Shown here: positions 1 to 64,000 of the stretch, in pieces
Layout of the letters: every line of letters starts with the position of its first letter
Position numbering within the stretch: the stretch's first letter is position 1
Assembly: GCA_018402665.1 (NCBI GenBank)
Contig: JAGYIN010000001.1
Location: forward strand, 62,001 to 126,000
Source of the DNA: Schleiferiaceae bacterium
Lineage (GTDB): Bacteria; Bacteroidota; Bacteroidia; Flavobacteriales; Schleiferiaceae
Direction: 5' to 3'
DNA length: 64,000 bases
Notes under the pieces: generated by a model
Told to the model about the DNA's origin: nothing
Seen by the model: only the letters and a program-made list of their open reading frames with translations
The model's database searches: none
Program-made: the position numbers and the translations under genes

Positions 1-2
1 TC

Positions 3-158
3 GAAGTTTTTCTAGATGTTGAAACGTCAACGGTCCGCGAAGTAAAGTGCTTAAACCACAACCGTTGTAAAGAATATACCTACACTGCGGCTGAATATTT
101 AGACCGCTACAGCCACCACCCTGCTGGGATGGCGGTTAAGGCAGCATTAGGAGCATAA
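3..158 (+). CDS. C-terminal end of an unrecognised protein (partial)
   Basis: An open frame enters from the left edge and stops with TAA at 156-158, giving the last 51 residues of a protein. The fragment contains two Cys (KCLNHNRCKEY) and ends MAVKAALGA. I do not recognise the family from this short tail. A strong hairpin terminator follows 35 bases later, which supports this being a true gene end. The rest of the gene lies outside the window. Confidence 0.55.
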   Translation, partial: EVFLDVETSTVREVKCLNHNRCKEYTYTAAEYLDRYSHHPAGMAVKAALGA

Positions 159-192
159 CAATCTTTCCGTTCACTCTGTTTGTATTTGGGTT

Positions 193-228
193 AAAGTGGC
201 GTTGAGGGAAAGCAACGCCACTTTTTTT
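193..228 (+). terminator. Rho-independent terminator of the left-edge gene
   Basis: The arms AAAGTGGCGTTG and CAACGCCACTTT form a 12-bp stem around a short purine-rich loop and are followed by a T run. It lies directly after the partial gene ending at 158. Confidence 0.85.
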
Positions 229-234
229 ATGCAT

Positions 235-265
235 AAAAAAGGCGCACCGTACGATGCGCCTTTTT
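235..265 (-). terminator. Terminator of gcvT
   Basis: GGCGCA and TGCGCC form a compact hairpin with an A run on its left and a T run on its right, so it can work in both directions. On the minus strand it lies just past the gcvT stop codon at 285. Confidence 0.75.
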
Positions 266-284
266 CATTGGATGCCAGAGCATC

Positions 285-1382
285 TTATTTCTTGTAGAAC
301 GGAAGTTTTACCACCTGCGCCTTGATTGGCTTATTGCGGATCATGACAAAGAAAGTCGAACCTTCTTCAGACAATGCCGCAGGCACGTAACCCATTCCTA
401 TATTCTTGCCGGTGGAAGGACTGTTTGTACCCGATGTAACGCGACCAATGATTGCACCGGATGCATCTGCGATAGGGTAATCGTGTCTAGGGATACCACG
501 ATCAATCATCTCGAATCCTACAAGCTTGTTCTCCGCACCCGCCTCTTTCTGGGCCTGAAAAAGCTCGCAAGAGACGAAGTCTTTAGTGAACTTCGTAATC
601 CATGAAAGACCTGCTTCAATAGGACTTGTGGTATCATCAATATCATTTCCATAGAGGGCCATACCCATCTCTAAACGAAGGGTATCTCTTGCGCCTAGGC
701 CCGCTGGAAGCAATCCAAAGGCATCACCTGCCTGAACAACCGCATTCCAAAGCGCTTCGGCTACATTATTTGGGACGTACAATTCAAAACCGCCTGAACC
801 CGTATAGCCTGTGGCAGAAATAATCACGTCCGATATACCTGACATTTGTCCTACCGTAAAACTGTAGTATTTGATGTCGGATAAATCAATCTCAGTGAGG
901 GTTTGCAAGAGTGGAACTGCATTAGGACCTTGAACTGCTAAAAGGCTGTAGTCGTCGCTTTCGTTGCGTAATGTCACGTCAAACTGTGGCGCATAATGCA
1001 TCAGGTGGTTCCAGTCCTTTTCTATGTTCGATGCATTGACCACCAACATGAAATGTTGCGCAGAAAAGCAATACACTAATAAATCGTCAACAATACCACC
1101 TTGTGCGTTCGGCATGCAGCTGTATTGGATTTTGCCCGGTAATAATCGGCTTACATCATTCGAGGTAACCATTTGCAAAAAGTCCAGGGCTTGTGGACCT
1201 TCAACGAAAAATTCCCCCATGTGACTGACATCGAACATACCTGCGGCCTCACGTACTGCAGCATGCTCCAATTTTAGCCCATTGTATTGAACAGGCATGT
1301 TGTACCCCGCAAACGGTACCATTTTCGCACCTAAAGCTTCATGAACATGGGTCAGTGCGGTGGTTTTTAAATCATTACTCAT
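285..1382 (-). CDS. gcvT: Aminomethyltransferase, glycine cleavage system T protein
   Basis: GcvT moves the methylene group from the aminomethyl-lipoyl arm of the H protein to tetrahydrofolate and releases ammonia. It is part of the cytoplasmic glycine cleavage complex. The 365-residue length is normal. The N-terminus (TALTHVHEALGAKMVPFAG), the MFDVSHMGEF block and the GGIVDDL segment with the folate-contacting Asp are all present, and the C-terminal barrel domain keeps GRVTSGTNSPS. It appears monocistronic: a terminator follows and about 220 bases without a gene separate it from the upstream SulP gene. The other gcv genes are not in this window, which is common in Bacteroidota. Confidence 0.97.
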   Translation of the reverse strand: MSNDLKTTALTHVHEALGAKMVPFAGYNMPVQYNGLKLEHAAVREAAGMFDVSHMGEFFVEGPQALDFLQMVTSNDVSRLLPGKIQYSCMPNAQGGIVDDLLVYCFSAQHFMLVVNASNIEKDWNHLMHYAPQFDVTLRNESDDYSLLAVQGPNAVPLLQTLTEIDLSDIKYYSFTVGQMSGISDVIISATGYTGSGGFELYVPNNVAEALWNAVVQAGDAFGLLPAGLGARDTLRLEMGMALYGNDIDDTTSPIEAGLSWITKFTKDFVSCELFQAQKEAGAENKLVGFEMIDRGIPRHDYPIADASGAIIGRVTSGTNSPSTGKNIGMGYVPAALSEEGSTFFVMIRNKPIKAQVVKLPFYKK

Positions 1383-1602
1383 TGTGATTGGTTCTTTATT
1401 CGTTAACCGTGACTTTCAGAGCAAAGTGAAACATGCTGCTCCTTTGGGCATTCGGCATTTGTATTATTTATCTTGAGGTCCACAGTTGGGTGTTGCCCGT
1501 ACTGCGCTCAAACGCGGCAAAACTAAACATCAAAATAAAGTGGAACACTATACCTAGACATTCTTTGCCCCTTTCATCTAAAATTTGAGACTAAAATCTT
1601 CG

Positions 1603-3825
1603 TTACGCATTAAATAGATTCGCCAATTTCACCCCATATTCAATAAACTCAATCGTTTCATCCGTTCTGGCCAACTTCAGCTTATTAAAGACAAGCAAGG
1701 CTTCACCGTTGGATTCTATATGAGAGATTTGATGCTCTTCAAAGAAGCGTATGATGTCCTCAGTAAATAAGTTGCGTAGTGCTGCTTCATCATTGCCCAG
1801 AACCACAAATTTCTTCGAGAAGTTCGCATACATTTCAAATTCAAAATCTCGATAGCCGGTGAACGCAATGACACGATCGAACAACTTTTCATAGGTACGC
1901 TCTTTCTCCAATGTGAACAGTGGTAAAGTTTTATTCAATTTTAACACCATTGCAGTAGTGTTGAAGGTTTCTGCGGTAAAGGCTTTACCTTCATTAAAAG
2001 TGATGTCGGCAATCTCCCATGAAACGTCTTTATCTTCGAACGTGCCATTCAAACAATTGATTTTTCGTTCAATAGATCGTATTTCAAAAAAGTGGAATTT
2101 CTTGAGATAAGTGGTATTCCAATTGATTTGGCTGGAGAACAGATATCCCCTTTCCGTTGCTAAATTCCGAAGGCGCTTCTGTCTATTCGTTAAGCGAATG
2201 GCCGAGCTGGTGATCTTGAATTTTAAAGCTCTATTGAAGGTAGTTGAAGAGATGTGATCGTCCAAGCCGGAAATAAACACATTGCCCCCTGTTGCGCGCT
2301 GCTTCATGAGGTACTCCACAAGGTAGTCCATGTAGGACATGTCGACCAGACGAGCTTCTGAAAGATCAATATTGACATCGGTACCGGCAGGGATTTGGGC
2401 AACCAGCTTATCTATTTTTAGAATACATAAAAAATTGGCCACCCCTCTAATTTTAAGGTTGTACCCACCTTCCGGAAGGCGAATGAGTTTTGTTCTGGAT
2501 TTGTAAACAAGATTGAAAAACTGGAGTACGGGTACTTTTGCTAAAAGAATGTGGGTGATCAGCACCAGTAGAGAACCACCAAGCAAGCCTACTAATAGAT
2601 TCGTGTAGAGGGTCAAAACCATGGTCGCAACAAAGAAAACCAATTGCTCAATACCCTGATTATAGACTTGTTTAAATACCGCAGGTGAAGCCAATTTAAA
2701 TCCTGTGTTCACTAAAAGGATGGCGAAAGCACACAAGGGAACTTGACGCATGACCGGACTCAAAACCACTATGAATAGTAACAGTAGCAGCCCCTGGTAC
2801 AAGTTCGACCATTTGGTTTTCGCACCGTTGTGGATATTTACAGAACTTCTGATGATCACCGAAATAATGGGCAGCCCGCCAATCATGCCTGCAACCATCG
2901 TACTAATGCCAATTCCGGTTAAATCTTTATTTAAATCCGTCTTGCGCTTGTAAGGATCAATTTTATCCACGGCTTTGGCAATGGCCAAATGTTCTATACT
3001 GGTAATGAGAAGCATTGAGAATACAATGGACCAAAACTCTAAGGTATCTACCTTACCAAAATTAGGGTGCATGATGGAGTCCCATATAGAATTAGGAATA
3101 TCTAAGAGCAGATGAGGACCCACGGAAAAGGAATTGCCTAAAAGTGGTATTTCGTGCGGCTCAAAGAAATTGAATAGATAGACCAATGGTATGGAAAGCG
3201 CAATCACCCAGATAGGAACGGGCAGAAAATGAAAGAATCGATTCGTTATTCGCTTACTAAACACAATCATCAGCAAACCGAGCAGCGAAATAAGGACGAC
3301 AAATGGATTCGCATGTGGCAGCATAAGCACTGCATCTACCAGATTGTCAATGATACTGGAGCTCTCCGAATGCGTTCCTAAAGCAACGTGAATCTGCTTG
3401 GCAAAGATGATGATGCCAATGGCCGCTAAGAGGCCTTGAATAACCGAAGGATGAAAAATATCGGCTATTTGACCCAATTTAAAAATGCCCAACAACGTTT
3501 GGAGTGCACCTGAGACCACAATAGCGGCGAGCACGTAGTTGAAGGCTTGACCAGAACCGTCGTCCATAAGAACAATCCCTAGCAATATGACGCCGATCAC
3601 ACCTTTAGCCGGCCCATTGACCGAAACGTGACCGCCACGATACAAGGTCGTCACCACTCCACCGACAACCGCAGAAAAGATACCCGCCATGGCCGGTGCT
3701 CCCGCAGCTAGAGCAATACCTAGTGATAAAGGCAAAGCGATCAGCGCAACACTTACGGCCGCAATCATATCGCTCTTCCAATTCTGGATTAATCCTTTAA
3801 AACCTTGATTCGGTATACCTTCCAT
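1603..3825 (-). CDS. SulP-family anion transporter with STAS domain and extra C-terminal domain
   Basis: This 740-residue inner-membrane transporter belongs to the SulP/SLC26 family, which carries sulfate, bicarbonate or similar anions. The N-terminal 400 or so residues hold the hydrophobic core, including the VSVALIALPLSLGIALAAG and GPAKGVIGVI segments. A STAS domain follows at about 440-560 (IDLSEARLVDMSYMDYLVEY). Unlike the second SulP in this window (537 residues), about 180 residues follow the STAS domain, predicted to be cytoplasmic and of unknown function. It is encoded 7 bases downstream of the BNR lipoprotein gene, so the two are probably co-transcribed. The substrate cannot be told from sequence; bicarbonate is common for bacterial members. 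Confidence 0.9.
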   Translation of the reverse strand: MEGIPNQGFKGLIQNWKSDMIAAVSVALIALPLSLGIALAAGAPAMAGIFSAVVGGVVTTLYRGGHVSVNGPAKGVIGVILLGIVLMDDGSGQAFNYVLAAIVVSGALQTLLGIFKLGQIADIFHPSVIQGLLAAIGIIIFAKQIHVALGTHSESSSIIDNLVDAVLMLPHANPFVVLISLLGLLMIVFSKRITNRFFHFLPVPIWVIALSIPLVYLFNFFEPHEIPLLGNSFSVGPHLLLDIPNSIWDSIMHPNFGKVDTLEFWSIVFSMLLITSIEHLAIAKAVDKIDPYKRKTDLNKDLTGIGISTMVAGMIGGLPIISVIIRSSVNIHNGAKTKWSNLYQGLLLLLFIVVLSPVMRQVPLCAFAILLVNTGFKLASPAVFKQVYNQGIEQLVFFVATMVLTLYTNLLVGLLGGSLLVLITHILLAKVPVLQFFNLVYKSRTKLIRLPEGGYNLKIRGVANFLCILKIDKLVAQIPAGTDVNIDLSEARLVDMSYMDYLVEYLMKQRATGGNVFISGLDDHISSTTFNRALKFKITSSAIRLTNRQKRLRNLATERGYLFSSQINWNTTYLKKFHFFEIRSIERKINCLNGTFEDKDVSWEIADITFNEGKAFTAETFNTTAMVLKLNKTLPLFTLEKERTYEKLFDRVIAFTGYRDFEFEMYANFSKKFVVLGNDEAALRNLFTEDIIRFFEEHQISHIESNGEALLVFNKLKLARTDETIEFIEYGVKLANLFNA

Positions 3826-3832
3826 GAATTAT

Positions 3833-4903
3833 CTACTTCTTTAACGTATTCATTACTGCTCTTAACTCTTGCTTCGTTCCATGAAAAATTCGTCCTATGC
3901 GACCCTTAGGACCCGAGGCAAACACATATTTTCCGCTGTACGCTAAGCTGTGCATGGCTGTGCTGTCCAATTCATGTACAACCGAATCCGCGTAATACAT
4001 GCCGGCGGTTCCCGTAAAATACAAATTCTGCCCTGCACCCACTACATCGGAACTGTACGGAAGGCGACTAAGATCTGCATTCGTTGTGTAGTAGGCACTT
4101 TCAGGATCGTATTCAATGGCATTTCCTAATGCTGCAATATCGAAGAGGTAATCGCCGCCCACAATGATGTAACGATTGTTGTGCCAATCGTGAGCAAATG
4201 CGCCCTGGCTCGGCAAACCCTGGGGTAACTCCAGCCATTTGGCTGCCCAATTTTTCCCGCCATTCGACGACAGGTGGATTCGCGAAACGGTTCCACCTGT
4301 TACAATACTCAGCGTTGAATCGTGGTAAAGCATAGATGATCCACTTGCAGCAAATGCCGCCTCACCGTCAATTGCGACTGGACCTTCAATCTCCGTCCAA
4401 TGCCTACCGCCATCTGTGGTCTGTAAAAGCTTGAAACGTCCGTTTACAGGATCGCCAAAAACCCATCCCAGCGTATCGTTCGCAAATGCAATGCCGTCTA
4501 AAAAGGTGGTTTGTGCCGTATCCGAAAACACCCGCGACCAATGTGCACCGCGGTCGTCAGTAAAGTAAATGTAGGAAGGTGCGCCCGCACTAACGGCGAG
4601 GAAGCGGGAATGATCCTGGGCCCATACGCTACGGAACTGACTCTCTGGTGCGTCCGGGATTTGCATGAATTCCCAATGGATTCCCGCGTCGAGACTGTAA
4701 CAAAAACTGCCTTGGGTACCGCCTACAACGACTACGCTATCGTCTACTGCATGTAAACCGCGAAAACTGTACTCCTCGCCGGCTTCGTACAGTGGTATGA
4801 AGAGTGGACCGACGTTTACCGTCGGTTGGTCGCAACTCCATGTGAACAACACAAATAATACCGTTATCCCTAAGAAACCTATCCCCTTATGTCGCTTCAA
4901 CAT
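3833..4903 (-). CDS. Lipoprotein with BNR/Asp-box (Ycf48-like) repeats
   Basis: A hydrophobic signal peptide ends in a lipobox (FTWSC, Cys at about residue 24), so the 356-residue protein should be a lipid-anchored envelope protein. At least four Asp-box motifs of the form S/T-x-D/N-x-G-x-x-W are visible (SLDAGIHWEF, TDDRGAHWSR, TTDGGRHWTE, SSNGGKNWAA), which points to a beta-propeller of the Ycf48/sialidase fold. Catalytic residues of sialidases are not evident, so a structural or binding role is more likely. The gene sits directly upstream of the SulP transporter with only 7 bases between them. Its link to anion transport is only positional. Confidence 0.85.
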   Translation of the reverse strand: MLKRHKGIGFLGITVLFVLFTWSCDQPTVNVGPLFIPLYEAGEEYSFRGLHAVDDSVVVVGGTQGSFCYSLDAGIHWEFMQIPDAPESQFRSVWAQDHSRFLAVSAGAPSYIYFTDDRGAHWSRVFSDTAQTTFLDGIAFANDTLGWVFGDPVNGRFKLLQTTDGGRHWTEIEGPVAIDGEAAFAASGSSMLYHDSTLSIVTGGTVSRIHLSSNGGKNWAAKWLELPQGLPSQGAFAHDWHNNRYIIVGGDYLFDIAALGNAIEYDPESAYYTTNADLSRLPYSSDVVGAGQNLYFTGTAGMYYADSVVHELDSTAMHSLAYSGKYVFASGPKGRIGRIFHGTKQELRAVMNTLKK

Positions 4904-4939
4904 GCATTTTTAGCTTTTCCTCAAGATAAGCCGAAGGGA

Positions 4940-6604
4940 TTAAAATGCAAAGTAAATAAACGGCTGAACCTCAGCACTAAGGATTTGATAAATGACCATA
5001 GTTGCGGCAAGAGCAAGCGCGAACAGCGCCCAAAGGGGCGCGGTGCTAACGGCCCGGCGAAGGCGGGCCTTGTGAGCGCTCGGAATCCAGTGGATGCAAT
5101 AGCCCAAGATGAGGACCGTAAAATACTTCCAGTTCCCGGCAAGCACTCCGCCAACGGTGGACCAACCAAAGTCATTTGGAATTTTTGCAAGGATTTGAAT
5201 AGCGCCGTCCCAGGTTGGCGAGCGGAACCATGCCCGTGTAAAAGTGATAAATACCAAAGTGATCACTAAACCTATGGCACGGTTGTACCAGCGCGACTTA
5301 TCCGCCCACGGTGAAATTTTCTTCCAATTCTTATAGACCACTAGACCTACACCATTGAGCGTACCCCAGGTAACAAAGTTCCAAGAGGAACCGTGCCAAA
5401 GTCCTCCTAATACCATGGTCAACATGAGGTTGATGTTGGTATTGACCCAACGCTCTGCTGTGGCACTGTAGCGCATGAGTAAATAGCCTCCAGCGAAGAG
5501 CACACCGAGCAATACAGAAAGTAAGGGTTGGTCCACCACTAAAGCAATCATTACTAAAAAGAGGAATACAATAAGGTAAGAGGCTATGGAGCCGGTTCTA
5601 TTGCCCCCCAATGGGATGTACAGGTAATCGCGCAACCAAGTCGACAATGACAAATGCCAGCGACGCCAGAATTCGGCCACTGAGGAGGCCTTATAAGGAC
5701 TGTTAAAGTTTTTCGGCAAGGTGAATCCTAAGAGCATTGCAATACCAATAGCGACGTCCGTATAGCCTGAAAAATCTGCATAGACCTGCATGGAGTAGCC
5801 GAAGAGTGCACTCATGGTTTCAAAACCGCTATAGAGTTGAGGGTTATCGAAGACGCGATCGATGAATTGGACCGCGAGGTAATCCGCGAGGACCAATTTT
5901 TTAAGCAATCCGTTTAAAATCCAAAACACTGCTAAACCTGCGCGCTCTTTCGTTAATGCATACGGTTGATAGAGCTGAGGAATAAATTCGGAAGCACGTA
6001 CTATAGGGCCGGCGACCAATTGCGGAAAGAAACTCACGTAAAACCCAAAGTCAAAGATGCTTTTAACCGGCGCTACATGGCCCCTGTAGATATCGACACT
6101 GTAAGAAATGGTTTGAAAGGTGAAGAAGGAAATTCCAACGGGCAAGAGGATACGATCAAATACGAAATTAGTGCCGACGGCATTGTTCGTCCAGAGGGCG
6201 AATTGGTTCACGACCTCAATTTCTATTCCCGTTAAATCATGCAGGAAACCGGCAACAAAATAGGCGTACTTAAAATACCCGAGTACGAACAGATTCACCA
6301 CAACACTCGAAGCAACAAGCGCTTGGCGTTGCCAGCGCACCTTGTTCCTAAATATGGCCCAACCTATACCAAAATCAATGGCCGTAGAAAAAAGTAAAAT
6401 AATAAAGTAGAAGCCGCTGGTCTTGTAGTAGAAAAATAAGGAAACAGCGAAGAGGAAAAGGTTGCGACGAGCAGTATGTTTATAAACGACGCTGTAACCG
6501 CCCATGACCAGGGCAAAAAACACCCAGAAATAGCGCTGCGTGAACAGCAACGGACTGTCCTGCTGGTAGGTCAACCACTCTACTATATTCCACTGTTCCA
6601 TCAT
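4940..6604 (-). CDS. MBOAT-family O-acyltransferase (AlgI-like)
   Basis: This polytopic membrane protein of 554 residues is an AlgI/DltB-type O-acyltransferase that moves acyl groups, usually acetyl, across the membrane to a glycan acceptor. Family blocks are clear: SFFPQLVAGPIVRASEF near residue 190, FWRRWHLSLSTWLRDYLYIP near 310 and LGGLWHGSSWNFVTWG near 400 with the conserved His. The start overlaps the stop of the upstream SGNH gene by 4 bases. In alginate, cell-wall or exopolysaccharide acetylation systems an MBOAT protein works with periplasmic SGNH proteins, which fits the two SGNH genes directly upstream. The acceptor glycan is unknown; alginate genes are not present here. Confidence 0.93.
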   Translation of the reverse strand: MMEQWNIVEWLTYQQDSPLLFTQRYFWVFFALVMGGYSVVYKHTARRNLFLFAVSLFFYYKTSGFYFIILLFSTAIDFGIGWAIFRNKVRWQRQALVASSVVVNLFVLGYFKYAYFVAGFLHDLTGIEIEVVNQFALWTNNAVGTNFVFDRILLPVGISFFTFQTISYSVDIYRGHVAPVKSIFDFGFYVSFFPQLVAGPIVRASEFIPQLYQPYALTKERAGLAVFWILNGLLKKLVLADYLAVQFIDRVFDNPQLYSGFETMSALFGYSMQVYADFSGYTDVAIGIAMLLGFTLPKNFNSPYKASSVAEFWRRWHLSLSTWLRDYLYIPLGGNRTGSIASYLIVFLFLVMIALVVDQPLLSVLLGVLFAGGYLLMRYSATAERWVNTNINLMLTMVLGGLWHGSSWNFVTWGTLNGVGLVVYKNWKKISPWADKSRWYNRAIGLVITLVFITFTRAWFRSPTWDGAIQILAKIPNDFGWSTVGGVLAGNWKYFTVLILGYCIHWIPSAHKARLRRAVSTAPLWALFALALAATMVIYQILSAEVQPFIYFAF

Positions 6605-7836
6605 GGGGCAAGGGCTTTTAAATGTTGCTCATAAGCCTCCCAAAATGCCCAAAAAAGTAGATCGGAATTTAGTTGGTATCCCGCTCTTGTAAAGTGAATT
6701 TTATCCGATTTCGCCAAACCCTGCTCTTCCCAAACCGCAATACTGTTTAAACCGCCCATTACCCCGAAAAGGTCCCATAGTGCCGCGTCGTGTTCTTTAC
6801 TCAACTGTTCCATCACACGAACCACATCTAAAGCGTGCTTATTGGGCGTACGGCGCTTGTAATAACTGTCATTGTTAGTCATGAAGATGAAGGCACAATC
6901 AGGATTAATGGTTTGGAACCAATCCACAAGCGTATCGTATCGTGCCTTGTATTCTTCGGGGTGCCAATCGCTATCCGGCTTGTATGCATCATTGATTCCC
7001 AATCCGAAGATGACCAGGTCGGGTGCCACATAGGCCCCTTGCTCAATAAAATTCTCACTGCGTAAAAAAGACTTCGTTGCTGCCCCATTAACACCGAGAG
7101 CATGGTAAATCAAGCCGGGCTCATCGCGGACCATTTGAAGACCTTGTAGCGTGTACTGGTGCTCCCCTTCTGCGGGTGCGTTGAACGTAACGGCGATAGA
7201 ATCTACCAATGCATTAAAAAACCAACAACGCACGCCGGCCAGCGTGTCTACAAACGTACTGTCCGGCGCTGGCGTACAAACGGGTACCATGGTATTGGAC
7301 GAATAATGTTCAAAAACGCGCAGTTCTTTAAAGGCATAGGTTTTTCCAGGACCGCTGAAACTTTGTACTACAAAGCCGGCATCTGCATCGCGTGTTATGG
7401 CATCTATCCCACTAAACCCCCAAGGACAGTTGTTGCGTGGAATGGAATTTCTGCATCCCTCCCAAGTCCCTATTTTCTTCACGTAAAGATTACCCGGCAT
7501 GTTGGTATTCGCCAATCGATGCGGAAAAAAGAAGCCGCGTTCTACATTTAATTCTGGGGCCAATTGGGCCAAATTCATGCGCATCGTATGACTCAAAGTC
7601 CCCCCCTGAACGTGCGAACCGCCCATGTGTACAACATTTACTTTGCCCTCCCCTTCAAATATGGTTCGGTCCAATTTCTCAAAGAAATGCGCCAAAGCAT
7701 CTTCGGATCCAAAATACTGAAGCGACTGTTTCGTCGTGTCTAAGAAGGGGTATTTCAGGGCTAGAGCGTTTAGAGACTCTTGAGCCTGCAGTGCCAAAGC
7801 ACCTACCATGAATACTACCGCTAGTCGTTGTCTCAT
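6601..7836 (-). CDS. SGNH/GDSL-family periplasmic protein, first copy
   Basis: This 411-residue protein has a signal peptide (cut near LALQAQES) and the SGNH hydrolase or O-acetyltransferase fold. Block I reads VVHMGGSHVQGG, so the usual GDS is GGS but the Ser is kept. Block III reads FGLGINDA and block V DKIHFTRAGY with the Asp-x-x-His pair, so the catalytic triad looks complete. It overlaps its neighbours on both sides by 4 bases, showing tight translational coupling with the MBOAT gene and the second SGNH gene. By analogy with AlgJ/AlgX or PatB-type proteins it may transfer or remove acyl groups on an envelope glycan. The direction of the reaction cannot be read from the sequence. Confidence 0.85.
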   Translation of the reverse strand: MRQRLAVVFMVGALALQAQESLNALALKYPFLDTTKQSLQYFGSEDALAHFFEKLDRTIFEGEGKVNVVHMGGSHVQGGTLSHTMRMNLAQLAPELNVERGFFFPHRLANTNMPGNLYVKKIGTWEGCRNSIPRNNCPWGFSGIDAITRDADAGFVVQSFSGPGKTYAFKELRVFEHYSSNTMVPVCTPAPDSTFVDTLAGVRCWFFNALVDSIAVTFNAPAEGEHQYTLQGLQMVRDEPGLIYHALGVNGAATKSFLRSENFIEQGAYVAPDLVIFGLGINDAYKPDSDWHPEEYKARYDTLVDWFQTINPDCAFIFMTNNDSYYKRRTPNKHALDVVRVMEQLSKEHDAALWDLFGVMGGLNSIAVWEEQGLAKSDKIHFTRAGYQLNSDLLFWAFWEAYEQHLKALAP

Positions 7837-9368
7837 TCTGTAGATCCTGTTGCGGCACCTGTGCCTTGGTTCATTTGCTTGTGCAGTTCCAAAGAATCTG
7901 ATAACCGCTGCGCTTCTGCGCGTTCAGCGGCGATAACCGCATCGTATTGTGCTTGTAAAACGTCTAGCGCACCAACCAGTGAGGAACCTACTTTGCTCGC
8001 GCCTTTAGGTGTGAAATGAATATAATCACTAACCGCCAAGGCCGGTTCCGAATTTACCCAGTCCACCATAGATCCCGAACCGCCCATGACGTCGTAAAGG
8101 TCCCAAAAAGCTACGCCCCGAGCCAGCATCTCATTCCTTAGCTGTAGGGTCAATTCTTCCAATAGCGGATAACTCTTAAATTCCAGTCCATCTTTTCGAG
8201 CCATATCTGATGGGCCGATGAAAAGAAATGCTGCCTGTGGATACAGTCGTTTCATATATTCTGCTTGGCGCGCCAATGCACGAGCGAATCTACCTGCGTG
8301 CGCCTCATCCTTCAAATACGGTACAGCATTACCGCCAAACTGTAGAAGAATTAAATCATAGGCCTCGCGTTCTAATGAGGCTTTGAACTGAGGAGCGTTC
8401 ATTTTAGTAAAAATCATACCCGATGCACCACGCATGGCTACGTTATCCGCATGAAATCCGAAGGGGCTTTCAAAGCTGATGCCGTACACGCGTATTTGTT
8501 CTTCAGAGCTGATGCGCATTGAAAATTCATCTTCGGATGGAAGTGCTAGTGCAAGGGTCCATTCACCGGCGGGAAAAATGCGTGTGGAAAAAATAGAATC
8601 GGCCACCCGAATTTGTACCACAGAAGGCGATGCCCCCTCCAGGTGCATCTTCGCAGTAGTAAAGTTCCGGGCGCGACTGTACCCCCAATTCCGTTTTTTA
8701 AAGGTGATTCTTCCCGCAAATTGGCCACTATCATTAGGCTCTACCAAGGTAAAAGAACCTAAATGTCCGTATTTCATATCCGCAAAGGCAGTATCGCGAC
8801 GACCAAAAACCGTCTTTCGAGCCAGCCCCTCTTCATTCTCAAAGGCCAGAGAAGATGGTGCGACCAGCGGCTGCAGCGCCACATAGCCGAAGCCCGTACC
8901 GCCATAGTTCCGTTGATAGGCATCGCGCAACTGCATCGTTATGCGGTCCCCCTCTAACTGCGAATCTCCGAAATGCAGCACGCGAACACGCGAATTGGGG
9001 TCTTTTGCAAGGCGCGCTAACGCGTCAAAGAATGGAGCAAAGAGTTTCACGTCGACCAATTGAATTGCCGTATCCAATACCGCCACCTTTTTCACTGGTA
9101 GAAGCTTAGACGCACCCGACAACAGTGGTGCAACTGCAGAGCCGGTCGCTTCTATGAGCGCATCCAAGGCCGTATTTTCAGGTACGGGTACCGAAGATTT
9201 CGTGCTATCATCATCTGACCACAGTGTACCCAGGAGTTCGTCAGGGGTATAATAGCCAATCTCAAAAGGACCTACCTGCCATTTCTCTTTTGGGGAAAGA
9301 AAACTCAATCCCAGCATGATGCCGCCTAATGCAAAAAGGAATAAGAAAAGATGTGCCGGTTTATTCAT
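7833..9368 (-). CDS. SGNH/GDSL-family periplasmic protein, second copy
   Basis: This 511-residue protein starts with a single hydrophobic segment (LFLFLFALGGIMLGLSFLS) that may act as a signal anchor. The SGNH core begins near residue 130 with VRVLHFGDSQLEGD (canonical GDS), followed by ILLQFGGNAV as block III and SDYIHFTPKGA as block V. The protein continues past the core with a charged helical tail. Its stop overlaps the start of the first SGNH gene by 4 bases, and a 3-base gap separates it from the LysM gene. Two dissimilar SGNH proteins next to one MBOAT suggests a division of labour, for example a transferase and a relay protein, as in alginate acetylation. This role is inferred from context. 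Confidence 0.85.
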   Translation of the reverse strand: MNKPAHLFLFLFALGGIMLGLSFLSPKEKWQVGPFEIGYYTPDELLGTLWSDDDSTKSSVPVPENTALDALIEATGSAVAPLLSGASKLLPVKKVAVLDTAIQLVDVKLFAPFFDALARLAKDPNSRVRVLHFGDSQLEGDRITMQLRDAYQRNYGGTGFGYVALQPLVAPSSLAFENEEGLARKTVFGRRDTAFADMKYGHLGSFTLVEPNDSGQFAGRITFKKRNWGYSRARNFTTAKMHLEGASPSVVQIRVADSIFSTRIFPAGEWTLALALPSEDEFSMRISSEEQIRVYGISFESPFGFHADNVAMRGASGMIFTKMNAPQFKASLEREAYDLILLQFGGNAVPYLKDEAHAGRFARALARQAEYMKRLYPQAAFLFIGPSDMARKDGLEFKSYPLLEELTLQLRNEMLARGVAFWDLYDVMGGSGSMVDWVNSEPALAVSDYIHFTPKGASKVGSSLVGALDVLQAQYDAVIAAERAEAQRLSDSLELHKQMNQGTGAATGSTE

Positions 9369-9371
9369 GCC

Positions 9372-10409
9372 CTAAAGGGTACTAGGGTATTTATCGGGAG
9401 AATAATCGGTAATGGTTTGGGTGTTGATTTTAAGCTGCTCACCCGCTTTTATCAATTCATCAACTTTGTTCCAAGTCTTGATATTATCTGCGCTAACGCC
9501 GGGAAATTTATTCGCAATGCCCCAGAGCGTATCTCCGGGCTTAACTTCATAAGTAATGAACTCACCGGCAACGGCAAGCGCTTCTTTCTTGGGTGCTTCC
9601 TCTTTTGTTGGAGCGGCAGATTCAGGCGTTTCTTTCGGCGCTGCGGCAGCGATCTGGACCGATTCGCTTTTCGCTAAAGGCACCCAGACGGTCAATTTTT
9701 GACCGGCATAAATGGTATTCCCTTTGATGCGGTTCCATTTCTGCAGATCACTCACCTTCACTCCTAAGTTTGTACTAATACGCCCTAAATAGTCGCCAGA
9801 GCGCACCGTGTAGGTGATGGCATCGTGGGTCGACGGATCAGGCATGAAGGATAAAACTTGCTTTTTGCGTTTTTCATATTGCGCCAAAAGGTCCTGTTCA
9901 TATGCCTGCTGCTCTTCAATCAATGAAGTCCAATCTTCAGGGCTCGGCATCCATTCAATGCCGTACAGTGCAGCTCCCTTCGGCAATACATCACGAGTTA
10001 AATGGGGATTAGCAGTTTCTAAATCGCGCAACTTTATTTGCGCTTCATCCGCTACTGCACTAAGTAAGACCGTTCCAGGGGAAGCCTTAACCGTGGCTTC
10101 AAGAGTGGCCGCTATTTCTTTCCCGTAATACCGGCTCGCGGCTTGTTTTCCTTTTACAGGATCAAAGCGTTCGTCCACAAAATCGTTAACGGTAAGCCCC
10201 ATCTTCACAGCTTGCACCCGTGTGAGTGCCAATGCATCTAAAGATTGCCATCCGGCGGGCTCAAAAGTTGCGGGCGAGCGCACCAATTCCCACTGCGCTT
10301 TAGCGAGCACTGCCTGAGCGGTAGTGTCCCCTTGCAATGAGGTCGCGTGCACGACGCCCTGGCCGGCCAGCAGTAGTACTATGAGTCGAATAATGGATGG
10401 AATACGCAT
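9372..10409 (-). CDS. LysM protein with degenerate MltD-like transglycosylase domain
   Basis: I place the start at the ATG at 10409 (MRIPSIIRLI), since the frame upstream of it is weak and a signal peptide follows directly. Residues about 40-150 resemble the SLT domain of MltD-type lytic transglycosylases: VRSPATFEPAG aligns with the catalytic VES-F-P block but has Arg where the Glu should be, and VDERFDPVKGKQAASRYY matches the downstream VDERRDP block. Two LysM domains follow (YTVRSGDYLGRIS near 205 and YEVKPGDTLWGIA near 300), separated by an Ala/Glu/Pro/Lys-rich linker. It probably binds peptidoglycan without cleaving it. It is the first gene of the O-acylation operon and may dock that machinery on the wall; this is inference. 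Confidence 0.8.
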   Translation of the reverse strand: MRIPSIIRLIVLLLAGQGVVHATSLQGDTTAQAVLAKAQWELVRSPATFEPAGWQSLDALALTRVQAVKMGLTVNDFVDERFDPVKGKQAASRYYGKEIAATLEATVKASPGTVLLSAVADEAQIKLRDLETANPHLTRDVLPKGAALYGIEWMPSPEDWTSLIEEQQAYEQDLLAQYEKRKKQVLSFMPDPSTHDAITYTVRSGDYLGRISTNLGVKVSDLQKWNRIKGNTIYAGQKLTVWVPLAKSESVQIAAAAPKETPESAAPTKEEAPKKEALAVAGEFITYEVKPGDTLWGIANKFPGVSADNIKTWNKVDELIKAGEQLKINTQTITDYSPDKYPSTL

Positions 10410-10503
10410 ATAAACAAATATAACGTTTGCCCAAACCAATTCCATCTATCTACAGCCGCAGAAAATTGAAGTTTTCCTCAACGAATGTTCAAAAAGTAAA
10501 AGG

Positions 10504-11559
10504 TTAATAGGAATGCTCGTCAAGCTTAACTTTCCCTCGAAACGATCTGTACACGATGAAGGTGTACAGTCCCACTAAAGGCGCACCTATGCTGGCCATC
10601 AACAGCATGATTCCCAACGTTTTTTCAGAAGCCGCGCTCGTATATACTGTGATATTATAAGCCGGATCTATAGTGCTGGCTAAGAAGGTTGGAAACAAGC
10701 CAATGGCTACGAGTATGAAGAGCATACTCACAGTCAGGGCACTGAATACGAAAGCCAATGTGAACTTTCGTTTCTCTGCAAGTCGTGGAATATTCGCAAT
10801 ACTCAAAAGCGCAACAAGGGGCAGCAAAAGCAAAACGGGATGTTCTTTGAGCGGCGCAACCATATGTTCAACAAAGAGCATGGTGTATCCAGAGGCAATG
10901 AGAAACATCAGGATAAAAAAGATAATGGAGCGTTTGACCCAAAGCGTGACAAATTCATACATGGCACCTTGCGTCTTAAGCGCCAAATAAATAGCCCCGT
11001 GCATCATGAATAAGGCCCAAGTCGTTAAACCAATAATAATGGCATAGGGACTTAAAAAATCCCAACCGTTACCCACGTAATCTCCTGCTTCATTTATCGG
11101 CATGCCTTCTAATACATTTGCAAGCACCGCACCCAAAGCGATGGACAAACCCGAAGAACTGATCATATACGTCGTATCCCAAAGTTTACGCCACCAGAGC
11201 ATTTTCTCCTTCGAACGAAACTCTATACTTACGGCTCTAAATATCAGCAGTGCTACAAACAACATGAACGGCACATAGAGTCCGCTAAAAAGTGTGGCAT
11301 AAAGATCAGGAAATCCCGCAAATAAGGCTCCCCCGCCTATGACTAACCAAACTTCATTACCGTCCCAAACCGGACCTACAGCGTTCAATGCAATGCGACG
11401 GTTTTCCTCCTTCTTAAAAAATAGGTGCAGTGAACCTGCGCCTAAATCAAAACCGTCTAAGATGGCATATCCTGAAAAAACGCCCCCGACCACTAAAAAC
11501 CAAAGCGTTGGGTAGTCCAATCCAAAAAGTGTTGCCGAATACATGCTAGTATAGTCCAT
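10504..11559 (-). CDS. cydB: Cytochrome bd ubiquinol oxidase subunit II
   Basis: CydB is the second subunit of the bd-type quinol oxidase, a high-affinity terminal oxidase of the inner membrane. The 351-residue protein begins with the typical WFLVVGGVFSGYAILDGFDLGAG and GPVWDGNEVWLV blocks and is hydrophobic throughout. It lies 6 bases downstream of cydA on the same strand. No small cydX-like frame stands out between cydB and the LysM gene. With cydA it should support respiration at low oxygen and under oxidative or nitrosative stress. Confidence 0.95.
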   Translation of the reverse strand: MDYTSMYSATLFGLDYPTLWFLVVGGVFSGYAILDGFDLGAGSLHLFFKKEENRRIALNAVGPVWDGNEVWLVIGGGALFAGFPDLYATLFSGLYVPFMLFVALLIFRAVSIEFRSKEKMLWWRKLWDTTYMISSSGLSIALGAVLANVLEGMPINEAGDYVGNGWDFLSPYAIIIGLTTWALFMMHGAIYLALKTQGAMYEFVTLWVKRSIIFFILMFLIASGYTMLFVEHMVAPLKEHPVLLLLPLVALLSIANIPRLAEKRKFTLAFVFSALTVSMLFILVAIGLFPTFLASTIDPAYNITVYTSAASEKTLGIMLLMASIGAPLVGLYTFIVYRSFRGKVKLDEHSY

Positions 11560-11565
11560 AGTGTT

Positions 11566-12942
11566 TTACGATTTGTAGATTTCAGCAGTTGATGCTTGTT
11601 TAGGACGGTAATCACGTAAGGTGCGATCCTCTGGTCCGTGAACAATTTTTTTATTCAAAAGGTAAATGAACAGGCTAAAGAGCAGGGAGTAAATGACTGC
11701 GAATAAGACGAGTGAAAAGACCAATTGTTGTTTACTCACGGCCAGTGAAAATGCATCCGATGTGCGAAGCAGCCCGTATACCACCCACGGCTGGCGGCCC
11801 ATTTCTGCTGCAAACCAACCGAATTGATTCGCTAACTGAGGTAAAATGGCACTCCAAACTAATACACGCAGCAGCCATTTGTGCTCCCATAACTTTCCGC
11901 GGTAGAGCAGCCACCATGCAAGTAAAGAGATACCAATCAAGGCCATCCCAATTGCGACCATGAGGTGGTAGAATTGAAAGACTGCATTCACTTGCTTTGG
12001 CCGATCTTGCTCCGCAAAAGCATTGAGCCCCGGCACAGGATGTTCAAAATCATAATCTAACAGAAAACTTAGGCCACCCGGGACTTTAAGCCCTCGTACA
12101 GTCTGATTTTCTTGATCGACCCACCCCATTATATACATATCCGCTGCCGCCGTATCTGCATAATGTCCTTCCAGCGCAGCCAATTTAGCCGGTTGATTTT
12201 TCGCAACTCCTTCTGCACTGTGATGACCTGTGAATAATTGAGCCAAGGAAACGACAGCAACGAAAGGTATGGCGATTTGTAAGGCCTTTTTAGACACTTC
12301 AATATGCTTTCCTTTTAAAAGGTACCAAGCATGGACACTGATAATTAAAAATCCACCGGCAAGAAACGCTCCTATCCAAGTATGACTCAAACGATCCACG
12401 GACGACGGATTGAACACCATTGCCCAAAAATCTGTGACCTCTGCACGAACGTTCATACCGTGACCTACCAGATGAAAACCCGCAGGCGTTTGTTGCCAAG
12501 AATTGGCAACTACAATCCATACTGCACTGAACATAGACCCCAACCAAACCCCTAAAGTTGCGATGAAGTGCATGCCTTTACTCACTCTGTTCCAACCGAA
12601 CAAGAGGATGCCTAAAAATCCAGATTCGAGCGCAAAAGCAAAGAGACCTTCCGCGGCTAAGGCTGATCCGAAAATATCGCCAACAAATCGGCTGTAAGCA
12701 GCCCAATTGGTCCCAAATTCAAATTCCATGACAATTCCTGTTGCCACACCTATACCGAACGTCAATGCAAAAATTTTCGTCCAGAAACGGGCAAGGGTAT
12801 GATACACCTCTTTTCCTGTGCGCAAATATGAGCCTTCAAAAAGCACCATAAGTAGCCCTAAACCGATGGATAATGGCGGATAGATGTAATGGAAGGAAAC
12901 AGTAAAGGCAAACTGTATTCTTGATAGTATTTCAACACTCAT
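11566..12942 (-). CDS. cydA: Cytochrome bd ubiquinol oxidase subunit I
   Basis: CydA carries the haems and quinol site of cytochrome bd oxidase. I choose the ATG at 12942 (MSVEILSRIQFAFTVSFHYI) because it matches the family N-terminus; an in-frame ATG 54 bases upstream would add an atypical extension and would overlap the palindrome at 12951-12969. The resulting length of 458 residues fits the short Q-loop type. The signature GRQPWVVYGLLRTSDA is present near residue 370. The gene leads the cydAB operon. Confidence 0.95.
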   Translation of the reverse strand: MSVEILSRIQFAFTVSFHYIYPPLSIGLGLLMVLFEGSYLRTGKEVYHTLARFWTKIFALTFGIGVATGIVMEFEFGTNWAAYSRFVGDIFGSALAAEGLFAFALESGFLGILLFGWNRVSKGMHFIATLGVWLGSMFSAVWIVVANSWQQTPAGFHLVGHGMNVRAEVTDFWAMVFNPSSVDRLSHTWIGAFLAGGFLIISVHAWYLLKGKHIEVSKKALQIAIPFVAVVSLAQLFTGHHSAEGVAKNQPAKLAALEGHYADTAAADMYIMGWVDQENQTVRGLKVPGGLSFLLDYDFEHPVPGLNAFAEQDRPKQVNAVFQFYHLMVAIGMALIGISLLAWWLLYRGKLWEHKWLLRVLVWSAILPQLANQFGWFAAEMGRQPWVVYGLLRTSDAFSLAVSKQQLVFSLVLFAVIYSLLFSLFIYLLNKKIVHGPEDRTLRDYRPKQASTAEIYKS

Positions 12943-12950
12943 GGCGACAA

Positions 12951-12969
12951 TTGTACGGTTATCGTACAA
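12951..12969. promoter_or_regulatory. Perfect palindrome upstream of cydA
   Basis: TTGTACG-GTTAT-CGTACAA is a perfect 7-bp inverted repeat with a 5-base spacer. It ends 8 bases before the cydA start codon at 12942. It could be an operator for a redox- or oxygen-responsive repressor of cydAB, or a hairpin in the mRNA leader. No regulator can be named from the sequence. Confidence 0.6.
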
Positions 12970-13016
12970 AGGTGCCATTGCGGCGAAAAAACCCACGTGA
13001 TAAAGGATACGTTGCC

Positions 13017-14330
13017 CTAAAGTACTTCGGCGATCAGATCGTAATCGTGTGCTTCAACGACTTTAACCGTGCAGAAATCACCGATTTTCAAATAAATATC
13101 CTCTGCGGGCACAAGCACTTCGTTGTCGACATCCGGACTGTCGAACTCCGTACGACCTACAAAATGTGCACCTTCCTTACGGTCGATCAGTACGCGGTAT
13201 TCTTTGCCTACTTTCTGCTCGTTTAATTCGCGACTGATGTCCATTTGAATGGCCATGATTTCATCCACGCGTTGTTGCTTTACTTCCGCAGGGACGTCGT
13301 CTTCAAGATTGAAGGCGTGTGTATTTTCTTCGTGGCTGTAAGCGAACACACCTAATCTATCGAAACGCTGTTCGCGAACCCAATCCAATACGACCTGATG
13401 GTCTTCCTCCGTTTCCCCGGGATAACCGGCAATCAACGTGGTACGAATGGTAATGCCCGGAACCTTTTCGCGCATCATCGCCAATAAGGCATCTGTCTTC
13501 GCTTTTGTAGTACCACGACGCATACTCTTCAACACTGGATCAGCAATGTGCTGCAGTGGGATATCTATGTAATTACAAACTTTAGGCTCCTCACGAATAA
13601 TGTCTAAAACATCTTGCGGGAAACCCGATGGAAAGAGGTAATGCAAGCGAATCCATTCGATTCCTTCTACTTTAACCAGCGCCTTTAAAAGCGCTCCTAA
13701 TCTGCGTTCTTTGTAGAGGTCTAAACCATAGTACGTCAAATCCTGAGCAATGAGAATCAATTCTTTAACCCCTTTTGCCGCCAATTTTTGCGCTTCTGTA
13801 ACGAGATCTTCAATAGGCGTGGACCGGTGTCCTCCGCGCATCAATGGAATGGCACAAAAGCTACACGGACGGTCGCAACCTTCCGCAATCTTTAAATACG
13901 CAAAATGCTTCGGCGTCGTGGTCATGCGCTCACCTACCAATTCGTGTTTGTAATCTGCACCCAATGTCTTTAACAACAGTGGCATATCACGCGTCCCGAA
14001 ATATGCATCCACATCTGGAATTTCTGATTCAAGATCGGGCTTATAGCGCTCTGACAAACAACCCGTTACATACACTTGGTCTACCTCACCGCGTTGCTTT
14101 TTATCTGCGTAGTGCAAGATGGTATCAATACTCTCTTGCTTCGCGTTATCGATAAAACCACAAGTATTGATGACCACAATATTCCCCTCTTCTTCTTCCG
14201 GCGCTTCGTGCGTCACTTCTTTGCCGTTGGCTTTGAGTTGACCCATTAAAACTTCAGAATCGTAGATGTTCTTTGAACACCCAAGCGTCACAACATTAAT
14301 GCTGTTTTTTTTGCTGCTACGTGTACGCAT
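13017..14330 (-). CDS. rimO: Ribosomal protein S12 methylthiotransferase
   Basis: RimO is a radical-SAM enzyme with two iron-sulfur clusters that methylthiolates a conserved Asp of ribosomal protein S12. The 437-residue protein has the N-terminal UPF0004 domain with its three Cys (TLGCSKN, INTCGF, VTGCLSE), the radical-SAM motif CDRPCSFCAIPLMRG near residue 145 and a C-terminal TRAM domain (about 370-437). It starts 6 bases downstream of the ftsY stop, so the two are probably one transcription unit. Confidence 0.96.
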   Translation of the reverse strand: MRTRSSKKNSINVVTLGCSKNIYDSEVLMGQLKANGKEVTHEAPEEEEGNIVVINTCGFIDNAKQESIDTILHYADKKQRGEVDQVYVTGCLSERYKPDLESEIPDVDAYFGTRDMPLLLKTLGADYKHELVGERMTTTPKHFAYLKIAEGCDRPCSFCAIPLMRGGHRSTPIEDLVTEAQKLAAKGVKELILIAQDLTYYGLDLYKERRLGALLKALVKVEGIEWIRLHYLFPSGFPQDVLDIIREEPKVCNYIDIPLQHIADPVLKSMRRGTTKAKTDALLAMMREKVPGITIRTTLIAGYPGETEEDHQVVLDWVREQRFDRLGVFAYSHEENTHAFNLEDDVPAEVKQQRVDEIMAIQMDISRELNEQKVGKEYRVLIDRKEGAHFVGRTEFDSPDVDNEVLVPAEDIYLKIGDFCTVKVVEAHDYDLIAEVL

Positions 14331-14336
14331 ACTGGA

Positions 14337-15290
14337 TTATTTATTAAATAAGCTTGAAGCAAAGGCTTCGGGGTTGAACAGTTGTAAGTCTTCCATGCCT
14401 TCGCCGACGCCGATGAATTTCACAGGTACATTTAATTGGTCCGAAATACCGATCACGACGCCACCCTTTGCGGTCCCGTCCAATTTTGTAACGGCCAATG
14501 ACGTAATTTGTGTAGCTTCAGAAAACGCCTTCGCCTGAAGCAGGGCATTCTGTCCGGTCGAACCGTCTAACACCAACAGCACCTCATGCGGCGCATCTGG
14601 CACAACTTTCTGCATTACACGGCGCACCTTACTGAGCTCCGTCATTAAATTCTTCTTGTTGTGCAACCGACCAGCAGTATCTATGATACAGAGGTCAGCA
14701 CCTTTAGAAACGGCATGTTGCAGCGTGTCGTAAGCTACGGACGCGGGATCCGATCCCATTTCTTGTTTAATTACAGGCACACCCGTGCGCTCACCCCATA
14801 CGCCCAACTGCTCAATGGCGGCGGCGCGGAAGGTATCTGCAGCTCCAAGCACTACACTGTATCCTTTGTTTTTGAACTGGTGAGCGAGTTTACCGATGGT
14901 GGTCGTTTTCCCTACACCATTCACACCGACTACCATAAGAACGTACGGCCCCTGTGTTTTAGGTAGTTCAAAGTCTTCCCAGGCACCGCGTTCGTGTTGC
15001 ATGAGACCAGAAATGATCTCGTAAAGCATCTGCATCAGCTCTTCCTGATTCATGACTTTATCGCGCGCTACACGCTCCTCTAGAGCCTCTATAATCTTCA
15101 CCGTTGTATCTAGACCTACATCAGAAGTGATCAATGCCTCTTCTATGTCGTCCAATACCTCATCATCAACAGCGCTCTTTCCAGCAACGGCGCGTGTAAT
15201 TTTTTCAAAAACACTACTGCGCGTTTTTTCGAGGCCTTGATCTAAGGTCTCTTTCTTGTCTTTGGTGAAGAATTTTGAAAAGAAGCTCAT
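14337..15290 (-). CDS. ftsY: Signal recognition particle receptor
   Basis: FtsY is the SRP receptor GTPase that delivers ribosomes making membrane proteins to SecYEG. The 317-residue protein has a short charged N-terminal region rather than the long acidic domain of enterobacteria, followed by the NG domain. GTPase motifs are complete: GVNGVGKTTTIGKLA (P-loop) near residue 122, ADTFRAAAIEQL, DTAGR and TKLDGTAKGG. It lies downstream of a terminator that closes the ribosomal protein cluster, so it likely has its own promoter in the 15.29-15.31 kb gap. Confidence 0.97.
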   Translation of the reverse strand: MSFFSKFFTKDKKETLDQGLEKTRSSVFEKITRAVAGKSAVDDEVLDDIEEALITSDVGLDTTVKIIEALEERVARDKVMNQEELMQMLYEIISGLMQHERGAWEDFELPKTQGPYVLMVVGVNGVGKTTTIGKLAHQFKNKGYSVVLGAADTFRAAAIEQLGVWGERTGVPVIKQEMGSDPASVAYDTLQHAVSKGADLCIIDTAGRLHNKKNLMTELSKVRRVMQKVVPDAPHEVLLVLDGSTGQNALLQAKAFSEATQITSLAVTKLDGTAKGGVVIGISDQLNVPVKFIGVGEGMEDLQLFNPEAFASSLFNK

Positions 15291-15307
15291 ACGACTGCAA
15301 TACTTAG

Positions 15308-15339
15308 ATAAAAAAAAACCACTCCGGGGAGTGGTTCAA
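15308..15339 (-). terminator. Terminator of the rpmB-rpmG-DUF4295 cluster
   Basis: AACCACTCC and GGAGTGGTT form a stem around a short GG-rich loop at about 15317-15337, with a run of A on its left that becomes a T run on the minus strand. It lies 25 bases after the DUF4295 stop. Confidence 0.85.
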
Positions 15340-15361
15340 ATATCGTGATTAAAGACGGAAC

Positions 15362-15508
15362 TTATTTCAAGAAGTCTTTAGCTAAATCTTTAGGCACTAC
15401 ACGCTCATCAAAAGAGTACGACCCTTTTGCGTTTTTTACCATGTTGATCACTTTCGTGAATTGCTTTGCGTCAGCTGACTTAAGCGTTGCTACTACTTTC
15501 TTTGCCAT
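15362..15508 (-). CDS. DUF4295 small protein
   Basis: This 48-residue basic protein (MAKKVVATLKSADAKQFTKV at the N-terminus, ending DLAKDFLK) is the short DUF4295 family found almost only in Bacteroidota, always near rpmG. It follows the rpmG stop by one base and ends before a terminator. The function is not established; its size, charge and constant place next to L28 and L33 suggest a ribosome-linked role. Start at ATG 15508, stop TAA at 15362. Confidence 0.93.
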   Translation of the reverse strand: MAKKVVATLKSADAKQFTKVINMVKNAKGSYSFDERVVPKDLAKDFLK

Positions 15509-15509
15509 C

Positions 15510-15692
15510 TTACTTAATCTCTTTATGAACAGTCATTCGCTTTAATACAGGGTTGAATTTTTTCAACTCCATACGATCTGGCGTATTCTTTTTGTTCTTT
15601 GTTGTAATGTAACGAGAAGTACCTGGCATACCTGACTCTTTGTGCTCGGTACACTCTAGGATTACTTGAACGCGGTTACCTTTCTTGGCCAT
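15510..15692 (-). CDS. rpmG: 50S ribosomal protein L33
   Basis: L33 is a small protein of the large ribosomal subunit. The 60-residue sequence starts [18 protein letters not shown] and ends [10 protein letters not shown]. It lacks the paired Cys zinc ribbon of the C+ type, having only one Cys, so it is the zinc-free form. It lies between rpmB (8 bases upstream) and the DUF4295 gene. Confidence 0.96.
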
Positions 15693-15700
15693 GTCCTATA

Positions 15701-15940
15701 TTATTTTACTACGTACCCGTTAGCTGCTGCATCTTTCAATACTGCAGAGATACCTTTTTTATTGATAGTCTTCAATGTAGAAGCTGCAACCTTCAAAGTA
15801 ACCCAACGGTCCTCTTCTGGAATGTAAAACTTCTTCGTGAATAAGTTCGCGTTGAACTTTCTCTTGTTCTTCTTATTCGAAAAGGAAACATTGTTTCCTG
15901 TCATTGCCTTCTTACCGGTCAAATCACAAACACGTGACAT
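15701..15940 (-). CDS. rpmB: 50S ribosomal protein L28
   Basis: L28 of the large ribosomal subunit, 79 residues, starting MSRVCDLTGKKAMTGNNVS and containing the conserved KRKFNANLFTKKFYIPE segment. First gene of the rpmB-rpmG-DUF4295 cluster. A 75-base gap separates it from cinA. Confidence 0.97.
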   Translation of the reverse strand: MSRVCDLTGKKAMTGNNVSFSNKKNKRKFNANLFTKKFYIPEEDRWVTLKVAASTLKTINKKGISAVLKDAAANGYVVK

Positions 15941-16015
15941 AAGCTATTTTGTTTTCTGGGTTGTACCAAAATGGTTTGCAAAATTAAGTCAATTAATATT
16001 ATTGACCAACATTAC

Positions 16016-17257
16016 TTACCCATAATCTTCAACTTCTTTGAGCAATAAATTTAACGCCGCGAATATAGTCTTTTGAATGTTGCGCTCGCGCACCTTACCA
16101 AAGACGAATTTCTCAGTAATAGTGCGGGTTGGGCCAGCTATAGCAATCCAGCTTGTTCCGACCGGTTTATCCGGGGTACCACCGTCCGGACCTGCGATAC
16201 CACTGACCGCAACAGCAAAATCCACCTTTAATTTCGTGCGAGCCCCCTCAGACATCTGCCTAACGACTTCCTCACTAACGGCACCTTTTTCCACGATCGT
16301 CTTGTGATCCACACCTAAAAGTGTCTCTTTGATATCGTACGAATACGCCACAATGCTGCCTTCAAAATACGCTGAGGATCCTGGCACACTGACCAGCGTC
16401 GCGCCAATGCCACCGCCTGTGCAACTCTCCGCCGTGCCAACGGTAAGGCCTTTTTGCGTCAACACTTCCCCTAAATACTTTTCTATCGCGCTGTTTGAAC
16501 CGTCCATCAATGGATCCCCCACTGCCTGTTTCAACACGCGCGCTGCTGCTTCAAGATCCGAATGCAGATCGTCCGCGCGTTTGCCTCGAGCCGTAAGGCG
16601 CAATCGGACCAAGCCGGGCTTAGGGAGGTAGGCCAATTTTATGTTCTCCGGAAATTCACTTTCATGCGGTTCAATCTGATCCGCCAACACACTTTCGGGA
16701 ACGCCTACCACAAATAAGGTTTTGTGTTTGATTTGGTAGTCGATCTCGTCTTGCAAGAGCGGCAGAAGTTCATCGACAATGATGCCCTTCATCTCATACG
16801 GGACACCCGGCAAACTGACGATGCGTCTTCCTTCGTGGCGAAAAAGCATGCCCGGTGCGGTTCCTTTGTGATTGAAGAGCACCTCACAGTTGTCCGGGAC
16901 CTCAGCTTGAAACTTATTCCGTTCAACCGGTTTGCGTCCGAAGCCTTCGAATAATTTTACAATGTGCTCCCAAACATCTTCGCGAAAAACCATTTTAGCG
17001 CCAAAGTAACGCGCCAGGGTTTGCTTGGTTAAATCGTCTTTCGTTGGACCTAGGCCCCCGGTCATAATGACCAGTTCTGTAGTGGGTAACAATCCTTCTA
17101 TCGCCCCTATGATGGCCTCCGCGGTATCTGTAATACTGTTGATGCGGGAAATCTCTATCCCTTCTAGATTGAAGGTCTGGCCAATCCATGCGCTGTTGGT
17201 ATCGACGATTTGTCCAATCAAAATTTCATCGCCTATCGTAATGATCTCTGCTTTCAC
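16016..17257 (-). CDS. cinA: CinA family nicotinamide-nucleotide amidase
   Basis: CinA proteins join an N-terminal MoCF-like COG1058 domain (EIITIGDEILIGQIVDTNSA; GGLGPTKDDLTKQ) to a C-terminal NMN amidase (PncC) domain that recycles nicotinamide mononucleotide (VGTAESCTGGG and SGIAGPDGGTPDKPVG are visible). I propose the GTG at 17257, which gives VKAEIITIGDEI as in relatives, instead of the ATG 33 bases upstream, which would run further into the divergent nucleoside phosphorylase start region. Length is about 413 residues. The pathway is NAD salvage; the older name refers to competence in other bacteria. Confidence 0.92.
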   Translation of the reverse strand: MKAEIITIGDEILIGQIVDTNSAWIGQTFNLEGIEISRINSITDTAEAIIGAIEGLLPTTELVIMTGGLGPTKDDLTKQTLARYFGAKMVFREDVWEHIVKLFEGFGRKPVERNKFQAEVPDNCEVLFNHKGTAPGMLFRHEGRRIVSLPGVPYEMKGIIVDELLPLLQDEIDYQIKHKTLFVVGVPESVLADQIEPHESEFPENIKLAYLPKPGLVRLRLTARGKRADDLHSDLEAAARVLKQAVGDPLMDGSNSAIEKYLGEVLTQKGLTVGTAESCTGGGIGATLVSVPGSSAYFEGSIVAYSYDIKETLLGVDHKTIVEKGAVSEEVVRQMSEGARTKLKVDFAVAVSGIAGPDGGTPDKPVGTSWIAIAGPTRTITEKFVFGKVRERNIQKTIFAALNLLLKEVEDYG

Positions 17258-17292
17258 TTCCTTTACTTTTGAGGAGACCAAAGATACCATTC

Positions 17293-18138
17293 ATGTTACC
17301 GCACGCTCCCTCTGAACTCATTCTTAATACCGACGGCAGTGTTTACCACCTAGGGCTCAAAGGTGAGGACATCCCCAATTTGATTTTTACTGTAGGTGAT
17401 CCGGACCGGGTGAGCGGCGTATCGCAGTTCTTTGACTCTATTGCATGGACTAAACAACGACGTGAGTTCACTATTGTTCGAGGTACACTACGCGGGAAAG
17501 AGGTATTGGTTTTATCTACCGGTATGGGGACGGATAATATTGATATTGTCGTGAATGAATTGGACGCGGCGGTGAATATTGATCCCGTGACTCGAATGAA
17601 TCGGGGCCAATTGCGCAAGCTCACGATCATCCGCATTGGAACCAGCGGGGCCATAGACCCCAACATTCCGCTTGGCACGCATCTTTTGAGTGCAGGTGCG
17701 CTTGCCTTCGACGGACTGCTTCCCTTCTACCAACATCCCTTCAAAACGGTACCCGTACCCGGCGCGCCCTTCGACCCGTTTTATATTCCCGCGCCATGCA
17801 ACACGAACAATGCCCGGGACATACCCGAATTAATGTTGGGCATTACAGCAACCTTACCCGGTTTTTACGCGCCGCAAGGACGAACCATTCGCACTTCCTC
17901 CGTTTTTAAACAGGCCATGGACGCGTTGCATCACCAATCTTTTGACGGCTACCCATTGACCAATTTCGAAATGGAAACTGCGGGCATCTACGCCCTTGCT
18001 GCCCTATTGGGACACGAAGCCTACAGCTTTTCTGCATTACTCGCGAATCGCGCTGCTGGAACGTTTCATGATGAGCCCGCGCTAGCGGTGGATTTGCTTA
18101 TTCGCAAGGTGCTGGACTGGGCGGTGGAGCGGGCATAA
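17293..18138 (+). CDS. Nucleoside phosphorylase (uridine phosphorylase-like)
   Basis: The protein belongs to the PNP/UDP phosphorylase family, which splits nucleosides with phosphate to free base and ribose-1-phosphate. The VGDPDRV block, the STGMGTDN phosphate-binding block, the IRIGTSGAI signature and NFEMETAGIYALA near the C-terminus are all present. I use the ATG at 17293 (MLPHAPSELILNTDGS), about 280 residues; an ATG 24 bases upstream is possible. It is divergent from cinA with about 35 bases between the proposed starts, so their promoters must overlap coding sequence. Substrate preference (uridine or purine) is not certain. Confidence 0.9.
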   Translation: MLPHAPSELILNTDGSVYHLGLKGEDIPNLIFTVGDPDRVSGVSQFFDSIAWTKQRREFTIVRGTLRGKEVLVLSTGMGTDNIDIVVNELDAAVNIDPVTRMNRGQLRKLTIIRIGTSGAIDPNIPLGTHLLSAGALAFDGLLPFYQHPFKTVPVPGAPFDPFYIPAPCNTNNARDIPELMLGITATLPGFYAPQGRTIRTSSVFKQAMDALHHQSFDGYPLTNFEMETAGIYALAALLGHEAYSFSALLANRAAGTFHDEPALAVDLLIRKVLDWAVERA

Positions 18139-18174
18139 AAAATCCCCGACTCTGCACAAGTGCAAAGCCGAGGA
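18137..18174 (-). terminator. Terminator of the 18213-18761 gene
   Basis: TCCCCGACTCTGCA and TGCAAAGCCGAGGA form a 14-bp stem with a few G-U pairs and a 4-base loop. The A run at 18137-18142 reads as a T run on the minus strand. It sits between convergent genes. Confidence 0.7.
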
Positions 18175-18212
18175 ACCAATAAACCCTGAGGGTGTGTAGG
18201 TTAGTGCTTTTT

Positions 18213-18761
18213 TTAGAATCGGTAACCGAAGTTGAATCCACTAATAAATTCAGCAGGACCACGGTACGACTGATCACGTGCCTCCCAAAGGATTCGTCCA
18301 CCACCGATAAATGCATCCACGGAAATCTTGTCATTATAGATGTATTTGTAACCTATAGTGAATCCTAAAGACGCATAATCATCTTTAATGTCGACAGCGG
18401 TCTGCACCCAATTCCCCATGTTATCCCAATAACCAGAAGAATCTGTAGTGTTTGAGATGTAACGCGTCGCAGCCCCTATAAATACCCCCTGGTCTTCGTA
18501 GCGGTTAAAATACTGGCGCACTCCTGCACTCAACCCCCCATCTCTATTTATGCCCAACCAGTCCTTTAATTCTTCCGTGTTGTACCATGCGCTCCCTAAG
18601 ACGGTGATCGAAGGGTTAATTTCAAGTTGGAATTCCGCAGTCACGTTATAGGCACCGAAGATCATTCCGAAGGCATTTGATTTTATCTCTACAGTTTGTG
18701 CCTGAGAAACAAATCCAAAAATAGTTAAGACTAAAGTTGCAATACTCTTTTTCATCTTCAA
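18213..18761 (-). CDS. Small secreted beta-barrel protein, DUF3575-like
   Basis: The 182-residue protein has a clear signal peptide (MKMKKSIATLVLTIFGFVSQAQ) and a mature part of alternating hydrophobic and polar residues that ends in ...GFNFGYRF, a C-terminal Phe typical of outer-membrane beta-barrels. Segments such as VKEIKS-like VEIKSNAFGM and GGLSAGVRQYF fit an eight-strand barrel of the OmpX/DUF3575 kind. It is monogenic, with its own terminator. Function unknown; a structural outer-membrane protein is the likeliest. Confidence 0.7.
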   Translation of the reverse strand: MKMKKSIATLVLTIFGFVSQAQTVEIKSNAFGMIFGAYNVTAEFQLEINPSITVLGSAWYNTEELKDWLGINRDGGLSAGVRQYFNRYEDQGVFIGAATRYISNTTDSSGYWDNMGNWVQTAVDIKDDYASLGFTIGYKYIYNDKISVDAFIGGGRILWEARDQSYRGPAEFISGFNFGYRF

Positions 18762-18946
18762 TTGTTTTTAGTTCGTTTTGCTGTTGCTAAAGTGCAACAT
18801 CTTAACGAGGCCCAATTGAATTAAAGTTCTCTTTATTTGTTTACTTTTTAGCAAAAATTTTGGATACATGTCTATAATAGGTCTTTTTTTGTCTCGTTTA
18901 TGAAACATAACTTTATTCCGATCCTCCTTTCACCAAAGTAGCGCGC

Positions 18947-18977
18947 AAAAAAACGCCCGCAATCGCGGGCGTTTTAC
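18947..18977 (-). terminator. Terminator of rny
   Basis: AACGCCCGC and GCGGGCGTT pair perfectly around a short AATC loop, flanked by an A run on the left and T residues on the right. It lies 20 bases past the rny stop codon. Confidence 0.9.
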
Positions 18978-18996
18978 TTTTTATAAGACGATGGGC

Positions 18997-20532
18997 TTAC
19001 TTCGCCACGTTCACTGAACGCAATTCACGAATCACCGTCACTTTCACCTGACCTGGGTAGGTCATTTCAGTTTGAATCTTTTGAGAGATGTCGTAGGAGA
19101 TCTGAGCAGCCATAGCATCAGTTACTTTTTCACTCTCCACCATCACGCGCAACTCACGACCCGCTTGAATAGCATAGGCCTTTGTTACTCCTTCAAAGTC
19201 ATACGCTACATTTTCAAGGTCCTTGAGACGCTGAATGTAACTGTCTGCGACCATACGACGGGCACCCGGGCGTGCACCTGAAATGGCATCACATACCTGA
19301 ACGATCGGTGAGATCAACGAGGTCATTTCTATCTCATCGTGGTGTGCACCTATGGCATTACATACCTCTGGCTTCTCCCCATATTTCTCTGCCCACTGCA
19401 TTCCTAATATGGCGTGCGGTAAATCCGTCTCTTCATGCGGCACTTTACCTATATCATGCAATAGACCGGCACGTTTCGCAATCTTAGGATTAAGTCCCAA
19501 TTCCGAAGCCATTATGGCACACAAATTCGCAACCTCGCGACTGTGCTGCAATAAGTTCTGACCGTAAGAGGAGCGGTACTTCATACGACCCACTGTTTTG
19601 ATCAATTCAGGGTGTAAACCATGAATACCAAGATCAATGGCCGTACGTTTACCGATCTGAACAATCTCTTCTTCAATCTGCTTGGTCGTTTTCGCAACCA
19701 CTTCTTCGACACGTGCAGGATGGATACGACCATCGCTGACCAATTTATGCATCGATAAACGTGCAATCTCACGACGTACCGGATCAAAACAGCTCAATAA
19801 AATGGCTTCTGGTGTATCATCTACAATGATTTCCACACCCGTCGCCGCCTCTATGGCGCGAATATTACGTCCTTCACGACCAATGATTTTACCTTTTATA
19901 TCGTCGTTCTCAATGTTGAATACAGAAACGGCATTCTCAATGGCGTTTTCAGTAGCAACACGCTGAATGCTCTGGATGACCACCTTTTTTGCCTCCTGGT
20001 TCGCGGTAAGCTTCGCCTCTTCGATGGTATTCTGTACATAAGCCTGTGCGTCGAGCTTCGCCTTATCCTTTAAGGCTTGGATCATTTGCTGCTTCGCTTC
20101 CTCTTCTGTCATTCCAGAGAGGTTTTCCAATTCTGCAATTTGCTTATCACGAAGTTTCTCCACCTCACGCACACGCGCCTCGAGCGACTCACGCTTTTTA
20201 GCTAGGGTTTCTTTATCGCGCTCTAAGTTGCGTTGGTCTTTCTTGTAATCTTCAATGCTCTTCTTAAGACGTTCGTCTTTTTCACGAAATGAATTCTGGC
20301 GTTCGGCCAATTTCTGATCGCGTTTCTGCACTGCACGTTCGTGCTCTTCTTTAAGATCTAAAAACTTCTCTTTGGCTTCTAAAATCTTATCTTTTTTAAG
20401 CTGCTCAGCTTCTTTTTTCGCCTCAGTAATCATGAGGGCACTGCGTTTTTTCAGTGCATTCTGCCAGAGTACATAGCCTCCAACCAAACCGATCAAAAGA
20501 CCTACTACAGCAGCAACTATTGTCATTACCAT
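18997..20532 (-). CDS. rny: Ribonuclease Y
   Basis: RNase Y is a membrane-anchored endoribonuclease that starts mRNA decay. The 511-residue protein has one N-terminal membrane segment ([19 protein letters not shown]), a long charged coiled coil to about residue 200, a KH domain ([19 protein letters not shown]), and an HD domain with GLLHDIGKV near residue 360 and GAHHDEIE. All catalytic His/Asp residues are present. It lies downstream of the 6S-like RNA and zapA on the same strand, an order I have seen in other Bacteroidota. Confidence 0.96.
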
Positions 20533-20579
20533 ACCACTATCGGGTTTACTGTTTTTAAAAAATCCCGCACCTGCTATGC

Positions 20580-20725
20580 ATGTTGTCTAAACTCCTAAAT
20601 ATCAGGATCTGCACTTGCCGTGACGCCTTGACCTTCCACTGGAGCGAACTCCCTCCAAGAGGTGTGGCCTGCTCGTAACGTCTCGAGCGAAGTCCATAAC
20701 AACGTGCTCGTTGAGTTTAGCACAA
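20580..20725 (-). ncRNA. ssrS: 6S RNA candidate
   Basis: The 217-base gap between zapA and rny has no convincing gene but folds well on the minus strand. The ends CTAAACTC and GAGTTTAG (20713-20720 and 20587-20594) close the molecule. Inside are a hairpin with GCTCG / CGAGC arms and a long apical hairpin topped by GGAG-UUCG-CUCC (20641-20652) below which CCAC pairs with GTGG. A closed rod with a central bubble is the shape of 6S RNA, which sequesters the sigma-A holoenzyme. Position next to zapA fits known 6S loci. I cannot run a covariance model, so the exact ends are approximate. Confidence 0.7.
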
Positions 20726-20749
20726 AAAATAGCAAGTACGGGAAAGTGT

Positions 20750-21049
20750 TTATCCGTTTTGTAGGGCTGCATCTAGTACAGCTTCCACATCAGCCAGCGC
20801 TTTGCCGGCTTGGGACTGAACGTCTTGAGATTGTTTTAGCGCGATTTCCGCTTTGGAAGCAAGTTGCAGTGCACACATACTAAGTACATCCTGCTTGTCT
20901 TGCACAGCATAACGGCTTTCAAACCGTGCTACTGCATCATTTATGGTTTTCACCGCCGCTCTGATCTGCTCCTCCTCTTCCCTTTTGATGGTCAGCGGAT
21001 AAGTTCTATTCGCAATGGTGACTTTTATTTTTAACGTGTTCTCACTCAC
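20750..21049 (-). CDS. zapA: Cell division protein ZapA
   Basis: ZapA binds and bundles FtsZ filaments at the division site. I choose the GTG at 21049 (reading VSENTLKIKVTIANRTYPL), 5 bases after the stop of the upstream coiled-coil gene; a TTG-started extension to 21079 would overlap that gene. The roughly 99-residue protein has the N-terminal dimerisation head and the C-terminal coiled coil expected of ZapA (EEEQIRAAVKTINDAV). Confidence 0.88.
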   Translation of the reverse strand: MSENTLKIKVTIANRTYPLTIKREEEEQIRAAVKTINDAVARFESRYAVQDKQDVLSMCALQLASKAEIALKQSQDVQSQAGKALADVEAVLDAALQNG

Positions 21050-21054
21050 GGAGG

Positions 21055-21351
21055 TTACGCACTTAACAATTTCAAACAACGGTCAATCTCCCGTACCAAC
21101 TCCGCAATCTTTTCCTCGCTGTACGTGTCTTTTGCGGGCGAACCACTCTGAACAGTTAATGCGAGATTGCGTTGTTGCAACTGATCTTGAAAATCTGCAT
21201 GTTCCGTTTGCAAGGCTGCGAGAGTTTCTTGCAAATGGTCAATTTGTTCTTCTAACTCCTGTACTTTCGACTGTAATTCCGCGTTGCGATTGGCCACTTT
21301 CGAGGCCTTATCTACCACACGCTGAAGCACTTCAGAAATTTCAGTAGTCAT
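21055..21351 (-). CDS. Small coiled-coil protein upstream of zapA
   Basis: The 98-residue protein is mostly one coiled coil (residues about 20-65, rich in Gln, Leu and Glu), followed by a short linker and a second helix (EEKIAELVREIDRCLKLLSA). It has no signal peptide. The gene sits 5 bases upstream of zapA in the same operon, so a ZapB-like role as a ZapA partner at the division ring is a reasonable guess. Small coiled-coil genes at this place are common in Bacteroidota. I cannot assign a family with certainty. Confidence 0.75.
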   Translation of the reverse strand: MTTEISEVLQRVVDKASKVANRNAELQSKVQELEEQIDHLQETLAALQTEHADFQDQLQQRNLALTVQSGSPAKDTYSEEKIAELVREIDRCLKLLSA

Positions 21352-21384
21352 TTAAATCAGTTTCCTCCAAATATACCATAATTG

Positions 21385-21392
21385 TAGCTTTG
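21385..21392 (+). promoter_or_regulatory. Bacteroidota -7 element before the M23 gene
   Basis: TAGCTTTG matches the Bacteroidota -7 consensus TAnnTTTG and ends 4 bases before the ATG at 21397. If used, the transcript would start at or next to the start codon and be leaderless. No clear TTTG lies at the -33 distance, so support is partial. Confidence 0.4.
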
Positions 21393-21396
21393 TAGA

Positions 21397-23040
21397 ATGT
21401 TAAATCGGTCCCTAATTCTTGGGTTGTTACTAACGGCCCCTTTTTTACAAGCGCAATCGAATTTTGCGCCCAGTCCTCCATTAGATATTCCGCTGGTTTT
21501 GAGCGGTACTTTCGCCGAATTGCGCGGAAACCACTTCCATGGCGGCATTGATATTAAGACGCAAGGCCGTAGTGGCCTGAAGGTTTTTTCCGTCGCAGAT
21601 GGATACATCAGTCGAATCGCTGTGAGCCCTTATGGATACGGAAACGCCCTGTACATCCGCCATCCAGAAGGGTATACTTCCGTTTATGGACATTTAAATG
21701 CCTTTGCACCTGAAATTGAAGAATGGGTGGAGGACCAATTCCGTGATCGCAGTAAAAACGACGGCAACCTCTACCCTGAGGAAAACTTATTTCCTGTAAA
21801 ACGTGGTGAATTTGTCGCTTTTAGTGGAAATACCGGCGGTTCTATGGGTCCCCATCTCCACTTCGAGATTAGAGATACTAGAACGGAAGAACCATTGAAT
21901 CCCTTAGAATTTGGGCTGGAAGTAAAGGATACGCGTAAGCCGGATATACGCGGTTTACAATGGACCGCGAAAGACTTTGGCGATGCCGGTAGATTTTCCT
22001 CCGGTGATACCCTGGCGGTCGCTCAACCACTGGGCATCGATGTATTCACCACGGACAAGCAAGATTTGGCTAACAATGCTAACGGTGTCTACGGTATTGA
22101 GGCCTCTATTGATGGGCAGACCTTTTTCACTGCCAACTACCGCCGAATCAATTTTAACACCTCACGATACATCAATGCACACATCAACTACGACCTGTAT
22201 TGTTCCCAAGGCGTTCGCTATACCCGGTTGTACGAGCTCGAGAATAACCCGCTGAAAATTACAGCTACGTATGAACTTACGGCACCGGCCTTCCGCGCAT
22301 CGCAGGGCTGGATCACCGTTGCGCAGGACAGCGTAGTGAAGGCGCACGTAAAAGTTAGGGACCACGAAGGCAACACGTCTGAATTTTCGTTCTACATGAA
22401 AGGAAAAGCAGCGGAGCCGCTTGAGAAGAACACTGTAAAACTGGATTGGGAAAAAGACCACGATTTACTATTGGGTCCCATTCAAATACACATTCCTGCG
22501 GGTGCTTTGTACAAGACGGCCGAATTTAATGTAGTAGAGAAAGGTGCGGACCAGTATGTTATTGGCGAAGGCCGGGTGGCATTACAGACGTATATGACAT
22601 TGAATTGGACCCTGGACAGCACACAACAGCCTGGAGTAGGCTGGTTTCTTTGGGAAGCGGATCACAAAGGAAAAAAGAGCGCCATCACTGGGTCACGCGA
22701 AGGAGCGGTACTCACTTTTGAAACGCGAAGTACAGGGACGTATGCGTTAGACCAAGATTTAAAAAAACCTGAGGTGGGTCTGATAAAATCCACTCCGTAT
22801 GCACGCAGCAACAGTGCGTATCGAGAGGTTCGGTTGCGCGTGGCGGACGATAAGACCGGTGTGGAGCGTTACAGCGCTCGCATTGATGACCAGTTCGTAC
22901 GCATTGACTTCGATTATAAAAACGAGATGTTAAAAGTGATTGTTCCCAAGGATATCCCCGCAGGAAGCCATAATTTGCGTGTTGTAGTAATCGATGGTGT
23001 AGGGAACACCTCCGTAGAAGAGTATACAATCACATTATGA
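21397..23040 (+). CDS. Secreted M23 family metallopeptidase
   Basis: The 547-residue protein has a signal peptide (LILGLLLTAPFLQAQS) and a LytM/M23 peptidase domain near residues 40-180. Zinc ligands are visible in HFHGGIDIKTQGR (H-x3-D) and in GPHLHFEIRD (HxH). M23 enzymes cut peptide cross-links of peptidoglycan, or act as scaffolds when inactive; here the ligands are intact. A long C-terminal part of about 350 residues, probably beta-rich, follows and is not part of the peptidase. Its stop overlaps the start of the next gene by 4 bases (ATGA), so translation is coupled to the carboxypeptidase-regulatory-like protein. Confidence 0.9.
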   Translation: MLNRSLILGLLLTAPFLQAQSNFAPSPPLDIPLVLSGTFAELRGNHFHGGIDIKTQGRSGLKVFSVADGYISRIAVSPYGYGNALYIRHPEGYTSVYGHLNAFAPEIEEWVEDQFRDRSKNDGNLYPEENLFPVKRGEFVAFSGNTGGSMGPHLHFEIRDTRTEEPLNPLEFGLEVKDTRKPDIRGLQWTAKDFGDAGRFSSGDTLAVAQPLGIDVFTTDKQDLANNANGVYGIEASIDGQTFFTANYRRINFNTSRYINAHINYDLYCSQGVRYTRLYELENNPLKITATYELTAPAFRASQGWITVAQDSVVKAHVKVRDHEGNTSEFSFYMKGKAAEPLEKNTVKLDWEKDHDLLLGPIQIHIPAGALYKTAEFNVVEKGADQYVIGEGRVALQTYMTLNWTLDSTQQPGVGWFLWEADHKGKKSAITGSREGAVLTFETRSTGTYALDQDLKKPEVGLIKSTPYARSNSAYREVRLRVADDKTGVERYSARIDDQFVRIDFDYKNEMLKVIVPKDIPAGSHNLRVVVIDGVGNTSVEEYTITL

Positions 23041-23672
23041 TGCAGCGCGCACTACTTTTTGTCCTCCTTTTAACCTGCTCTTTCCAGGCTTCAGCTCAGG
23101 AAGGTAAAAAGCCGGTGCAACTTCATGGGGTTATTGTCAGCAATGATTCTTTGATCCAATTATTACCCAACGTCCAAATCTTAGTCAAAAGCCGCGGGCA
23201 GATGACCGTGAGTGATCGCGATGGATTCTTTTCACTGGTAGCAATGCCTGGGGATACCGTACTTTTTCAGCACATTGGATTCCGCCTCAACCGCTTCTGG
23301 GTCGCAGATACGTTAGAGGGCGAGCATTTCCTTGCGCGCATCGTATTAGAATGGGACACTGAAGTCTTAGATCCTGTCATTGTCTATCCGTGGCCGTCTA
23401 AAGAGAACTTCAAAGAAGAATTCCTCGCGATGAAAATTGAAACTACGGAAATGGATATTGCACAACGCAACCTCGCCTTAGACGAGCTTCGCGCCCGGGC
23501 TGCGGCGATGGGCTATGATGCGGCGGAAATGCAAGATTACCTCATTACGATGCAGAACCAGCAACTCTACAACGAAGGGCGCTATTACGGGGGCAACGGT
23601 GCTTCCGCAATCTTAGGTGCGCTGTCGAATCCCTTCGCATGGACAGAGTTGTTTCAAAGCCTGAAACGCTAA
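23037..23672 (+). CDS. Secreted CarboxypepD_reg-like domain protein
   Basis: The 211-residue protein has a signal peptide (LLFVLLLTCSFQASAQ) and a single carboxypeptidase-regulatory-like beta-sandwich (VQLHGVIVSNDSLIQLLPNV to MPGDTVLFQHIGF). This is the domain that usually forms the N-terminus of Bacteroidota TonB receptors. The C-terminal half is helical and Ala/Gln rich. It overlaps the M23 gene by 4 bases and is followed directly by the TonB receptor gene, which itself lacks this domain. The arrangement suggests that the domain is supplied as a separate periplasmic partner. Confidence 0.85.
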   Translation: MMQRALLFVLLLTCSFQASAQEGKKPVQLHGVIVSNDSLIQLLPNVQILVKSRGQMTVSDRDGFFSLVAMPGDTVLFQHIGFRLNRFWVADTLEGEHFLARIVLEWDTEVLDPVIVYPWPSKENFKEEFLAMKIETTEMDIAQRNLALDELRARAAAMGYDAAEMQDYLITMQNQQLYNEGRYYGGNGASAILGALSNPFAWTELFQSLKR

Positions 23673-25916
23673 TTGGTTTTGAAAATACTTCTCTTCATAA
23701 GCATCCTCTTTGCCTCCGGGCTTCATGCTCAAATTATGGATTCAACGCTGCTCGATGAGGTTGATGTGGAATCCCAGCGTGCTTCAGAAGAAGGCACCAA
23801 CGTCTTAGGAAAGGATATTCGGTTCACCACGGGTGCAGAAGGTGGCGTAGAAGGCGTCGTAAAAACCTTTGCCGGAGTGAGCTCACGGAACGAAATGAGT
23901 TCGCAGTACAATGTTCGCGGTGGCAACTTTGACGAAAATTTAGTGTACATCAACGACTTTGAAGTCTTCCGACCTTTTCTGGCTCGAGCAGGGCAGCAAG
24001 AAGGAATGAGTATCATTCATCCACATTTAGTCAGTAGTATACAGTTTAGCGCAGGAGGGTTTAGCGCGTTGGAAGGAGATAAACTCAGCTCTGTGCTCGA
24101 TGTGAAATACGAATACACGAGGGACCCGAAGTTGAAAGATCTCATCGTAGAAACTTCCCTCACCGGGGTAAGCTGGGCCTCGAAAAACCACGCGAAAGGC
24201 TGGACCATCGCGAGCGGTCTTCGTTACCGAAACAATGCCGTACTGCTGAACGCCACGGATGTACAAAGCGACTACTTTCCAGTGAATGCCGATGGCCAAT
24301 TACTGCTGACAAAGCTGTTCGGCAACGGCCCCAACGAAATAGGCACGTCGCGATTGGAGATTTTTGCCCATATCGCCCACAACAGAATGAACCAGGTTCC
24401 GCAAAACCGACAAACCAACTTCGGATCTTTACAAGAAGCGCTGCGCCTGAATGTATTCTTTGACGGAAAGGAAGAATTTGGTTACGATACCCAGTTCTTA
24501 GCCGCTAAATACCAAATACTTACGCAGGTTGCGGGAGGCGGTGTTCGCACCCTATCTGCTTCCGGTTTTCACACTACAGAATTGGAAATTACGGATGTGA
24601 TCGGCTACTACAGATTGAACGAACTCAACAATGATTTAGGCTCCGATGACTTTGGTGAAATCAGCCTCGTACGTGGTGTTGGCGCCTTTCAGGATTACCG
24701 GAGAAACTTCCTCGATGCCTACATCGGCAATGTGAAGTATGAGGAATTGATTGGATGGAACAGGTTCGACCTTACCTGGGGGGTCCAATTGCAAGGTGAA
24801 AACATCTACGACCGCTACAAAGAGTGGGAACGGATTGATAGTGCCGGCTACAGTTTACCGAACACGGGCAGTACCATCGACAGCGTTATCGATGGAAGAT
24901 TATTCAGCACACCAGCCGACGGCCTAGCACTCTATTCGCATGTGGCTGCAACGCAAACCTTAATGAACATGCGTGCGAAGAGTTGGATCAATGCAAAAGG
25001 TTCCATCCCCCTTGATAAAGGCATCTGGCATTACAACGTCGGTGCACGGATGCAATGGGCCCGATTGTCAAACGAAATACGCATCAGCCCCCGCGTTAGA
25101 TTCAACTTTATCCCTGAAGGTGGACTGCTCGAAGCCTATCGCTGGACCTTTGCCGCCGGTCTGTACGATCAATATCCCTTCTACCGTGAGATGCGACTGA
25201 AAGACGGCAGCTTAAACACCACGGTAAAAAGCCAACAAGCGCTGCACCTGATCGTGCGTCAAGACAAAGACTTCGAATTGTGGAACCGGCCTTTCGTATG
25301 GACGCTTGAGACCTATTATAAAGGATTGCAACGCGTAAATCTTTTCGATGTGGAAAATGTCCGCATTCGTTACCAGGGTACTAATGATGGACTCGCGCGA
25401 GTATATGGGATTGACTCTCGGATCAATGGAGCGTTTGTAAAAGGCACCGACAGTTGGTTTACTTTTAGTTTATTTCGCGCTCAGGAGCGCAGCACCACCA
25501 GCTTTGTGCAAGGATGGCATGCTCGACCTACGGATACGCGATTTAATTTTGCCGTATACTTCCAAGATTACCTGCCGAACGACCCCTCCACCCGACTTTC
25601 ACTTACGCTGATGTTAGGCGGTGGCTTTCCCTTTGGACCGGACGGTATAGGTAATGAAATTGCCCAACCGGAAGACCGATTTTTCCGCAGTCCCCCCTAC
25701 CGTCGTGCGGATATTGGATTCATTAAAGTGCTAGGTGGAAAATGGACGGAGCGCTTCGATGAAGTATGGATCAGCGCAGAAATCTTTAACTTACTGCAAG
25801 CAAGAAACACGGTGAGCTACCTTTGGGTAAAAGACATCAGTGCGGCAGGACAATACGCCGTTCCAAACTACATGACCAATAGATTAATCAACTTTAAAGT
25901 CCACGTGGATTTCTAA
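23673..25916 (+). CDS. TonB-dependent receptor with plug domain
   Basis: The 747-residue outer-membrane receptor has a signal peptide, a plug domain (EGGVEGVVKTFAGVSSRNE; QYNVRGGNFDENLVYINDFE) and a long beta-barrel ending KVHVDF, with a terminal Phe. There is no ATG at the 5' end; the frame begins with TTG at 23673, or at TTG 23679 (reading LKILLFISILF), directly after the previous stop. Receptors of this type import large or scarce nutrients using TonB energy. The substrate is unknown. The missing N-terminal CarboxypepD_reg domain is encoded by the gene just upstream. Confidence 0.93.
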   Translation: MVLKILLFISILFASGLHAQIMDSTLLDEVDVESQRASEEGTNVLGKDIRFTTGAEGGVEGVVKTFAGVSSRNEMSSQYNVRGGNFDENLVYINDFEVFRPFLARAGQQEGMSIIHPHLVSSIQFSAGGFSALEGDKLSSVLDVKYEYTRDPKLKDLIVETSLTGVSWASKNHAKGWTIASGLRYRNNAVLLNATDVQSDYFPVNADGQLLLTKLFGNGPNEIGTSRLEIFAHIAHNRMNQVPQNRQTNFGSLQEALRLNVFFDGKEEFGYDTQFLAAKYQILTQVAGGGVRTLSASGFHTTELEITDVIGYYRLNELNNDLGSDDFGEISLVRGVGAFQDYRRNFLDAYIGNVKYEELIGWNRFDLTWGVQLQGENIYDRYKEWERIDSAGYSLPNTGSTIDSVIDGRLFSTPADGLALYSHVAATQTLMNMRAKSWINAKGSIPLDKGIWHYNVGARMQWARLSNEIRISPRVRFNFIPEGGLLEAYRWTFAAGLYDQYPFYREMRLKDGSLNTTVKSQQALHLIVRQDKDFELWNRPFVWTLETYYKGLQRVNLFDVENVRIRYQGTNDGLARVYGIDSRINGAFVKGTDSWFTFSLFRAQERSTTSFVQGWHARPTDTRFNFAVYFQDYLPNDPSTRLSLTLMLGGGFPFGPDGIGNEIAQPEDRFFRSPPYRRADIGFIKVLGGKWTERFDEVWISAEIFNLLQARNTVSYLWVKDISAAGQYAVPNYMTNRLINFKVHVDF

Positions 25917-25917
25917 T

Positions 25918-26148
25918 ATGCGCATCGTCGAAACCTGGAGTACCAAACAATTCAAAACCACCATTTACGCTATGGAACGCTGGCACTACGTAGAGTTTGA
26001 AGCCGGCCCGATGAAACAGGGATTCAAATTCATGAAAGAATCGCACCCTTCCATTGGTGAGGTAAAGGAAGCCTTAACGCAGCCCTTTTTAGAGGAAGTC
26101 TACAGTACGTTTGAAAAGATGTTTTTGAATCTCAAAAACAACAAATAA
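25918..26148 (+). CDS. Conserved small protein of unknown function
   Basis: The 76-residue soluble protein starts MRIVETWSTKQFKTTIYAME and has no signal peptide or membrane segment. It starts 1 base after the stop of the TonB receptor gene and is the last gene of that operon. Alternating charged and aromatic residues suggest a small alpha/beta fold. I do not recognise the family. Confidence 0.7.
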   Translation: MRIVETWSTKQFKTTIYAMERWHYVEFEAGPMKQGFKFMKESHPSIGEVKEALTQPFLEEVYSTFEKMFLNLKNNK

Positions 26149-26170
26149 GCTGTCGTAGCGAAAAGGAGCA

Positions 26171-26773
26171 CTATCGCATTAAATCGAAGATGTCGTTTTC
26201 GAGCGCGCGACCTTTATTTTTATTGTACCAATCTTGCGCGAAGAGTGACCATTCAGATTTATCAAAATCTGCATCAGCCTTCCACTGCTTGTAGTGGTCT
26301 GTAAGTTCTGATGGACGCGGGCCCCAGTTACTTACCGCTTCAAAATGATCATTGAGTCTAATCCACTTTGGGATGGAACGGCCACCGTCAGTAAGGAATT
26401 GGTCCATTAATTCTGGATACTCATCGCGGAATACAATGCGCATGGGAATTTTCGTTGCAATGGCCCATTCATTGAAAAAGGGTAAAGCATGCGCGGCATC
26501 TCCGCACCAGGTCTCCGTAAAAACCAGCCATTGTTCGCCTTTTACTTTGCAATCATAGATGGCATCAATGAAATTTACTTCGGGACTGTAGGTCTTTTCC
26601 CAACGGCGCTGACGCGCTGCCGCCAGCTTCGTATAGCCTATATAAGATTCCTTTTGCTCGCCAGAAGTTTTACCCTGACGGGCGTATTGCTGAAGTAGCT
26701 CGCTGTAGGTTTTATAAGTGATTCCGCGCTCGAAAGCTTCTTTAAGACGTAGGTTTTGTTCCCGCTGATCCAT
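26171..26773 (-). CDS. Thioredoxin-like protein
   Basis: I choose the ATG at 26773 (MDQREQNLRLKEAFERG). The roughly 200-residue cytoplasmic protein has a thioredoxin fold with WLVFTETWCGDAAHALPFF: a single Cys in a WCGDA motif in place of CxxC. Such proteins form a Bacteroidota thioredoxin-like group (thioredoxin family, WCGD type); a classic disulfide reductase role is unlikely with one Cys. A cis-Pro region (GRSIPKWIRL) is also visible. The start lies inside the 3' end of the acyltransferase gene (32-base overlap), so the two are translationally linked. Confidence 0.85.
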   Translation of the reverse strand: MDQREQNLRLKEAFERGITYKTYSELLQQYARQGKTSGEQKESYIGYTKLAAARQRRWEKTYSPEVNFIDAIYDCKVKGEQWLVFTETWCGDAAHALPFFNEWAIATKIPMRIVFRDEYPELMDQFLTDGGRSIPKWIRLNDHFEAVSNWGPRPSELTDHYKQWKADADFDKSEWSLFAQDWYNKNKGRALENDIFDLMR

Positions 26774-27809
26774 GTACGAAAGGTTTGAAATTTTGCAAAG
26801 GTCGTTCGACAAATAAATAGGTCATTGCTGAAACGCCCGCAGTGAGCGCAAGGTAGCTGAGCCAAGCGATTTCTGACGGCAATGCAAAAGATTTTACCCA
26901 CATTAATACGGGGATATGAAAAAGGTACATGCTAAAGGAAACCGCGCCTACCCATCGAAGAGGCTTCCAGCTCAAGATAGTGGACCATAATCCGGTTTTG
27001 AAGGAGGCGATGAGTGCGATGGACCAGAGTACGGCGGCGGGAACAAAGGTGCTGATGTTCGTGTAATCCTCTGCTTTCCAAGACCATATACTGAAGATCA
27101 GGAGTACTGCCCAGCCGGCGTATGTCGTGGCGGTAGATTGTGTGAGGGCGTTCCACGAATTGGGCCATAAACGTTCTATAAAAGCGACTACGGTCCCAAG
27201 CAGGAAGATATTTAGGAACCACAGGGTGCTGGTACCTGCCGGAATCCACCACAATACGAACAAATGTGAGCCTACCATAAGCACTATTAGGGCAGTGATA
27301 ATGGCATACGTATTCCAACGAAAAAGACGGTGAAAGACAAACAGCAATATGGGGCTGATGAGGTAATATTTAAATTCTACGGGGATGGACCAAAAGATGT
27401 GATCACCGCGCTGTAAGGCCAAATGCTGCCATACTTCCCGCCATTCGTAGATCACCACCTTGAGCCCACTGGCATTCGCCAACCTAAACACAACGAGCGC
27501 AAGGAAAAAGAGCGGGAAAATGCGCAAAATGCGACGGGAAATGTAATACAACCAGTAGTCCCACTGCGCGCGTTCTTGCTGAAACATTTTTATGATTTGA
27601 CGGTCCAGTAGGTAGGCCGACAGTACAAAAAACAGGTAGACGCCGAGCTTTCCTCTGATGAGTAAACTGTGGTCGCCAAAGGGGCCCAAGCCGTGGTTAT
27701 TTCCGTGACCGAAAACGACCATCAGTACCGCAAGACCGCGCAAGCCGTCCAGGGGTTTGTGGTGATCAGGATGTTGATCGTTTGGGAAAAAGGCTTGGAG
27801 CCAGCGCAT
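26742..27809 (-). CDS. Acyltransferase family 3 (OafA-like) membrane protein
   Basis: The 355-residue protein is a polytopic acyltransferase-3 enzyme. The signature is visible at the N-terminus (LDGLRGLAVLMVVFGHGNN, with the conserved His) and near residue 95 (RRILRIFPLFFLALV). These proteins O-acylate surface sugars using acyl-CoA. The gene abuts rocD (shared base at 27809) and overlaps the thioredoxin-like gene, so three minus-strand genes form a run. The acceptor is unknown. Confidence 0.9.
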   Translation of the reverse strand: MRWLQAFFPNDQHPDHHKPLDGLRGLAVLMVVFGHGNNHGLGPFGDHSLLIRGKLGVYLFFVLSAYLLDRQIIKMFQQERAQWDYWLYYISRRILRIFPLFFLALVVFRLANASGLKVVIYEWREVWQHLALQRGDHIFWSIPVEFKYYLISPILLFVFHRLFRWNTYAIITALIVLMVGSHLFVLWWIPAGTSTLWFLNIFLLGTVVAFIERLWPNSWNALTQSTATTYAGWAVLLIFSIWSWKAEDYTNISTFVPAAVLWSIALIASFKTGLWSTILSWKPLRWVGAVSFSMYLFHIPVLMWVKSFALPSEIAWLSYLALTAGVSAMTYLFVERPLQNFKPFVHGSAGTKPTS

Positions 27810-29074
27810 TACTTTTTAAAGTTGAGTAATGTGGTGCGGATGATGGCGATGCATTCGTCCAATTGGTCCTTTGTCATGACCAAAGGTGGTGCAAAACGAA
27901 TGATATTACCGTGCGTCGGTTTAGCCAACAACCCGTTATCTTTCAATGCAACACAAATATTCCAAGCGGTCGCACTGTCTGGAGTATCGTTGATGATAAT
28001 GGCGTTGAGAAGCCCCTTACCACGAACTTTAGTGACTAAGGTAGTCTCACTAATGATTTTATTCATCGCTGCACGGAAATGTTCACCCATGGCACGTGCA
28101 TGCGGAGCTAAACCTTCCTCCTTCACTACATCTAGGGCAGCCATGGCCACTTTCGCTGCAATAGGATTCCCACCAAAGGTAGAACCGTGCTGACCGGGCT
28201 TGATGACTTCCATAACAGGATCATCTGCCAGTACTGCACTGACGGGGTAAACCCCACCTGAAAGTGCCTTACCTAAAATGAGCAGGTCGGGTTTTGTATA
28301 GGTGGCGCCACGCTCACAGGTATTGCCACACGAACAATCACCACAAACAGCGAGCAACGAACCGGTGCGTGCAATCCCCGTTTGTACTTCATCTGCAATC
28401 AAAAGCACATTGCGCTCTTTACACAAGGCTGCAGCTTCTGCCATGAAATTCGCATCAGGAGTGTTGACCCCTGCTTCACCTTGAATGGGCTCCACAAGAA
28501 AACCTACTACGTTCTCATTCATTAGCGCGAAATTCAATGCCGCGATGTCGTTATAAGGAACCGTGACAAAACCGGAGGTATAAGGTCCAAAGTTGTTTCG
28601 GGCATCAGGATCGTCAGAGAAGGAAATGATGGTTGTGGTACGGCCGTGGAAATTGCCCTCACAGACTACAATGATCCCACTGTTTTCTGCAACACCTTTT
28701 TTCTCATAACCCCATTTGCGGGCAATTTTAAGCGCCGTCTCGACCGCTTCTGCCCCGGAATTCATGGGCAATATTTTATCAAACCCGAAGGTTTCACTCA
28801 TGTACTTCTCGTATTCTCCGAGCTTGCTGTTGTAGAACGCACGGGAGGTCAAGGTCAGCGTTTGCGCCTGCTCCACCATGGCACCCACAATCTTTGGATG
28901 GCAATGTCCCTGGTTCACTGCGCTGTAGGCCGATAAAAAATCATAGTACCGTTTGCCTTCCACATCCCAAACATACACGCCTTCACCTTTGTCGAGCACG
29001 ACCGGTAAGGGGTGGTAGTTGTGTGCGCCGTACTTTTCTTCGAGTGCCATTAAAGTTGCGGAGGTCTGAGCCAT
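27809..29074 (-). CDS. rocD: Ornithine aminotransferase
   Basis: OAT converts ornithine and 2-oxoglutarate to glutamate semialdehyde and glutamate with PLP. I use the ATG at 29074 (MAQTSATLMALEEKYGAHNY), which matches the family; the longer frame would collide with the divergent gene at 29175. The 421-residue protein has the PLP site (ADEVQTG; ILGKALSGG with the Schiff-base Lys) and GQHGSTFGGNP. A Cys-rich insertion, CGDCSCGNTCERG, lies just before the PLP lysine; similar insertions occur in other Bacteroidota OATs as far as I recall, and could bind a metal. Confidence 0.93.
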   Translation of the reverse strand: MAQTSATLMALEEKYGAHNYHPLPVVLDKGEGVYVWDVEGKRYYDFLSAYSAVNQGHCHPKIVGAMVEQAQTLTLTSRAFYNSKLGEYEKYMSETFGFDKILPMNSGAEAVETALKIARKWGYEKKGVAENSGIIVVCEGNFHGRTTTIISFSDDPDARNNFGPYTSGFVTVPYNDIAALNFALMNENVVGFLVEPIQGEAGVNTPDANFMAEAAALCKERNVLLIADEVQTGIARTGSLLAVCGDCSCGNTCERGATYTKPDLLILGKALSGGVYPVSAVLADDPVMEVIKPGQHGSTFGGNPIAAKVAMAALDVVKEEGLAPHARAMGEHFRAAMNKIISETTLVTKVRGKGLLNAIIINDTPDSATAWNICVALKDNGLLAKPTHGNIIRFAPPLVMTKDQLDECIAIIRTTLLNFKK

Positions 29075-29174
29075 AGTACTTTTGATTTTTGGGTTTCCAC
29101 AAATATAAGGGCTGAAATCGGGCCAATTAAGGGGAAAAGTAATAACTTCATAACCGCTTAATTCAAAAACCATT

Positions 29175-31205
29175 ATGAAAAAACTTTTACTCTCTTTTGC
29201 TACGCTCGCCTTTAGTCTCACGGCCAGTGCACAATACTACCACACAGCACCGGTGTCGGGATCTAACCCGAATAACGTGAATCAGGAAAACTCAGAATAT
29301 CCTGTGGGTAGCGGTCTTCCTACGGACTGGACGTCCATTTTAGGTGCTGCGCAGACTGCGGGGACGTATTCGAGCGTTCAGACGCTTCCCTTTACGTTTA
29401 AACTTCAAGGCTCTGCAATAGATTCTTTCCGTGTATCGAACACGGGTATTTTAACCTTTTCAAGAAAGGCAAACCCTGCAAATCATAGTGTGGGTTCGGC
29501 GGTAGCCATTACGAACTCCACCGTTCCGGATTCTTCAATTTGTATTTTGGGATTGAACGGTAGTGGATCAAACGACCAAGTCGCGCGCAAAACGTTTGGA
29601 ACGGCACCAAACCGCCAGGAATGGTTCCTATTCACCTCTTACAGCGTAACTGGAGCAGCGGGAAGTCACTGGAGCTACTGGTCTATCGTTTTGGAGGAAA
29701 CCACGAACAACATCTATATCGTGGATCAGCGCAATGCGGGGGTAACGCCTAGTTTTACCATAGGTGTACGTGTGAACAGTACGAATGTTTATGATCAAAT
29801 CAGCAGTGTAGGTAGTAATTCGACCAATGCGCCTGATTATTTAGACAACACGTACTACACCTTCATTCAAGGGGTGCAGCCGGATTATGAATTGGCAGGT
29901 GCCAGCTTAAACGTAAGCCCCTATTTAGGTCTTAACGTGGCTCCTTTTACCATTGCTGCAGACTTTACCAATAATGGTGCTCAGAATTTAACCAGCGCTA
30001 CATTTAACTATAGCGTGAATGGCTCTACGCCGATGACGTCGAGTTTATCGAGCATTAGTATTCCTAGTGGTTCCACAGGTATGCTTACTTCGGGAACGAC
30101 TTGGAACCCGTCAAGCACTGGATTGTACAACGTGAAAGCATGGTTGAGCGGTCTCAACGGAAGTAATGTTGATGCAAACACCGCAAACGATACCGTAAGT
30201 CTAGACATTCAGGTAGTGACTGCCTTAACTACACGCTACCCATTGTATGAGACCTTTACCTCTTCTACTTGTGGACCGTGTACACCGGCAAACGCAACCA
30301 TGGAAGCTGTTTTTGACGACAATCCAGGTGAACACAACTCCATAAAATACCAAATGAGCTGGCCAGGATCAGGCGATCCATACTACACTACTGAAGGTGG
30401 TGCGAGAAGAACGTTCTATGGCGTGAATTCTGTACCGCGTGTCGAGATTGACGGCGGATGGGATGGCAACGGTAATGGCGTAACACAAGCATTGTACGAT
30501 CAGTACCAAAACGTTCCTGCATTCGTTGAGATGAGTGCGACTTGGAGTCGTTTCACGAAAAGCATCGAAACCGAAGTAACCATTTCACCATTGGCGGACG
30601 TGACTTCGAACAACTTGAAGCTGTTTGCAGTGATTTATTCGCACCGCGATACGGCCAACGTTAAAACGAACGGAGAGACGGAATTCTTCAACGTTGTAAA
30701 GAAAATGCTGCCTAATGAAAATGGCGAGTCGTTGAGCGCATTGACTTCGGGCCAGAGTGTGACGAAAACGTTGAGCTACACGTTCAACGGTAATTACACG
30801 TTGCCTGCGAGTGCGCAAACCCCAGCGAACCTCAATACGCAACATACGGTCGAAGATTTCACCAATCTCGGTGTGATTCTTTGGGTTCAGGACATCGCTA
30901 CTAAAGAAGTATTGCAAAGTGTTGATGCGACCTACACTATAGGCCAATTCGAAGAATCACTTGCAAGTAAAATTAATGTATACCCTAACCCAACAAACGG
31001 CGACTTCTTTGTCGAAGGAAATTTCGAAGCAGCAGCAACATTGAAGTTGATGGATATGACAGGACGCACGCTTTACCAAGAGCAAGCAGATTTCACCGGT
31101 GGTCAGAAGGTTCAAATTTCCACGGAAGGTTTTGCCGCTGGAACGTACCTGTTGATCACAACGACAGAAGGTGCTTCTCATGCACAGCCTGTGATCGTGA
31201 AGTAA
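29175..31205 (+). CDS. Secreted Omp28-like protein with T9SS sorting domain
   Basis: The 676-residue protein has a signal peptide (KLLLSFATLAFSLTASAQ), a long beta-rich N-terminal half, an Omp28-like region with a thioredoxin-type CGPC motif (TFTSSTCGPCTPANATME, near residue 365), and a type A type IX secretion domain at the C-terminus (NVYPNPTNGDFFVEG; AAGTYLLITT). It should be exported by the T9SS and attached to the cell surface. The CGPC pair suggests a redox or disulfide role outside the cell, but this is untested. It is a single gene with a terminator after it. Confidence 0.9.
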   Translation: MKKLLLSFATLAFSLTASAQYYHTAPVSGSNPNNVNQENSEYPVGSGLPTDWTSILGAAQTAGTYSSVQTLPFTFKLQGSAIDSFRVSNTGILTFSRKANPANHSVGSAVAITNSTVPDSSICILGLNGSGSNDQVARKTFGTAPNRQEWFLFTSYSVTGAAGSHWSYWSIVLEETTNNIYIVDQRNAGVTPSFTIGVRVNSTNVYDQISSVGSNSTNAPDYLDNTYYTFIQGVQPDYELAGASLNVSPYLGLNVAPFTIAADFTNNGAQNLTSATFNYSVNGSTPMTSSLSSISIPSGSTGMLTSGTTWNPSSTGLYNVKAWLSGLNGSNVDANTANDTVSLDIQVVTALTTRYPLYETFTSSTCGPCTPANATMEAVFDDNPGEHNSIKYQMSWPGSGDPYYTTEGGARRTFYGVNSVPRVEIDGGWDGNGNGVTQALYDQYQNVPAFVEMSATWSRFTKSIETEVTISPLADVTSNNLKLFAVIYSHRDTANVKTNGETEFFNVVKKMLPNENGESLSALTSGQSVTKTLSYTFNGNYTLPASAQTPANLNTQHTVEDFTNLGVILWVQDIATKEVLQSVDATYTIGQFEESLASKINVYPNPTNGDFFVEGNFEAAATLKLMDMTGRTLYQEQADFTGGQKVQISTEGFAAGTYLLITTTEGASHAQPVIVK

Positions 31206-31238
31206 CCCGCTTTTTAAGCGTTTGAATATTGAGAAGCG

Positions 31239-31263
31239 GCCGAGAGGCGCCCCTCTCTTTATA
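31239..31263 (+). terminator. Probable terminator of the Omp28-like gene
   Basis: GAGAGG and CCTCTC form a 6-bp stem around CGCC and are followed by TTTAT. A second small hairpin (CGCTT/AAGCG) precedes it. The T run is short. Confidence 0.5.
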
Positions 31264-31280
31264 AACTATTTTTGCGCTCT

Positions 31281-32703
31281 ATGGCAGAAAGAGAAACCGC
31301 ATGGCGAACCTTGAGCAAGTGCAGCTCACGGATATAGGAAATAAAGGAAAAGCGGTGAGTAGACACGGCGAAAAGTTGTGTTTGTAAGCGGCGGGGTTCG
31401 GCGATGTCGTCGAGGTGCCAGGTGACAAAGAAGCGCCGAAACTACCTTGAGGGCAAGGTGGTGAAGGTAGATGTATTCAGTCCCACGATCGTGTGGAACC
31501 ACAGTGCGATTACTTTGGGTATGTGGCGGTTGCAAATGGCAGAATTTGAGCTATGAAAAGCAACTGGGCTACAAGGAAAAAAGTGCGCGAGAATTTGCGC
31601 AAAATTAGTCACGTCGTTCCAGGAAGGTTCCATCCCATACTTGGTAGCGAAGGAATACCGCTATAGAAATAAATTAAATTCAGTTTTACCGATAATAAAT
31701 GGCTGACCCAAGAGCAACTGGACAGTGGCGTGGATTTTCCCGAGCGCCGCGGTGCAGGATTTCACATTCCAGGTTTTTGGGATAAGGTCTTAGACATTGA
31801 TGAATGTTTGCTCTGAGTGAACCGTCTAATGCGATACGTAACTTTGTGCGCGATTGGGCCATCGAAAAAGACATGCCGTTTTTCAATGCACGCAGTCAAG
31901 AAGGTTGGTTGAGAACGTTGATGATTCGTGTTGCCAGCACCGGTGAGGTTTTAGTGGTGATTCAGTTCAAAGAAGAACATGCGGAGGCGCGCGAGGCGTT
32001 GCTGAAGGAATTGGACGAGAAATTCCCTGAAATCACAACCCTACAATACGTGATCAATACGAAACAAAACGACACCATCTACGACCAAGATATTATTACC
32101 TACAGCGGCCCTGGGTTTATTGAAGAAGCCATGCCGAAGTACAGTGGCGCGGGTGAATTGCGTTTTAAAATTGGTCCCAAGAGTTTTTACCAAACCAACC
32201 CTGAACAGGCCTACGAACTGTATAAGGTGGCACTGGATATGGCTGAGATTAAGAACGATGAGCTCGTGTTCGATTTATATACAGGTACAGGTACCATTGC
32301 ACTTTTCATGGCGGAGCAGGCACGCGAGGTGGTTGGTATAGAATTGATTCCTGAAGCCATTGAAGATGCGAAACTCAACGCCGCAAACAACCGTGTTGAA
32401 AATGCAACGTTCTACGCCGGGGATATGAAAGAGGTCTTTACTGCTGAATTCATTGCAAAACACGGGAAGCCGGATGTGTTGATCACGGACCCTCCGCGCG
32501 ACGGAATGCACGGCGATGTAGTTGCCTTACTTTTGGAATTAGAGATTCCTAGAATGGTCTATGTAAGTTGTAATTCCGCGACGCAGGCCCGCGATTTGGG
32601 TTTGTTGGCGGAGAAATACGAGGTCAAGCAAAGTCGTGCTGTGGATATGTTCCCGCAAACACATCATATAGAAAACGTTGTCCAATTGGTGCTAAAAGCC
32701 TAA
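31281..32703 (+). pseudogene. rlmD: 23S rRNA (uracil-1939) methyltransferase RlmD-like, 5' part frameshifted
   Basis: The stretch 31804-32703 is an intact frame with the C-terminal RlmD region, including the SAM site VFDLYTGTGTIALF, TDPPRDGMH and the catalytic YVSCNSATQARD. The missing N-terminal third lies in front of it in mixed frames: pieces matching the TRAM domain (GNKGKAVSRHGEK), a PQCDYFG segment that precedes the CGGC cluster motif, and YRNKLEFSF / ERRGAGFHIPGFWDKVLDID can be read by allowing about ten single-base indels between 31281 and 31808. Codon-level conservation between breaks is high, so sequencing error is as likely as decay. An ATG at 31281 and a TATTTTTG -7-like element at 31267-31274 fit a normal gene start. 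Confidence 0.85.
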
Positions 32704-32715
32704 TTTCACCCTATC

Positions 32716-33210
32716 ATGAGCAACACTACCGAAATACTCAACGCAACCGCCATCGAGCACAAGATCCAGCGCCTCGCGTGGGAACTGTACGACCGTCACC
32801 ACGACGCTACCGACTTGCACGTCGTGGGCATTAAGGATAACGGCTACTGGCTCGCGGAACAGCTGGTCACCCGCCTGCGCAACATTAGCGATATTAACAT
32901 TACGCTGCATGCGCTAGTGATGGATAAAGATGCTCCGGTACTGGAAGAAATGATTCTAGCTCTTCCTGAAGGCGGTGAATTTGCGTTGGTGGATGATGTG
33001 TTGAACAGCGGACGTACGCTACTCTGGGCGGTGATTAAGCTCATGAGTTTTCGTCCCCGCGTATTGAGTACTACGGTCCTGGTGGATCGCAGTCACAAGC
33101 GTTACCCGGTGAAGGCAGATTTAAAAGGATTGAGTTTGAGTACAACGCTCCAGGACACGGTCCAATTAAACGTGGTCAACGGCGTTGCCACCAACGTTCA
33201 GCTCGTCTAA
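32716..33210 (+). CDS. Phosphoribosyltransferase family protein
   Basis: The 164-residue type I phosphoribosyltransferase has the PRPP-binding loop FALVDDVLNSGRTL near residue 90, the signature also seen in PyrR and hypoxanthine-type enzymes. It starts 12 bases after rlmD and its stop touches the stop of the convergent aroK. It may be a PyrR-like uracil phosphoribosyltransferase/regulator, but base specificity cannot be told from the sequence. The reading frame is clean, in contrast to the surrounding stretch. Confidence 0.88.
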   Translation: MSNTTEILNATAIEHKIQRLAWELYDRHHDATDLHVVGIKDNGYWLAEQLVTRLRNISDINITLHALVMDKDAPVLEEMILALPEGGEFALVDDVLNSGRTLLWAVIKLMSFRPRVLSTTVLVDRSHKRYPVKADLKGLSLSTTLQDTVQLNVVNGVATNVQLV

Positions 33211-33705
33211 CTACCCTATGGCTTCGAGAACAGCTTCCACGGTTAGGGCATCACCCTTCACTCTGTGCTGGGCTAAACTGTAGAACGGGCGGCGCTCAAA
33301 GAGGTGTTTCGCTACGAATTCTGCGACATCGTCCTTATCTTTAATCAGCGGACGGTCCACGTCTTTTTCCAATCTACGGGCCAATTCCACCACACTCACG
33401 TCCAAAAAAACAGTCGTGCCTGCGGCATTCAAAGCCTCCATGTGATTGTAGAACACGGGCGTGCCACCGCCCAATGCAACCACCACATCTTCCTGACTTT
33501 CAGAGAGTAAACGCTCCAAAACGGTGTGCTCGACCTTTCTAAATGCCAATTCGCCCTTATCTTCCATAAAAGAAACAATGGACCTTCCAATCTCCGCTGT
33601 GATGCGCACATCTAAATCCACAAAGTCCACACCCAAGTGCTCGCTCAAGGCCTTACCCAGCGTGGTTTTCCCACTGCCCATATACCCTAAAAGAAAATAT
33701 CTCAT
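33211..33705 (-). CDS. aroK: Shikimate kinase
   Basis: Shikimate kinase phosphorylates shikimate in the aromatic amino acid pathway. The 164-residue protein has the P-loop LGYMGSGKTTLGKAL at the N-terminus, the VDFVDLDVRI shikimate-binding Asp block, FRKVEHTVL and ALGGGTPVF. It is convergent with the phosphoribosyltransferase gene (stops adjacent at 33210/33211). Confidence 0.95.
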   Translation of the reverse strand: MRYFLLGYMGSGKTTLGKALSEHLGVDFVDLDVRITAEIGRSIVSFMEDKGELAFRKVEHTVLERLLSESQEDVVVALGGGTPVFYNHMEALNAAGTTVFLDVSVVELARRLEKDVDRPLIKDKDDVAEFVAKHLFERRPFYSLAQHRVKGDALTVEAVLEAIG

Positions 33706-33790
33706 GGCCCAAATTTGTTGGTAATCAAAGGTATAAACCCTGCCCCAACTCGAAGCCTAAATATTCCTTTGATTTTTTTCGCCCACTTAG

Positions 33791-33820
33791 TTGGTAAAAA
33801 AGGAAACCTCTGTATATTTG
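33791..33820 (+). promoter_or_regulatory. Promoter of tRNA-Lys
   Basis: TTG at 33791-33793 and TATATTTG at 33813-33820 are separated by 19 bases and match the Bacteroidota -33/-7 consensus. The tRNA begins 25 bases downstream. The tRNA-Val gene has an identical arrangement. Confidence 0.8.
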
Positions 33821-33844
33821 CAGCCCGCAAAGCGGAATACGGTT

Positions 33845-33917
33845 GATCTCTTAGCTCAGTTGGTAGAGCAATACACTTTTAATGTATGGGTCCAGGGTTC
33901 GAGCCCCTGAGGGATCA
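33845..33917 (+). tRNA. tRNA-Lys (anticodon TTT)
   Basis: A 73-base cloverleaf: acceptor GATCTCT pairs with AGGGATC, D arm GCTC/GAGC, anticodon arm ATACA-CTTTTAA-TGTAT, and T arm CAGGG-TTCGAGC-CCCTG. All stems pair, with one G-U in the acceptor. CCA is not encoded. Confidence 0.96.
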
Positions 33918-33921
33918 CTAA

Positions 33922-33956
33922 GAGAAAGCCACCTCACCCAGGTGGTTTTCTTTTTT
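33922..33956 (+). terminator. Terminator after tRNA-Lys
   Basis: AAGCCACCT and AGGTGGTTT form a stem around CACCC and are followed by a T-rich run (33946-33956). Confidence 0.85.
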
Positions 33957-33992
33957 ACAGTCAGCGAACCCATGGAACGCAGGCTACACCGA

Positions 33993-34076
33993 GCCCAGGT
34001 GGTGAAATTGGTAGACACGCCATCTTGAGGGGGTGGTGCGAGTAATCGCGTGCAAGTTCGAATCTTGTTCTGGGCA
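33993..34076 (+). tRNA. tRNA-Leu (anticodon GAG)
   Basis: An 84-base class II tRNA with a long variable arm. Acceptor GCCCAGG pairs with TCTGGGC, the anticodon stem is CCATC / GGTGG with GAG in the loop, and the T arm holds GTTCGAATC. It lies beyond the terminator of tRNA-Lys, so it needs its own promoter, which I do not see clearly. Confidence 0.93.
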
Positions 34077-34114
34077 CTTAAGTTTTCTACAGGTCATTGC
34101 GTAGTTTTGCTGCA

Positions 34115-35044
34115 ATGAATGACCAACCCCAACCCAACACATCACAGGAACGCGCATCACTGCAAGTTCCTGCCGTTATGCGTCGCACAGCGCAAACCAC
34201 ACAACGCATTAGCACGGCGCTTGCCGCAAAGATTGCCTGGCGTTGGTTCCTCACACCTTACCCCTTTAAAATACCGAAACGTGAACGTCCCATGGAGGAA
34301 CGCTTCGGCGCTCCTGAGCACTTCACCCATCCCCGCGGCCTCACCTACCCGGTCTATACCTTAGGCACAGGCGCCAAACGTGTGCTTTCGTCCACGGCTG
34401 GGGCGGTAGATTCACTCAATTCACTGCCCTGCTCGACCACTGCGAAGCTCAAAACCCAAATTTCCTAGAAGAATACACCCTCATAGGGTTCAATGCCCTG
34501 CACACCGCGGCGCTTTCGGGGGTAAACGCACGATGATGCCCGAATTTGGCGAATGCATTCAGCAGATACACAGACGCTACGGTACATTCCACAGCATCAT
34601 CGCCCACAGTCTAGGTTGCAATGCAGCACTCTACGCACAAATGGAATGCGGCACCACGGCCGATCACCAAATCCTGATCGCCCCACCAGAGGACTGATCT
34701 CGGGCATGGTCGGACTCTTGCGGCGCAGTAAGGCTTCAATAAAAAGTCACAGCCGCATGATCTCCAACCTCAAAAAAATCCACGGTAAGGGACTTTGACG
34801 GCTACAGTGCCCTGGCCTCGCTGCCCGCAACACCATCCCTGCGCTCGTCTTCCATGATCTCAACGACAACGACACTCCCATCGCCATGGGACGCTCCGTT
34901 GGCGAGCAGCTCACCCAAGGCACCTTCATTGAAACCAAGGACTAGGACACCGCCGCATCCTCCGCGATCCACGAAGTCCTCCAGCAGATCTACCAGTTCC
35001 TCTTCACTGTAACCCTGAAGACATACCGCACCTGTTTGCGTTAA
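34115..35044 (+). pseudogene. Alpha/beta hydrolase, broken by several frameshifts
   Basis: Starting at ATG 34115 (MNDQPQPNTSQERASLQVPA) a reading frame of about 90 clean codons is followed by frame changes near 34384, 34510, 34690, 34740, 34790 and 34945. Joining the pieces gives an alpha/beta hydrolase of about 300 residues: oxyanion region VHGWGGRFTQF, nucleophile elbow IIAHSLGCNAALYAQ, FHDLNDNDTP with the acid, and a GLGHRRIL block with the His. The substrate is unknown. As with rlmD, the codons between breaks look well kept, so either recent loss or a poor consensus may explain this. Confidence 0.75.
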
Positions 35045-35052
35045 TCTCCTAC

Positions 35053-35520
35053 ATGAAAAAGGTTCTCTACATACTCACCACCACCCTGTTCCTCATAGCG
35101 CCAGGGCGGGAAACCAATTCTACTATGGAGCAGCGCCGACAGCCACCTCCTTCGGTTGAAAAAACCGAACAAGAATGGAAAGCTCAACTTTCTCTGAAGA
35201 ATACTTTGTTATCCGCGAGAAAGGAACCAGTCCCTACACCCGGAGCATACAATATGCACTTTGACGGCACCTCGCCCGTGCCGTGGATGCGACGCCCACT
35301 CTTCACTTCGGATTCAAAATTTGATTCGCACTGTGGTTGGCCATCCTTCGATCAGGGCATCGCTAAAGGCGCCATATTGGAGAAACTGGACAAAACCCAC
35401 GGCATGATACGCACCGAAATCGTGTGCGCGAGCTGCGGCTTGGTCACCTGGGCCATGTCTTCAACGACGACCCTACGGCGCAGGCCTGCGCTACTGTGTC
35501 AATAGCTAAGCATCGACTGG
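35053..35520 (+). pseudogene. msrB: Peptide methionine-R-sulfoxide reductase MsrB, frameshifted
   Basis: The frame starting at 35053 has a secretion-type N-terminus (KKVLYILTTTLFLI) and the MsrB domain: EQEWKAQLS, PLFTSDSKFDSHCGWPSFDQ, KLDKTHGMIRTEIVCASCG. Frame changes occur in the zinc-site region (the first CxxC is scrambled near 35280), at the GGHLGHVFNDDP block (near 35440) and before the catalytic Cys, where GLRYCVNS appears in another frame just before a stop at 35507. Intact MsrB repairs methionine-R-sulfoxide in oxidised proteins. All expected blocks are present in order but in three frames. Confidence 0.8.
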
Positions 35521-35641
35521 GACGAAGAGGGAAAAGGGAGAGTAAGTTTCTCAATGCCAGCGGGTTAAAAGACCACAAAATGCTGGCACCACCCACCCTG
35601 TAAAAAAATCGCCCCAATCCCAGCTTTTCACCAAAATCCAG

Positions 35642-35671
35642 TTGCAGAAATAGAATAAGAGTCTATATTTG
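35642..35671 (+). promoter_or_regulatory. Promoter of tRNA-Val
   Basis: TTG at 35642-35644, a 19-base spacer and TATATTTG at 35664-35671 match the Bacteroidota promoter consensus with the same spacing as the tRNA-Lys promoter. Confidence 0.78.
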
Positions 35672-35682
35672 CACCCGCTCGA

Positions 35683-35755
35683 GAACGATGCGCTCAGTTA
35701 GTTGAGCACCTGCCTTACAAGCAGGGGTCAGGGGGTTCGAATCCCTCATCGCCCA
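35683..35755 (+). tRNA. tRNA-Val (anticodon TAC), acceptor stem imperfect
   Basis: The D arm (GCTC/GAGC), anticodon arm (CCTGC-CTTACAA-GCAGG) and T arm (GGGGG-TTCGAAT-CCCTC) are normal and the anticodon is TAC. The 3' acceptor strand is ATCGCCC, but the 5' strand reads GAACGAT, which leaves two A-C mismatches where GGGCGAT is expected, and the usual T8 is G. The gene has a good promoter and a terminator, so the defects may be sequence errors. Confidence 0.8.
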
Positions 35756-35770
35756 CAACTAAAAAGAGAA

Positions 35771-35807
35771 AGAAAGCCATCCACGAAAGAAAGTGGAGTG
35801 GCTTTTT
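35771..35807 (+). terminator. Terminator after tRNA-Val
   Basis: AAAGCCATCCAC and GTGGAGTGGCTTT pair with one bulged base around GAAAGAAA and are followed by TTTT. Confidence 0.75.
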
Positions 35808-35940
35808 CGTTACGACATCGAGCAGAAGTTTACTTCAGCGAGACTGGCGGAAATGAAAAAAGCTAAACGCTGCGGAGCAGCGGATGCTTCTTTCTCTTTA
35901 GTTGAATACAAAGAACTTTTGATGAAGGGTTCTTTCGCCG

Positions 35941-36948
35941 CTAGGCAGAAAATCCCATGTAACTTAGTATTTCTGCTTTTGGAATCACACAGAACGCCGC
36001 CGCGGATCGGACGTATCATTTTCTCGTCTTGGAATTAAATGCATATGACAATGCATTACTGTCTGTCCTGCGTCTAATCCATCATTGGTACCAATATTTG
36101 AAACCTGTTATATTGCTATCACCTACCATTAACTGTTCTCTAACCTGTTTCATTAACCTGTTGATGGCATTAAGTTACGCTGAAATAATAATTCAAAATA
36201 ACTTTTCACATGTCTTTTTTAGGAACAATGGCTTGTGTCATGCATGGCTTTGGGAACTTATCATAAAATGCTTTAGCTAATTCATTTTCCCCTAGAACTT
36301 CACTTTGATCACAAAATATACATTGACCATATTCAACATAGTCTTCAGCAAGTCCTCTCAAATCTATATCCGAACGATTTCCCTTATTCGTATTGCACTT
36401 ATAATAACAAAGCGCTTGATAATTATCTAAACTATCGGGGCCGCCTGGACTTTTTGGGACAATATGATCAACCTCTAAAGCCCTAAGCTGAAGCATCAAT
36501 ACCACAGAGTTCACATTTATGGTGAGCATTCACTAAGACCTTATAACGGGTGCTTTACGGAACAGGTCTCCTTGTATTACGACGATGGTCCCCGAGATAT
36601 CGATATTTCTTCTTTCAATAAATTCAGATATTTTTCTCCACAGAGATCCTTTAACTCCTCAATTTGCATCTTCATTATATATTGCCAAGAGCAATTCAAA
36701 GCTTTGTCTATCGGATAGGGGTCTTGATGTAATTTTATTTTTTGTTAAGACCTTGCCTACCATATTTTCACACGCTCTTCATAGTATTCAGCATTGCTTC
36801 ATCATAACCAGCAATTTCACGTGCAATGTCATGGATTGAAGCCTTACCGCCCTTATCTAATAAGGTCCAAATCGCGACAGGCTGATAAATATGCGACATA
36901 CGCATATCCGAATTAATAGATTCTCTTAAATCTTTCAATTTTAATGGC
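35941..36948 (-). pseudogene. Winged-helix/HNH nuclease/HIT-domain fusion protein, frameshifted
   Basis: Joining frames on the minus strand gives a protein of about 330 residues. The N-terminal part (LRESINSDMRMSHIYQPVAI, then a helix-turn-helix-like KASIHDIAREIAGYDE) is followed by an HNH nuclease domain (NAHHKCELCGIDAS, RALEVDHIVPKSPGG, QALCY and KCNTNKGN) and a C-terminal HIT domain (GQCIFCDQSEVLGENELAK, then GQTVMHCHMHLIPRREND, which holds the histidine triad). It ends with EILSYMGFSA and TAG at 35941. HIT domains hydrolyse or transfer nucleotides; HNH cuts DNA. The start is unclear; TTG at 36948 is possible, 3 bases from the upstream gene's stop. I infer a part in the neighbouring restriction-type system. 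Confidence 0.75.
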
Positions 36949-36950
36949 TA

Positions 36951-37333
36951 GAATCAAAATCTATTTCATTATTCTCATTAACCTCAATCGGTGGTACAGT
37001 ACCACTGTGATATTACGAGCATTTCGCAAAATTCAGGTCCATTAGAATTTAAAAACCTCCAACTTCCTCGGGAATATCTGTAGCTTAATTCCCCGGACGC
37101 CACCCCATCGACGCTGAAGTAAAATATATCTCCCTGTCGCGGTTGAAATGGGAAATCAAAGGGCGAATCTCGTTCAAGTATTAGTAATATATCAATTGGA
37201 TCATAGTTTTCTATCAAAAATGCTCCGGAGGGTGCAAACGATCAACAATATTATTATTAGGCTTACTTTTTCTATTCCTCTTCTTTTCAAAACCCAAGTC
37301 TAACGCTTCCCTTCCAAAGAACATCCAGGACAT
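36951..37333 (-). pseudogene. Small unknown protein upstream of the HNH-HIT gene
   Basis: A frame from ATG 37333 (MSWMFFGREALDLGFEKKRN) runs with one or two frame changes through DPIDILLILERDSPFDFPF and GDIFYFSVDGVASGE to GTVPPIEVNENNEIDFDSSH and a TAA at 36951. The product would be about 127 residues, acidic at its C-terminus. I do not recognise it. Its stop lies next to the possible start of the HNH-HIT gene, so the two were probably translated together. Confidence 0.5.
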
Positions 37334-37894
37334 TTGCAAAATATAAGTTTAGTTGATGACAAACACATAGTTGTTAGTTTGATCCAATATTATAAAGTTA
37401 TAAATGTAGCCAAATAGCTTATTAATCTTAAGCCGCATTTGACCAATTCGAGTCACTCATTAAACCCGCATTGTAGCGAAATCTTTCCAATCAAGTTCTA
37501 GTTTAATCCAGAAACTGTTTGCGATGCGTTGAACCAATTCCAACAATGATTCGACACTCTCATAATAAGTTTCCACGAGTCAAAGAATGTGAGGATAAGA
37601 CTTAATAACATCTACCAAATCTACTTAACTCAATTTGTCTTTTGGCATAAACCCAATAAAGGCTAACGGCCTATATCGCTGACAAGATTTAATGAACTAA
37701 AGTGAAACGTGGAAACCGAGACATTACGATATGAATTTAACTTTGCATCCTGTTTGCCCAAAATTCTTTTATAGAATTTGTAACGACCAAAAATCTACTT
37801 CAAACTACAATAGGTTTAAAAAGTATTTCACTTAACAACCGAAGCTTACTATTGGAATCAGTCTTTCAATTTCATAGGTTTAATGTTATAAGAG
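37334..37894. other. 560 bases with no secure gene
   Basis: This AT-rich stretch separates the minus-strand unknown gene from the plus-strand methyltransferase. Short open pieces on the minus strand (for example DLVDVIKSYPHIL and ESVESLLELVQRIA) hint at a degraded small gene, perhaps a regulator, but no continuous frame or family motif can be assembled with confidence. The divergent promoters should lie here. Confidence 0.4.
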
Positions 37895-39173
37895 ATGGAG
37901 ACAATGACAGCTTCCGAAAGAATAACAATAGGCACTACCTTTAGTGGTATTGGAGCACCTGAGAGCGTTAAAACTTAATCTCAAACCTGAGAGTACTTTT
38001 CGCTTGTGACATTGATAAGCACATAAAGATGCCTATCTCGCTAATAACGATTTGGACGAAAGGAACTTCTTCGATGACATTACCAAATGGTGTTTTATAC
38101 TCACTTCAGATAAACTTGACGATATCTACGTAGGTGGTAGTCCCTGCCAAAGCTACTCTGCCCACGACCTTATGGTGGGACTAAATGATGATAGAGGTAA
38201 CTTATTCAAACATTACATAAAATTATCGAACAGTCTTTCCCCCAAATATTTTATATGGGAGAAAATGTTAGTAGCGTTTTGACAAACAGGAAAGAGTTGG
38301 AAAGTGATTCAAAATGAATTCTCGAACCTACGTAAGGTTCTAAAAATCAGGTGTGCAATCCAATATATTATCATTAACTCCAGCGAAATAAGTTTCCTCA
38401 AAATAGGTCAAGACTCTTCGTTATCGGCTCTCGAAAAGATAACGACCGTACCCTCAATATTTAGGAAGCCCCAATTGGCGAACTCAACAAAACTGCTGTA
38501 GAACTATTAGATACGGATTTAAAAGTATATTAAAATATTATCCCGCGATAAAAAGACAAAAAGCTTGAATTCGTGACAGTCCAAAATGTGATAAAAACGG
38601 ATATACGAGAATACATAATACTATGTCCCTCATGAAAACAATGGAATTTTGCTTGTCAAACTGCAAGACAAAATTACAAATTGGCATGGAAACTTTGTCT
38701 ATCACCCACTCGAGTACAAAGAAAGGAAGCATTCAGCCCGAGTGAGGTCTTTGCGAATAGATTCGTTTCCACAACTCAATGGAATGAATACATGAAGCTC
38801 CGGCCAAAAAATAGGAACATATTTCTAAATACTATAAGGAAATGAAAGCTGATGAAGCCACAATGAGCCTTTCTTTACCGTTTCTATCCGAGTGACTCCA
38901 TAGAACATGGTATCAATAATTACCAAACGGTTTGCCGTTATCTATTTATTAAACGTCGAGGAAAATAAAATTTGGACCTCACGGTATTATAAGACCTACC
39001 TCTCCTAGAGAAAATTTAAGACTAATGGGATTCAGTGATTCGTTTTAAAATTGTTACATCCGGATAACCAAGCGTACAAACAAGCTGAAACAGTATGGTG
39101 GTTGACGTAATCAGCTCATCTGTTTGACAATTATTCACAAAACAAACTTTCGTCCAAAAAGTTAGTGTTATGA
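37895..39173 (+). pseudogene. DNA (cytosine-5-)-methyltransferase, frameshifted
   Basis: The product starts METMTASERITIGTTFSGIG with motif I (SAM binding), and then, across several frame changes, shows motif IV GGSPCQSYSAH with the catalytic Cys, a WEN block (motif VI, broken in the run of A at about 38263), the FPQNRSRLFVIGSRK region (motif VIII) and, near the end, LRLMGFSDSF (motif IX region) and AYKQAGNSMVVDVIS (motif X). It ends SKKLVL and TGA at 39173. These are the motifs of m5C methylases, here about 420 residues. In the island it would protect host DNA from the neighbouring nuclease functions. The variable recognition region is the most scrambled part. Confidence 0.85.
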
Positions 39174-39210
39174 CTAATATCGTCTAAGTCGAGGAGGAGA
39201 TGTTTTCAAT

Positions 39211-40279
39211 TTAAATAGTTTTAATACGCAACACATCTCCATAATCGCCCTTTACGCAAAAATCACCACTAAACACTTCACTTTGTTCGAAGTAATAACC
39301 ATGAGCCTCAAATCCCCCGTCCTTTACAGCCGAACGTAAAGTTGAGCAACATCTTTCGAACTAGCTAAATACTCCCCATCGGTTATGAGTTCGATGGTAG
39401 ATGCGTTTTCTTTTTCACCGAGAAGAATTGATAACATTTAAATATTCTTTTATTGGTCGATCATTTCTTGTATAATCTGAATTTATTAAAGGTCAAAAAC
39501 TCGCTTGCCTCCATAGCCGCAACTACCTTAATACTTAACCAAGAAGATAGATCCTTAAATAAGGACCTTAAATCCGATATGTTAAATTATTATACGGCAT
39601 AAACCAATAAGCACCTAACATATATTCGATTTGCGGCCCATTTTCTTTCGATCAATCCAATCGCAAAATCATTATTCTTAGCAAATAATTTACATAGTCA
39701 TACCTCATCACTCGCGCTGTATGCAGGGTACAATACCACCATAAACAGGCAGCAGAATTCCTTTTTTAGTATTTTGAGCGGTACCTTCATGAAAAACCTG
39801 CTAACAATGGCTTTGCTCGAAATATCTTTTGATGATACTTGATCATTTATTCCCCATCTAGCAGCAGTATATTTTCTAAATGAATCATTTAATAGCACCA
39901 AACTTGTCCAAAGATCAGGTCATTTGCTTGATGGGCTGGAATCCTCAGACAATCTATATAACATCTTAGAATTGAAAATGTCACTTTCCTCCTGACTTGA
40001 GTTGAATTGTTGCCTGGGACCATGAAAGAAGTCTTAGTAAAAACATCCCACTCTAGAGAAGGTTTATATTGCACTGAATCTCCTTCCATTACAAAAAGAA
40101 CTGTAATGCTCAACAGTTACAACCTTGTGGATAGACTCTTTAGGAGAACTGTAACAAAGGTCTAATAGCTCATCGTATTTCTTGTTCGTCAAATTCTCAT
40201 AAATCATTTTAATTACTTCTTCTTGAATATTTATCAGATTAAATCTTTGCTTGGCTTGAGCATTTATAGGATTACTCAT
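39211..40279 (-). pseudogene. Unrecognised protein A of the defence operon, frameshifted
   Basis: The gene starts at ATG 40279 (MSNPINAQAKQRFNLINIQE) and can be followed through frame changes to a TAA at 39211 (...GDYGDVLRIKTI), about 350 residues. Readable blocks include EVIKMIYENLTNKKYDELL, SLEWDVFTKTSFMVPGNNS, FRKYTAARWGIND, PQIEYMLGAYWFMPYNNLT and GGFEAHGYYFEQSEVF. No membrane segments or signal peptide. I cannot name the family. It is the last gene of the minus-strand operon and is convergent with the methyltransferase, only 37 bases away. Confidence 0.6.
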
Positions 40280-40300
40280 TTATTCCAGTTGTTTCTATTT

Positions 40301-41235
40301 TCATTTGTAAATATGAACCACTTTAGCTCTCAAGATTCGAATACTGACCGTTAGCCCTATAATCTAAGACTAAAGACATGGCCCGAACAAGAGCAGGATA
40401 AACATATAAAGCGAAATCAGGTTACCATTTCCTTTAATATCGAGGATATGATTCAAATGAGTACTTTGGAATTTTAACCAAAATCTTATTCATATCTAAA
40501 TCAAAGAATAGTTTTCTGAATTTAGATCTAATCTTATTATTGAGGCTACCGACCTTTCTCTTTCATGCGCCAACCAATAACGAAAAAGACACAACTCTCC
40601 TAAAAGAGATTTGCGGGCAAATTCACAGACGGTAAATGCGTGTCTATATGGTTGAAATTAATATCTACTATTTTTGAAGGTGTAAACCAATACACTCACA
40701 TCCAATCGTGTAGCTATATCCTTTTTATTAATTTCAATTTCAGACGGACAACCACAATGTATATCTTTTAAGATTTCATAGTAGGCCATAGAACTTTGAA
40801 CTAATACTGCAAAACGAATATTTTCTTGACTTTCATGGTATCTAAGCTCAGCGGCTATTGATTTTTAGCAATCCCACTACTCAGGCTTATTCGCAAAATC
40901 AAGGCATCTTCATCAATTGATAAATCATCTATGAAGATCATTATTGTAATCGAGGGCAATTAATGGGTATGGATACATAGTTTTATTTTACAATTTTCCA
41001 TTGAGTTAACAAAAGTATCACCTAACGATATTAAAACTGGCCTTTCTGTTGAATCAGCATTCACAATCAATGTTTACCCGTCTCTATGAAATTCAATTCC
41101 ATCACTTCCGCTAAACTCTAAAATTAAGTTCTGCCCGTTGCACTAAACTTTGTCTCCACAATAAATAGTTCCCTTTTCCAAGCTGGCAAAGCTAAATTTA
41201 TATGTTGTTTGTTTAGTTCCTATAATATTTGACAT
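40301..41235 (-). pseudogene. Unrecognised protein B of the defence operon, frameshifted
   Basis: The gene starts at ATG 41235, four bases after the GHKL gene's stop (MSNIIGTKQTTYKFSFASLE), and runs over frame changes to about 40301, roughly 310 residues. The N-terminal part is beta-rich (GIEFHRDG, STERPVLISLGDTFVNSM) and the C-terminal part is helical (YHESQENIRFAVLVQSSMA; GELCLFRYWLAHERERS). I see no catalytic motif that I can name. Its position between the ATPase and protein A makes it a likely working part of the system. Confidence 0.6.
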
Positions 41236-41239
41236 TGGT

Positions 41240-42980
41240 CTATCCGCTTTCTTTGATGAATCTTGGATTAGGGCCTACTTGGCCTTTACCGGATCCATTC
41301 TTAAGTTGACGTGATCCACGGCTATTACCACTACCACTACCACTACCACTTTGTTCGACACCATTGATTACAAGAGCTGTTTTAACTAATTCCCACCTCC
41401 TTTAGGTACTCCATAAATACCACCTTCTTTTGAGGTACTTAGCCCGCTGCTATCCCACGACAATTATGTGATTTACCAAAATTTCAGTTTGGGAATTACC
41501 CTCTTTAATACTATCCCCTGCCATGTAAATCAAGAAAAGCTTTGGAATTAGCCTTTGAAAATCAAATAATTCCTCATGAAGTTGAATCTCATTTTTTTCA
41601 GAAAGTCGATCTTTTTAATAGATTTTTAAGCCATTTATCATGACTAAAAGTTTCGAAATTGGAATATGATTGACTCAACTTAGGAGATACATCATGTACA
41701 ATACTAACGGGCGAATAAAAGAGTTAGCAAAGCCTTTCAGAAAAAATAAACATCCCATTTCGATAATGGTAAATAATTATTTCTTGCAATAGAAATATAC
41801 GGAAAGAAATTTAATTTTGTATGCTCGAAATATTCTTTCCAGGAAGCAGGTAGTCTTCTAAACCTAGATAATCAGGTATGCCTTATTTCCTTTAATTGAA
41901 TCGTATAAATGCGAGCTTAATCGTTTTGTAAGCATTAGCAACTTTATTTCAATATGCTCTAGATCCGATTTTGCGCCTTAAGTTTCAAATGAGGCAGAGA
42001 TAGTTTTGAGTCTTTTCCAGAATAAAAGCTATAAACTCTTCTTTATCCTTACTTTGAATCAAAAGTGAAGTCTTGTTCCCCGACCCATCATAAACTTTAA
42101 TTTAGCAATAGATTATTGTTGTAGAATGGGAATGAAATAGTAGCTGTATAAGTATAGTTCAATGAGTATTTCTAACTCTGTGAAGTTCCGCTCAAATCCC
42201 AAGTATTGTTTGAGTAAGTCCACATCGATTAGATGGATGGCAAAAGGTGTTGCTCCACCGTCACCTTGAATTATTTTTAGACGCATAGTTGATGCCATTC
42301 TCTGTGTGTCCACCAAGCTTCGGACTCCACCAAAATATAATCCTTCGTCCGAAGCGGTGTCATAGAGGACAGTATTAGGCTGCAGCCAAAACCGTCAGCA
42401 TTTTTACCTATTCCAAAAGAACCACGTGATCCACTTTTCGATTTTACACACTTTGACTATCGGCTGAACACGGGCTTCCCAGGGCAAACATCATTTCATT
42501 TGTTTCTTACTTAAACCTACCGTATTCAATCTGTTAACTTCAAATAATTAATGTTTTTGAGGAAAAACACTTTGACATTACTTCCAGAAAGCCCCAGGCC
42601 AAGCCTTTATGATTATACTTTTTTGAATTATTGAAAATCGCTTTAAGATTACCCCAGTCGGGAACCTTCTCAACTCCTATTTTTCACGGTTCAAAAATCA
42701 CTTCTACCGGATTGCTTTCATCTTTCGCAGCATCTAATGAATTCTGCACTAACTCACGGGCAAAAACTTCAACGATACTCACTTTAGAAGTAAATTCAAC
42801 TAACGCGGCATCATTGGAAACCGTCTCTAGCAGTAGTTTTTGAACTAGACCACTTATCGATTGATTTTTATAAGGTAAGTCATTAAGATCTATTGTATAC
42901 TTCACGTCAATTATTCGTTCGAGCGAATTCGAATCTCTATCTTGTCGGAAGTTCCATGGATTTATAAACTCTTTGCTCAT
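41240..42980 (-). pseudogene. MutL/MORC-like GHKL ATPase, frameshifted
   Basis: The gene starts at ATG 42980 (MSKEFINPWNFRQDRDSNSL). The N box ELVQNSLDAAKDESNP is at about residue 85, and the lid motif GSRGSFGIGKNADGFG follows in another frame near 42400, together marking a GHKL ATPase fold of the MutL/MORC type. Later blocks are in several frames. The end carries a low-complexity linker (EQSGSGSGSGNSRGSRQLKN) before KESG and TAG at 41240, about 580 residues in all. In such systems the ATPase is thought to clamp or remodel DNA for the helicase and nuclease. It starts 14 bases after the PD-(D/E)XK stop. Confidence 0.8.
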
Positions 42981-42994
42981 TCAACTTGAAATAT

Positions 42995-43719
42995 TTACGA
43001 TACAAAAGGCGGTAAATCATCGAATATTAAACCAAGCTCAATTAAGTTGCTTGTTCCAATATTCCTTTCATCGTTAGAGTTTAACCGAGATAAAATAACA
43101 TTCCCTAAATCCTCTAAATTGAAACTACCTTCTTCTCCCATTTCGCAAGCAGATAAACTATTAACCAAAGATTGATTTTGTCATACGCCAATTGCTCAAA
43201 GCTACTAATATTAATGGGCTTACTATTAATATTTTCTACCGATTTTACTCAATTTGTATATCGTCTGGAGCAAAGTCTACCGACTCACCTTGGGCTCCAA
43301 TCCAACCGTAAACTGATTTTCTTAGGTCTAGAAGTTGACACAGCACTTTCAATTCGCCAATCAAACCTTTTAACTTACTTTCATTAAAGGCAGAACCTTT
43401 TGTAAATGCTTGGAATTGAGATATAGCTGTATTTCTAATCTTGAATTCTCACATTTGCATTAGTAATCAGCTTTTTATCTATAATATCTAATAATTTCAA
43501 CAAAGACATAGTAGATATCGAATCATCGTTAAGCTGAATAGAAACAAAGTTCTCCTTTGTGCCATTCACCTCAATAGTTTGGTTGAATAACTTAATTCCA
43601 CCAAAAACTTAGGACCCCTAATCAGCTCACGCGACTCATATAGATAAACTATATCGTCGTATCCACCTAGCCTCTAATTTAATCATGCCATAGATCTGTG
43701 TTTTGTTAATTATTTCCAT
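42995..43719 (-). pseudogene. PD-(D/E)XK nuclease (DUF4420-like), frameshifted
   Basis: The gene starts at ATG 43719 (MEIINKTQIYGMIKLEA), overlapping the end of the Z1 gene by 10 bases, and ends DDLPPFVS and TAA at 42995, about 240 residues. The core reads KGLIGELKVLCQLLDLRK, YGWIGAQGESVDFAPDD and QIE, followed after a one-base deletion by VKSVENIN, giving the E...D...ExK nuclease pattern. The break falls exactly within the ExK motif. A small PD-(D/E)XK protein of this kind is a usual partner of Z1 helicases and would supply DNA cleavage. Confidence 0.78.
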
Positions 43720-46152
43720 TTGTGAAAATTTGTTTGATAATATGAGTTAGTGCCGGATATTTTGGGAAACGTATTGAGAAACCGACTATTACGTCGAGAA
43801 TTGAATACCTTATTATCCTGAGTTTCTATGTAGTATAAAACCAATCTTGGTATTCCATCATTTTCTTGATGCGTTTGTGGCAGATACGTAATCACCTTTG
43901 CTTTATAACAATCTAAAGCATTTACATACTTCATGCTGCGTCACTTAGCGGCATAATATTAGAATCTCAATATTGTATGTGCCTTCACTGTTAAACTATG
44001 GTGTTACATCCATTTTAGTTTCTTTAAATTCGAAACTTTGTTTTGAACTACTTTTATGTTATCTGCTACAACCTTATTTTCGACACCACTATATGAATAA
44101 CTCGATATAAATACTTGAATTCTAACACCAGTAGTTGAGTAGTCATGCTTAGATCTTGAGACATTTACAGTATTTGACAATGCTAATCCTTGGGCTAACG
44201 TCAAATTTATTTCGTTACTAGTATTGGTAAAGTAAAGGGTTTGATAACATTCCATTAACCTTGAAACATCTAAAGCCGCCCCATCCTTCTGTTGGCATCA
44301 TTGATTGATGAGCCAATATGGCTGGCGCTATATCATTTTGGTGTCTTAGTTGGATCAATTGAATAACTTTCAATAACATCTCGTAATTGACTATTAACTT
44401 CAACAAGAAATTTAAATTTATCATAAATATCTCTAGTAGTGTGTATTCTAATGAGATCATCATAACCTTTTACGCTAACCAAACCAACGCCCCATTTGAA
44501 GTAGCAGATCATAATTAGATGAATCGCTGGAAATAATATGAAGTGGTTAATCCTTCAATAGTTAAACCTCGACTAATAATATCACCACCGACGCATATTA
44601 AGAAGGGATAATCTTTAGTTCCGTAGTCTAATGTATCTCCGTTTCCATTGATCTCCAAGTTCAGTGACTTAATACATTCATCATACAAATTATTAAAATC
44701 ATCGTTTTGATATAACCTATTCTCAATGTCTAAGTATTCGAACCAGAATTTCATCTACATTTAAAACTTCAATATAATCCCGCACTTTATTGTAAACAAC
44801 TCGTTGATCAAAGACGAGCCTGCTCATGAATAATCATTGATCAAGGATCTTTATCAAATCTCGAAAATCCTCATCATCCAACTCTCGCTTAGAATTTCGA
44901 TTCGTCTTGCTACAAATTGTTTCTTGGTTTCGCGCTTTGGTAAAGAGGCTCTAAATCCCTGGAAGATATCTAAATCACTTTTTGCAACTCCTTGATAAAC
45001 CTTAGCACTTATCGACCGCTGAAAAACTCTTCGTCACCCATATAGTTTTTCGGCTTAGGCGGGCTTATAATAAAATCGCTAGGGTATAAACTTGTAGGTG
45101 CATCCCTATCCATGAATACATTTGCAAATGGGGTTGCTGTGTATCTACGTAACTACATTGTTTAAACAATGAGTACAACCTGTAGACTTCCCTATGAACA
45201 CTACTTACGTCTTCTGCGTTTGCAACTTGTCTAGCGCTATTAGGGATTGCCTCGAATCGCACTCATCATCTGTTATTAAACACCGTAACGGCACTTTTCG
45301 GATTCGTCCGCATCTTGACTTAACCATTCGTTTAGCTTATTCATCACCCCGTATCTACTCTGCCTTGTTGCATGCTTCTTTACAATTAGAAATAAAAAAG
45401 AATTATTTCTTTTGAAAGGGTAATAATACCATCATGTTGATCCTCGGGTCTAAAATCTAATCGACTAGTTAGTGATTTGGAGCATTTGGCAAAACCAGGA
45501 TGAGTTCGGTGAATTGGACACATGTAGTCATCTAATTCTTCCTGCGATTCTTCCCAATTCTGGCGTATCTTGAAAATAAAGTAGAACCTATTAAATCTCG
45601 ATTAACCCTCCTTTAGTCTTGTTCTCTTAGGGCGTATTATTTGAAGTTAAAATGATTACAACTCTATACCCTACGTCTATGGCCTTTGATGCAAGTCCAA
45701 CATAATTTTGCTGTTTTACTTTATTTGAACATGGCCTAGTACTAATCCTTTCCTAGCATCCTCGTCTAAATGCTCTAAATGAATGCGATTAAAAATTTTA
45801 TCAACGGAAGCTTCGATGGTATTAGAAGCGTCATAACCAATTCTCTTAGCTACGTTATTTAAGTATTTATTGTAACGTGGCAATAAATGTCTATTTATGG
45901 GTACAATAAACTTCTTGACCTTCCCCAACAATCCAGAAGCCCCATTTCAACTAGGTCCCCGATTTAATTCTCTTTCAAAACGAATGAGAGCAGCTCTTAC
46001 TAATTCTTCTTTGTAATAAGGACAACTATATTGAATAATGACCTCTTGAACAAATCGACTCCAAGTCTTCCCGAGTCAACTTTGAAGGAATTAGATTGTT
46101 GTAATAAAAATGATTTAACATATAAATGAGGATCTGCTACTTCTATTTCCAT
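43710..46152 (-). pseudogene. Z1-domain superfamily-2 helicase, frameshifted
   Basis: The start is ATG 46152 (MEIEVADPHLYVKSFLLQQS). The Walker A block reads LGHVQ, then after an indel GKTANYVGLASKA (near 45720); motif II is LITDDECD; TATPFANVFMDR follows near 45150; and the Z1 signature FLICVGGDIISRGLTIEGL is intact near 44590, followed in another frame by LLQMGRWFGYR. The whole gene would code for about 810 residues. Z1 proteins are SF2-type ATPases found in restriction and phage-defence loci. The gene overlaps the WYL gene upstream and the nuclease gene downstream by about 10 bases each. Confidence 0.85.
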
Positions 46153-47060
46153 TTTGTTTTATTAATTCGTTCTCCAACTTCTTGTTCTTGATAACCCTAT
46201 TTTGACCTTAAACTCCTCATCAGGTTTTCGAGCTATGATGAAGAGCTTAGTCTTAACATAAAGGGTAGGTCTCGGGAATTAATTGTATTTCTATTTCTTC
46301 TATCTCTCCATCCATTGGGCGGCTTACGCCCACAATTGAATCGGTATTCTTCTGCATCAAGGTGATGTCTTTAGGTAGGTCCGTATCTAATATAGCAAGG
46401 TTGTCTATACGGTCAAAAGCATTGACGAAGACAAAGCCGTCTTTTTCTAGTAGTGCCACCACAAACCATTTTTGTTGTTGTATTGCTTGAGATAAACAGG
46501 ATTAGTCACGAAAGTTCTAGACTCCCCACCAAACGGCGTATACGTCATTTGAACCTGCTTCCGTTCACTCACCGCTCTATACAGTGGAGCCAAGTATTCT
46601 TTACCCTTGTATGGATTACCGCCCAGTCTATGATCTTAGATTGCTTTGGGTTTGTACCATATCCATGTCACTTTGAAAAACGACGATGAGATCTTCGAGG
46701 CCTTGAAACTGAGGCAACCCTTCAAGAGCATCTGATTGCATCTAGCGCCATCTTAAGTTCCTCAACTTGCGTTTGATTTGGGAGATTATTTATCGAGAAT
46801 TTCGGTTATCATACCGATAATAGCGCTTCTTACCTTCAGCTGGATAGGTCTCAATAGGTGTTTCCCAACCGTTAGAGCTCTTCATAAGCAATATCATCCT
46901 GAAGCTGCCTGCTGCTGATGCCTTTCGACTGTGGATCTTTATCAACATCCACTCATTCATCGCCCACATCAAACCGTCAAACGTATAATTCCGTCCGGTG
47001 TTAGAAGCTTACGTCCAGGATGCTGTAGCGGCGTTTTAAAGGAGTCGTTTGGTGGTTGGC
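46143..47060 (-). pseudogene. WYL-domain transcriptional regulator, frameshifted
   Basis: Pieces in three frames build a regulator of about 300 residues. The N-terminal winged-helix region is scrambled near 46930-47060 (LKRRYSILDVSF; TGRNYTFD), followed by WETPIETYPAEGKKRYYRY, SERKQVQMTYTPFGGESRTF and WFVVALLEKDGFVFVNAFDR, which are the WYL domain blocks. The end overlaps the Z1 start by about 10 bases. WYL regulators such as BrxR/CapW-type proteins often sit at the head of phage-defence operons and repress them until infection, so this one probably controlled the Z1-nuclease-ATPase operon. Confidence 0.8.
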
Positions 47061-47149
47061 ATAACTTATTGTGGATAAGTTACAACTATTCACTAATGGT
47101 ATGCAGAACAAGAGCATAAAATATATTTTGACGTTGAGAATATCTTTAT

Positions 47150-47580
47150 AGTTTCACTTCTTGTTCCATAGGACCATTATTTTGATTAATAACTGGTACA
47201 AATGTCCTTCTGCAACATATAGATTACTGATTCGACAACCTTGTCACCACCTTCTTTGGTGGGTACGATAATATTTATGGTCTAGATCCTTAGGGCAACG
47301 CTTCTTGAGAGAATCATTCTGACACTGGTTTCAAGCAAGGTAAATTCAAACTCCTCACAATAGCTATATACAGCTAACGTATAAGGCAAGCTGAAGCTCA
47401 ACATAATCAAGGAAACTGCCTTCACGGGTATTAAATTCTGCGGCGGCCTGCTCCTAAAAATCTAATTCCATCGCCGAAGCAAATTCGAGGTCATCAACAA
47501 CTCTTCCATATGTTGTAATCCACCATAAACGACTCTCACAAAATGCAATCAAACCTCACGTATCATAATGTATATCAAAC
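47150..47580 (-). pseudogene. Remnant of an unknown gene
   Basis: On the minus strand the pieces VDDLEFASAMELDF, EQAAAEFNTREGSFLDYVEL and QLALYVSCI read well but no start, stop or family can be fixed. It lies upstream of the WYL gene and may be the last recognisable gene at this end of the island. Confidence 0.35.
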
Positions 47581-47651
47581 ACTTGACACATTGATCAATC
47601 GACACTGATAAAACTGCTTGAAAACGTGGCGAAAACGCCCTAGGTTTTTAT

Positions 47652-47681
47652 AAAAAGAGGCTCGGAGAGCCTCTTTTTTTC
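47652..47681. terminator. Hairpin terminator
   Basis: GAGGCTC and GAGCCTC pair perfectly around GGA, with an A run on the left and a T run on the right, so it can stop transcription in both directions. It marks the border between the defence operon region and the next remnant gene. Confidence 0.8.
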
Positions 47682-47689
47682 TAGTATAT

Positions 47690-48278
47690 GGAGAAAACCT
47701 CCTGGACCAACGACCCCTTCTCTCCCTCCTCCATCAACTCTATATATGGATAGTCCCCAGCTAACGTTCGGATAATGTAGAATCTTCCAATGATGGCGAT
47801 ATACATTGACGTCATTTTAGGAAAATCACCTATGCCTGCAATACCAAACTGTGTTCAATAAAGCAATTATTTCCCACTCTTGTGGAAACATGACTTGAGA
47901 CAGGCTTTTAGACAGACCTACAACCTCTAATAATGGACGGCAATACTCTGTCTTAGAAGAAAATGTAAATTCATATCTCTTCCATTTATCGTGGTTTTCA
48001 ACTCTTTTTCCAAAAAGCACTTTTCACTTTGATGTTGAGGATTTCCGACATTGCTACTCTACCTCAAAATCCATTTTCGCAGTAAAACTTGCCGTCTTCC
48101 ATCTGCTTGAAGTATTGAATGTTCCACTCCAAAGGATTTCATCACTTGCAGAGTCAATACTCCCTAATCCTGTCGGAAAATTCCCCTTAAGATCCCCACG
48201 CGGTTTTTGTACGCATAGGCCAAAAACATTAATGCCTCCACGTCTTGATGTAAAGATTGCCGCTAGTGTTCTTTTCAT
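47690..48278 (-). pseudogene. Unknown small protein gene, frameshifted
   Basis: The frame from 48278 (MKRTLAAIFTSRRGGINVFG) runs for 74 codons to a stop, and a second frame 48020-47826 (LFGKRVENHDKWKRYEFTFS; SKTEYCRPLLEVVGLSKSLS) continues it. Joined, they give a protein of about 170-190 residues without signal peptide or membrane segments. I do not recognise the family. The bidirectional hairpin at 47652-47681 follows it. This is the rightmost gene with frame breaks in the window. Confidence 0.4.
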
Positions 48279-48687
48279 TCTCCTTCTATTTTAAATTTAT
48301 AGTCATTTTTACTGGCGCTTCTAGCACTTGTATTCTCCTCTCAACGCACAAAAAAAGAAAAAGCGCGACCGCTCGGCACGACAGCTTATCTTGTTTTAAA
48401 CTGGCTTCTTAGTTACCCATAGAGCGAAAACACAAAGGCATCATCATCTTTTCAGTGGCTTCCTTTTTTAATTTTCGCTATGAATACCCTAAAGATCTAG
48501 ACACCTGCACAAAGCGACAACCTTGCCAGGCCGCCAAACCATCGTGAAGTGGAATGGTTAGCCAATACTTTGTTGGACTATTGCGATGATTAAATCTAAA
48601 AATCTGATAACCAGTAGTTTCGGGGTAAAAAAAAGCATTTTAAAGCATTATAATTTGATTTAGATTTAACCAACTAAAACATCCACT
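48279..48687. other. Intergenic stretch of about 400 bases
   Basis: No gene is evident. Between 48490 and 48600 short codon-like runs (for example DLDTCTKRQPCQAA) may be the tail of another broken gene. The right part should hold the promoter of the DUF805 gene; TATAATTTG at 48649-48657 resembles the -7 element. Confidence 0.4.
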
Positions 48688-49074
48688 ATGAACTACTACC
48701 TAAAAGTACTCCGCCAGTATGTTGATTTTAAAGGCCGCGCCCGCCGCGCTGAATACTGGAATTTTGTCTTAATCAACGTCATCATTTCCATTGCATTAAC
48801 CCTGATTGATATTTACGCTTTAGGAATAGACCCTTTTGCGGGTGAATCCGGCATACTCAGCAATCTCTACAGCCTTGCAGTATTCCTCCCATCACTAGGC
48901 GTTTTAGTACGTCGCTTACACGATATAGGGAAAAGCGGATGGTTTTTCCTTATCGTCCTAATTCCATTGATTGGTGCCATCTGGCTACTCATTCTATTAT
49001 TTAGAGACGGCGAACAGGGCGAAAACAAATGGGGACCTAACCCTAAAGAGGACCGCTGGTCTACCTTAGAATAA
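48688..49074 (+). CDS. DUF805 family membrane protein
   Basis: The 128-residue protein has the DUF805 features: an N-terminal YVDFKGRARRAEYWNFVLIN block, three or four hydrophobic segments, LVRRLHDIGKSGWFFL in the middle and a polar GENKWGPNPKEDR tail. It is an inner-membrane protein of unknown function. The gene stands alone, ends with a strong terminator and is the first intact gene to the right of the accessory island. Confidence 0.92.
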   Translation: MNYYLKVLRQYVDFKGRARRAEYWNFVLINVIISIALTLIDIYALGIDPFAGESGILSNLYSLAVFLPSLGVLVRRLHDIGKSGWFFLIVLIPLIGAIWLLILLFRDGEQGENKWGPNPKEDRWSTLE

Positions 49075-49078
49075 TCCA

Positions 49079-49111
49079 TAAAAAAAGCCCTCCAAACGGA
49101 GGGCTTTTTTC
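49079..49111. terminator. Bidirectional terminator between DUF805 and stomatin genes
   Basis: GCCCTCC and GGAGGGC pair around AAAC, with A and T runs on the two sides. It serves both convergent genes. Confidence 0.9.
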
Positions 49112-49132
49112 TTGCCGGCAGTTTCCCACCAA

Positions 49133-50110
49133 CTATTTCAACAACTCCTTAATTCCACCTAGAGAACTCAATACTCCAGTGGCTTCATAAGGAAGGAATA
49201 CGGTCTTATTATCCGTACCCTGACCTAGCGATTCTAGGGTCTTAAGGTATTCTTTCGCGATAAGGTACTGGATAGGATCTTTGCCATCACCACCCACAGC
49301 AACTTTGATTAATTCAATAGCCTCTGCTTCTGCCTTCGCGGTAGTGATGCGCGCCTCAGCGACACCTTCTGCCTCTAAAATGGCAGATTGACGCTCACCT
49401 TCCGCACGTGCAATATCACTCTCACGCTGACCTTCGGCATTCAAAATAGCAGCACGCTTCAAACCTTCTGCCTCCAAAACGGCAGCACGACGGTCGCGCT
49501 CTGCACGCATTTGTTTCTCCATCGCCGCCTGGATATCCGCCGGCGGATTAATGTCCTGCAATTCTACGCGATTCACCTTCACGCCCCACTTATTGGTAGC
49601 ATCGTCAAGAATGGAACGCAGCTTGGTATTTATAGTATCTCTTGAAGACAAACTCTCGTCCAATTCCAGCTCACCAATCACGTTACGCAGCGTCGTCTGC
49701 GTCAATTTTTCAATGGCATCCGGCAAATTTGAAATCTCATAAACCGCTTTCACGGGGTCCATCACCTGGAAATAAAGCACAGCATTAATCTGAACCACAA
49801 CGTTATCCTTGGTAATCACATTTTGCTTGGGAAAATCATAAACCGTCTCACGAAGATCGATACGATTCAGTTCCTTGAAGTTGACCAATTTCCTTCCATC
49901 AACCGCCTCCATCACATAGCGCCACATGATCGAACGCGGACGGTCGACAAACGGCCAGATGATATTAATCCCACTACTTAGGGTTCTACTGTACTTCCCC
50001 AATCTTTCGATGATGACCACTTCCGACTGCTGAACGATCTTTAAACCCGCAGCACCAAAGATGACTACAAGCAGCGCCAGCGTTGAGAATATAATTACAA
50101 ATCCACTCAT
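49133..50110 (-). CDS. SPFH/Band 7 (stomatin/QmcA-like) protein
   Basis: The 325-residue protein has one N-terminal membrane helix (IIFSTLALLVVIFGAAGLKIV), the Band 7/SPFH domain (SEVVIIERLGKYSRTLSSGI; RETVYDFPKQNVITKDNVVV) and a long Ala/Glu-rich coiled coil near 190-270 (QMRAERDRRAAVLEAEGLKR). Such proteins form ring or raft-like membrane assemblies. It lies 27 bases downstream of an nfeD gene, the classic partner of stomatin-type genes, so both likely act together in membrane organisation or quality control. Confidence 0.92.
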   Translation of the reverse strand: MSGFVIIFSTLALLVVIFGAAGLKIVQQSEVVIIERLGKYSRTLSSGINIIWPFVDRPRSIMWRYVMEAVDGRKLVNFKELNRIDLRETVYDFPKQNVITKDNVVVQINAVLYFQVMDPVKAVYEISNLPDAIEKLTQTTLRNVIGELELDESLSSRDTINTKLRSILDDATNKWGVKVNRVELQDINPPADIQAAMEKQMRAERDRRAAVLEAEGLKRAAILNAEGQRESDIARAEGERQSAILEAEGVAEARITTAKAEAEAIELIKVAVGGDGKDPIQYLIAKEYLKTLESLGQGTDNKTVFLPYEATGVLSSLGGIKELLK

Positions 50111-50137
50111 TTTATTTTTTGTTTAGGTATTAAAATT

Positions 50138-50572
50138 CTAGTTCTCCACACGTTTCACCTGCAATACGATACTGTCTCGAGAGACGACATGCACCCGCGT
50201 TCCTACCGCTAGATCTTCCTCGCATTCCACTTTCCAATCATCACCGCCTATAAGCGCGCGACCCGACCCCTTAGCGTTGTCAATAGCCTCCGTAACGCGG
50301 CCTTTCTGTCCAACGATGGAATCTGCGTTCGTCTTTACCTTATCCTTTAAAAAACGATCCACCAAGGGCTTAATGGTAAAAAAGGCAATAACAGAGCCTA
50401 ATGCAAACAGGGCAATGAGCCATTCCGTGTCCAATTCAAAAAACGCACCAACACTACTGAATACCAATCCTACCCCGAGCGCCCCAGCAAGGAAACCCAG
50501 TGTGAAAACTTCAATAATTAAAGAGAAAATGGCCAGCGCCAATAAAATATGCCAAAGCCCTACAGACTCCAT
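50138..50572 (-). CDS. NfeD family protein
   Basis: The 144-residue protein has three hydrophobic segments in its first 80 residues and a C-terminal OB-like domain (VGQKGRVTEAIDNAKGSGRA; GDDWKVECEEDLAVGTRVHV). This is the short NfeD form without the protease domain. It is the upstream gene of the stomatin/QmcA-like gene. Confidence 0.9.
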   Translation of the reverse strand: MESVGLWHILLALAIFSLIIEVFTLGFLAGALGVGLVFSSVGAFFELDTEWLIALFALGSVIAFFTIKPLVDRFLKDKVKTNADSIVGQKGRVTEAIDNAKGSGRALIGGDDWKVECEEDLAVGTRVHVVSRDSIVLQVKRVEN

Positions 50573-50664
50573 ATGTAACGGTTTTTAGTTCATAGGGAAG
50601 TTACTAAAGAATCGCCAATCCACTCCCGCTTTTCACTAATTTTGACCATCCAAAAACCCCGACG

Positions 50665-51885
50665 ATGCGAAAACTGCTTCTAGCCCTTCTGCTCACTACC
50701 ACCCTCAGTGCCCAGGAGCGCGTACTGTTTATAGGCAACAGCTACACCGCAGCAAACAGTCTCCCCACGATGGTCGCTACCCTTGCCTCTTCCGCCAACC
50801 AGAGTTTAATCTGTTCACAACAAACCCTCGGCGGCGCCACTTTTTACCAGCACGCGCAAAGCAACGCGACGTATACGAAGCTCGCCAGCCAAAGTTGGGA
50901 CTATGTCGTCCTTCAAGCGCAAAGCCAGGAACCCAGCTTTCCCTTCGGCCAATTCCAATGGCAAACCCTTCCTTATGCCATCGAACTCGTAGATTCCATC
51001 CGCAGCCTCGCTCCCTGTGCCCAACCTGTATTTTTCAGAACCTGGGGCCGCGAAAACGGCGATCAAGCAAACTGTGCCGCATTCCCCCCACTCTGTACCT
51101 ACGAAGGCATGGACTCCATGCTTCACCGCCATTACAGTCTCATGGCGGACACCACAGATGCCTACCTCAGCCCGGTAGGATCCGTATGGAAGCACATTCG
51201 CGACACCGACTCCACCATTAACCTCTACACTTCTGACGGCAGCCATCCCTCCCTCGCCGGCACCTACGCAGCAGCTTGCACCTTCTTCACCATGATCACG
51301 CGAATGGACCCCAATTCCATCACCGACGACCAAAACCTCAATCCCGGCGTAGCCGCCGCCATTCGTCAAGCCGCAAAAGATGTGGTCTTTGATTCATTAG
51401 CCCTTTGGGGCGTAGGTGCATACGATAGCCAAGCAGGCTTTACCGCCACCATGTCAAACGACACGCTCACGTATACGGATACAAGCCTTTTTGCCGATTC
51501 TGTGTACTACGATTTTGGCGATGGAAATTTCAGCTCCACCCCAAACGGTATTCATGCCTATGGCCAGGATGATTTTTTCACCGTCACCCAATACGCCTAC
51601 CGCTGTGGCAAGGTGGATACTACCGCTATTCTAATTCAATCCATCATAATATTCGCTATCGATGAAGATGTGCAAGCGCATATTGACCTAAGAAAATTGG
51701 ACCAATTCTGGCCAGCAGACCTCCACTCCTTAACCCTCTATACCCTCAATGGGAGAAGACTCTGGAGCGCAGATCCCGGAAACATCCCTCCACTACCACA
51801 CAATACCAACTCCCTAGTGATCCTCGAAGCCACCTGGCGTAACGGTGAAAGAACGCGTCAACGGTATTTCACGAATCAATGGTAG
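50665..51885 (+). CDS. Secreted SGNH-like (DUF4886-type) protein
   Basis: The 406-residue protein has a signal peptide (LLLALLLTTTLSAQ) and an N-terminal SGNH-hydrolase-like domain: RVLFIGNSYTAANSLP as block I (GNS in place of GDS) and DGSHPSLAGTYAAACTF as block V with the Asp and His. A PKD-like beta domain (VYYDFGDGNFSSTPNGIHAY) follows near residue 280, and the end (LTLYTLNGRRLW) resembles the strand pattern of T9SS sorting domains though it is shorter than usual. It is probably an exported esterase. TAATTTTG at 50637-50644 may be its -7 element. Substrate unknown. Confidence 0.8.
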   Translation: MRKLLLALLLTTTLSAQERVLFIGNSYTAANSLPTMVATLASSANQSLICSQQTLGGATFYQHAQSNATYTKLASQSWDYVVLQAQSQEPSFPFGQFQWQTLPYAIELVDSIRSLAPCAQPVFFRTWGRENGDQANCAAFPPLCTYEGMDSMLHRHYSLMADTTDAYLSPVGSVWKHIRDTDSTINLYTSDGSHPSLAGTYAAACTFFTMITRMDPNSITDDQNLNPGVAAAIRQAAKDVVFDSLALWGVGAYDSQAGFTATMSNDTLTYTDTSLFADSVYYDFGDGNFSSTPNGIHAYGQDDFFTVTQYAYRCGKVDTTAILIQSIIIFAIDEDVQAHIDLRKLDQFWPADLHSLTLYTLNGRRLWSADPGNIPPLPHNTNSLVILEATWRNGERTRQRYFTNQW

Positions 51886-51920
51886 TAGTATAGTTTTGCT
51901 GAAATACTAAAGCCATAGAC

Positions 51921-51953
51921 TAAAAAAAAACCACCCCTTTCGAGGTGGCTTTT
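51921..51953 (-). terminator. Terminator of katG
   Basis: CCACC and GGTGG pair around CCTTTCGA, with a run of nine A on the left that becomes a T run after katG. It lies between convergent genes and may serve both. Confidence 0.8.
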
Positions 51954-51974
51954 CACATTCGCTAAAAATGAAAT

Positions 51975-54266
<2,292 letters not shown>

Positions 54267-54291
54267 TTAGACTACTAAACTACCTCTATGA

Positions 54292-54362
54292 TTATAGACT
54301 ATCAATCGACTTTACTGATGTGGTTATAGAGCAGAACCTTCAATCACTTCTAGAGTTATAGA
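54292..54362. promoter_or_regulatory. Three TTATAGA repeats at 32-bp spacing upstream of katG
   Basis: TTATAGA occurs at 54292-54298, 54324-54330 and 54356-54362, exactly 32 bases apart, in the 128-base gap between divergent katG and the CIA30 gene. CTAT half-sites flank the first copy (CTAT-GATT-ATAG-A-CTAT). The 32-base step is about three helical turns, so the copies face the same side of the DNA, as expected for cooperative regulator binding. An OxyR-type peroxide regulator is a reasonable guess, unproven. Confidence 0.55.
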
Positions 54363-54376
54363 TAGAAAGCCCAATT

Positions 54377-54904
54377 ATGAACGCCTTATTCCTTACCATC
54401 GCCATGCTCACTTCTTCCATTACCCTTTTCGACTTCTCAGCTGGACTAAACCTAGACCGCTGGGCGGTAGTGAACGACGGTGTGATGGGCGGCCTTTCTA
54501 AGGGGGCGTTAGAAATCACTGGCGAAGGTCATGGCAGATTCTCCGGTACGGTTTCTTTAGAAAACTATGGAGGTTTTACATCCATTCGCTACGCTGTTGC
54601 GGATATCGCCGTGAATGAGGGCAGTAAAATTCAACTTAGTATCAAAGGAGACGGAAAGGATTACCAATTCCGCGTAAAACACAAAGCCCGGGATTACCAG
54701 AGTTACATTACGACCTTCTCGACCACGGGTGCATGGGAAACCATCGAAATACCGCTGATTGACCTCTATCCTTCATGGCGCGGCCAAAAGCTCGACATGC
54801 CAAATTTTGATAGGTCCAGCATCAATGAGTTCACCTTCCTCATCGCAAATAAGCGCAACGAGACTTTTGAATTATTGATTGATAAAGTGGTGTTAGTGCC
54901 GTAG
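54377..54904 (+). CDS. CIA30 family protein
   Basis: The 175-residue protein belongs to the CIA30 family (named for complex I assembly protein 30), a galactose-binding-like beta-sandwich: DRWAVVNDGVMGGLSKGALE at the start of the domain, FSGTVSLENYGGFTSIR, then FTFLIANKRNETFELLIDKV near the end. A short hydrophobic N-terminus (ALFLTIAMLTSSITLF) may be a signal peptide. In bacteria the function is not known. It is divergent from katG and shares the repeat-bearing intergenic region. Confidence 0.9.
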   Translation: MNALFLTIAMLTSSITLFDFSAGLNLDRWAVVNDGVMGGLSKGALEITGEGHGRFSGTVSLENYGGFTSIRYAVADIAVNEGSKIQLSIKGDGKDYQFRVKHKARDYQSYITTFSTTGAWETIEIPLIDLYPSWRGQKLDMPNFDRSSINEFTFLIANKRNETFELLIDKVVLVP

Positions 54905-54907
54905 CCT

Positions 54908-55522
54908 TTAGTTCATTCCACCTAACCCAACGCCTACTCCCAAACGAATCTGAAGTGCGGGTTCTTCCCAGCTGCTCACATTGACATAGCCACCGCCTAG
55001 TACGAAGTCGAAGATGGCCGAATCAAAGAGTAAGACACTTTGATAAACATTCAGCGTGAACATGTATTTAGGCTCTACATCTAATATGGTTTCTGCCATC
55101 AACTCAAAGGATCTCGATTGCTCGTAGAAGAAGAAATCGACAGGGTTGAAATCTAATCGGACCCCAGCGGCTAAATATGCGCCTTTCTGGGAAAATTCGC
55201 CCACATTATCGCCGCTCGACATTCCTAAAGCACCTTTCCATTTAATCGCGGGAATAGAGGATAATCGCTCCACGGTCAAATGCGGTGCCACGCCTATAAA
55301 TGATTCATAGATGTACGGATCATCCGTTAATTCTTGAATCACCACAAAGGGTACCTGCACGCCAAACCGCCAATCTTCAATACCTAAATAGAGTCCATTA
55401 CCCATGCTCAAATCACTGACCTGCGCATCCGTGCCCGTGGCTATGCCGTCTTTTCTAACCACGGTTTGTGCGTGGACCGAAAAACTGATGAGAAAGAGTA
55501 CAATGAATGCTTTATAGTTCAT
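54908..55522 (-). CDS. Secreted outer-membrane-type protein, unknown function
   Basis: The 204-residue protein has a signal peptide (FIVLFLISFSVHAQT) and a mature part with alternating beta strands (YLGIEDWRFGVQVPFVVI; LAAGVRLDFNPVDFFFYE; FDFVLGGGYVNVSSW) that looks like a small beta-barrel. No named family recognised. The gene is 12 bases downstream of the isoaspartyl peptidase gene on the same strand, so the two are probably one operon. Confidence 0.7.
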   Translation of the reverse strand: MNYKAFIVLFLISFSVHAQTVVRKDGIATGTDAQVSDLSMGNGLYLGIEDWRFGVQVPFVVIQELTDDPYIYESFIGVAPHLTVERLSSIPAIKWKGALGMSSGDNVGEFSQKGAYLAAGVRLDFNPVDFFFYEQSRSFELMAETILDVEPKYMFTLNVYQSVLLFDSAIFDFVLGGGYVNVSSWEEPALQIRLGVGVGLGGMN

Positions 55523-55534
55523 GCGCAGTTTGTT

Positions 55535-56542
55535 TTAGAAGCCGCAATTTTCCGGCCAGGTTGGGTCGCCAAAGATATCGGTATGCAGCATTACTTTCTG
55601 TGAATTTTTTCTCTTCCCCATGGCACCTCGAAACATGCCTTTCGAATTGAAGGTCATTGTCGCATTGCCCTGCGCATCAATGGCGATTAATCCGCCATTG
55701 CCTGCCTCAGAGTTCAGTATACCGAAAATGATACGGCTTGCACTCTCCTCGAGCGTCAGACCCTCATACTGCATTCGCGCGTTGATCTGGAAGGCTACAT
55801 TTTCACGGATAAAATATTCGCCATGGCCGGTACAACTTACCGCGGCCCCCTTGTTATCGGCGTAGGTTCCCGCACCGATAATAGGCACATCGCCTACGCG
55901 TCCATATTTTTTACCCATCATGCCACCGGTAGATGTTCCAGCGTATAAGTCGCCGTGGGCATCCTTTAAGACCACGCCTACGGTACCGTTTTTCTTCATC
56001 TCCTTCCAGCGCTGGTATTGACTTTCGCGCTTAGGTGTTAAAAAGTAGTTGTTTTCAACAAACTCGTGCGAACGCGATTTCGCAAAGTCCTCCGCGCCTT
56101 CACCAATGAGCATGACATGCGAGGTCTCTTCCATCACTGCCCGCGCTAACTTCGCAGGATTCTTGATGTGCTTCAGCCCCGCCACAGCTCCCGCCATTTT
56201 AGTGGCACCATTCATCACTGAGGCATCCAATTCTACTTCGCCCTGATCATTAAACACCGCGCCTTTCCCCGCATTGAAATGAGGATCGTTCTCTAAAAGC
56301 GTGAGGCAATGTACCACCACGTCCATGCCATTTGCGCCTTCATCCAGCAGGGCATAACCCGACTGCAATACCACACGCAAGGAGGAGTCGTAAGCGGCTA
56401 TTTGTTCATCAGTATAATACTTCCGCTCTATACCTCCGGCTCCCCCATGTATGAGGATGGCTGGGCCGTCGAACTGAAACTGCTGGTGATTTTGACCGAC
56501 CGCAATGAACGGAAAGGCTAGTAAAAGAAAGAGTAAACGCAT
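55535..56542 (-). CDS. Isoaspartyl peptidase / L-asparaginase (Ntn family)
   Basis: This 335-residue precursor is an N-terminal nucleophile hydrolase that removes isoaspartyl residues from peptides and deamidates asparagine. AILIHGGAGGIERKY is the family N-terminus, FNAGKGAVFNDQGEVELDAS is typical, and GTVGVVLKDAHGDLYAGTST holds the Thr (near residue 190) that becomes the nucleophile after self-cleavage. GTYADNKGAAVSCTGHGE follows. A signal peptide (LLFLLLAFPFIAVGQN) indicates secretion, as in some Bacteroidota members. Confidence 0.93.
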   Translation of the reverse strand: MRLLFLLLAFPFIAVGQNHQQFQFDGPAILIHGGAGGIERKYYTDEQIAAYDSSLRVVLQSGYALLDEGANGMDVVVHCLTLLENDPHFNAGKGAVFNDQGEVELDASVMNGATKMAGAVAGLKHIKNPAKLARAVMEETSHVMLIGEGAEDFAKSRSHEFVENNYFLTPKRESQYQRWKEMKKNGTVGVVLKDAHGDLYAGTSTGGMMGKKYGRVGDVPIIGAGTYADNKGAAVSCTGHGEYFIRENVAFQINARMQYEGLTLEESASRIIFGILNSEAGNGGLIAIDAQGNATMTFNSKGMFRGAMGKRKNSQKVMLHTDIFGDPTWPENCGF

Positions 56543-56579
56543 GAGAATGATTTAAAACGGGTGTTCTAAGATAGCAGAT

Positions 56580-57188
56580 TTACTCCCCGTGAAACAGCTT
56601 GTGTTTTTTAATGGGTAAACCTTTTTTAATCCGCCAAGCATGGTAAGTGCTCGGGGTATCTGGGGTCCAGCGGGGTAAGAAAAAGGCGATGCCGAAACGG
56701 TCCAATTGGCTCACATTTGCGAGAATCAACATCATATATAGTGTCCACTGCGGCGCTCCGGTCCACCAGAGGTGCGTAAACCCCAATAAAATACCGATTC
56801 CCAACAATTTACCCGAATAAGCATGGGCTGCAAGCTCTTTACCAAACTTTAGAAAAGAAACCACATAAGTGAGGCACTCCATGAGCAAGGCAATGCTAAT
56901 CCACCACAGCTGCGGTCTAAAAATCTCCGGACGCCAAAGCCAAATCGCAGTGCCTACCCCGAGCCAAAAGATTAAATCCGCAATGCTATCTGCGCGGCGC
57001 ATTAGTGGTGTAGCAATGCCAAAGTAACGCGCAATAATGCCGTCCAAAATATCACCAATAAGTGCAAACCAAATGATTGCAACCACCACCGGCCCCACCC
57101 ATGCATCTGGTAACCTAGCAAGGTAAATAACCAACGGAGCAGAAAGAACCCGACTAAAGATCAGTCCCCAAGGAAGGATGTATTTCAT
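56580..57188 (-). CDS. CDP-alcohol phosphatidyltransferase family protein
   Basis: The 202-residue membrane protein has the CDP-alcohol transferase motif LIGDILDGIIARYFGIATPL, then MRRADSIADL. The usual pattern DG-x2-AR-x8-G-x3-D-x3-D is kept except that Met stands where the Gly should be. Several hydrophobic segments follow. The likely reaction joins an alcohol to a CDP-activated diacylglycerol during phospholipid synthesis; the alcohol is unknown. Confidence 0.85.
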   Translation of the reverse strand: MKYILPWGLIFSRVLSAPLVIYLARLPDAWVGPVVVAIIWFALIGDILDGIIARYFGIATPLMRRADSIADLIFWLGVGTAIWLWRPEIFRPQLWWISIALLMECLTYVVSFLKFGKELAAHAYSGKLLGIGILLGFTHLWWTGAPQWTLYMMLILANVSQLDRFGIAFFLPRWTPDTPSTYHAWRIKKGLPIKKHKLFHGE

Positions 57189-57384
57189 AGTTTGAAAAGG
57201 TACCTAAAATTCTCCTTCATTGAAGTCTCTCTTGCACTTCATTAAAACGGAAATGAAGATGGAGTAGATTATGGCGGCGATTAATCACCCTTTATGAGCA
57301 CTATTACGATCGAAGGTAATGTTCAAAAGGGGCCTTTCCTAAACGGCAGAAATACACCCTGCGCACGATAGTCATTACCGTAAA

Positions 57385-57780
57385 TTAATCCAGCCACCCG
57401 GCCAATTCCAAGAGCTCGCGGTCAGCAGCTGACCAGTCGTAGGTATGTAGTAATGATTTGTGCGACCAGGTGAGGTCGTTGTGCTCCTTCATGATGGGTA
57501 AGCCGTCAACTAGAGCACAATGGTATAGGGTGAGGTCCACATTTACATCGGGGTAAGCATAAACCACTCTTCCGATCGCCTCGACGGGTTGAATGTCCAA
57601 TTGCAATTCTTCTTTTACCTCACGAACAACAGCATCTTCAGGGCGCTCGCCCTGCTCTACCTTGCCTCCTGGGAATTCCCATTTTAGGCTCTTATAAGCC
57701 TTTGCATCTTCTTTGCGTTGTACAATCAGGATCAAATCTTCCACCTGGACCAGTGCGGCTACGACTTCTATTGTTTTCAT
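57385..57780 (-). CDS. Nudix hydrolase (MutT-like)
   Basis: The 131-residue protein has the Nudix box GGKVEQGERPEDAVVREVKE followed by ELQL, matching GX5EX7REUXEEXGU except for Gln in place of the last Gly. The start EVVAALVQVEDLILIVQRKE and the size fit the MutT (8-oxo-dGTP diphosphatase) subgroup. It is a cytoplasmic nucleotide-pool cleaner in that reading, though other Nudix substrates are possible. The gap to the left (57189-57384) holds no visible feature. Confidence 0.9.
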   Translation of the reverse strand: MKTIEVVAALVQVEDLILIVQRKEDAKAYKSLKWEFPGGKVEQGERPEDAVVREVKEELQLDIQPVEAIGRVVYAYPDVNVDLTLYHCALVDGLPIMKEHNDLTWSHKSLLHTYDWSAADRELLELAGWLD

Positions 57781-57822
57781 TTTGGCGTATTCTTTAGGTG
57801 CACTAAAAATACAAATCTAGAT

Positions 57823-58686
57823 TTAGCTCAGGGCTTTAAATTTATTGTGCACGTGCAACATCAATACTCCGAAACCAATACCTAGTAAAATTAATACCTG
57901 ACTCAAAAGACCCTCCGCTGTAAATGAGAGTTTCAAGAGTACTGTGGAAATAACGAAGCTGGAGTTGCGTATAATTACCGGGAAATTATCTGAATATAAC
58001 AGGGATAACAGCAAAATAATCACATCTGAGATGATGAGGAAGTTGTAAAACTGCTCAAAGAATATGGCATTCACAGCGACCATGTTTGCCTGTTCAATGT
58101 GCTGAAAAGTGGGGACTATCCAGGCAAAGAAACTTTGCACCCCAAGCACTACGAAAACGGCAAAAAGAACAAGAGACAATAAGTGCTTTGCTTGTACGAA
58201 CTGTTTTAATCTAGGACCTATTTCCTTTTCCTCCATCGCTTCAAAATCTGCATATTTATAGGTACCGCTCAGCTTGTAAAACCAATAGACGAGGTAAAAA
58301 GCTAAAACCACCAAAATGACATCTGCAGCGAATTCCAGATTGTGCTGACTGCTCCAGGTAGCCACTTTCAAATCCAGAACAGCCATGTCCTTGAAAAGCC
58401 CACGAATGAGAATCAAAGCGATGACTTCGTACTGTTTTGCAATATAGATGGTCGTCGACCTGCGCAGGTAATAGATCATCAGGTACGCCTCATACACGAG
58501 CAAAATGGAGAAAGGGGTATATATGGCACTGATGGGATCGCTTAATAATGCGGCTTCCATGCCTCCCGGGATGTAGGCGCGAAACAAATGCAGCAAAAGA
58601 TGCACGATAAAGCTAAAAATAGCAAGATAAAGCGCCCAGCGGCCAATGGTCTTACGGAAGGTGTGCGTGAATACAGGTATGTTCAT
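57823..58686 (-). CDS. Polytopic membrane protein, unknown function
   Basis: The 287-residue protein has about seven hydrophobic segments (for example WALYLAIFSFIVHLLLHLF, YTPFSILLVYEAYLMIYYL, VILVVLAFYLVYWFYKL, LLSLVLFAVFVVLGV, GFGVLMLHV) with short charged loops and no catalytic motif I can name. The loop after the fourth segment is acidic (DFEAMEEKEIGPRLK). The gene is monogenic and lies upstream of the Nudix gene by 42 bases. Confidence 0.75.
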   Translation of the reverse strand: MNIPVFTHTFRKTIGRWALYLAIFSFIVHLLLHLFRAYIPGGMEAALLSDPISAIYTPFSILLVYEAYLMIYYLRRSTTIYIAKQYEVIALILIRGLFKDMAVLDLKVATWSSQHNLEFAADVILVVLAFYLVYWFYKLSGTYKYADFEAMEEKEIGPRLKQFVQAKHLLSLVLFAVFVVLGVQSFFAWIVPTFQHIEQANMVAVNAIFFEQFYNFLIISDVIILLLSLLYSDNFPVIIRNSSFVISTVLLKLSFTAEGLLSQVLILLGIGFGVLMLHVHNKFKALS

Positions 58687-58748
58687 AACCCATAGATAAC
58701 CAATTAATTACAACAAAGTTGTTCGCTCACATGATTATTTGTCGCTGA

Positions 58749-60422
<1,674 letters not shown>

Positions 60423-60438
60423 CGTTCAGTTACTCACT

Positions 60439-60468
60439 AAAAGCGCCCGAATACGGGCGCTTTTTTTT
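60439..60468 (+). terminator. Terminator of the ABC-F gene
   Basis: AAGCGCCCG and CGGGCGCTT pair around AATA and are followed by eight T. Confidence 0.93.
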
Positions 60469-60558
60469 AGTTGACGCATCGCATGCGCACTGCGCAGTGG
60501 ATTTCTTGGGAGGCGCACCTTAAAGACTTATATTCGAGGCTCAAACTGAATTCATACC

Positions 60559-61794
60559 ATGAAAAAGATTTTTACTGCAGCCTTATTACTTAGTGCTGGC
60601 CTTTCCTTCGGTCAAAATATGCAGAAGGAAAAAATGACTGTGTCGTACCTCCAACCGCCAATGGTGCATTTAGAAGAAGGCATGGGCTATACCAGCCAGG
60701 TTATTTTAGATTACGAAGAAGAAATCAATGCTGAATTAGCAAAAGCTGAAGAAGAATACCAGCAAGCATTAGCAGAGTATCCTGAAAAAGAAGCTGCCGC
60801 CAAAGCAGCCTACGATCAGCGTTATGCAGAATACGAAAAAGCGCTTGAGGAGTGGAACAGCAAAGGCACGATGGGTAAAATCATCGAGAAGCAAGTTTTA
60901 GAAAACAGCAAGCCGACGCCTCCGGGATCGTACTATCCGCCTTCGAAACCCTATAAGCGTCAAGTTACGCACCAGAAGTTGTTTAACGCAGACCAATTGG
61001 CCAGCACATACTGCCGCATTGACGGATTGGATCAAGACCCAAACGGAGTGCAGGTTGAAGTTCACCTCTTCGGATTTGAGAACGATGATCCTGTGGTGAA
61101 AAAGAAAGAATACGTTCAGGTAGATTCTAAGACGAAAGCAAAAAAGACTATCGTAAAAACACATTGGGAATTTAATTACCGTCACAGCATGTCTTTGCGT
61201 GCAGTACATCCCAATGGAACAATCATTTTTGATGAAGTGCCAAGCAGCATTGCGGATTACAAACTCTACGCTTCTGCAGAAGAGACCCGTAGCCACCCTA
61301 GTACAAATGCAACTACGTTAGTAGATAACCTACAACCGCAGATTGTTGAGACTAATATGGGCATCATTCATTGGATGCTTAATGACAAGCTAGGTACAAC
61401 AGAGCAAAAGCGCGATGTGGAAATCATCTATGTAAAGAATAAAAAAGGCGAGTACGATGATTTAGAAAATGCCATGTTTGATGCGAAGGAAGGATACAAC
61501 ATGTTGACCTCACGTCCAGATGAAGCGAAAGCAAAACTTGCGGGTGCCATTGAAGCATGGGAAGCGGCTTTAGAAGAAGGCGATATGGATGATAAAAAAG
61601 CACGTATCAATAAGAAAGTGATTCCTGACGTGTATAAGAATGTACTCTTAGCCTGTGCCTTGACAGAACAATTTACTAAAGCAGAGGACCATTACAATGC
61701 TACACTTCGACTAGACTTTAGCAGAGGTGATGAAAATGACTTGAAAGAATTTAAACTTTTAGTTGATGACTTGAAAGCGCGTCATGAGATGTAA
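60559..61794 (+). CDS. Secreted helical-repeat protein, unknown function
   Basis: The 411-residue protein has a signal peptide (FTAALLLSAGLSFGQN), an Ala/Glu/Tyr-rich coiled coil at residues about 50-100 (EEINAELAKAEEEYQQALAE), a middle domain with beta strands (VQVEVHLFGFENDDPVVKKK; SMSLRAVHPNGTIIFDE) and TPR-like helices at the C-terminus (AKLAGAIEAWEAALEEGDMD; EQFTKAEDHYNATLRLDF). Likely periplasmic. A promoter-like pair (TTG at 60506, TATATTCG at 60529-60536, 20-base spacer) precedes it. No known family recognised. Confidence 0.75.
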   Translation: MKKIFTAALLLSAGLSFGQNMQKEKMTVSYLQPPMVHLEEGMGYTSQVILDYEEEINAELAKAEEEYQQALAEYPEKEAAAKAAYDQRYAEYEKALEEWNSKGTMGKIIEKQVLENSKPTPPGSYYPPSKPYKRQVTHQKLFNADQLASTYCRIDGLDQDPNGVQVEVHLFGFENDDPVVKKKEYVQVDSKTKAKKTIVKTHWEFNYRHSMSLRAVHPNGTIIFDEVPSSIADYKLYASAEETRSHPSTNATTLVDNLQPQIVETNMGIIHWMLNDKLGTTEQKRDVEIIYVKNKKGEYDDLENAMFDAKEGYNMLTSRPDEAKAKLAGAIEAWEAALEEGDMDDKKARINKKVIPDVYKNVLLACALTEQFTKAEDHYNATLRLDFSRGDENDLKEFKLLVDDLKARHEM

Positions 61795-61815
61795 TTAGAT
61801 TCGGTAAAGAACTAA

Positions 61816-61843
61816 AGAAGAGCGGCCCACGGCCGCTCTTTTC
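61816..61843 (+). terminator. Terminator of the 60559-61794 gene
   Basis: AAGAGCGGCC and GGCCGCTCTT pair around CAC and are followed by TTC and an ATTTT run. Confidence 0.85.
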
Positions 61844-61856
61844 ATTTTAGAACCCC

Positions 61857-61864
61857 TACTTTTG
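61857..61864 (+). promoter_or_regulatory. Bacteroidota -7 element before the SulP gene
   Basis: TACTTTTG matches TAnnTTTG and lies 25 bases before the ATG at 61889. The -33 partner is not clear. Confidence 0.5.
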
Positions 61865-61888
61865 CCCGCTTAATAGCACACCCACTCC

Positions 61889-63502
61889 ATGAAACGACTC
61901 TTCAACAACTTCGTTGGCAATCCAAAAAATGACATTTTATCTGGAATCACCGTTGCACTCGCATTGGTTCCAGAGGCTGTAGCCTTTGCGTTCGTTGCAG
62001 GTATAGATCCACTTGTGGGTCTGTACGGTGCGTTCATGATGGGATTAATCACGTCATTGTTCGGTGGTCGCCCAGGAATGATTTCAGGGGCCACAGGCGC
62101 TATGGCCGTGGTTATGGTACATTTAATTCAGCAAGGAAATACGGTGGGTTTAACGCTGGCTGACCCCATTACCAATTTAGGTCTATACTGGCTGTTCATT
62201 ACCCTACTTTTTGTGGGTGCAATTCAAATCCTCGCGGGGTTATTTCGACTAGGAAAATTCGTGCGCCTCATCCCCCATCCCGTAATGATGGGATTTGTAA
62301 ACGGCCTAGCCATTGTCATTTTCTTGAGCCAATTGGGCTTATTTAAGCGCGTAACGGACGGCGAGGCGGCATGGATTCAAGGCAGCGAACTGTTTACTAT
62401 GTTGGGTCTTGTAGGTCTTACCATGGCTATTATGTGGTTACTGCCGAAAGTAACTAAGGTTTTCCCTGCTGCACTTGCGGGCATTATTGTCGTTGCTACC
62501 ATCACCATCGGTGCTGGACTGGATGTGAGTACGGTAGGTTCATTTATCCGTGAAGGTGGTGGCGAAGGTCTCAAAGGTGGACTTCCTACATTCCAAATTG
62601 AAATTTTTAATCTTTTTGATACGATCAAAGGACATTGGGGAACTGTTTTATCTACAGCATTTTTATTAGCGGCCGTAGGATTGATTGAATCCTTAATGAC
62701 GCTGAATTTAGTAGATGATTTGACAGAATCGCGCGGCTCTGGAAATAGAGAGTGTATTGCTCAAGGATCCGCTAATGTAATTAACGGCCTCTTTGGAGGA
62801 ATGGGCGGTTGTGCGATGATCGGACAAAGTATTATCAATGTGAATTCTGGCGGCCGTGGCAGACTTTCAGGTATTGTAGCTGCATTGGGACTACTTTCCT
62901 TTATTCTCTTTGGCGCTCCTTTGATCGAGCAAATTCCTATTGCGGCATTGGTTGGTGTGATGTTCATGGTGGTGATCGGGACCTTTGCTTGGTCCAGTTT
63001 CCGCATCCTACGAAAAATCCCAGCTGCCGATGCCTTTGTACTTATTGCCGTTAGTGCCATTACTGTTTGGCAAGATTTGGCCATCGCCGTGATCGCTGGT
63101 GTGATCATGAGTGCATTGAAATTTGCTTGGGAGAATGCCATTCGTATTCGTGCACGCAAACGCATTAAGGAAGATGGAACGAAAGTCTACGAAATCTGGG
63201 GTCCACTTTTCTTTGGATCAACGCAGAGCTTTACCGCAAAGTTTGATGTTAAAGAAGATCCTCAAAAAATCGAAATTGATTTTATAGAAAGCCGCGTGAG
63301 TGATCACAGTGGTATCGAGGCTATCGAGCGTATTATTGATAAATACCTTGCGGTAGGAAAAGAAGTGACGCTCACTCACCTGAGTCCCGAGTGTACGGCA
63401 ATTTTAGAAAAAGCCAATCCTAATTTTGCGAAATACATCCAGAGCTCTATTGAGGATCCGCGTTACCATGTAGTGACGGATTTGATGGATGCGGAGGTTT
63501 AA
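61889..63502 (+). CDS. SulP-family anion transporter (BicA-like)
   Basis: The 537-residue inner-membrane protein is a SulP transporter with STAS domain. GISGITVALALVPEAVAFAF-type first helix (here LSGITVALALVPEAVAFAFV), GLYGAFMMGLITSLFGGRPG, SGATGAMAVVMVHLI and GFVNGLAIVIFLSQLGLF are typical. The STAS part is at the C-terminus (IEIDFIESRVSDHSGIEAIE). It lacks the extra domain of the SulP at 1603-3825. Bicarbonate or sulfate are the usual substrates of this branch. A single gene, with its own promoter-like element and terminator. Confidence 0.92.
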   Translation: MKRLFNNFVGNPKNDILSGITVALALVPEAVAFAFVAGIDPLVGLYGAFMMGLITSLFGGRPGMISGATGAMAVVMVHLIQQGNTVGLTLADPITNLGLYWLFITLLFVGAIQILAGLFRLGKFVRLIPHPVMMGFVNGLAIVIFLSQLGLFKRVTDGEAAWIQGSELFTMLGLVGLTMAIMWLLPKVTKVFPAALAGIIVVATITIGAGLDVSTVGSFIREGGGEGLKGGLPTFQIEIFNLFDTIKGHWGTVLSTAFLLAAVGLIESLMTLNLVDDLTESRGSGNRECIAQGSANVINGLFGGMGGCAMIGQSIINVNSGGRGRLSGIVAALGLLSFILFGAPLIEQIPIAALVGVMFMVVIGTFAWSSFRILRKIPAADAFVLIAVSAITVWQDLAIAVIAGVIMSALKFAWENAIRIRARKRIKEDGTKVYEIWGPLFFGSTQSFTAKFDVKEDPQKIEIDFIESRVSDHSGIEAIERIIDKYLAVGKEVTLTHLSPECTAILEKANPNFAKYIQSSIEDPRYHVVTDLMDAEV

Positions 63503-63525
63503 AACCCTCTATCGCTTTTAATGAA

Positions 63526-63556
63526 ACGGCCACTGACATAATCAGTGGCTTTTTCA
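63526..63556 (+). terminator. Terminator of the second SulP gene
   Basis: GCCACTGA and TCAGTGGC pair around CATAA, followed by TTTTT. Confidence 0.88.
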
Positions 63557-63579
63557 TTTTGAGTACCATACCATTATTG

Positions 63580-63723
63580 TTCAGGATTTTTCTCGCTACG
63601 CTCGAAAGATCCTTTCTGCTCCGAATTCCGAACAAAACAGCCCAAAGCCTGCCGCGCCGAGCATCATTCGCTTTATGCCCCGACCCAACTTCGATGCAAG
63701 CATCGCGTGGTTCCCGGTTCGAT
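63580..63723. repeat. Tandem repeat unit 1 (144 bp)
   Basis: First of three units with nearly the same sequence. It starts with AGGATTTTTCTCGCTACG, contains the block AACAAAACAGCCCAAAGCC, a variable stretch of about 14 bases near 63662-63675, and ends with a hairpin CGATGC-AA-GCATCG (63692-63705) and CGTGGTTCCCGGTTCGATTT. Frames running through it on the minus strand are low-complexity shadows and not genes. Confidence 0.9.
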
Positions 63724-63869
63724 TTCAAGGATTTTCTCGCTGCGCTCGAAAGATCCTTTATGCTCCGAATTCCGAACAAAACAGCCCAAAGCCTGCCGCG
63801 CCGAGCGCGGCTGCTTTTTTTATGCCCCGACCCACTTCGATGCAAGCATCGCGTGGTTCCCAGTTCGAT
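63724..63869. repeat. Tandem repeat unit 2 (146 bp)
   Basis: Same order as unit 1 with a few substitutions (AAGGATTTTCTCGCTGCG at the start). The variable stretch reads GCGGCTGCTTTTTTTAT. The hairpin CGATGC-AA-GCATCG is at 63838-63851. Confidence 0.9.
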
Positions 63870-64000
63870 TTCAGGATTTTTCTCGCTACGCTCGAAAGAT
63901 CCTTTCTGCTCCGAATTCCGAACAAAACAGCCCAAAGCCTGCCGCGCCGAGCTATCGTATGCTTTATGCCCGACCCACTTCGATGCAAGCATCGCGTGGT
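63870..64000. repeat. Tandem repeat unit 3 (cut by the window edge)
   Basis: Third unit, matching unit 1 closely up to the edge. The variable stretch reads TATCGTATGCTTTAT. The hairpin is at 63981-63994. The array probably continues beyond the window. Confidence 0.88.

What the first reader, a model, noticed from the sequence alone, without database searches (positions are those of the whole stretch)
35941..47060. Frameshifted MORC/GHKL-Z1-nuclease-methylase defence locus
Assembling frames by eye gives a full set of parts: WYL regulator, Z1 helicase (GGDIISRGLTIEGL), PD-(D/E)XK nuclease, GHKL ATPase (ELVQNSLDAA; GSRGSFGIGK), two unknown proteins and an m5C methylase (GGSPCQSYS). The genes overlap or nearly touch. 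Restriction-modification systems with MutL/MORC-type ATPases were predicted by comparative genomics (Iyer, Abhiman and Aravind, 2008), so the frame is known, but this exact gene set including HNH-HIT and the two unknowns may not be described. The island is AT-rich compared with its flanks.
Basis: partly seen in the sequence, partly recalled or inferred. Interest (0 to 1): 0.8.

Follow-up and report, generated by a model that had tools for sequence, protein, structure and literature searches.

The report
Misassembled bacterial anti-phage restriction island
A DNA-defence gene cluster of a known kind sits in a strain-variable stretch of a bacterial draft genome, and the many broken reading frames that made it look like a ruin are most likely errors in the assembled sequence, because ordinary housekeeping genes beside it are broken in the same way.

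Summary
The parts are real: searches on separate frames confirm WYL, Z1 helicase, DUF4420 (PD-(D/E)XK), a GHKL ATPase, an m5C methylase, HNH and HIT. The GHKL is PADLOC's PDC-M33A. The two 'unknowns' lie where PDC-M33B and PDC-M33C lie; C is supported, B only weakly. A-B-C recurs widely: in 81 loci with A, B follows within two genes in 79, C within three in 77, and a methylase is close in 54. Together with Z1, DUF4420 and a methylase, and without a MutL-type GHKL on the stretch seen, it recurs in two other Bacteroidota genomes. Iyer 2008 and Miller 2022 describe this class: new member of a known kind.

The frameshifts are best explained as local assembly error. Host genes outside the island (rlmD-like 5' part, hydrolase, msrB) carry 35 small indels, the rlmD-like 3' part and two neighbours none. 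Four same-genus genomes looked at have these genes intact where they span them, and the broken parts keep the third-position substitution pattern of working genes. No reads were available. The mechanism (ATP clamp licensing helicase-nuclease cleavage of unmethylated DNA) is inferred.

The parts
31200..32703 (+). host rlmD-like rRNA methyltransferase (name by eye); its 5' part to about 31815 carries 12 small indels against G635, its 3' part none
   Evidence: ORFs of 479-501 aa in the four same-genus genomes listed
34097..35040 (+). host alpha/beta-hydrolase-like gene (name by eye), broken by 11 small indels; 304-321 aa in L048, L049, L031, inside a 370 aa ORF in L052
35053..35540 (+). host msrB-like gene (name by eye), broken by 12 small indels; 162-171 aa in L048, L031, L052; cut by the contig end in L049
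35683..35756 (+). tRNA-Val beside which the island lies
   Evidence: the stretch 35640-35988 aligns to G635 too
35990..48650 (.). strain-variable AT-rich island; same-genus G635 has about 1.3 kb here instead (L048 5110-6427, one 354 aa ORF)
35960..36950 (-). HNH followed by HIT domain, probably one fused protein (inferred; limits inferred)
   Evidence: PF01844 5.7e-9, PF01230 8.2e-6
37890..39100 (+). m5C DNA methylase, convergent with the operon (limits inferred)
   Evidence: 3.7e-9; pieces at profile 60-121 (1.6e-11), 164-183 (0.0017), 275-295 (0.042) in order
39200..40279 (-). C: PDC-M33C / DUF6339-like protein (3' limit inferred)
   Evidence: pieces E 8.7e-4 and 6.7e-3 in order; frameshift-tolerant 35.4 against 12.1 +- 1.6 for 20 shuffles. 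Against: no PADLOC hit, no Pfam DUF6339 match in the own genome, nothing with the smaller profile
40281..40978 (-). B: gene at the PDC-M33B position, weakly supported (limits inferred)
   Evidence: three pieces in order, E 0.4, 1.1 and 4.8; no PADLOC hit
40980..42980 (-). A: paraMORC2-like GHKL ATPase (PDC-M33A); 3' limit inferred
   Evidence: 5e-12; 5.7e-10 and 0.006
42990..43719 (-). DUF4420, PD-(D/E)XK nuclease (limits inferred)
43712..46160 (-). Z1 superfamily II helicase, MzaC-like (limits inferred)
46170..46950 (-). WYL-domain regulator (limits inferred)
   Evidence: 0.0058, below cut-off; 1.4e-4, over cut-off

Best explanation
A strain-variable island beside a tRNA-Val gene in a Flavobacteriales draft genome carries a restriction-modification-like anti-phage system: an m5C methylase marks host DNA; a paraMORC2 GHKL ATPase (A) with partners B and C acts as an ATP-driven DNA clamp or loop former that senses target sites; when a site lacks the mark, the clamp licenses the Z1 helicase and DUF4420 nuclease to move along and cut the DNA; a WYL protein regulates expression. 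The broken frames are most probably errors of the assembled sequence in this stretch (for example reads of a minority strain that were never polished), so the system is probably intact in the cell. Shown here: identity of Z1, DUF4420, A, C and methylase, the recurrence of the set, the intact host orthologues and the indel/substitution pattern. Inferred: clamp mechanism, licensing, cause of the errors, role of B and C.
For: Domain identities. Recurrence of A-B-C: B within two genes in 79 of 81, C within three in 77 of 81, methylase within three before or five after in 54 of 81; five of the 84 loci scanned supplied the profiles. A family of about 148 aa, Vsr by Pfam on one representative, in 18 loci, directly after C in 12 cases. 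Same set without MutL-type GHKL in L020 and L180. paraMORC2 mark ExxxH in 79 of 79 A proteins of 540-720 aa (mark defined in PMC2292703 section 5). Z1 motif in 7 of 7, as in Iyer's third operon type. Assembly error: 12, 11 and 12 indel events in rlmD 5' part, hydrolase and msrB, 0 in rlmD 3' part, pyrR-like and aroK; substitutions per site no higher in the broken parts (237 of 1783) than in the intact ones (262 of 1878), and biased to third positions in both (sums). Intact G414 against G635: same position pattern, no indel in rlmD, pyrR-like or hydrolase. Island: 27 frameshifts against 4 in-frame stops over 830 aligned codons of Z1, A, C and methylase.
Against: No reads or coverage were available; the assembly cause rests on pattern alone. 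B in the window is not significant by any piece, and PADLOC and Pfam find neither B nor C in the window. L020's B and C get no PADLOC or Pfam hit. L020 is a 9,995-base contig, so a MutL-type GHKL or AIPR could lie outside it. The frameshift counts come from my own aligner with chosen penalties. msrB shows 10 changes at 137 second positions, so some substitutions may be errors or decay. G553 against G635 shows one indel each in rlmD 5' part, pyrR-like and msrB. No activity data exist for any member found here.
Confidence: 0.65

Rival explanations
1. The island and the adjacent host genes are truly decaying pseudogenes in this lineage: a defence locus lost its use and accumulated frameshifts.
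For: The letters as given are broken throughout 34.1-48.6 kb; the rest of the 244 kb examined has only two other low-coding bins.
Against: One gene (rlmD-like) has 12 indels in its first 600 bases and none in the remaining 890, at a similar substitution rate (63 of 518 and 119 of 888 sites). Substitutions in the broken parts keep the third-position bias and are not more frequent than in intact neighbours, though in bacterial spontaneous mutation substitutions outnumber indels (recalled). The four same-genus copies listed are intact where they span the genes.
Confidence: 0.15
2. Two separate systems lie side by side: a methylase-A-B-C cassette (PDC-M33 with its methylase, convergent as in L061) and a Z1-DUF4420 pair that has lost its MutL-type GHKL and AIPR.
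For: A-B-C usually occurs without Z1 nearby: Z1 in 2 of 81 loci. In Bacillus L085 a MutL-Z1-DUF4420-AIPR set stands next to methylase-A-B-C. 19 of 23 DUF4420-Z1 loci have a MutL-type GHKL.
Against: L020 and L180 hold Z1, DUF4420, methylase and A-B-C without MutL-type GHKL or AIPR on the stretch seen, in different gene orders. L020 Z1 groups with L017 and L177, which show no AIPR on the stretch seen either.
Confidence: 0.3
3. A MzaABCDE system.
For: Z1 of the window and Z1 and DUF4420 of L020 match MzaC/MzaD.
Against: MzaC match far below the NCBIfam cut-off (31.2 against 1500 bits); no AIPR (MzaE) hit in the frames scanned; the GHKL belongs to PDC-M33A.
Confidence: 0.04

Closest known systems
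paraMORC2-type restriction-modification operons (Iyer, Abhiman and Aravind 2008, PMC2292703; abstract and sections 4-6 read)
   Same: GHKL ATPase with ExxxH mark (79 of 79 relatives), helicase with DThhQXuRhFG-like motif, RE-fold nuclease, cytosine methylase, Vsr in some relatives
   Different: B and C are not named in the sections read; the figure was not available
Putative defence system 'Type I' of Miller et al. 2022 (PMC9523054; section 11 and passages read)
   Same: core of Z1 protein, PD-(D/E)XK protein (printed there as DUF4220) and cytosine methyltransferase, plus three additional genes; AIPR is named there for Type II
   Different: identity of the three genes could not be checked (figure and supplements not held); no Vsr found in the window frames scanned, L020 or L180, though Type I is said to be associated with DNA repair endonucleases
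PDC-M33 (PADLOC-DB candidate, A-B-C)
   Same: A; C by my profile; gene order; B by position
   Different: a methylase is close in 54 of 81 loci and the window adds Z1 and DUF4420; whether PADLOC's definition includes a methylase was not checked
MzaABCDE
   Same: Z1 is MzaC-like; in L020 DUF4420 is MzaD-like
   Different: no AIPR found in the frames scanned, another GHKL family, low similarity
HEF_HK / Response_reg_2 pairs with C5 methylases and Vsr (PMC8011034, passages read)
   Same: another GHKL family tied by its authors to paraMORCs, next to C5 methylase and Vsr
   Different: other domains; not compared by sequence here

Membership tests
PDC-M33 module | A: GHKL ATPase of model PDLC04582 | tested here: met
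   E 5e-12 over model 19-95 of 627; 1.5e-12
PDC-M33 module | B: model PDLC04583 | tested here: inconclusive
   no PADLOC hit in window frames; three weak pieces in order with an 81-sequence profile
PDC-M33 module | C: PDC-M33C models / DUF6339 | tested here: inconclusive
   my 67-sequence profile: 8.7e-4 and 6.7e-3 in order, for me convincing; the library models themselves: no hit
Iyer paraMORC2 operon | ExxxH in the S5 domain | tested here: inconclusive
   79 of 79 relatives; in the window an ExxxH at about 41.66 kb in one fragment, placed by eye only
Iyer paraMORC2 operon | SFII helicase with DThhQXuRhFG motif | tested here: met
   7 of 7 intact Z1 proteins; window fragment 44546-44478 matches the Z1 profile at 579-594, E 2.4e-5, and reads DLLLQMGRWFG by eye, with L in place of T
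Iyer paraMORC2 operon | RE-fold nuclease and DNA methylase | tested here: met
   DUF4420 (below Pfam's cut-off), DNA_methylase
Miller 2022 Type I | Z1 + PD-(D/E)XK + cytosine methyltransferase core | tested here: met
Miller 2022 Type I | three particular additional genes | not testable with these tools
   figure and supplement not held
Miller 2022 Type I | association with DNA repair endonuclease | tested here: not met
   no Vsr in the window frames scanned, nor in L020 or L180; an association, not a strict requirement
MzaABCDE | AIPR protein (MzaE) | tested here: not met
   no AIPR hit in the frames scanned: minus 35.5-37.3, 39.0-47.0 and 47.0-49.1 kb, plus 37.2-39.7 kb
MzaABCDE | sigma factor MzaA and MutL-type MzaB | tested here: inconclusive
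   no such hit in those frames with Pfam, nor with PADLOC and NCBIfam on minus 39.0-47.0 kb; fragments could hide one

The most novel reading that the evidence does not exclude
The methylase-A-B-C cassette, with Vsr in some loci, is a self-sufficient restriction system whose cutting or killing part is unrecognised, probably in B or C: C is predicted with high confidence as a mostly helical fold with no solved counterpart found, and apart from the methylase and Vsr no neighbour family recurs in more than 7 of the 84 loci scanned. In the window, L020 and L180 this cassette has taken the place of the MutL-type GHKL (and AIPR) as partner of the Z1 helicase and DUF4420 nuclease: GHKL modules are exchangeable sensors on a common cutting engine.
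Probability: 0.35. Interest if true: 0.55.

Novelty: new member of a known kind. Interest (0 to 1): 0.3.

Why it matters
As a finding it is mainly a warning: dense frameshifts confined to a strain-variable stretch of a draft genome, running into housekeeping genes and stopping in mid-gene, point to assembly error rather than gene decay, and the codon-position test used here helps to separate the two without reads. The by-product is broader: the A-B-C module, often with a cytosine methylase, occurs in many phyla; for B and C no function was found in the searches made; and it can stand where a MutL-type ATPase usually stands beside Z1 and DUF4420. That makes the role of paraMORC ATPases in restriction testable by gene deletions in one cassette.

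Tried and rejected
The 98 aa GHKL fragment as single query found only the own copy in 296 genomes of a phylum sample and nothing in genome contigs, viral contigs or plasmids; a five-sequence profile was needed. That profile found no relative in viral contigs. P0001 against 395 genomes of the class: 2 matches, L025 and a weak partial one. P0001 against plasmids: one Rhizobium record at 23% over part of the query; P0006 against phages: one record at 26%. First five-sequence profiles for B and C: B and C not significant as fragments; frameshift-tolerant B 12.5 against 8.3 +- 0.9, C 9.8 against 9.6 +- 1.0; only the larger C profile was convincing; with it B scored 15.4 against 9.9 +- 0.8, but over 6 codons only. 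Solved-structure search with the A profile: one match at E 0.078, a flagellar protein, not believed. Foldseek for B (pLDDT 92.4, pTM 0.73): one match with E below 0.001, a cytokine-receptor chain with TM 0.25, taken as a generic beta-sandwich. Foldseek for C (pLDDT 94.6, pTM 0.90): best E 0.82. Z1 tree: the two A-B-C-associated rows do not form one clade, one origin not ruled out, several long branches. No exact direct repeat of 12 or more bases links the 600-base stretches at the two island edges. Papers holding DUF6339: 0; PDC-M33: 0; paraMORC: 7; passages of PMC12988326 on PDC-M systems do not name M33. Only these searches back the statement that no function of B, C or PDC-M33 is described in that library.
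Full report
What is there. Z1 reaches 2.2e-10 and 2.7e-6 in two pieces over the Pfam cut-off. DUF4420 reaches 2.8e-4 or 2.4e-5, below its curated cut-off, and 25.9 in a frameshift-tolerant alignment against 8.9 +- 1.0 for 20 shuffles. The GHKL piece is PADLOC PDC-M33A at 5e-12. The cytosine methylase reaches 3.7e-9 and lies on the + strand, convergent with the rest. HNH 5.7e-9 and HIT 8.2e-6 lie at about 36.5-36.0 kb. WYL is 0.0058 in one scan and 1.4e-4, over cut-off, in the own-genome search. GC is 34-36% in 2 kb windows from 36 to 46 kb and 44-52% beside the island. Pfam was run on minus frames of 35.5-37.3, 39.0-47.0 and 47.0-49.1 kb and plus frames of 37.2-39.7 kb only.

The broken frames. 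In the same genus, G635 (L048) is 86% identical over window 31.1-35.5 kb and 91% over 48.6-51.9 kb, and has about 1.3 kb in place of the island. Of 24 same-genus genomes beside the own one, 23 gave some match to the left flank; I fetched longer stretches of seven and listed the ORFs of four. In these four the rlmD-like gene is intact; the hydrolase is intact in G635, G414 and G553 and lies inside a 370 aa ORF in G453; msrB is intact in G635, G553 and G453 and cut by the contig end in G414. The gene names rest on my reading of the proteins. Against L048 the window has 12 indel events in the rlmD 5' part, 11 in the hydrolase and 12 in msrB, and none in the rlmD 3' part, the pyrR-like gene and aroK; right of the island DUF805 and SPFH have none and the 404 aa ORF one. 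Substitutions by codon position are 8/7/48, 32/12/84 and 8/10/28 in the broken parts and 13/2/104, 6/4/55 and 14/9/55 in the intact ones; in sum 237 of 1783 sites against 262 of 1878. Control: intact G414 against intact G635 gives 7/9/78 (rlmD 5'), 25/7/131 (rlmD 3') and 26/12/108 (hydrolase) with no indels; its msrB piece is cut by the contig end (35 sites per position, one indel). G553 against G635 gives no indels in rlmD 3' and hydrolase and one each in rlmD 5', the pyrR-like gene and msrB. So the broken parts look like working genes plus indels. Within the island, frameshift-tolerant alignment gave 15 frameshifts and 2 stops over 454 codons of Z1, and 5 and 2 over 165 (A), 4 and 0 over 110 (C), 3 and 0 over 101 (methylase); DUF4420 gave 1 and 0 over 65, and B aligned too poorly to count. 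In 244 kb of the contig, 26 of 478 overlapping 1 kb bins are poor in ORFs: 24 form one run over window 35.5-48.0 kb, one lies at window 15-16 kb, one just right of the window. A change from 12 indels to none inside one gene is hard to obtain by decay. I conclude that this stretch was assembled from poorer or fewer reads; no reads were available to prove it.

What the two unknowns are. DUF4420 was sought in 395 genomes of the order: 11 hits, 8 over the cut-off. One, G469 (L020, a whole contig of 9,995 bases), has GHKL-B-C-methylase-234 aa-Z1-DUF4420-148 aa in open frames; its GHKL is PDC-M33A at 2.1e-30, its B and C have no PADLOC or Pfam hit, and they were placed by position and by 34% and 36% identity to L027. 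The GHKL family PDC-M33A occurs in 4 of 395 genomes of the order, the own one included. The two genes after A in L061, L062 and L063 are PDC-M33B in 3 of 3 and PDC-M33C in 2 of 3, with Pfam DUF6339 in the same 2. Of 84 loci examined (these 80, of which L064 is the L061 record, plus L020, L027, L062, L063; five of the 84 supplied the profiles), 81 have an A of over 450 aa, 79 of 81 have B within the next two genes, 77 of 81 C within three, 54 of 81 a methylase within three genes before or five after, and 2 of 81 a Z1. The three without are L096 (A split in two), L109 and L139. Among other neighbours of 90 aa or more within four genes, the most frequent family, about 148 aa, is in 18 loci, directly after C in 12 cases; its representative is Vsr by Pfam (4.1e-25); no further family recurs in more than 7 loci. 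Neighbours were not annotated one by one. In the window, C is supported by pieces at 8.7e-4 and 6.7e-3 in order; B has three pieces in order, none significant.

Does the exact set recur? In 23 loci given to (8 from the order sample, 14 fetched from the phylum sample, plus L085; L023 and L024, fetched for DUF4420 hits below cut-off, were not given), 19 have a MutL-type GHKL, L085 among them with A-B-C as well; L020 and L180 have A, a gene at the B position, C, methylase, Z1 and DUF4420 and no MutL-type GHKL or AIPR on the stretch seen; L171 and L181 show neither by profile. L180 holds two such sets next to each other, the second with no assigned Z1 at the contig edge. L180's C genes match a C profile built without L180, its B-position genes do not match the B profile significantly. 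In a tree of 23 Z1 proteins the L020 and L180 rows do not group; one origin is not excluded, and several branches are long.

How it may work. Iyer and colleagues (sections 4-6 read) propose that such GHKL proteins loop DNA between the recognition site and the cutting site, with SFII helicases and RE-fold nucleases. The A proteins here carry ExxxH in 79 of 79, their paraMORC2 mark. VcSduA, a protein of the kind earlier called paraMORC3, needs both its ATPase and its nuclease residues for protection (PMC12137116, passages read); that supports ATP-gated cutting in general, not for this family. My reading is methylase self-marking, A-B-C as ATP clamp and sensor, Z1 and DUF4420 as engine and cutter. 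Only the gene content is shown; the order of events is inferred. C is predicted as a mostly helical protein with two short strands (pLDDT 94.6); the best Foldseek match has E 0.82. B is a beta-rich domain plus helices (pLDDT 92.4) with only generic matches. I see no known nuclease fold in either list.

Novelty. The class is described by Iyer 2008 and by Miller 2022 (section 11 and passages read), and the A-B-C module is in PADLOC. PADLOC's source paper and the Mza discovery paper were not read. Whether Miller's three extra Type I genes are A, B and C could not be checked. I file the locus as a new member of a known kind in a badly assembled stretch.

Host. The order is Flavobacteriales by inference: contig G388:C11, same order as the own genome, has the same length (7,089) as DUAO01000011.1, titled Flavobacteriales bacterium, whose A protein matches the L061 query at 100%. 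The genus was not named by any search.

Noticed in passing
window 31200-31815 and 34112-35505: Two separate patches of small indels in host genes, with a clean 2.3 kb between them; a sign of patchwise sequence quality.
   Followed up: yes
L048 5110-6427: The same-genus allele at the island site holds one 354 aa ORF, coiled-coil-like by eye, instead of the island, so the site is variable.
   Followed up: no
window 35960-36950: HNH and HIT domains follow each other closely and may be one fused protein; its link to the defence genes is untested.
   Followed up: partly
L180 (G094:C16): Two neighbouring sets of methylase, A, B-position gene, C and DUF4420, one with Z1 and one at the contig edge without an assigned Z1.
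   Followed up: partly
L062 8923-14332: A reverse transcriptase (PADLOC RT_VI, 3.9e-70) lies upstream of A-B-C.
   Followed up: no
L063 3758-5068: A PAPS-reductase-like protein (Pfam 0.0066, below cut-off; weak BrxP and SspD matches) directly follows A-B-C.
   Followed up: no
L027 5753-12877: A Vsr-like gene, a methylase and a second GHKL with a weak HSDR_N_2 C-terminal match precede A-B-C; no Z1 or DUF4420 by my profiles.
   Followed up: no
L020 5006-5710 and L021 3619-4257: Two similar-looking proteins of 234 and 212 aa sharing the start LxACEESQAV stand near the Z1 genes; the L020 one has no Pfam or PADLOC match.
   Followed up: no
window 47060-48650: About 1.6 kb of further unreadable island sequence beyond the WYL gene, with no family match in the minus-strand frames (best 0.3); plus-strand frames were not scanned.
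   Followed up: partly
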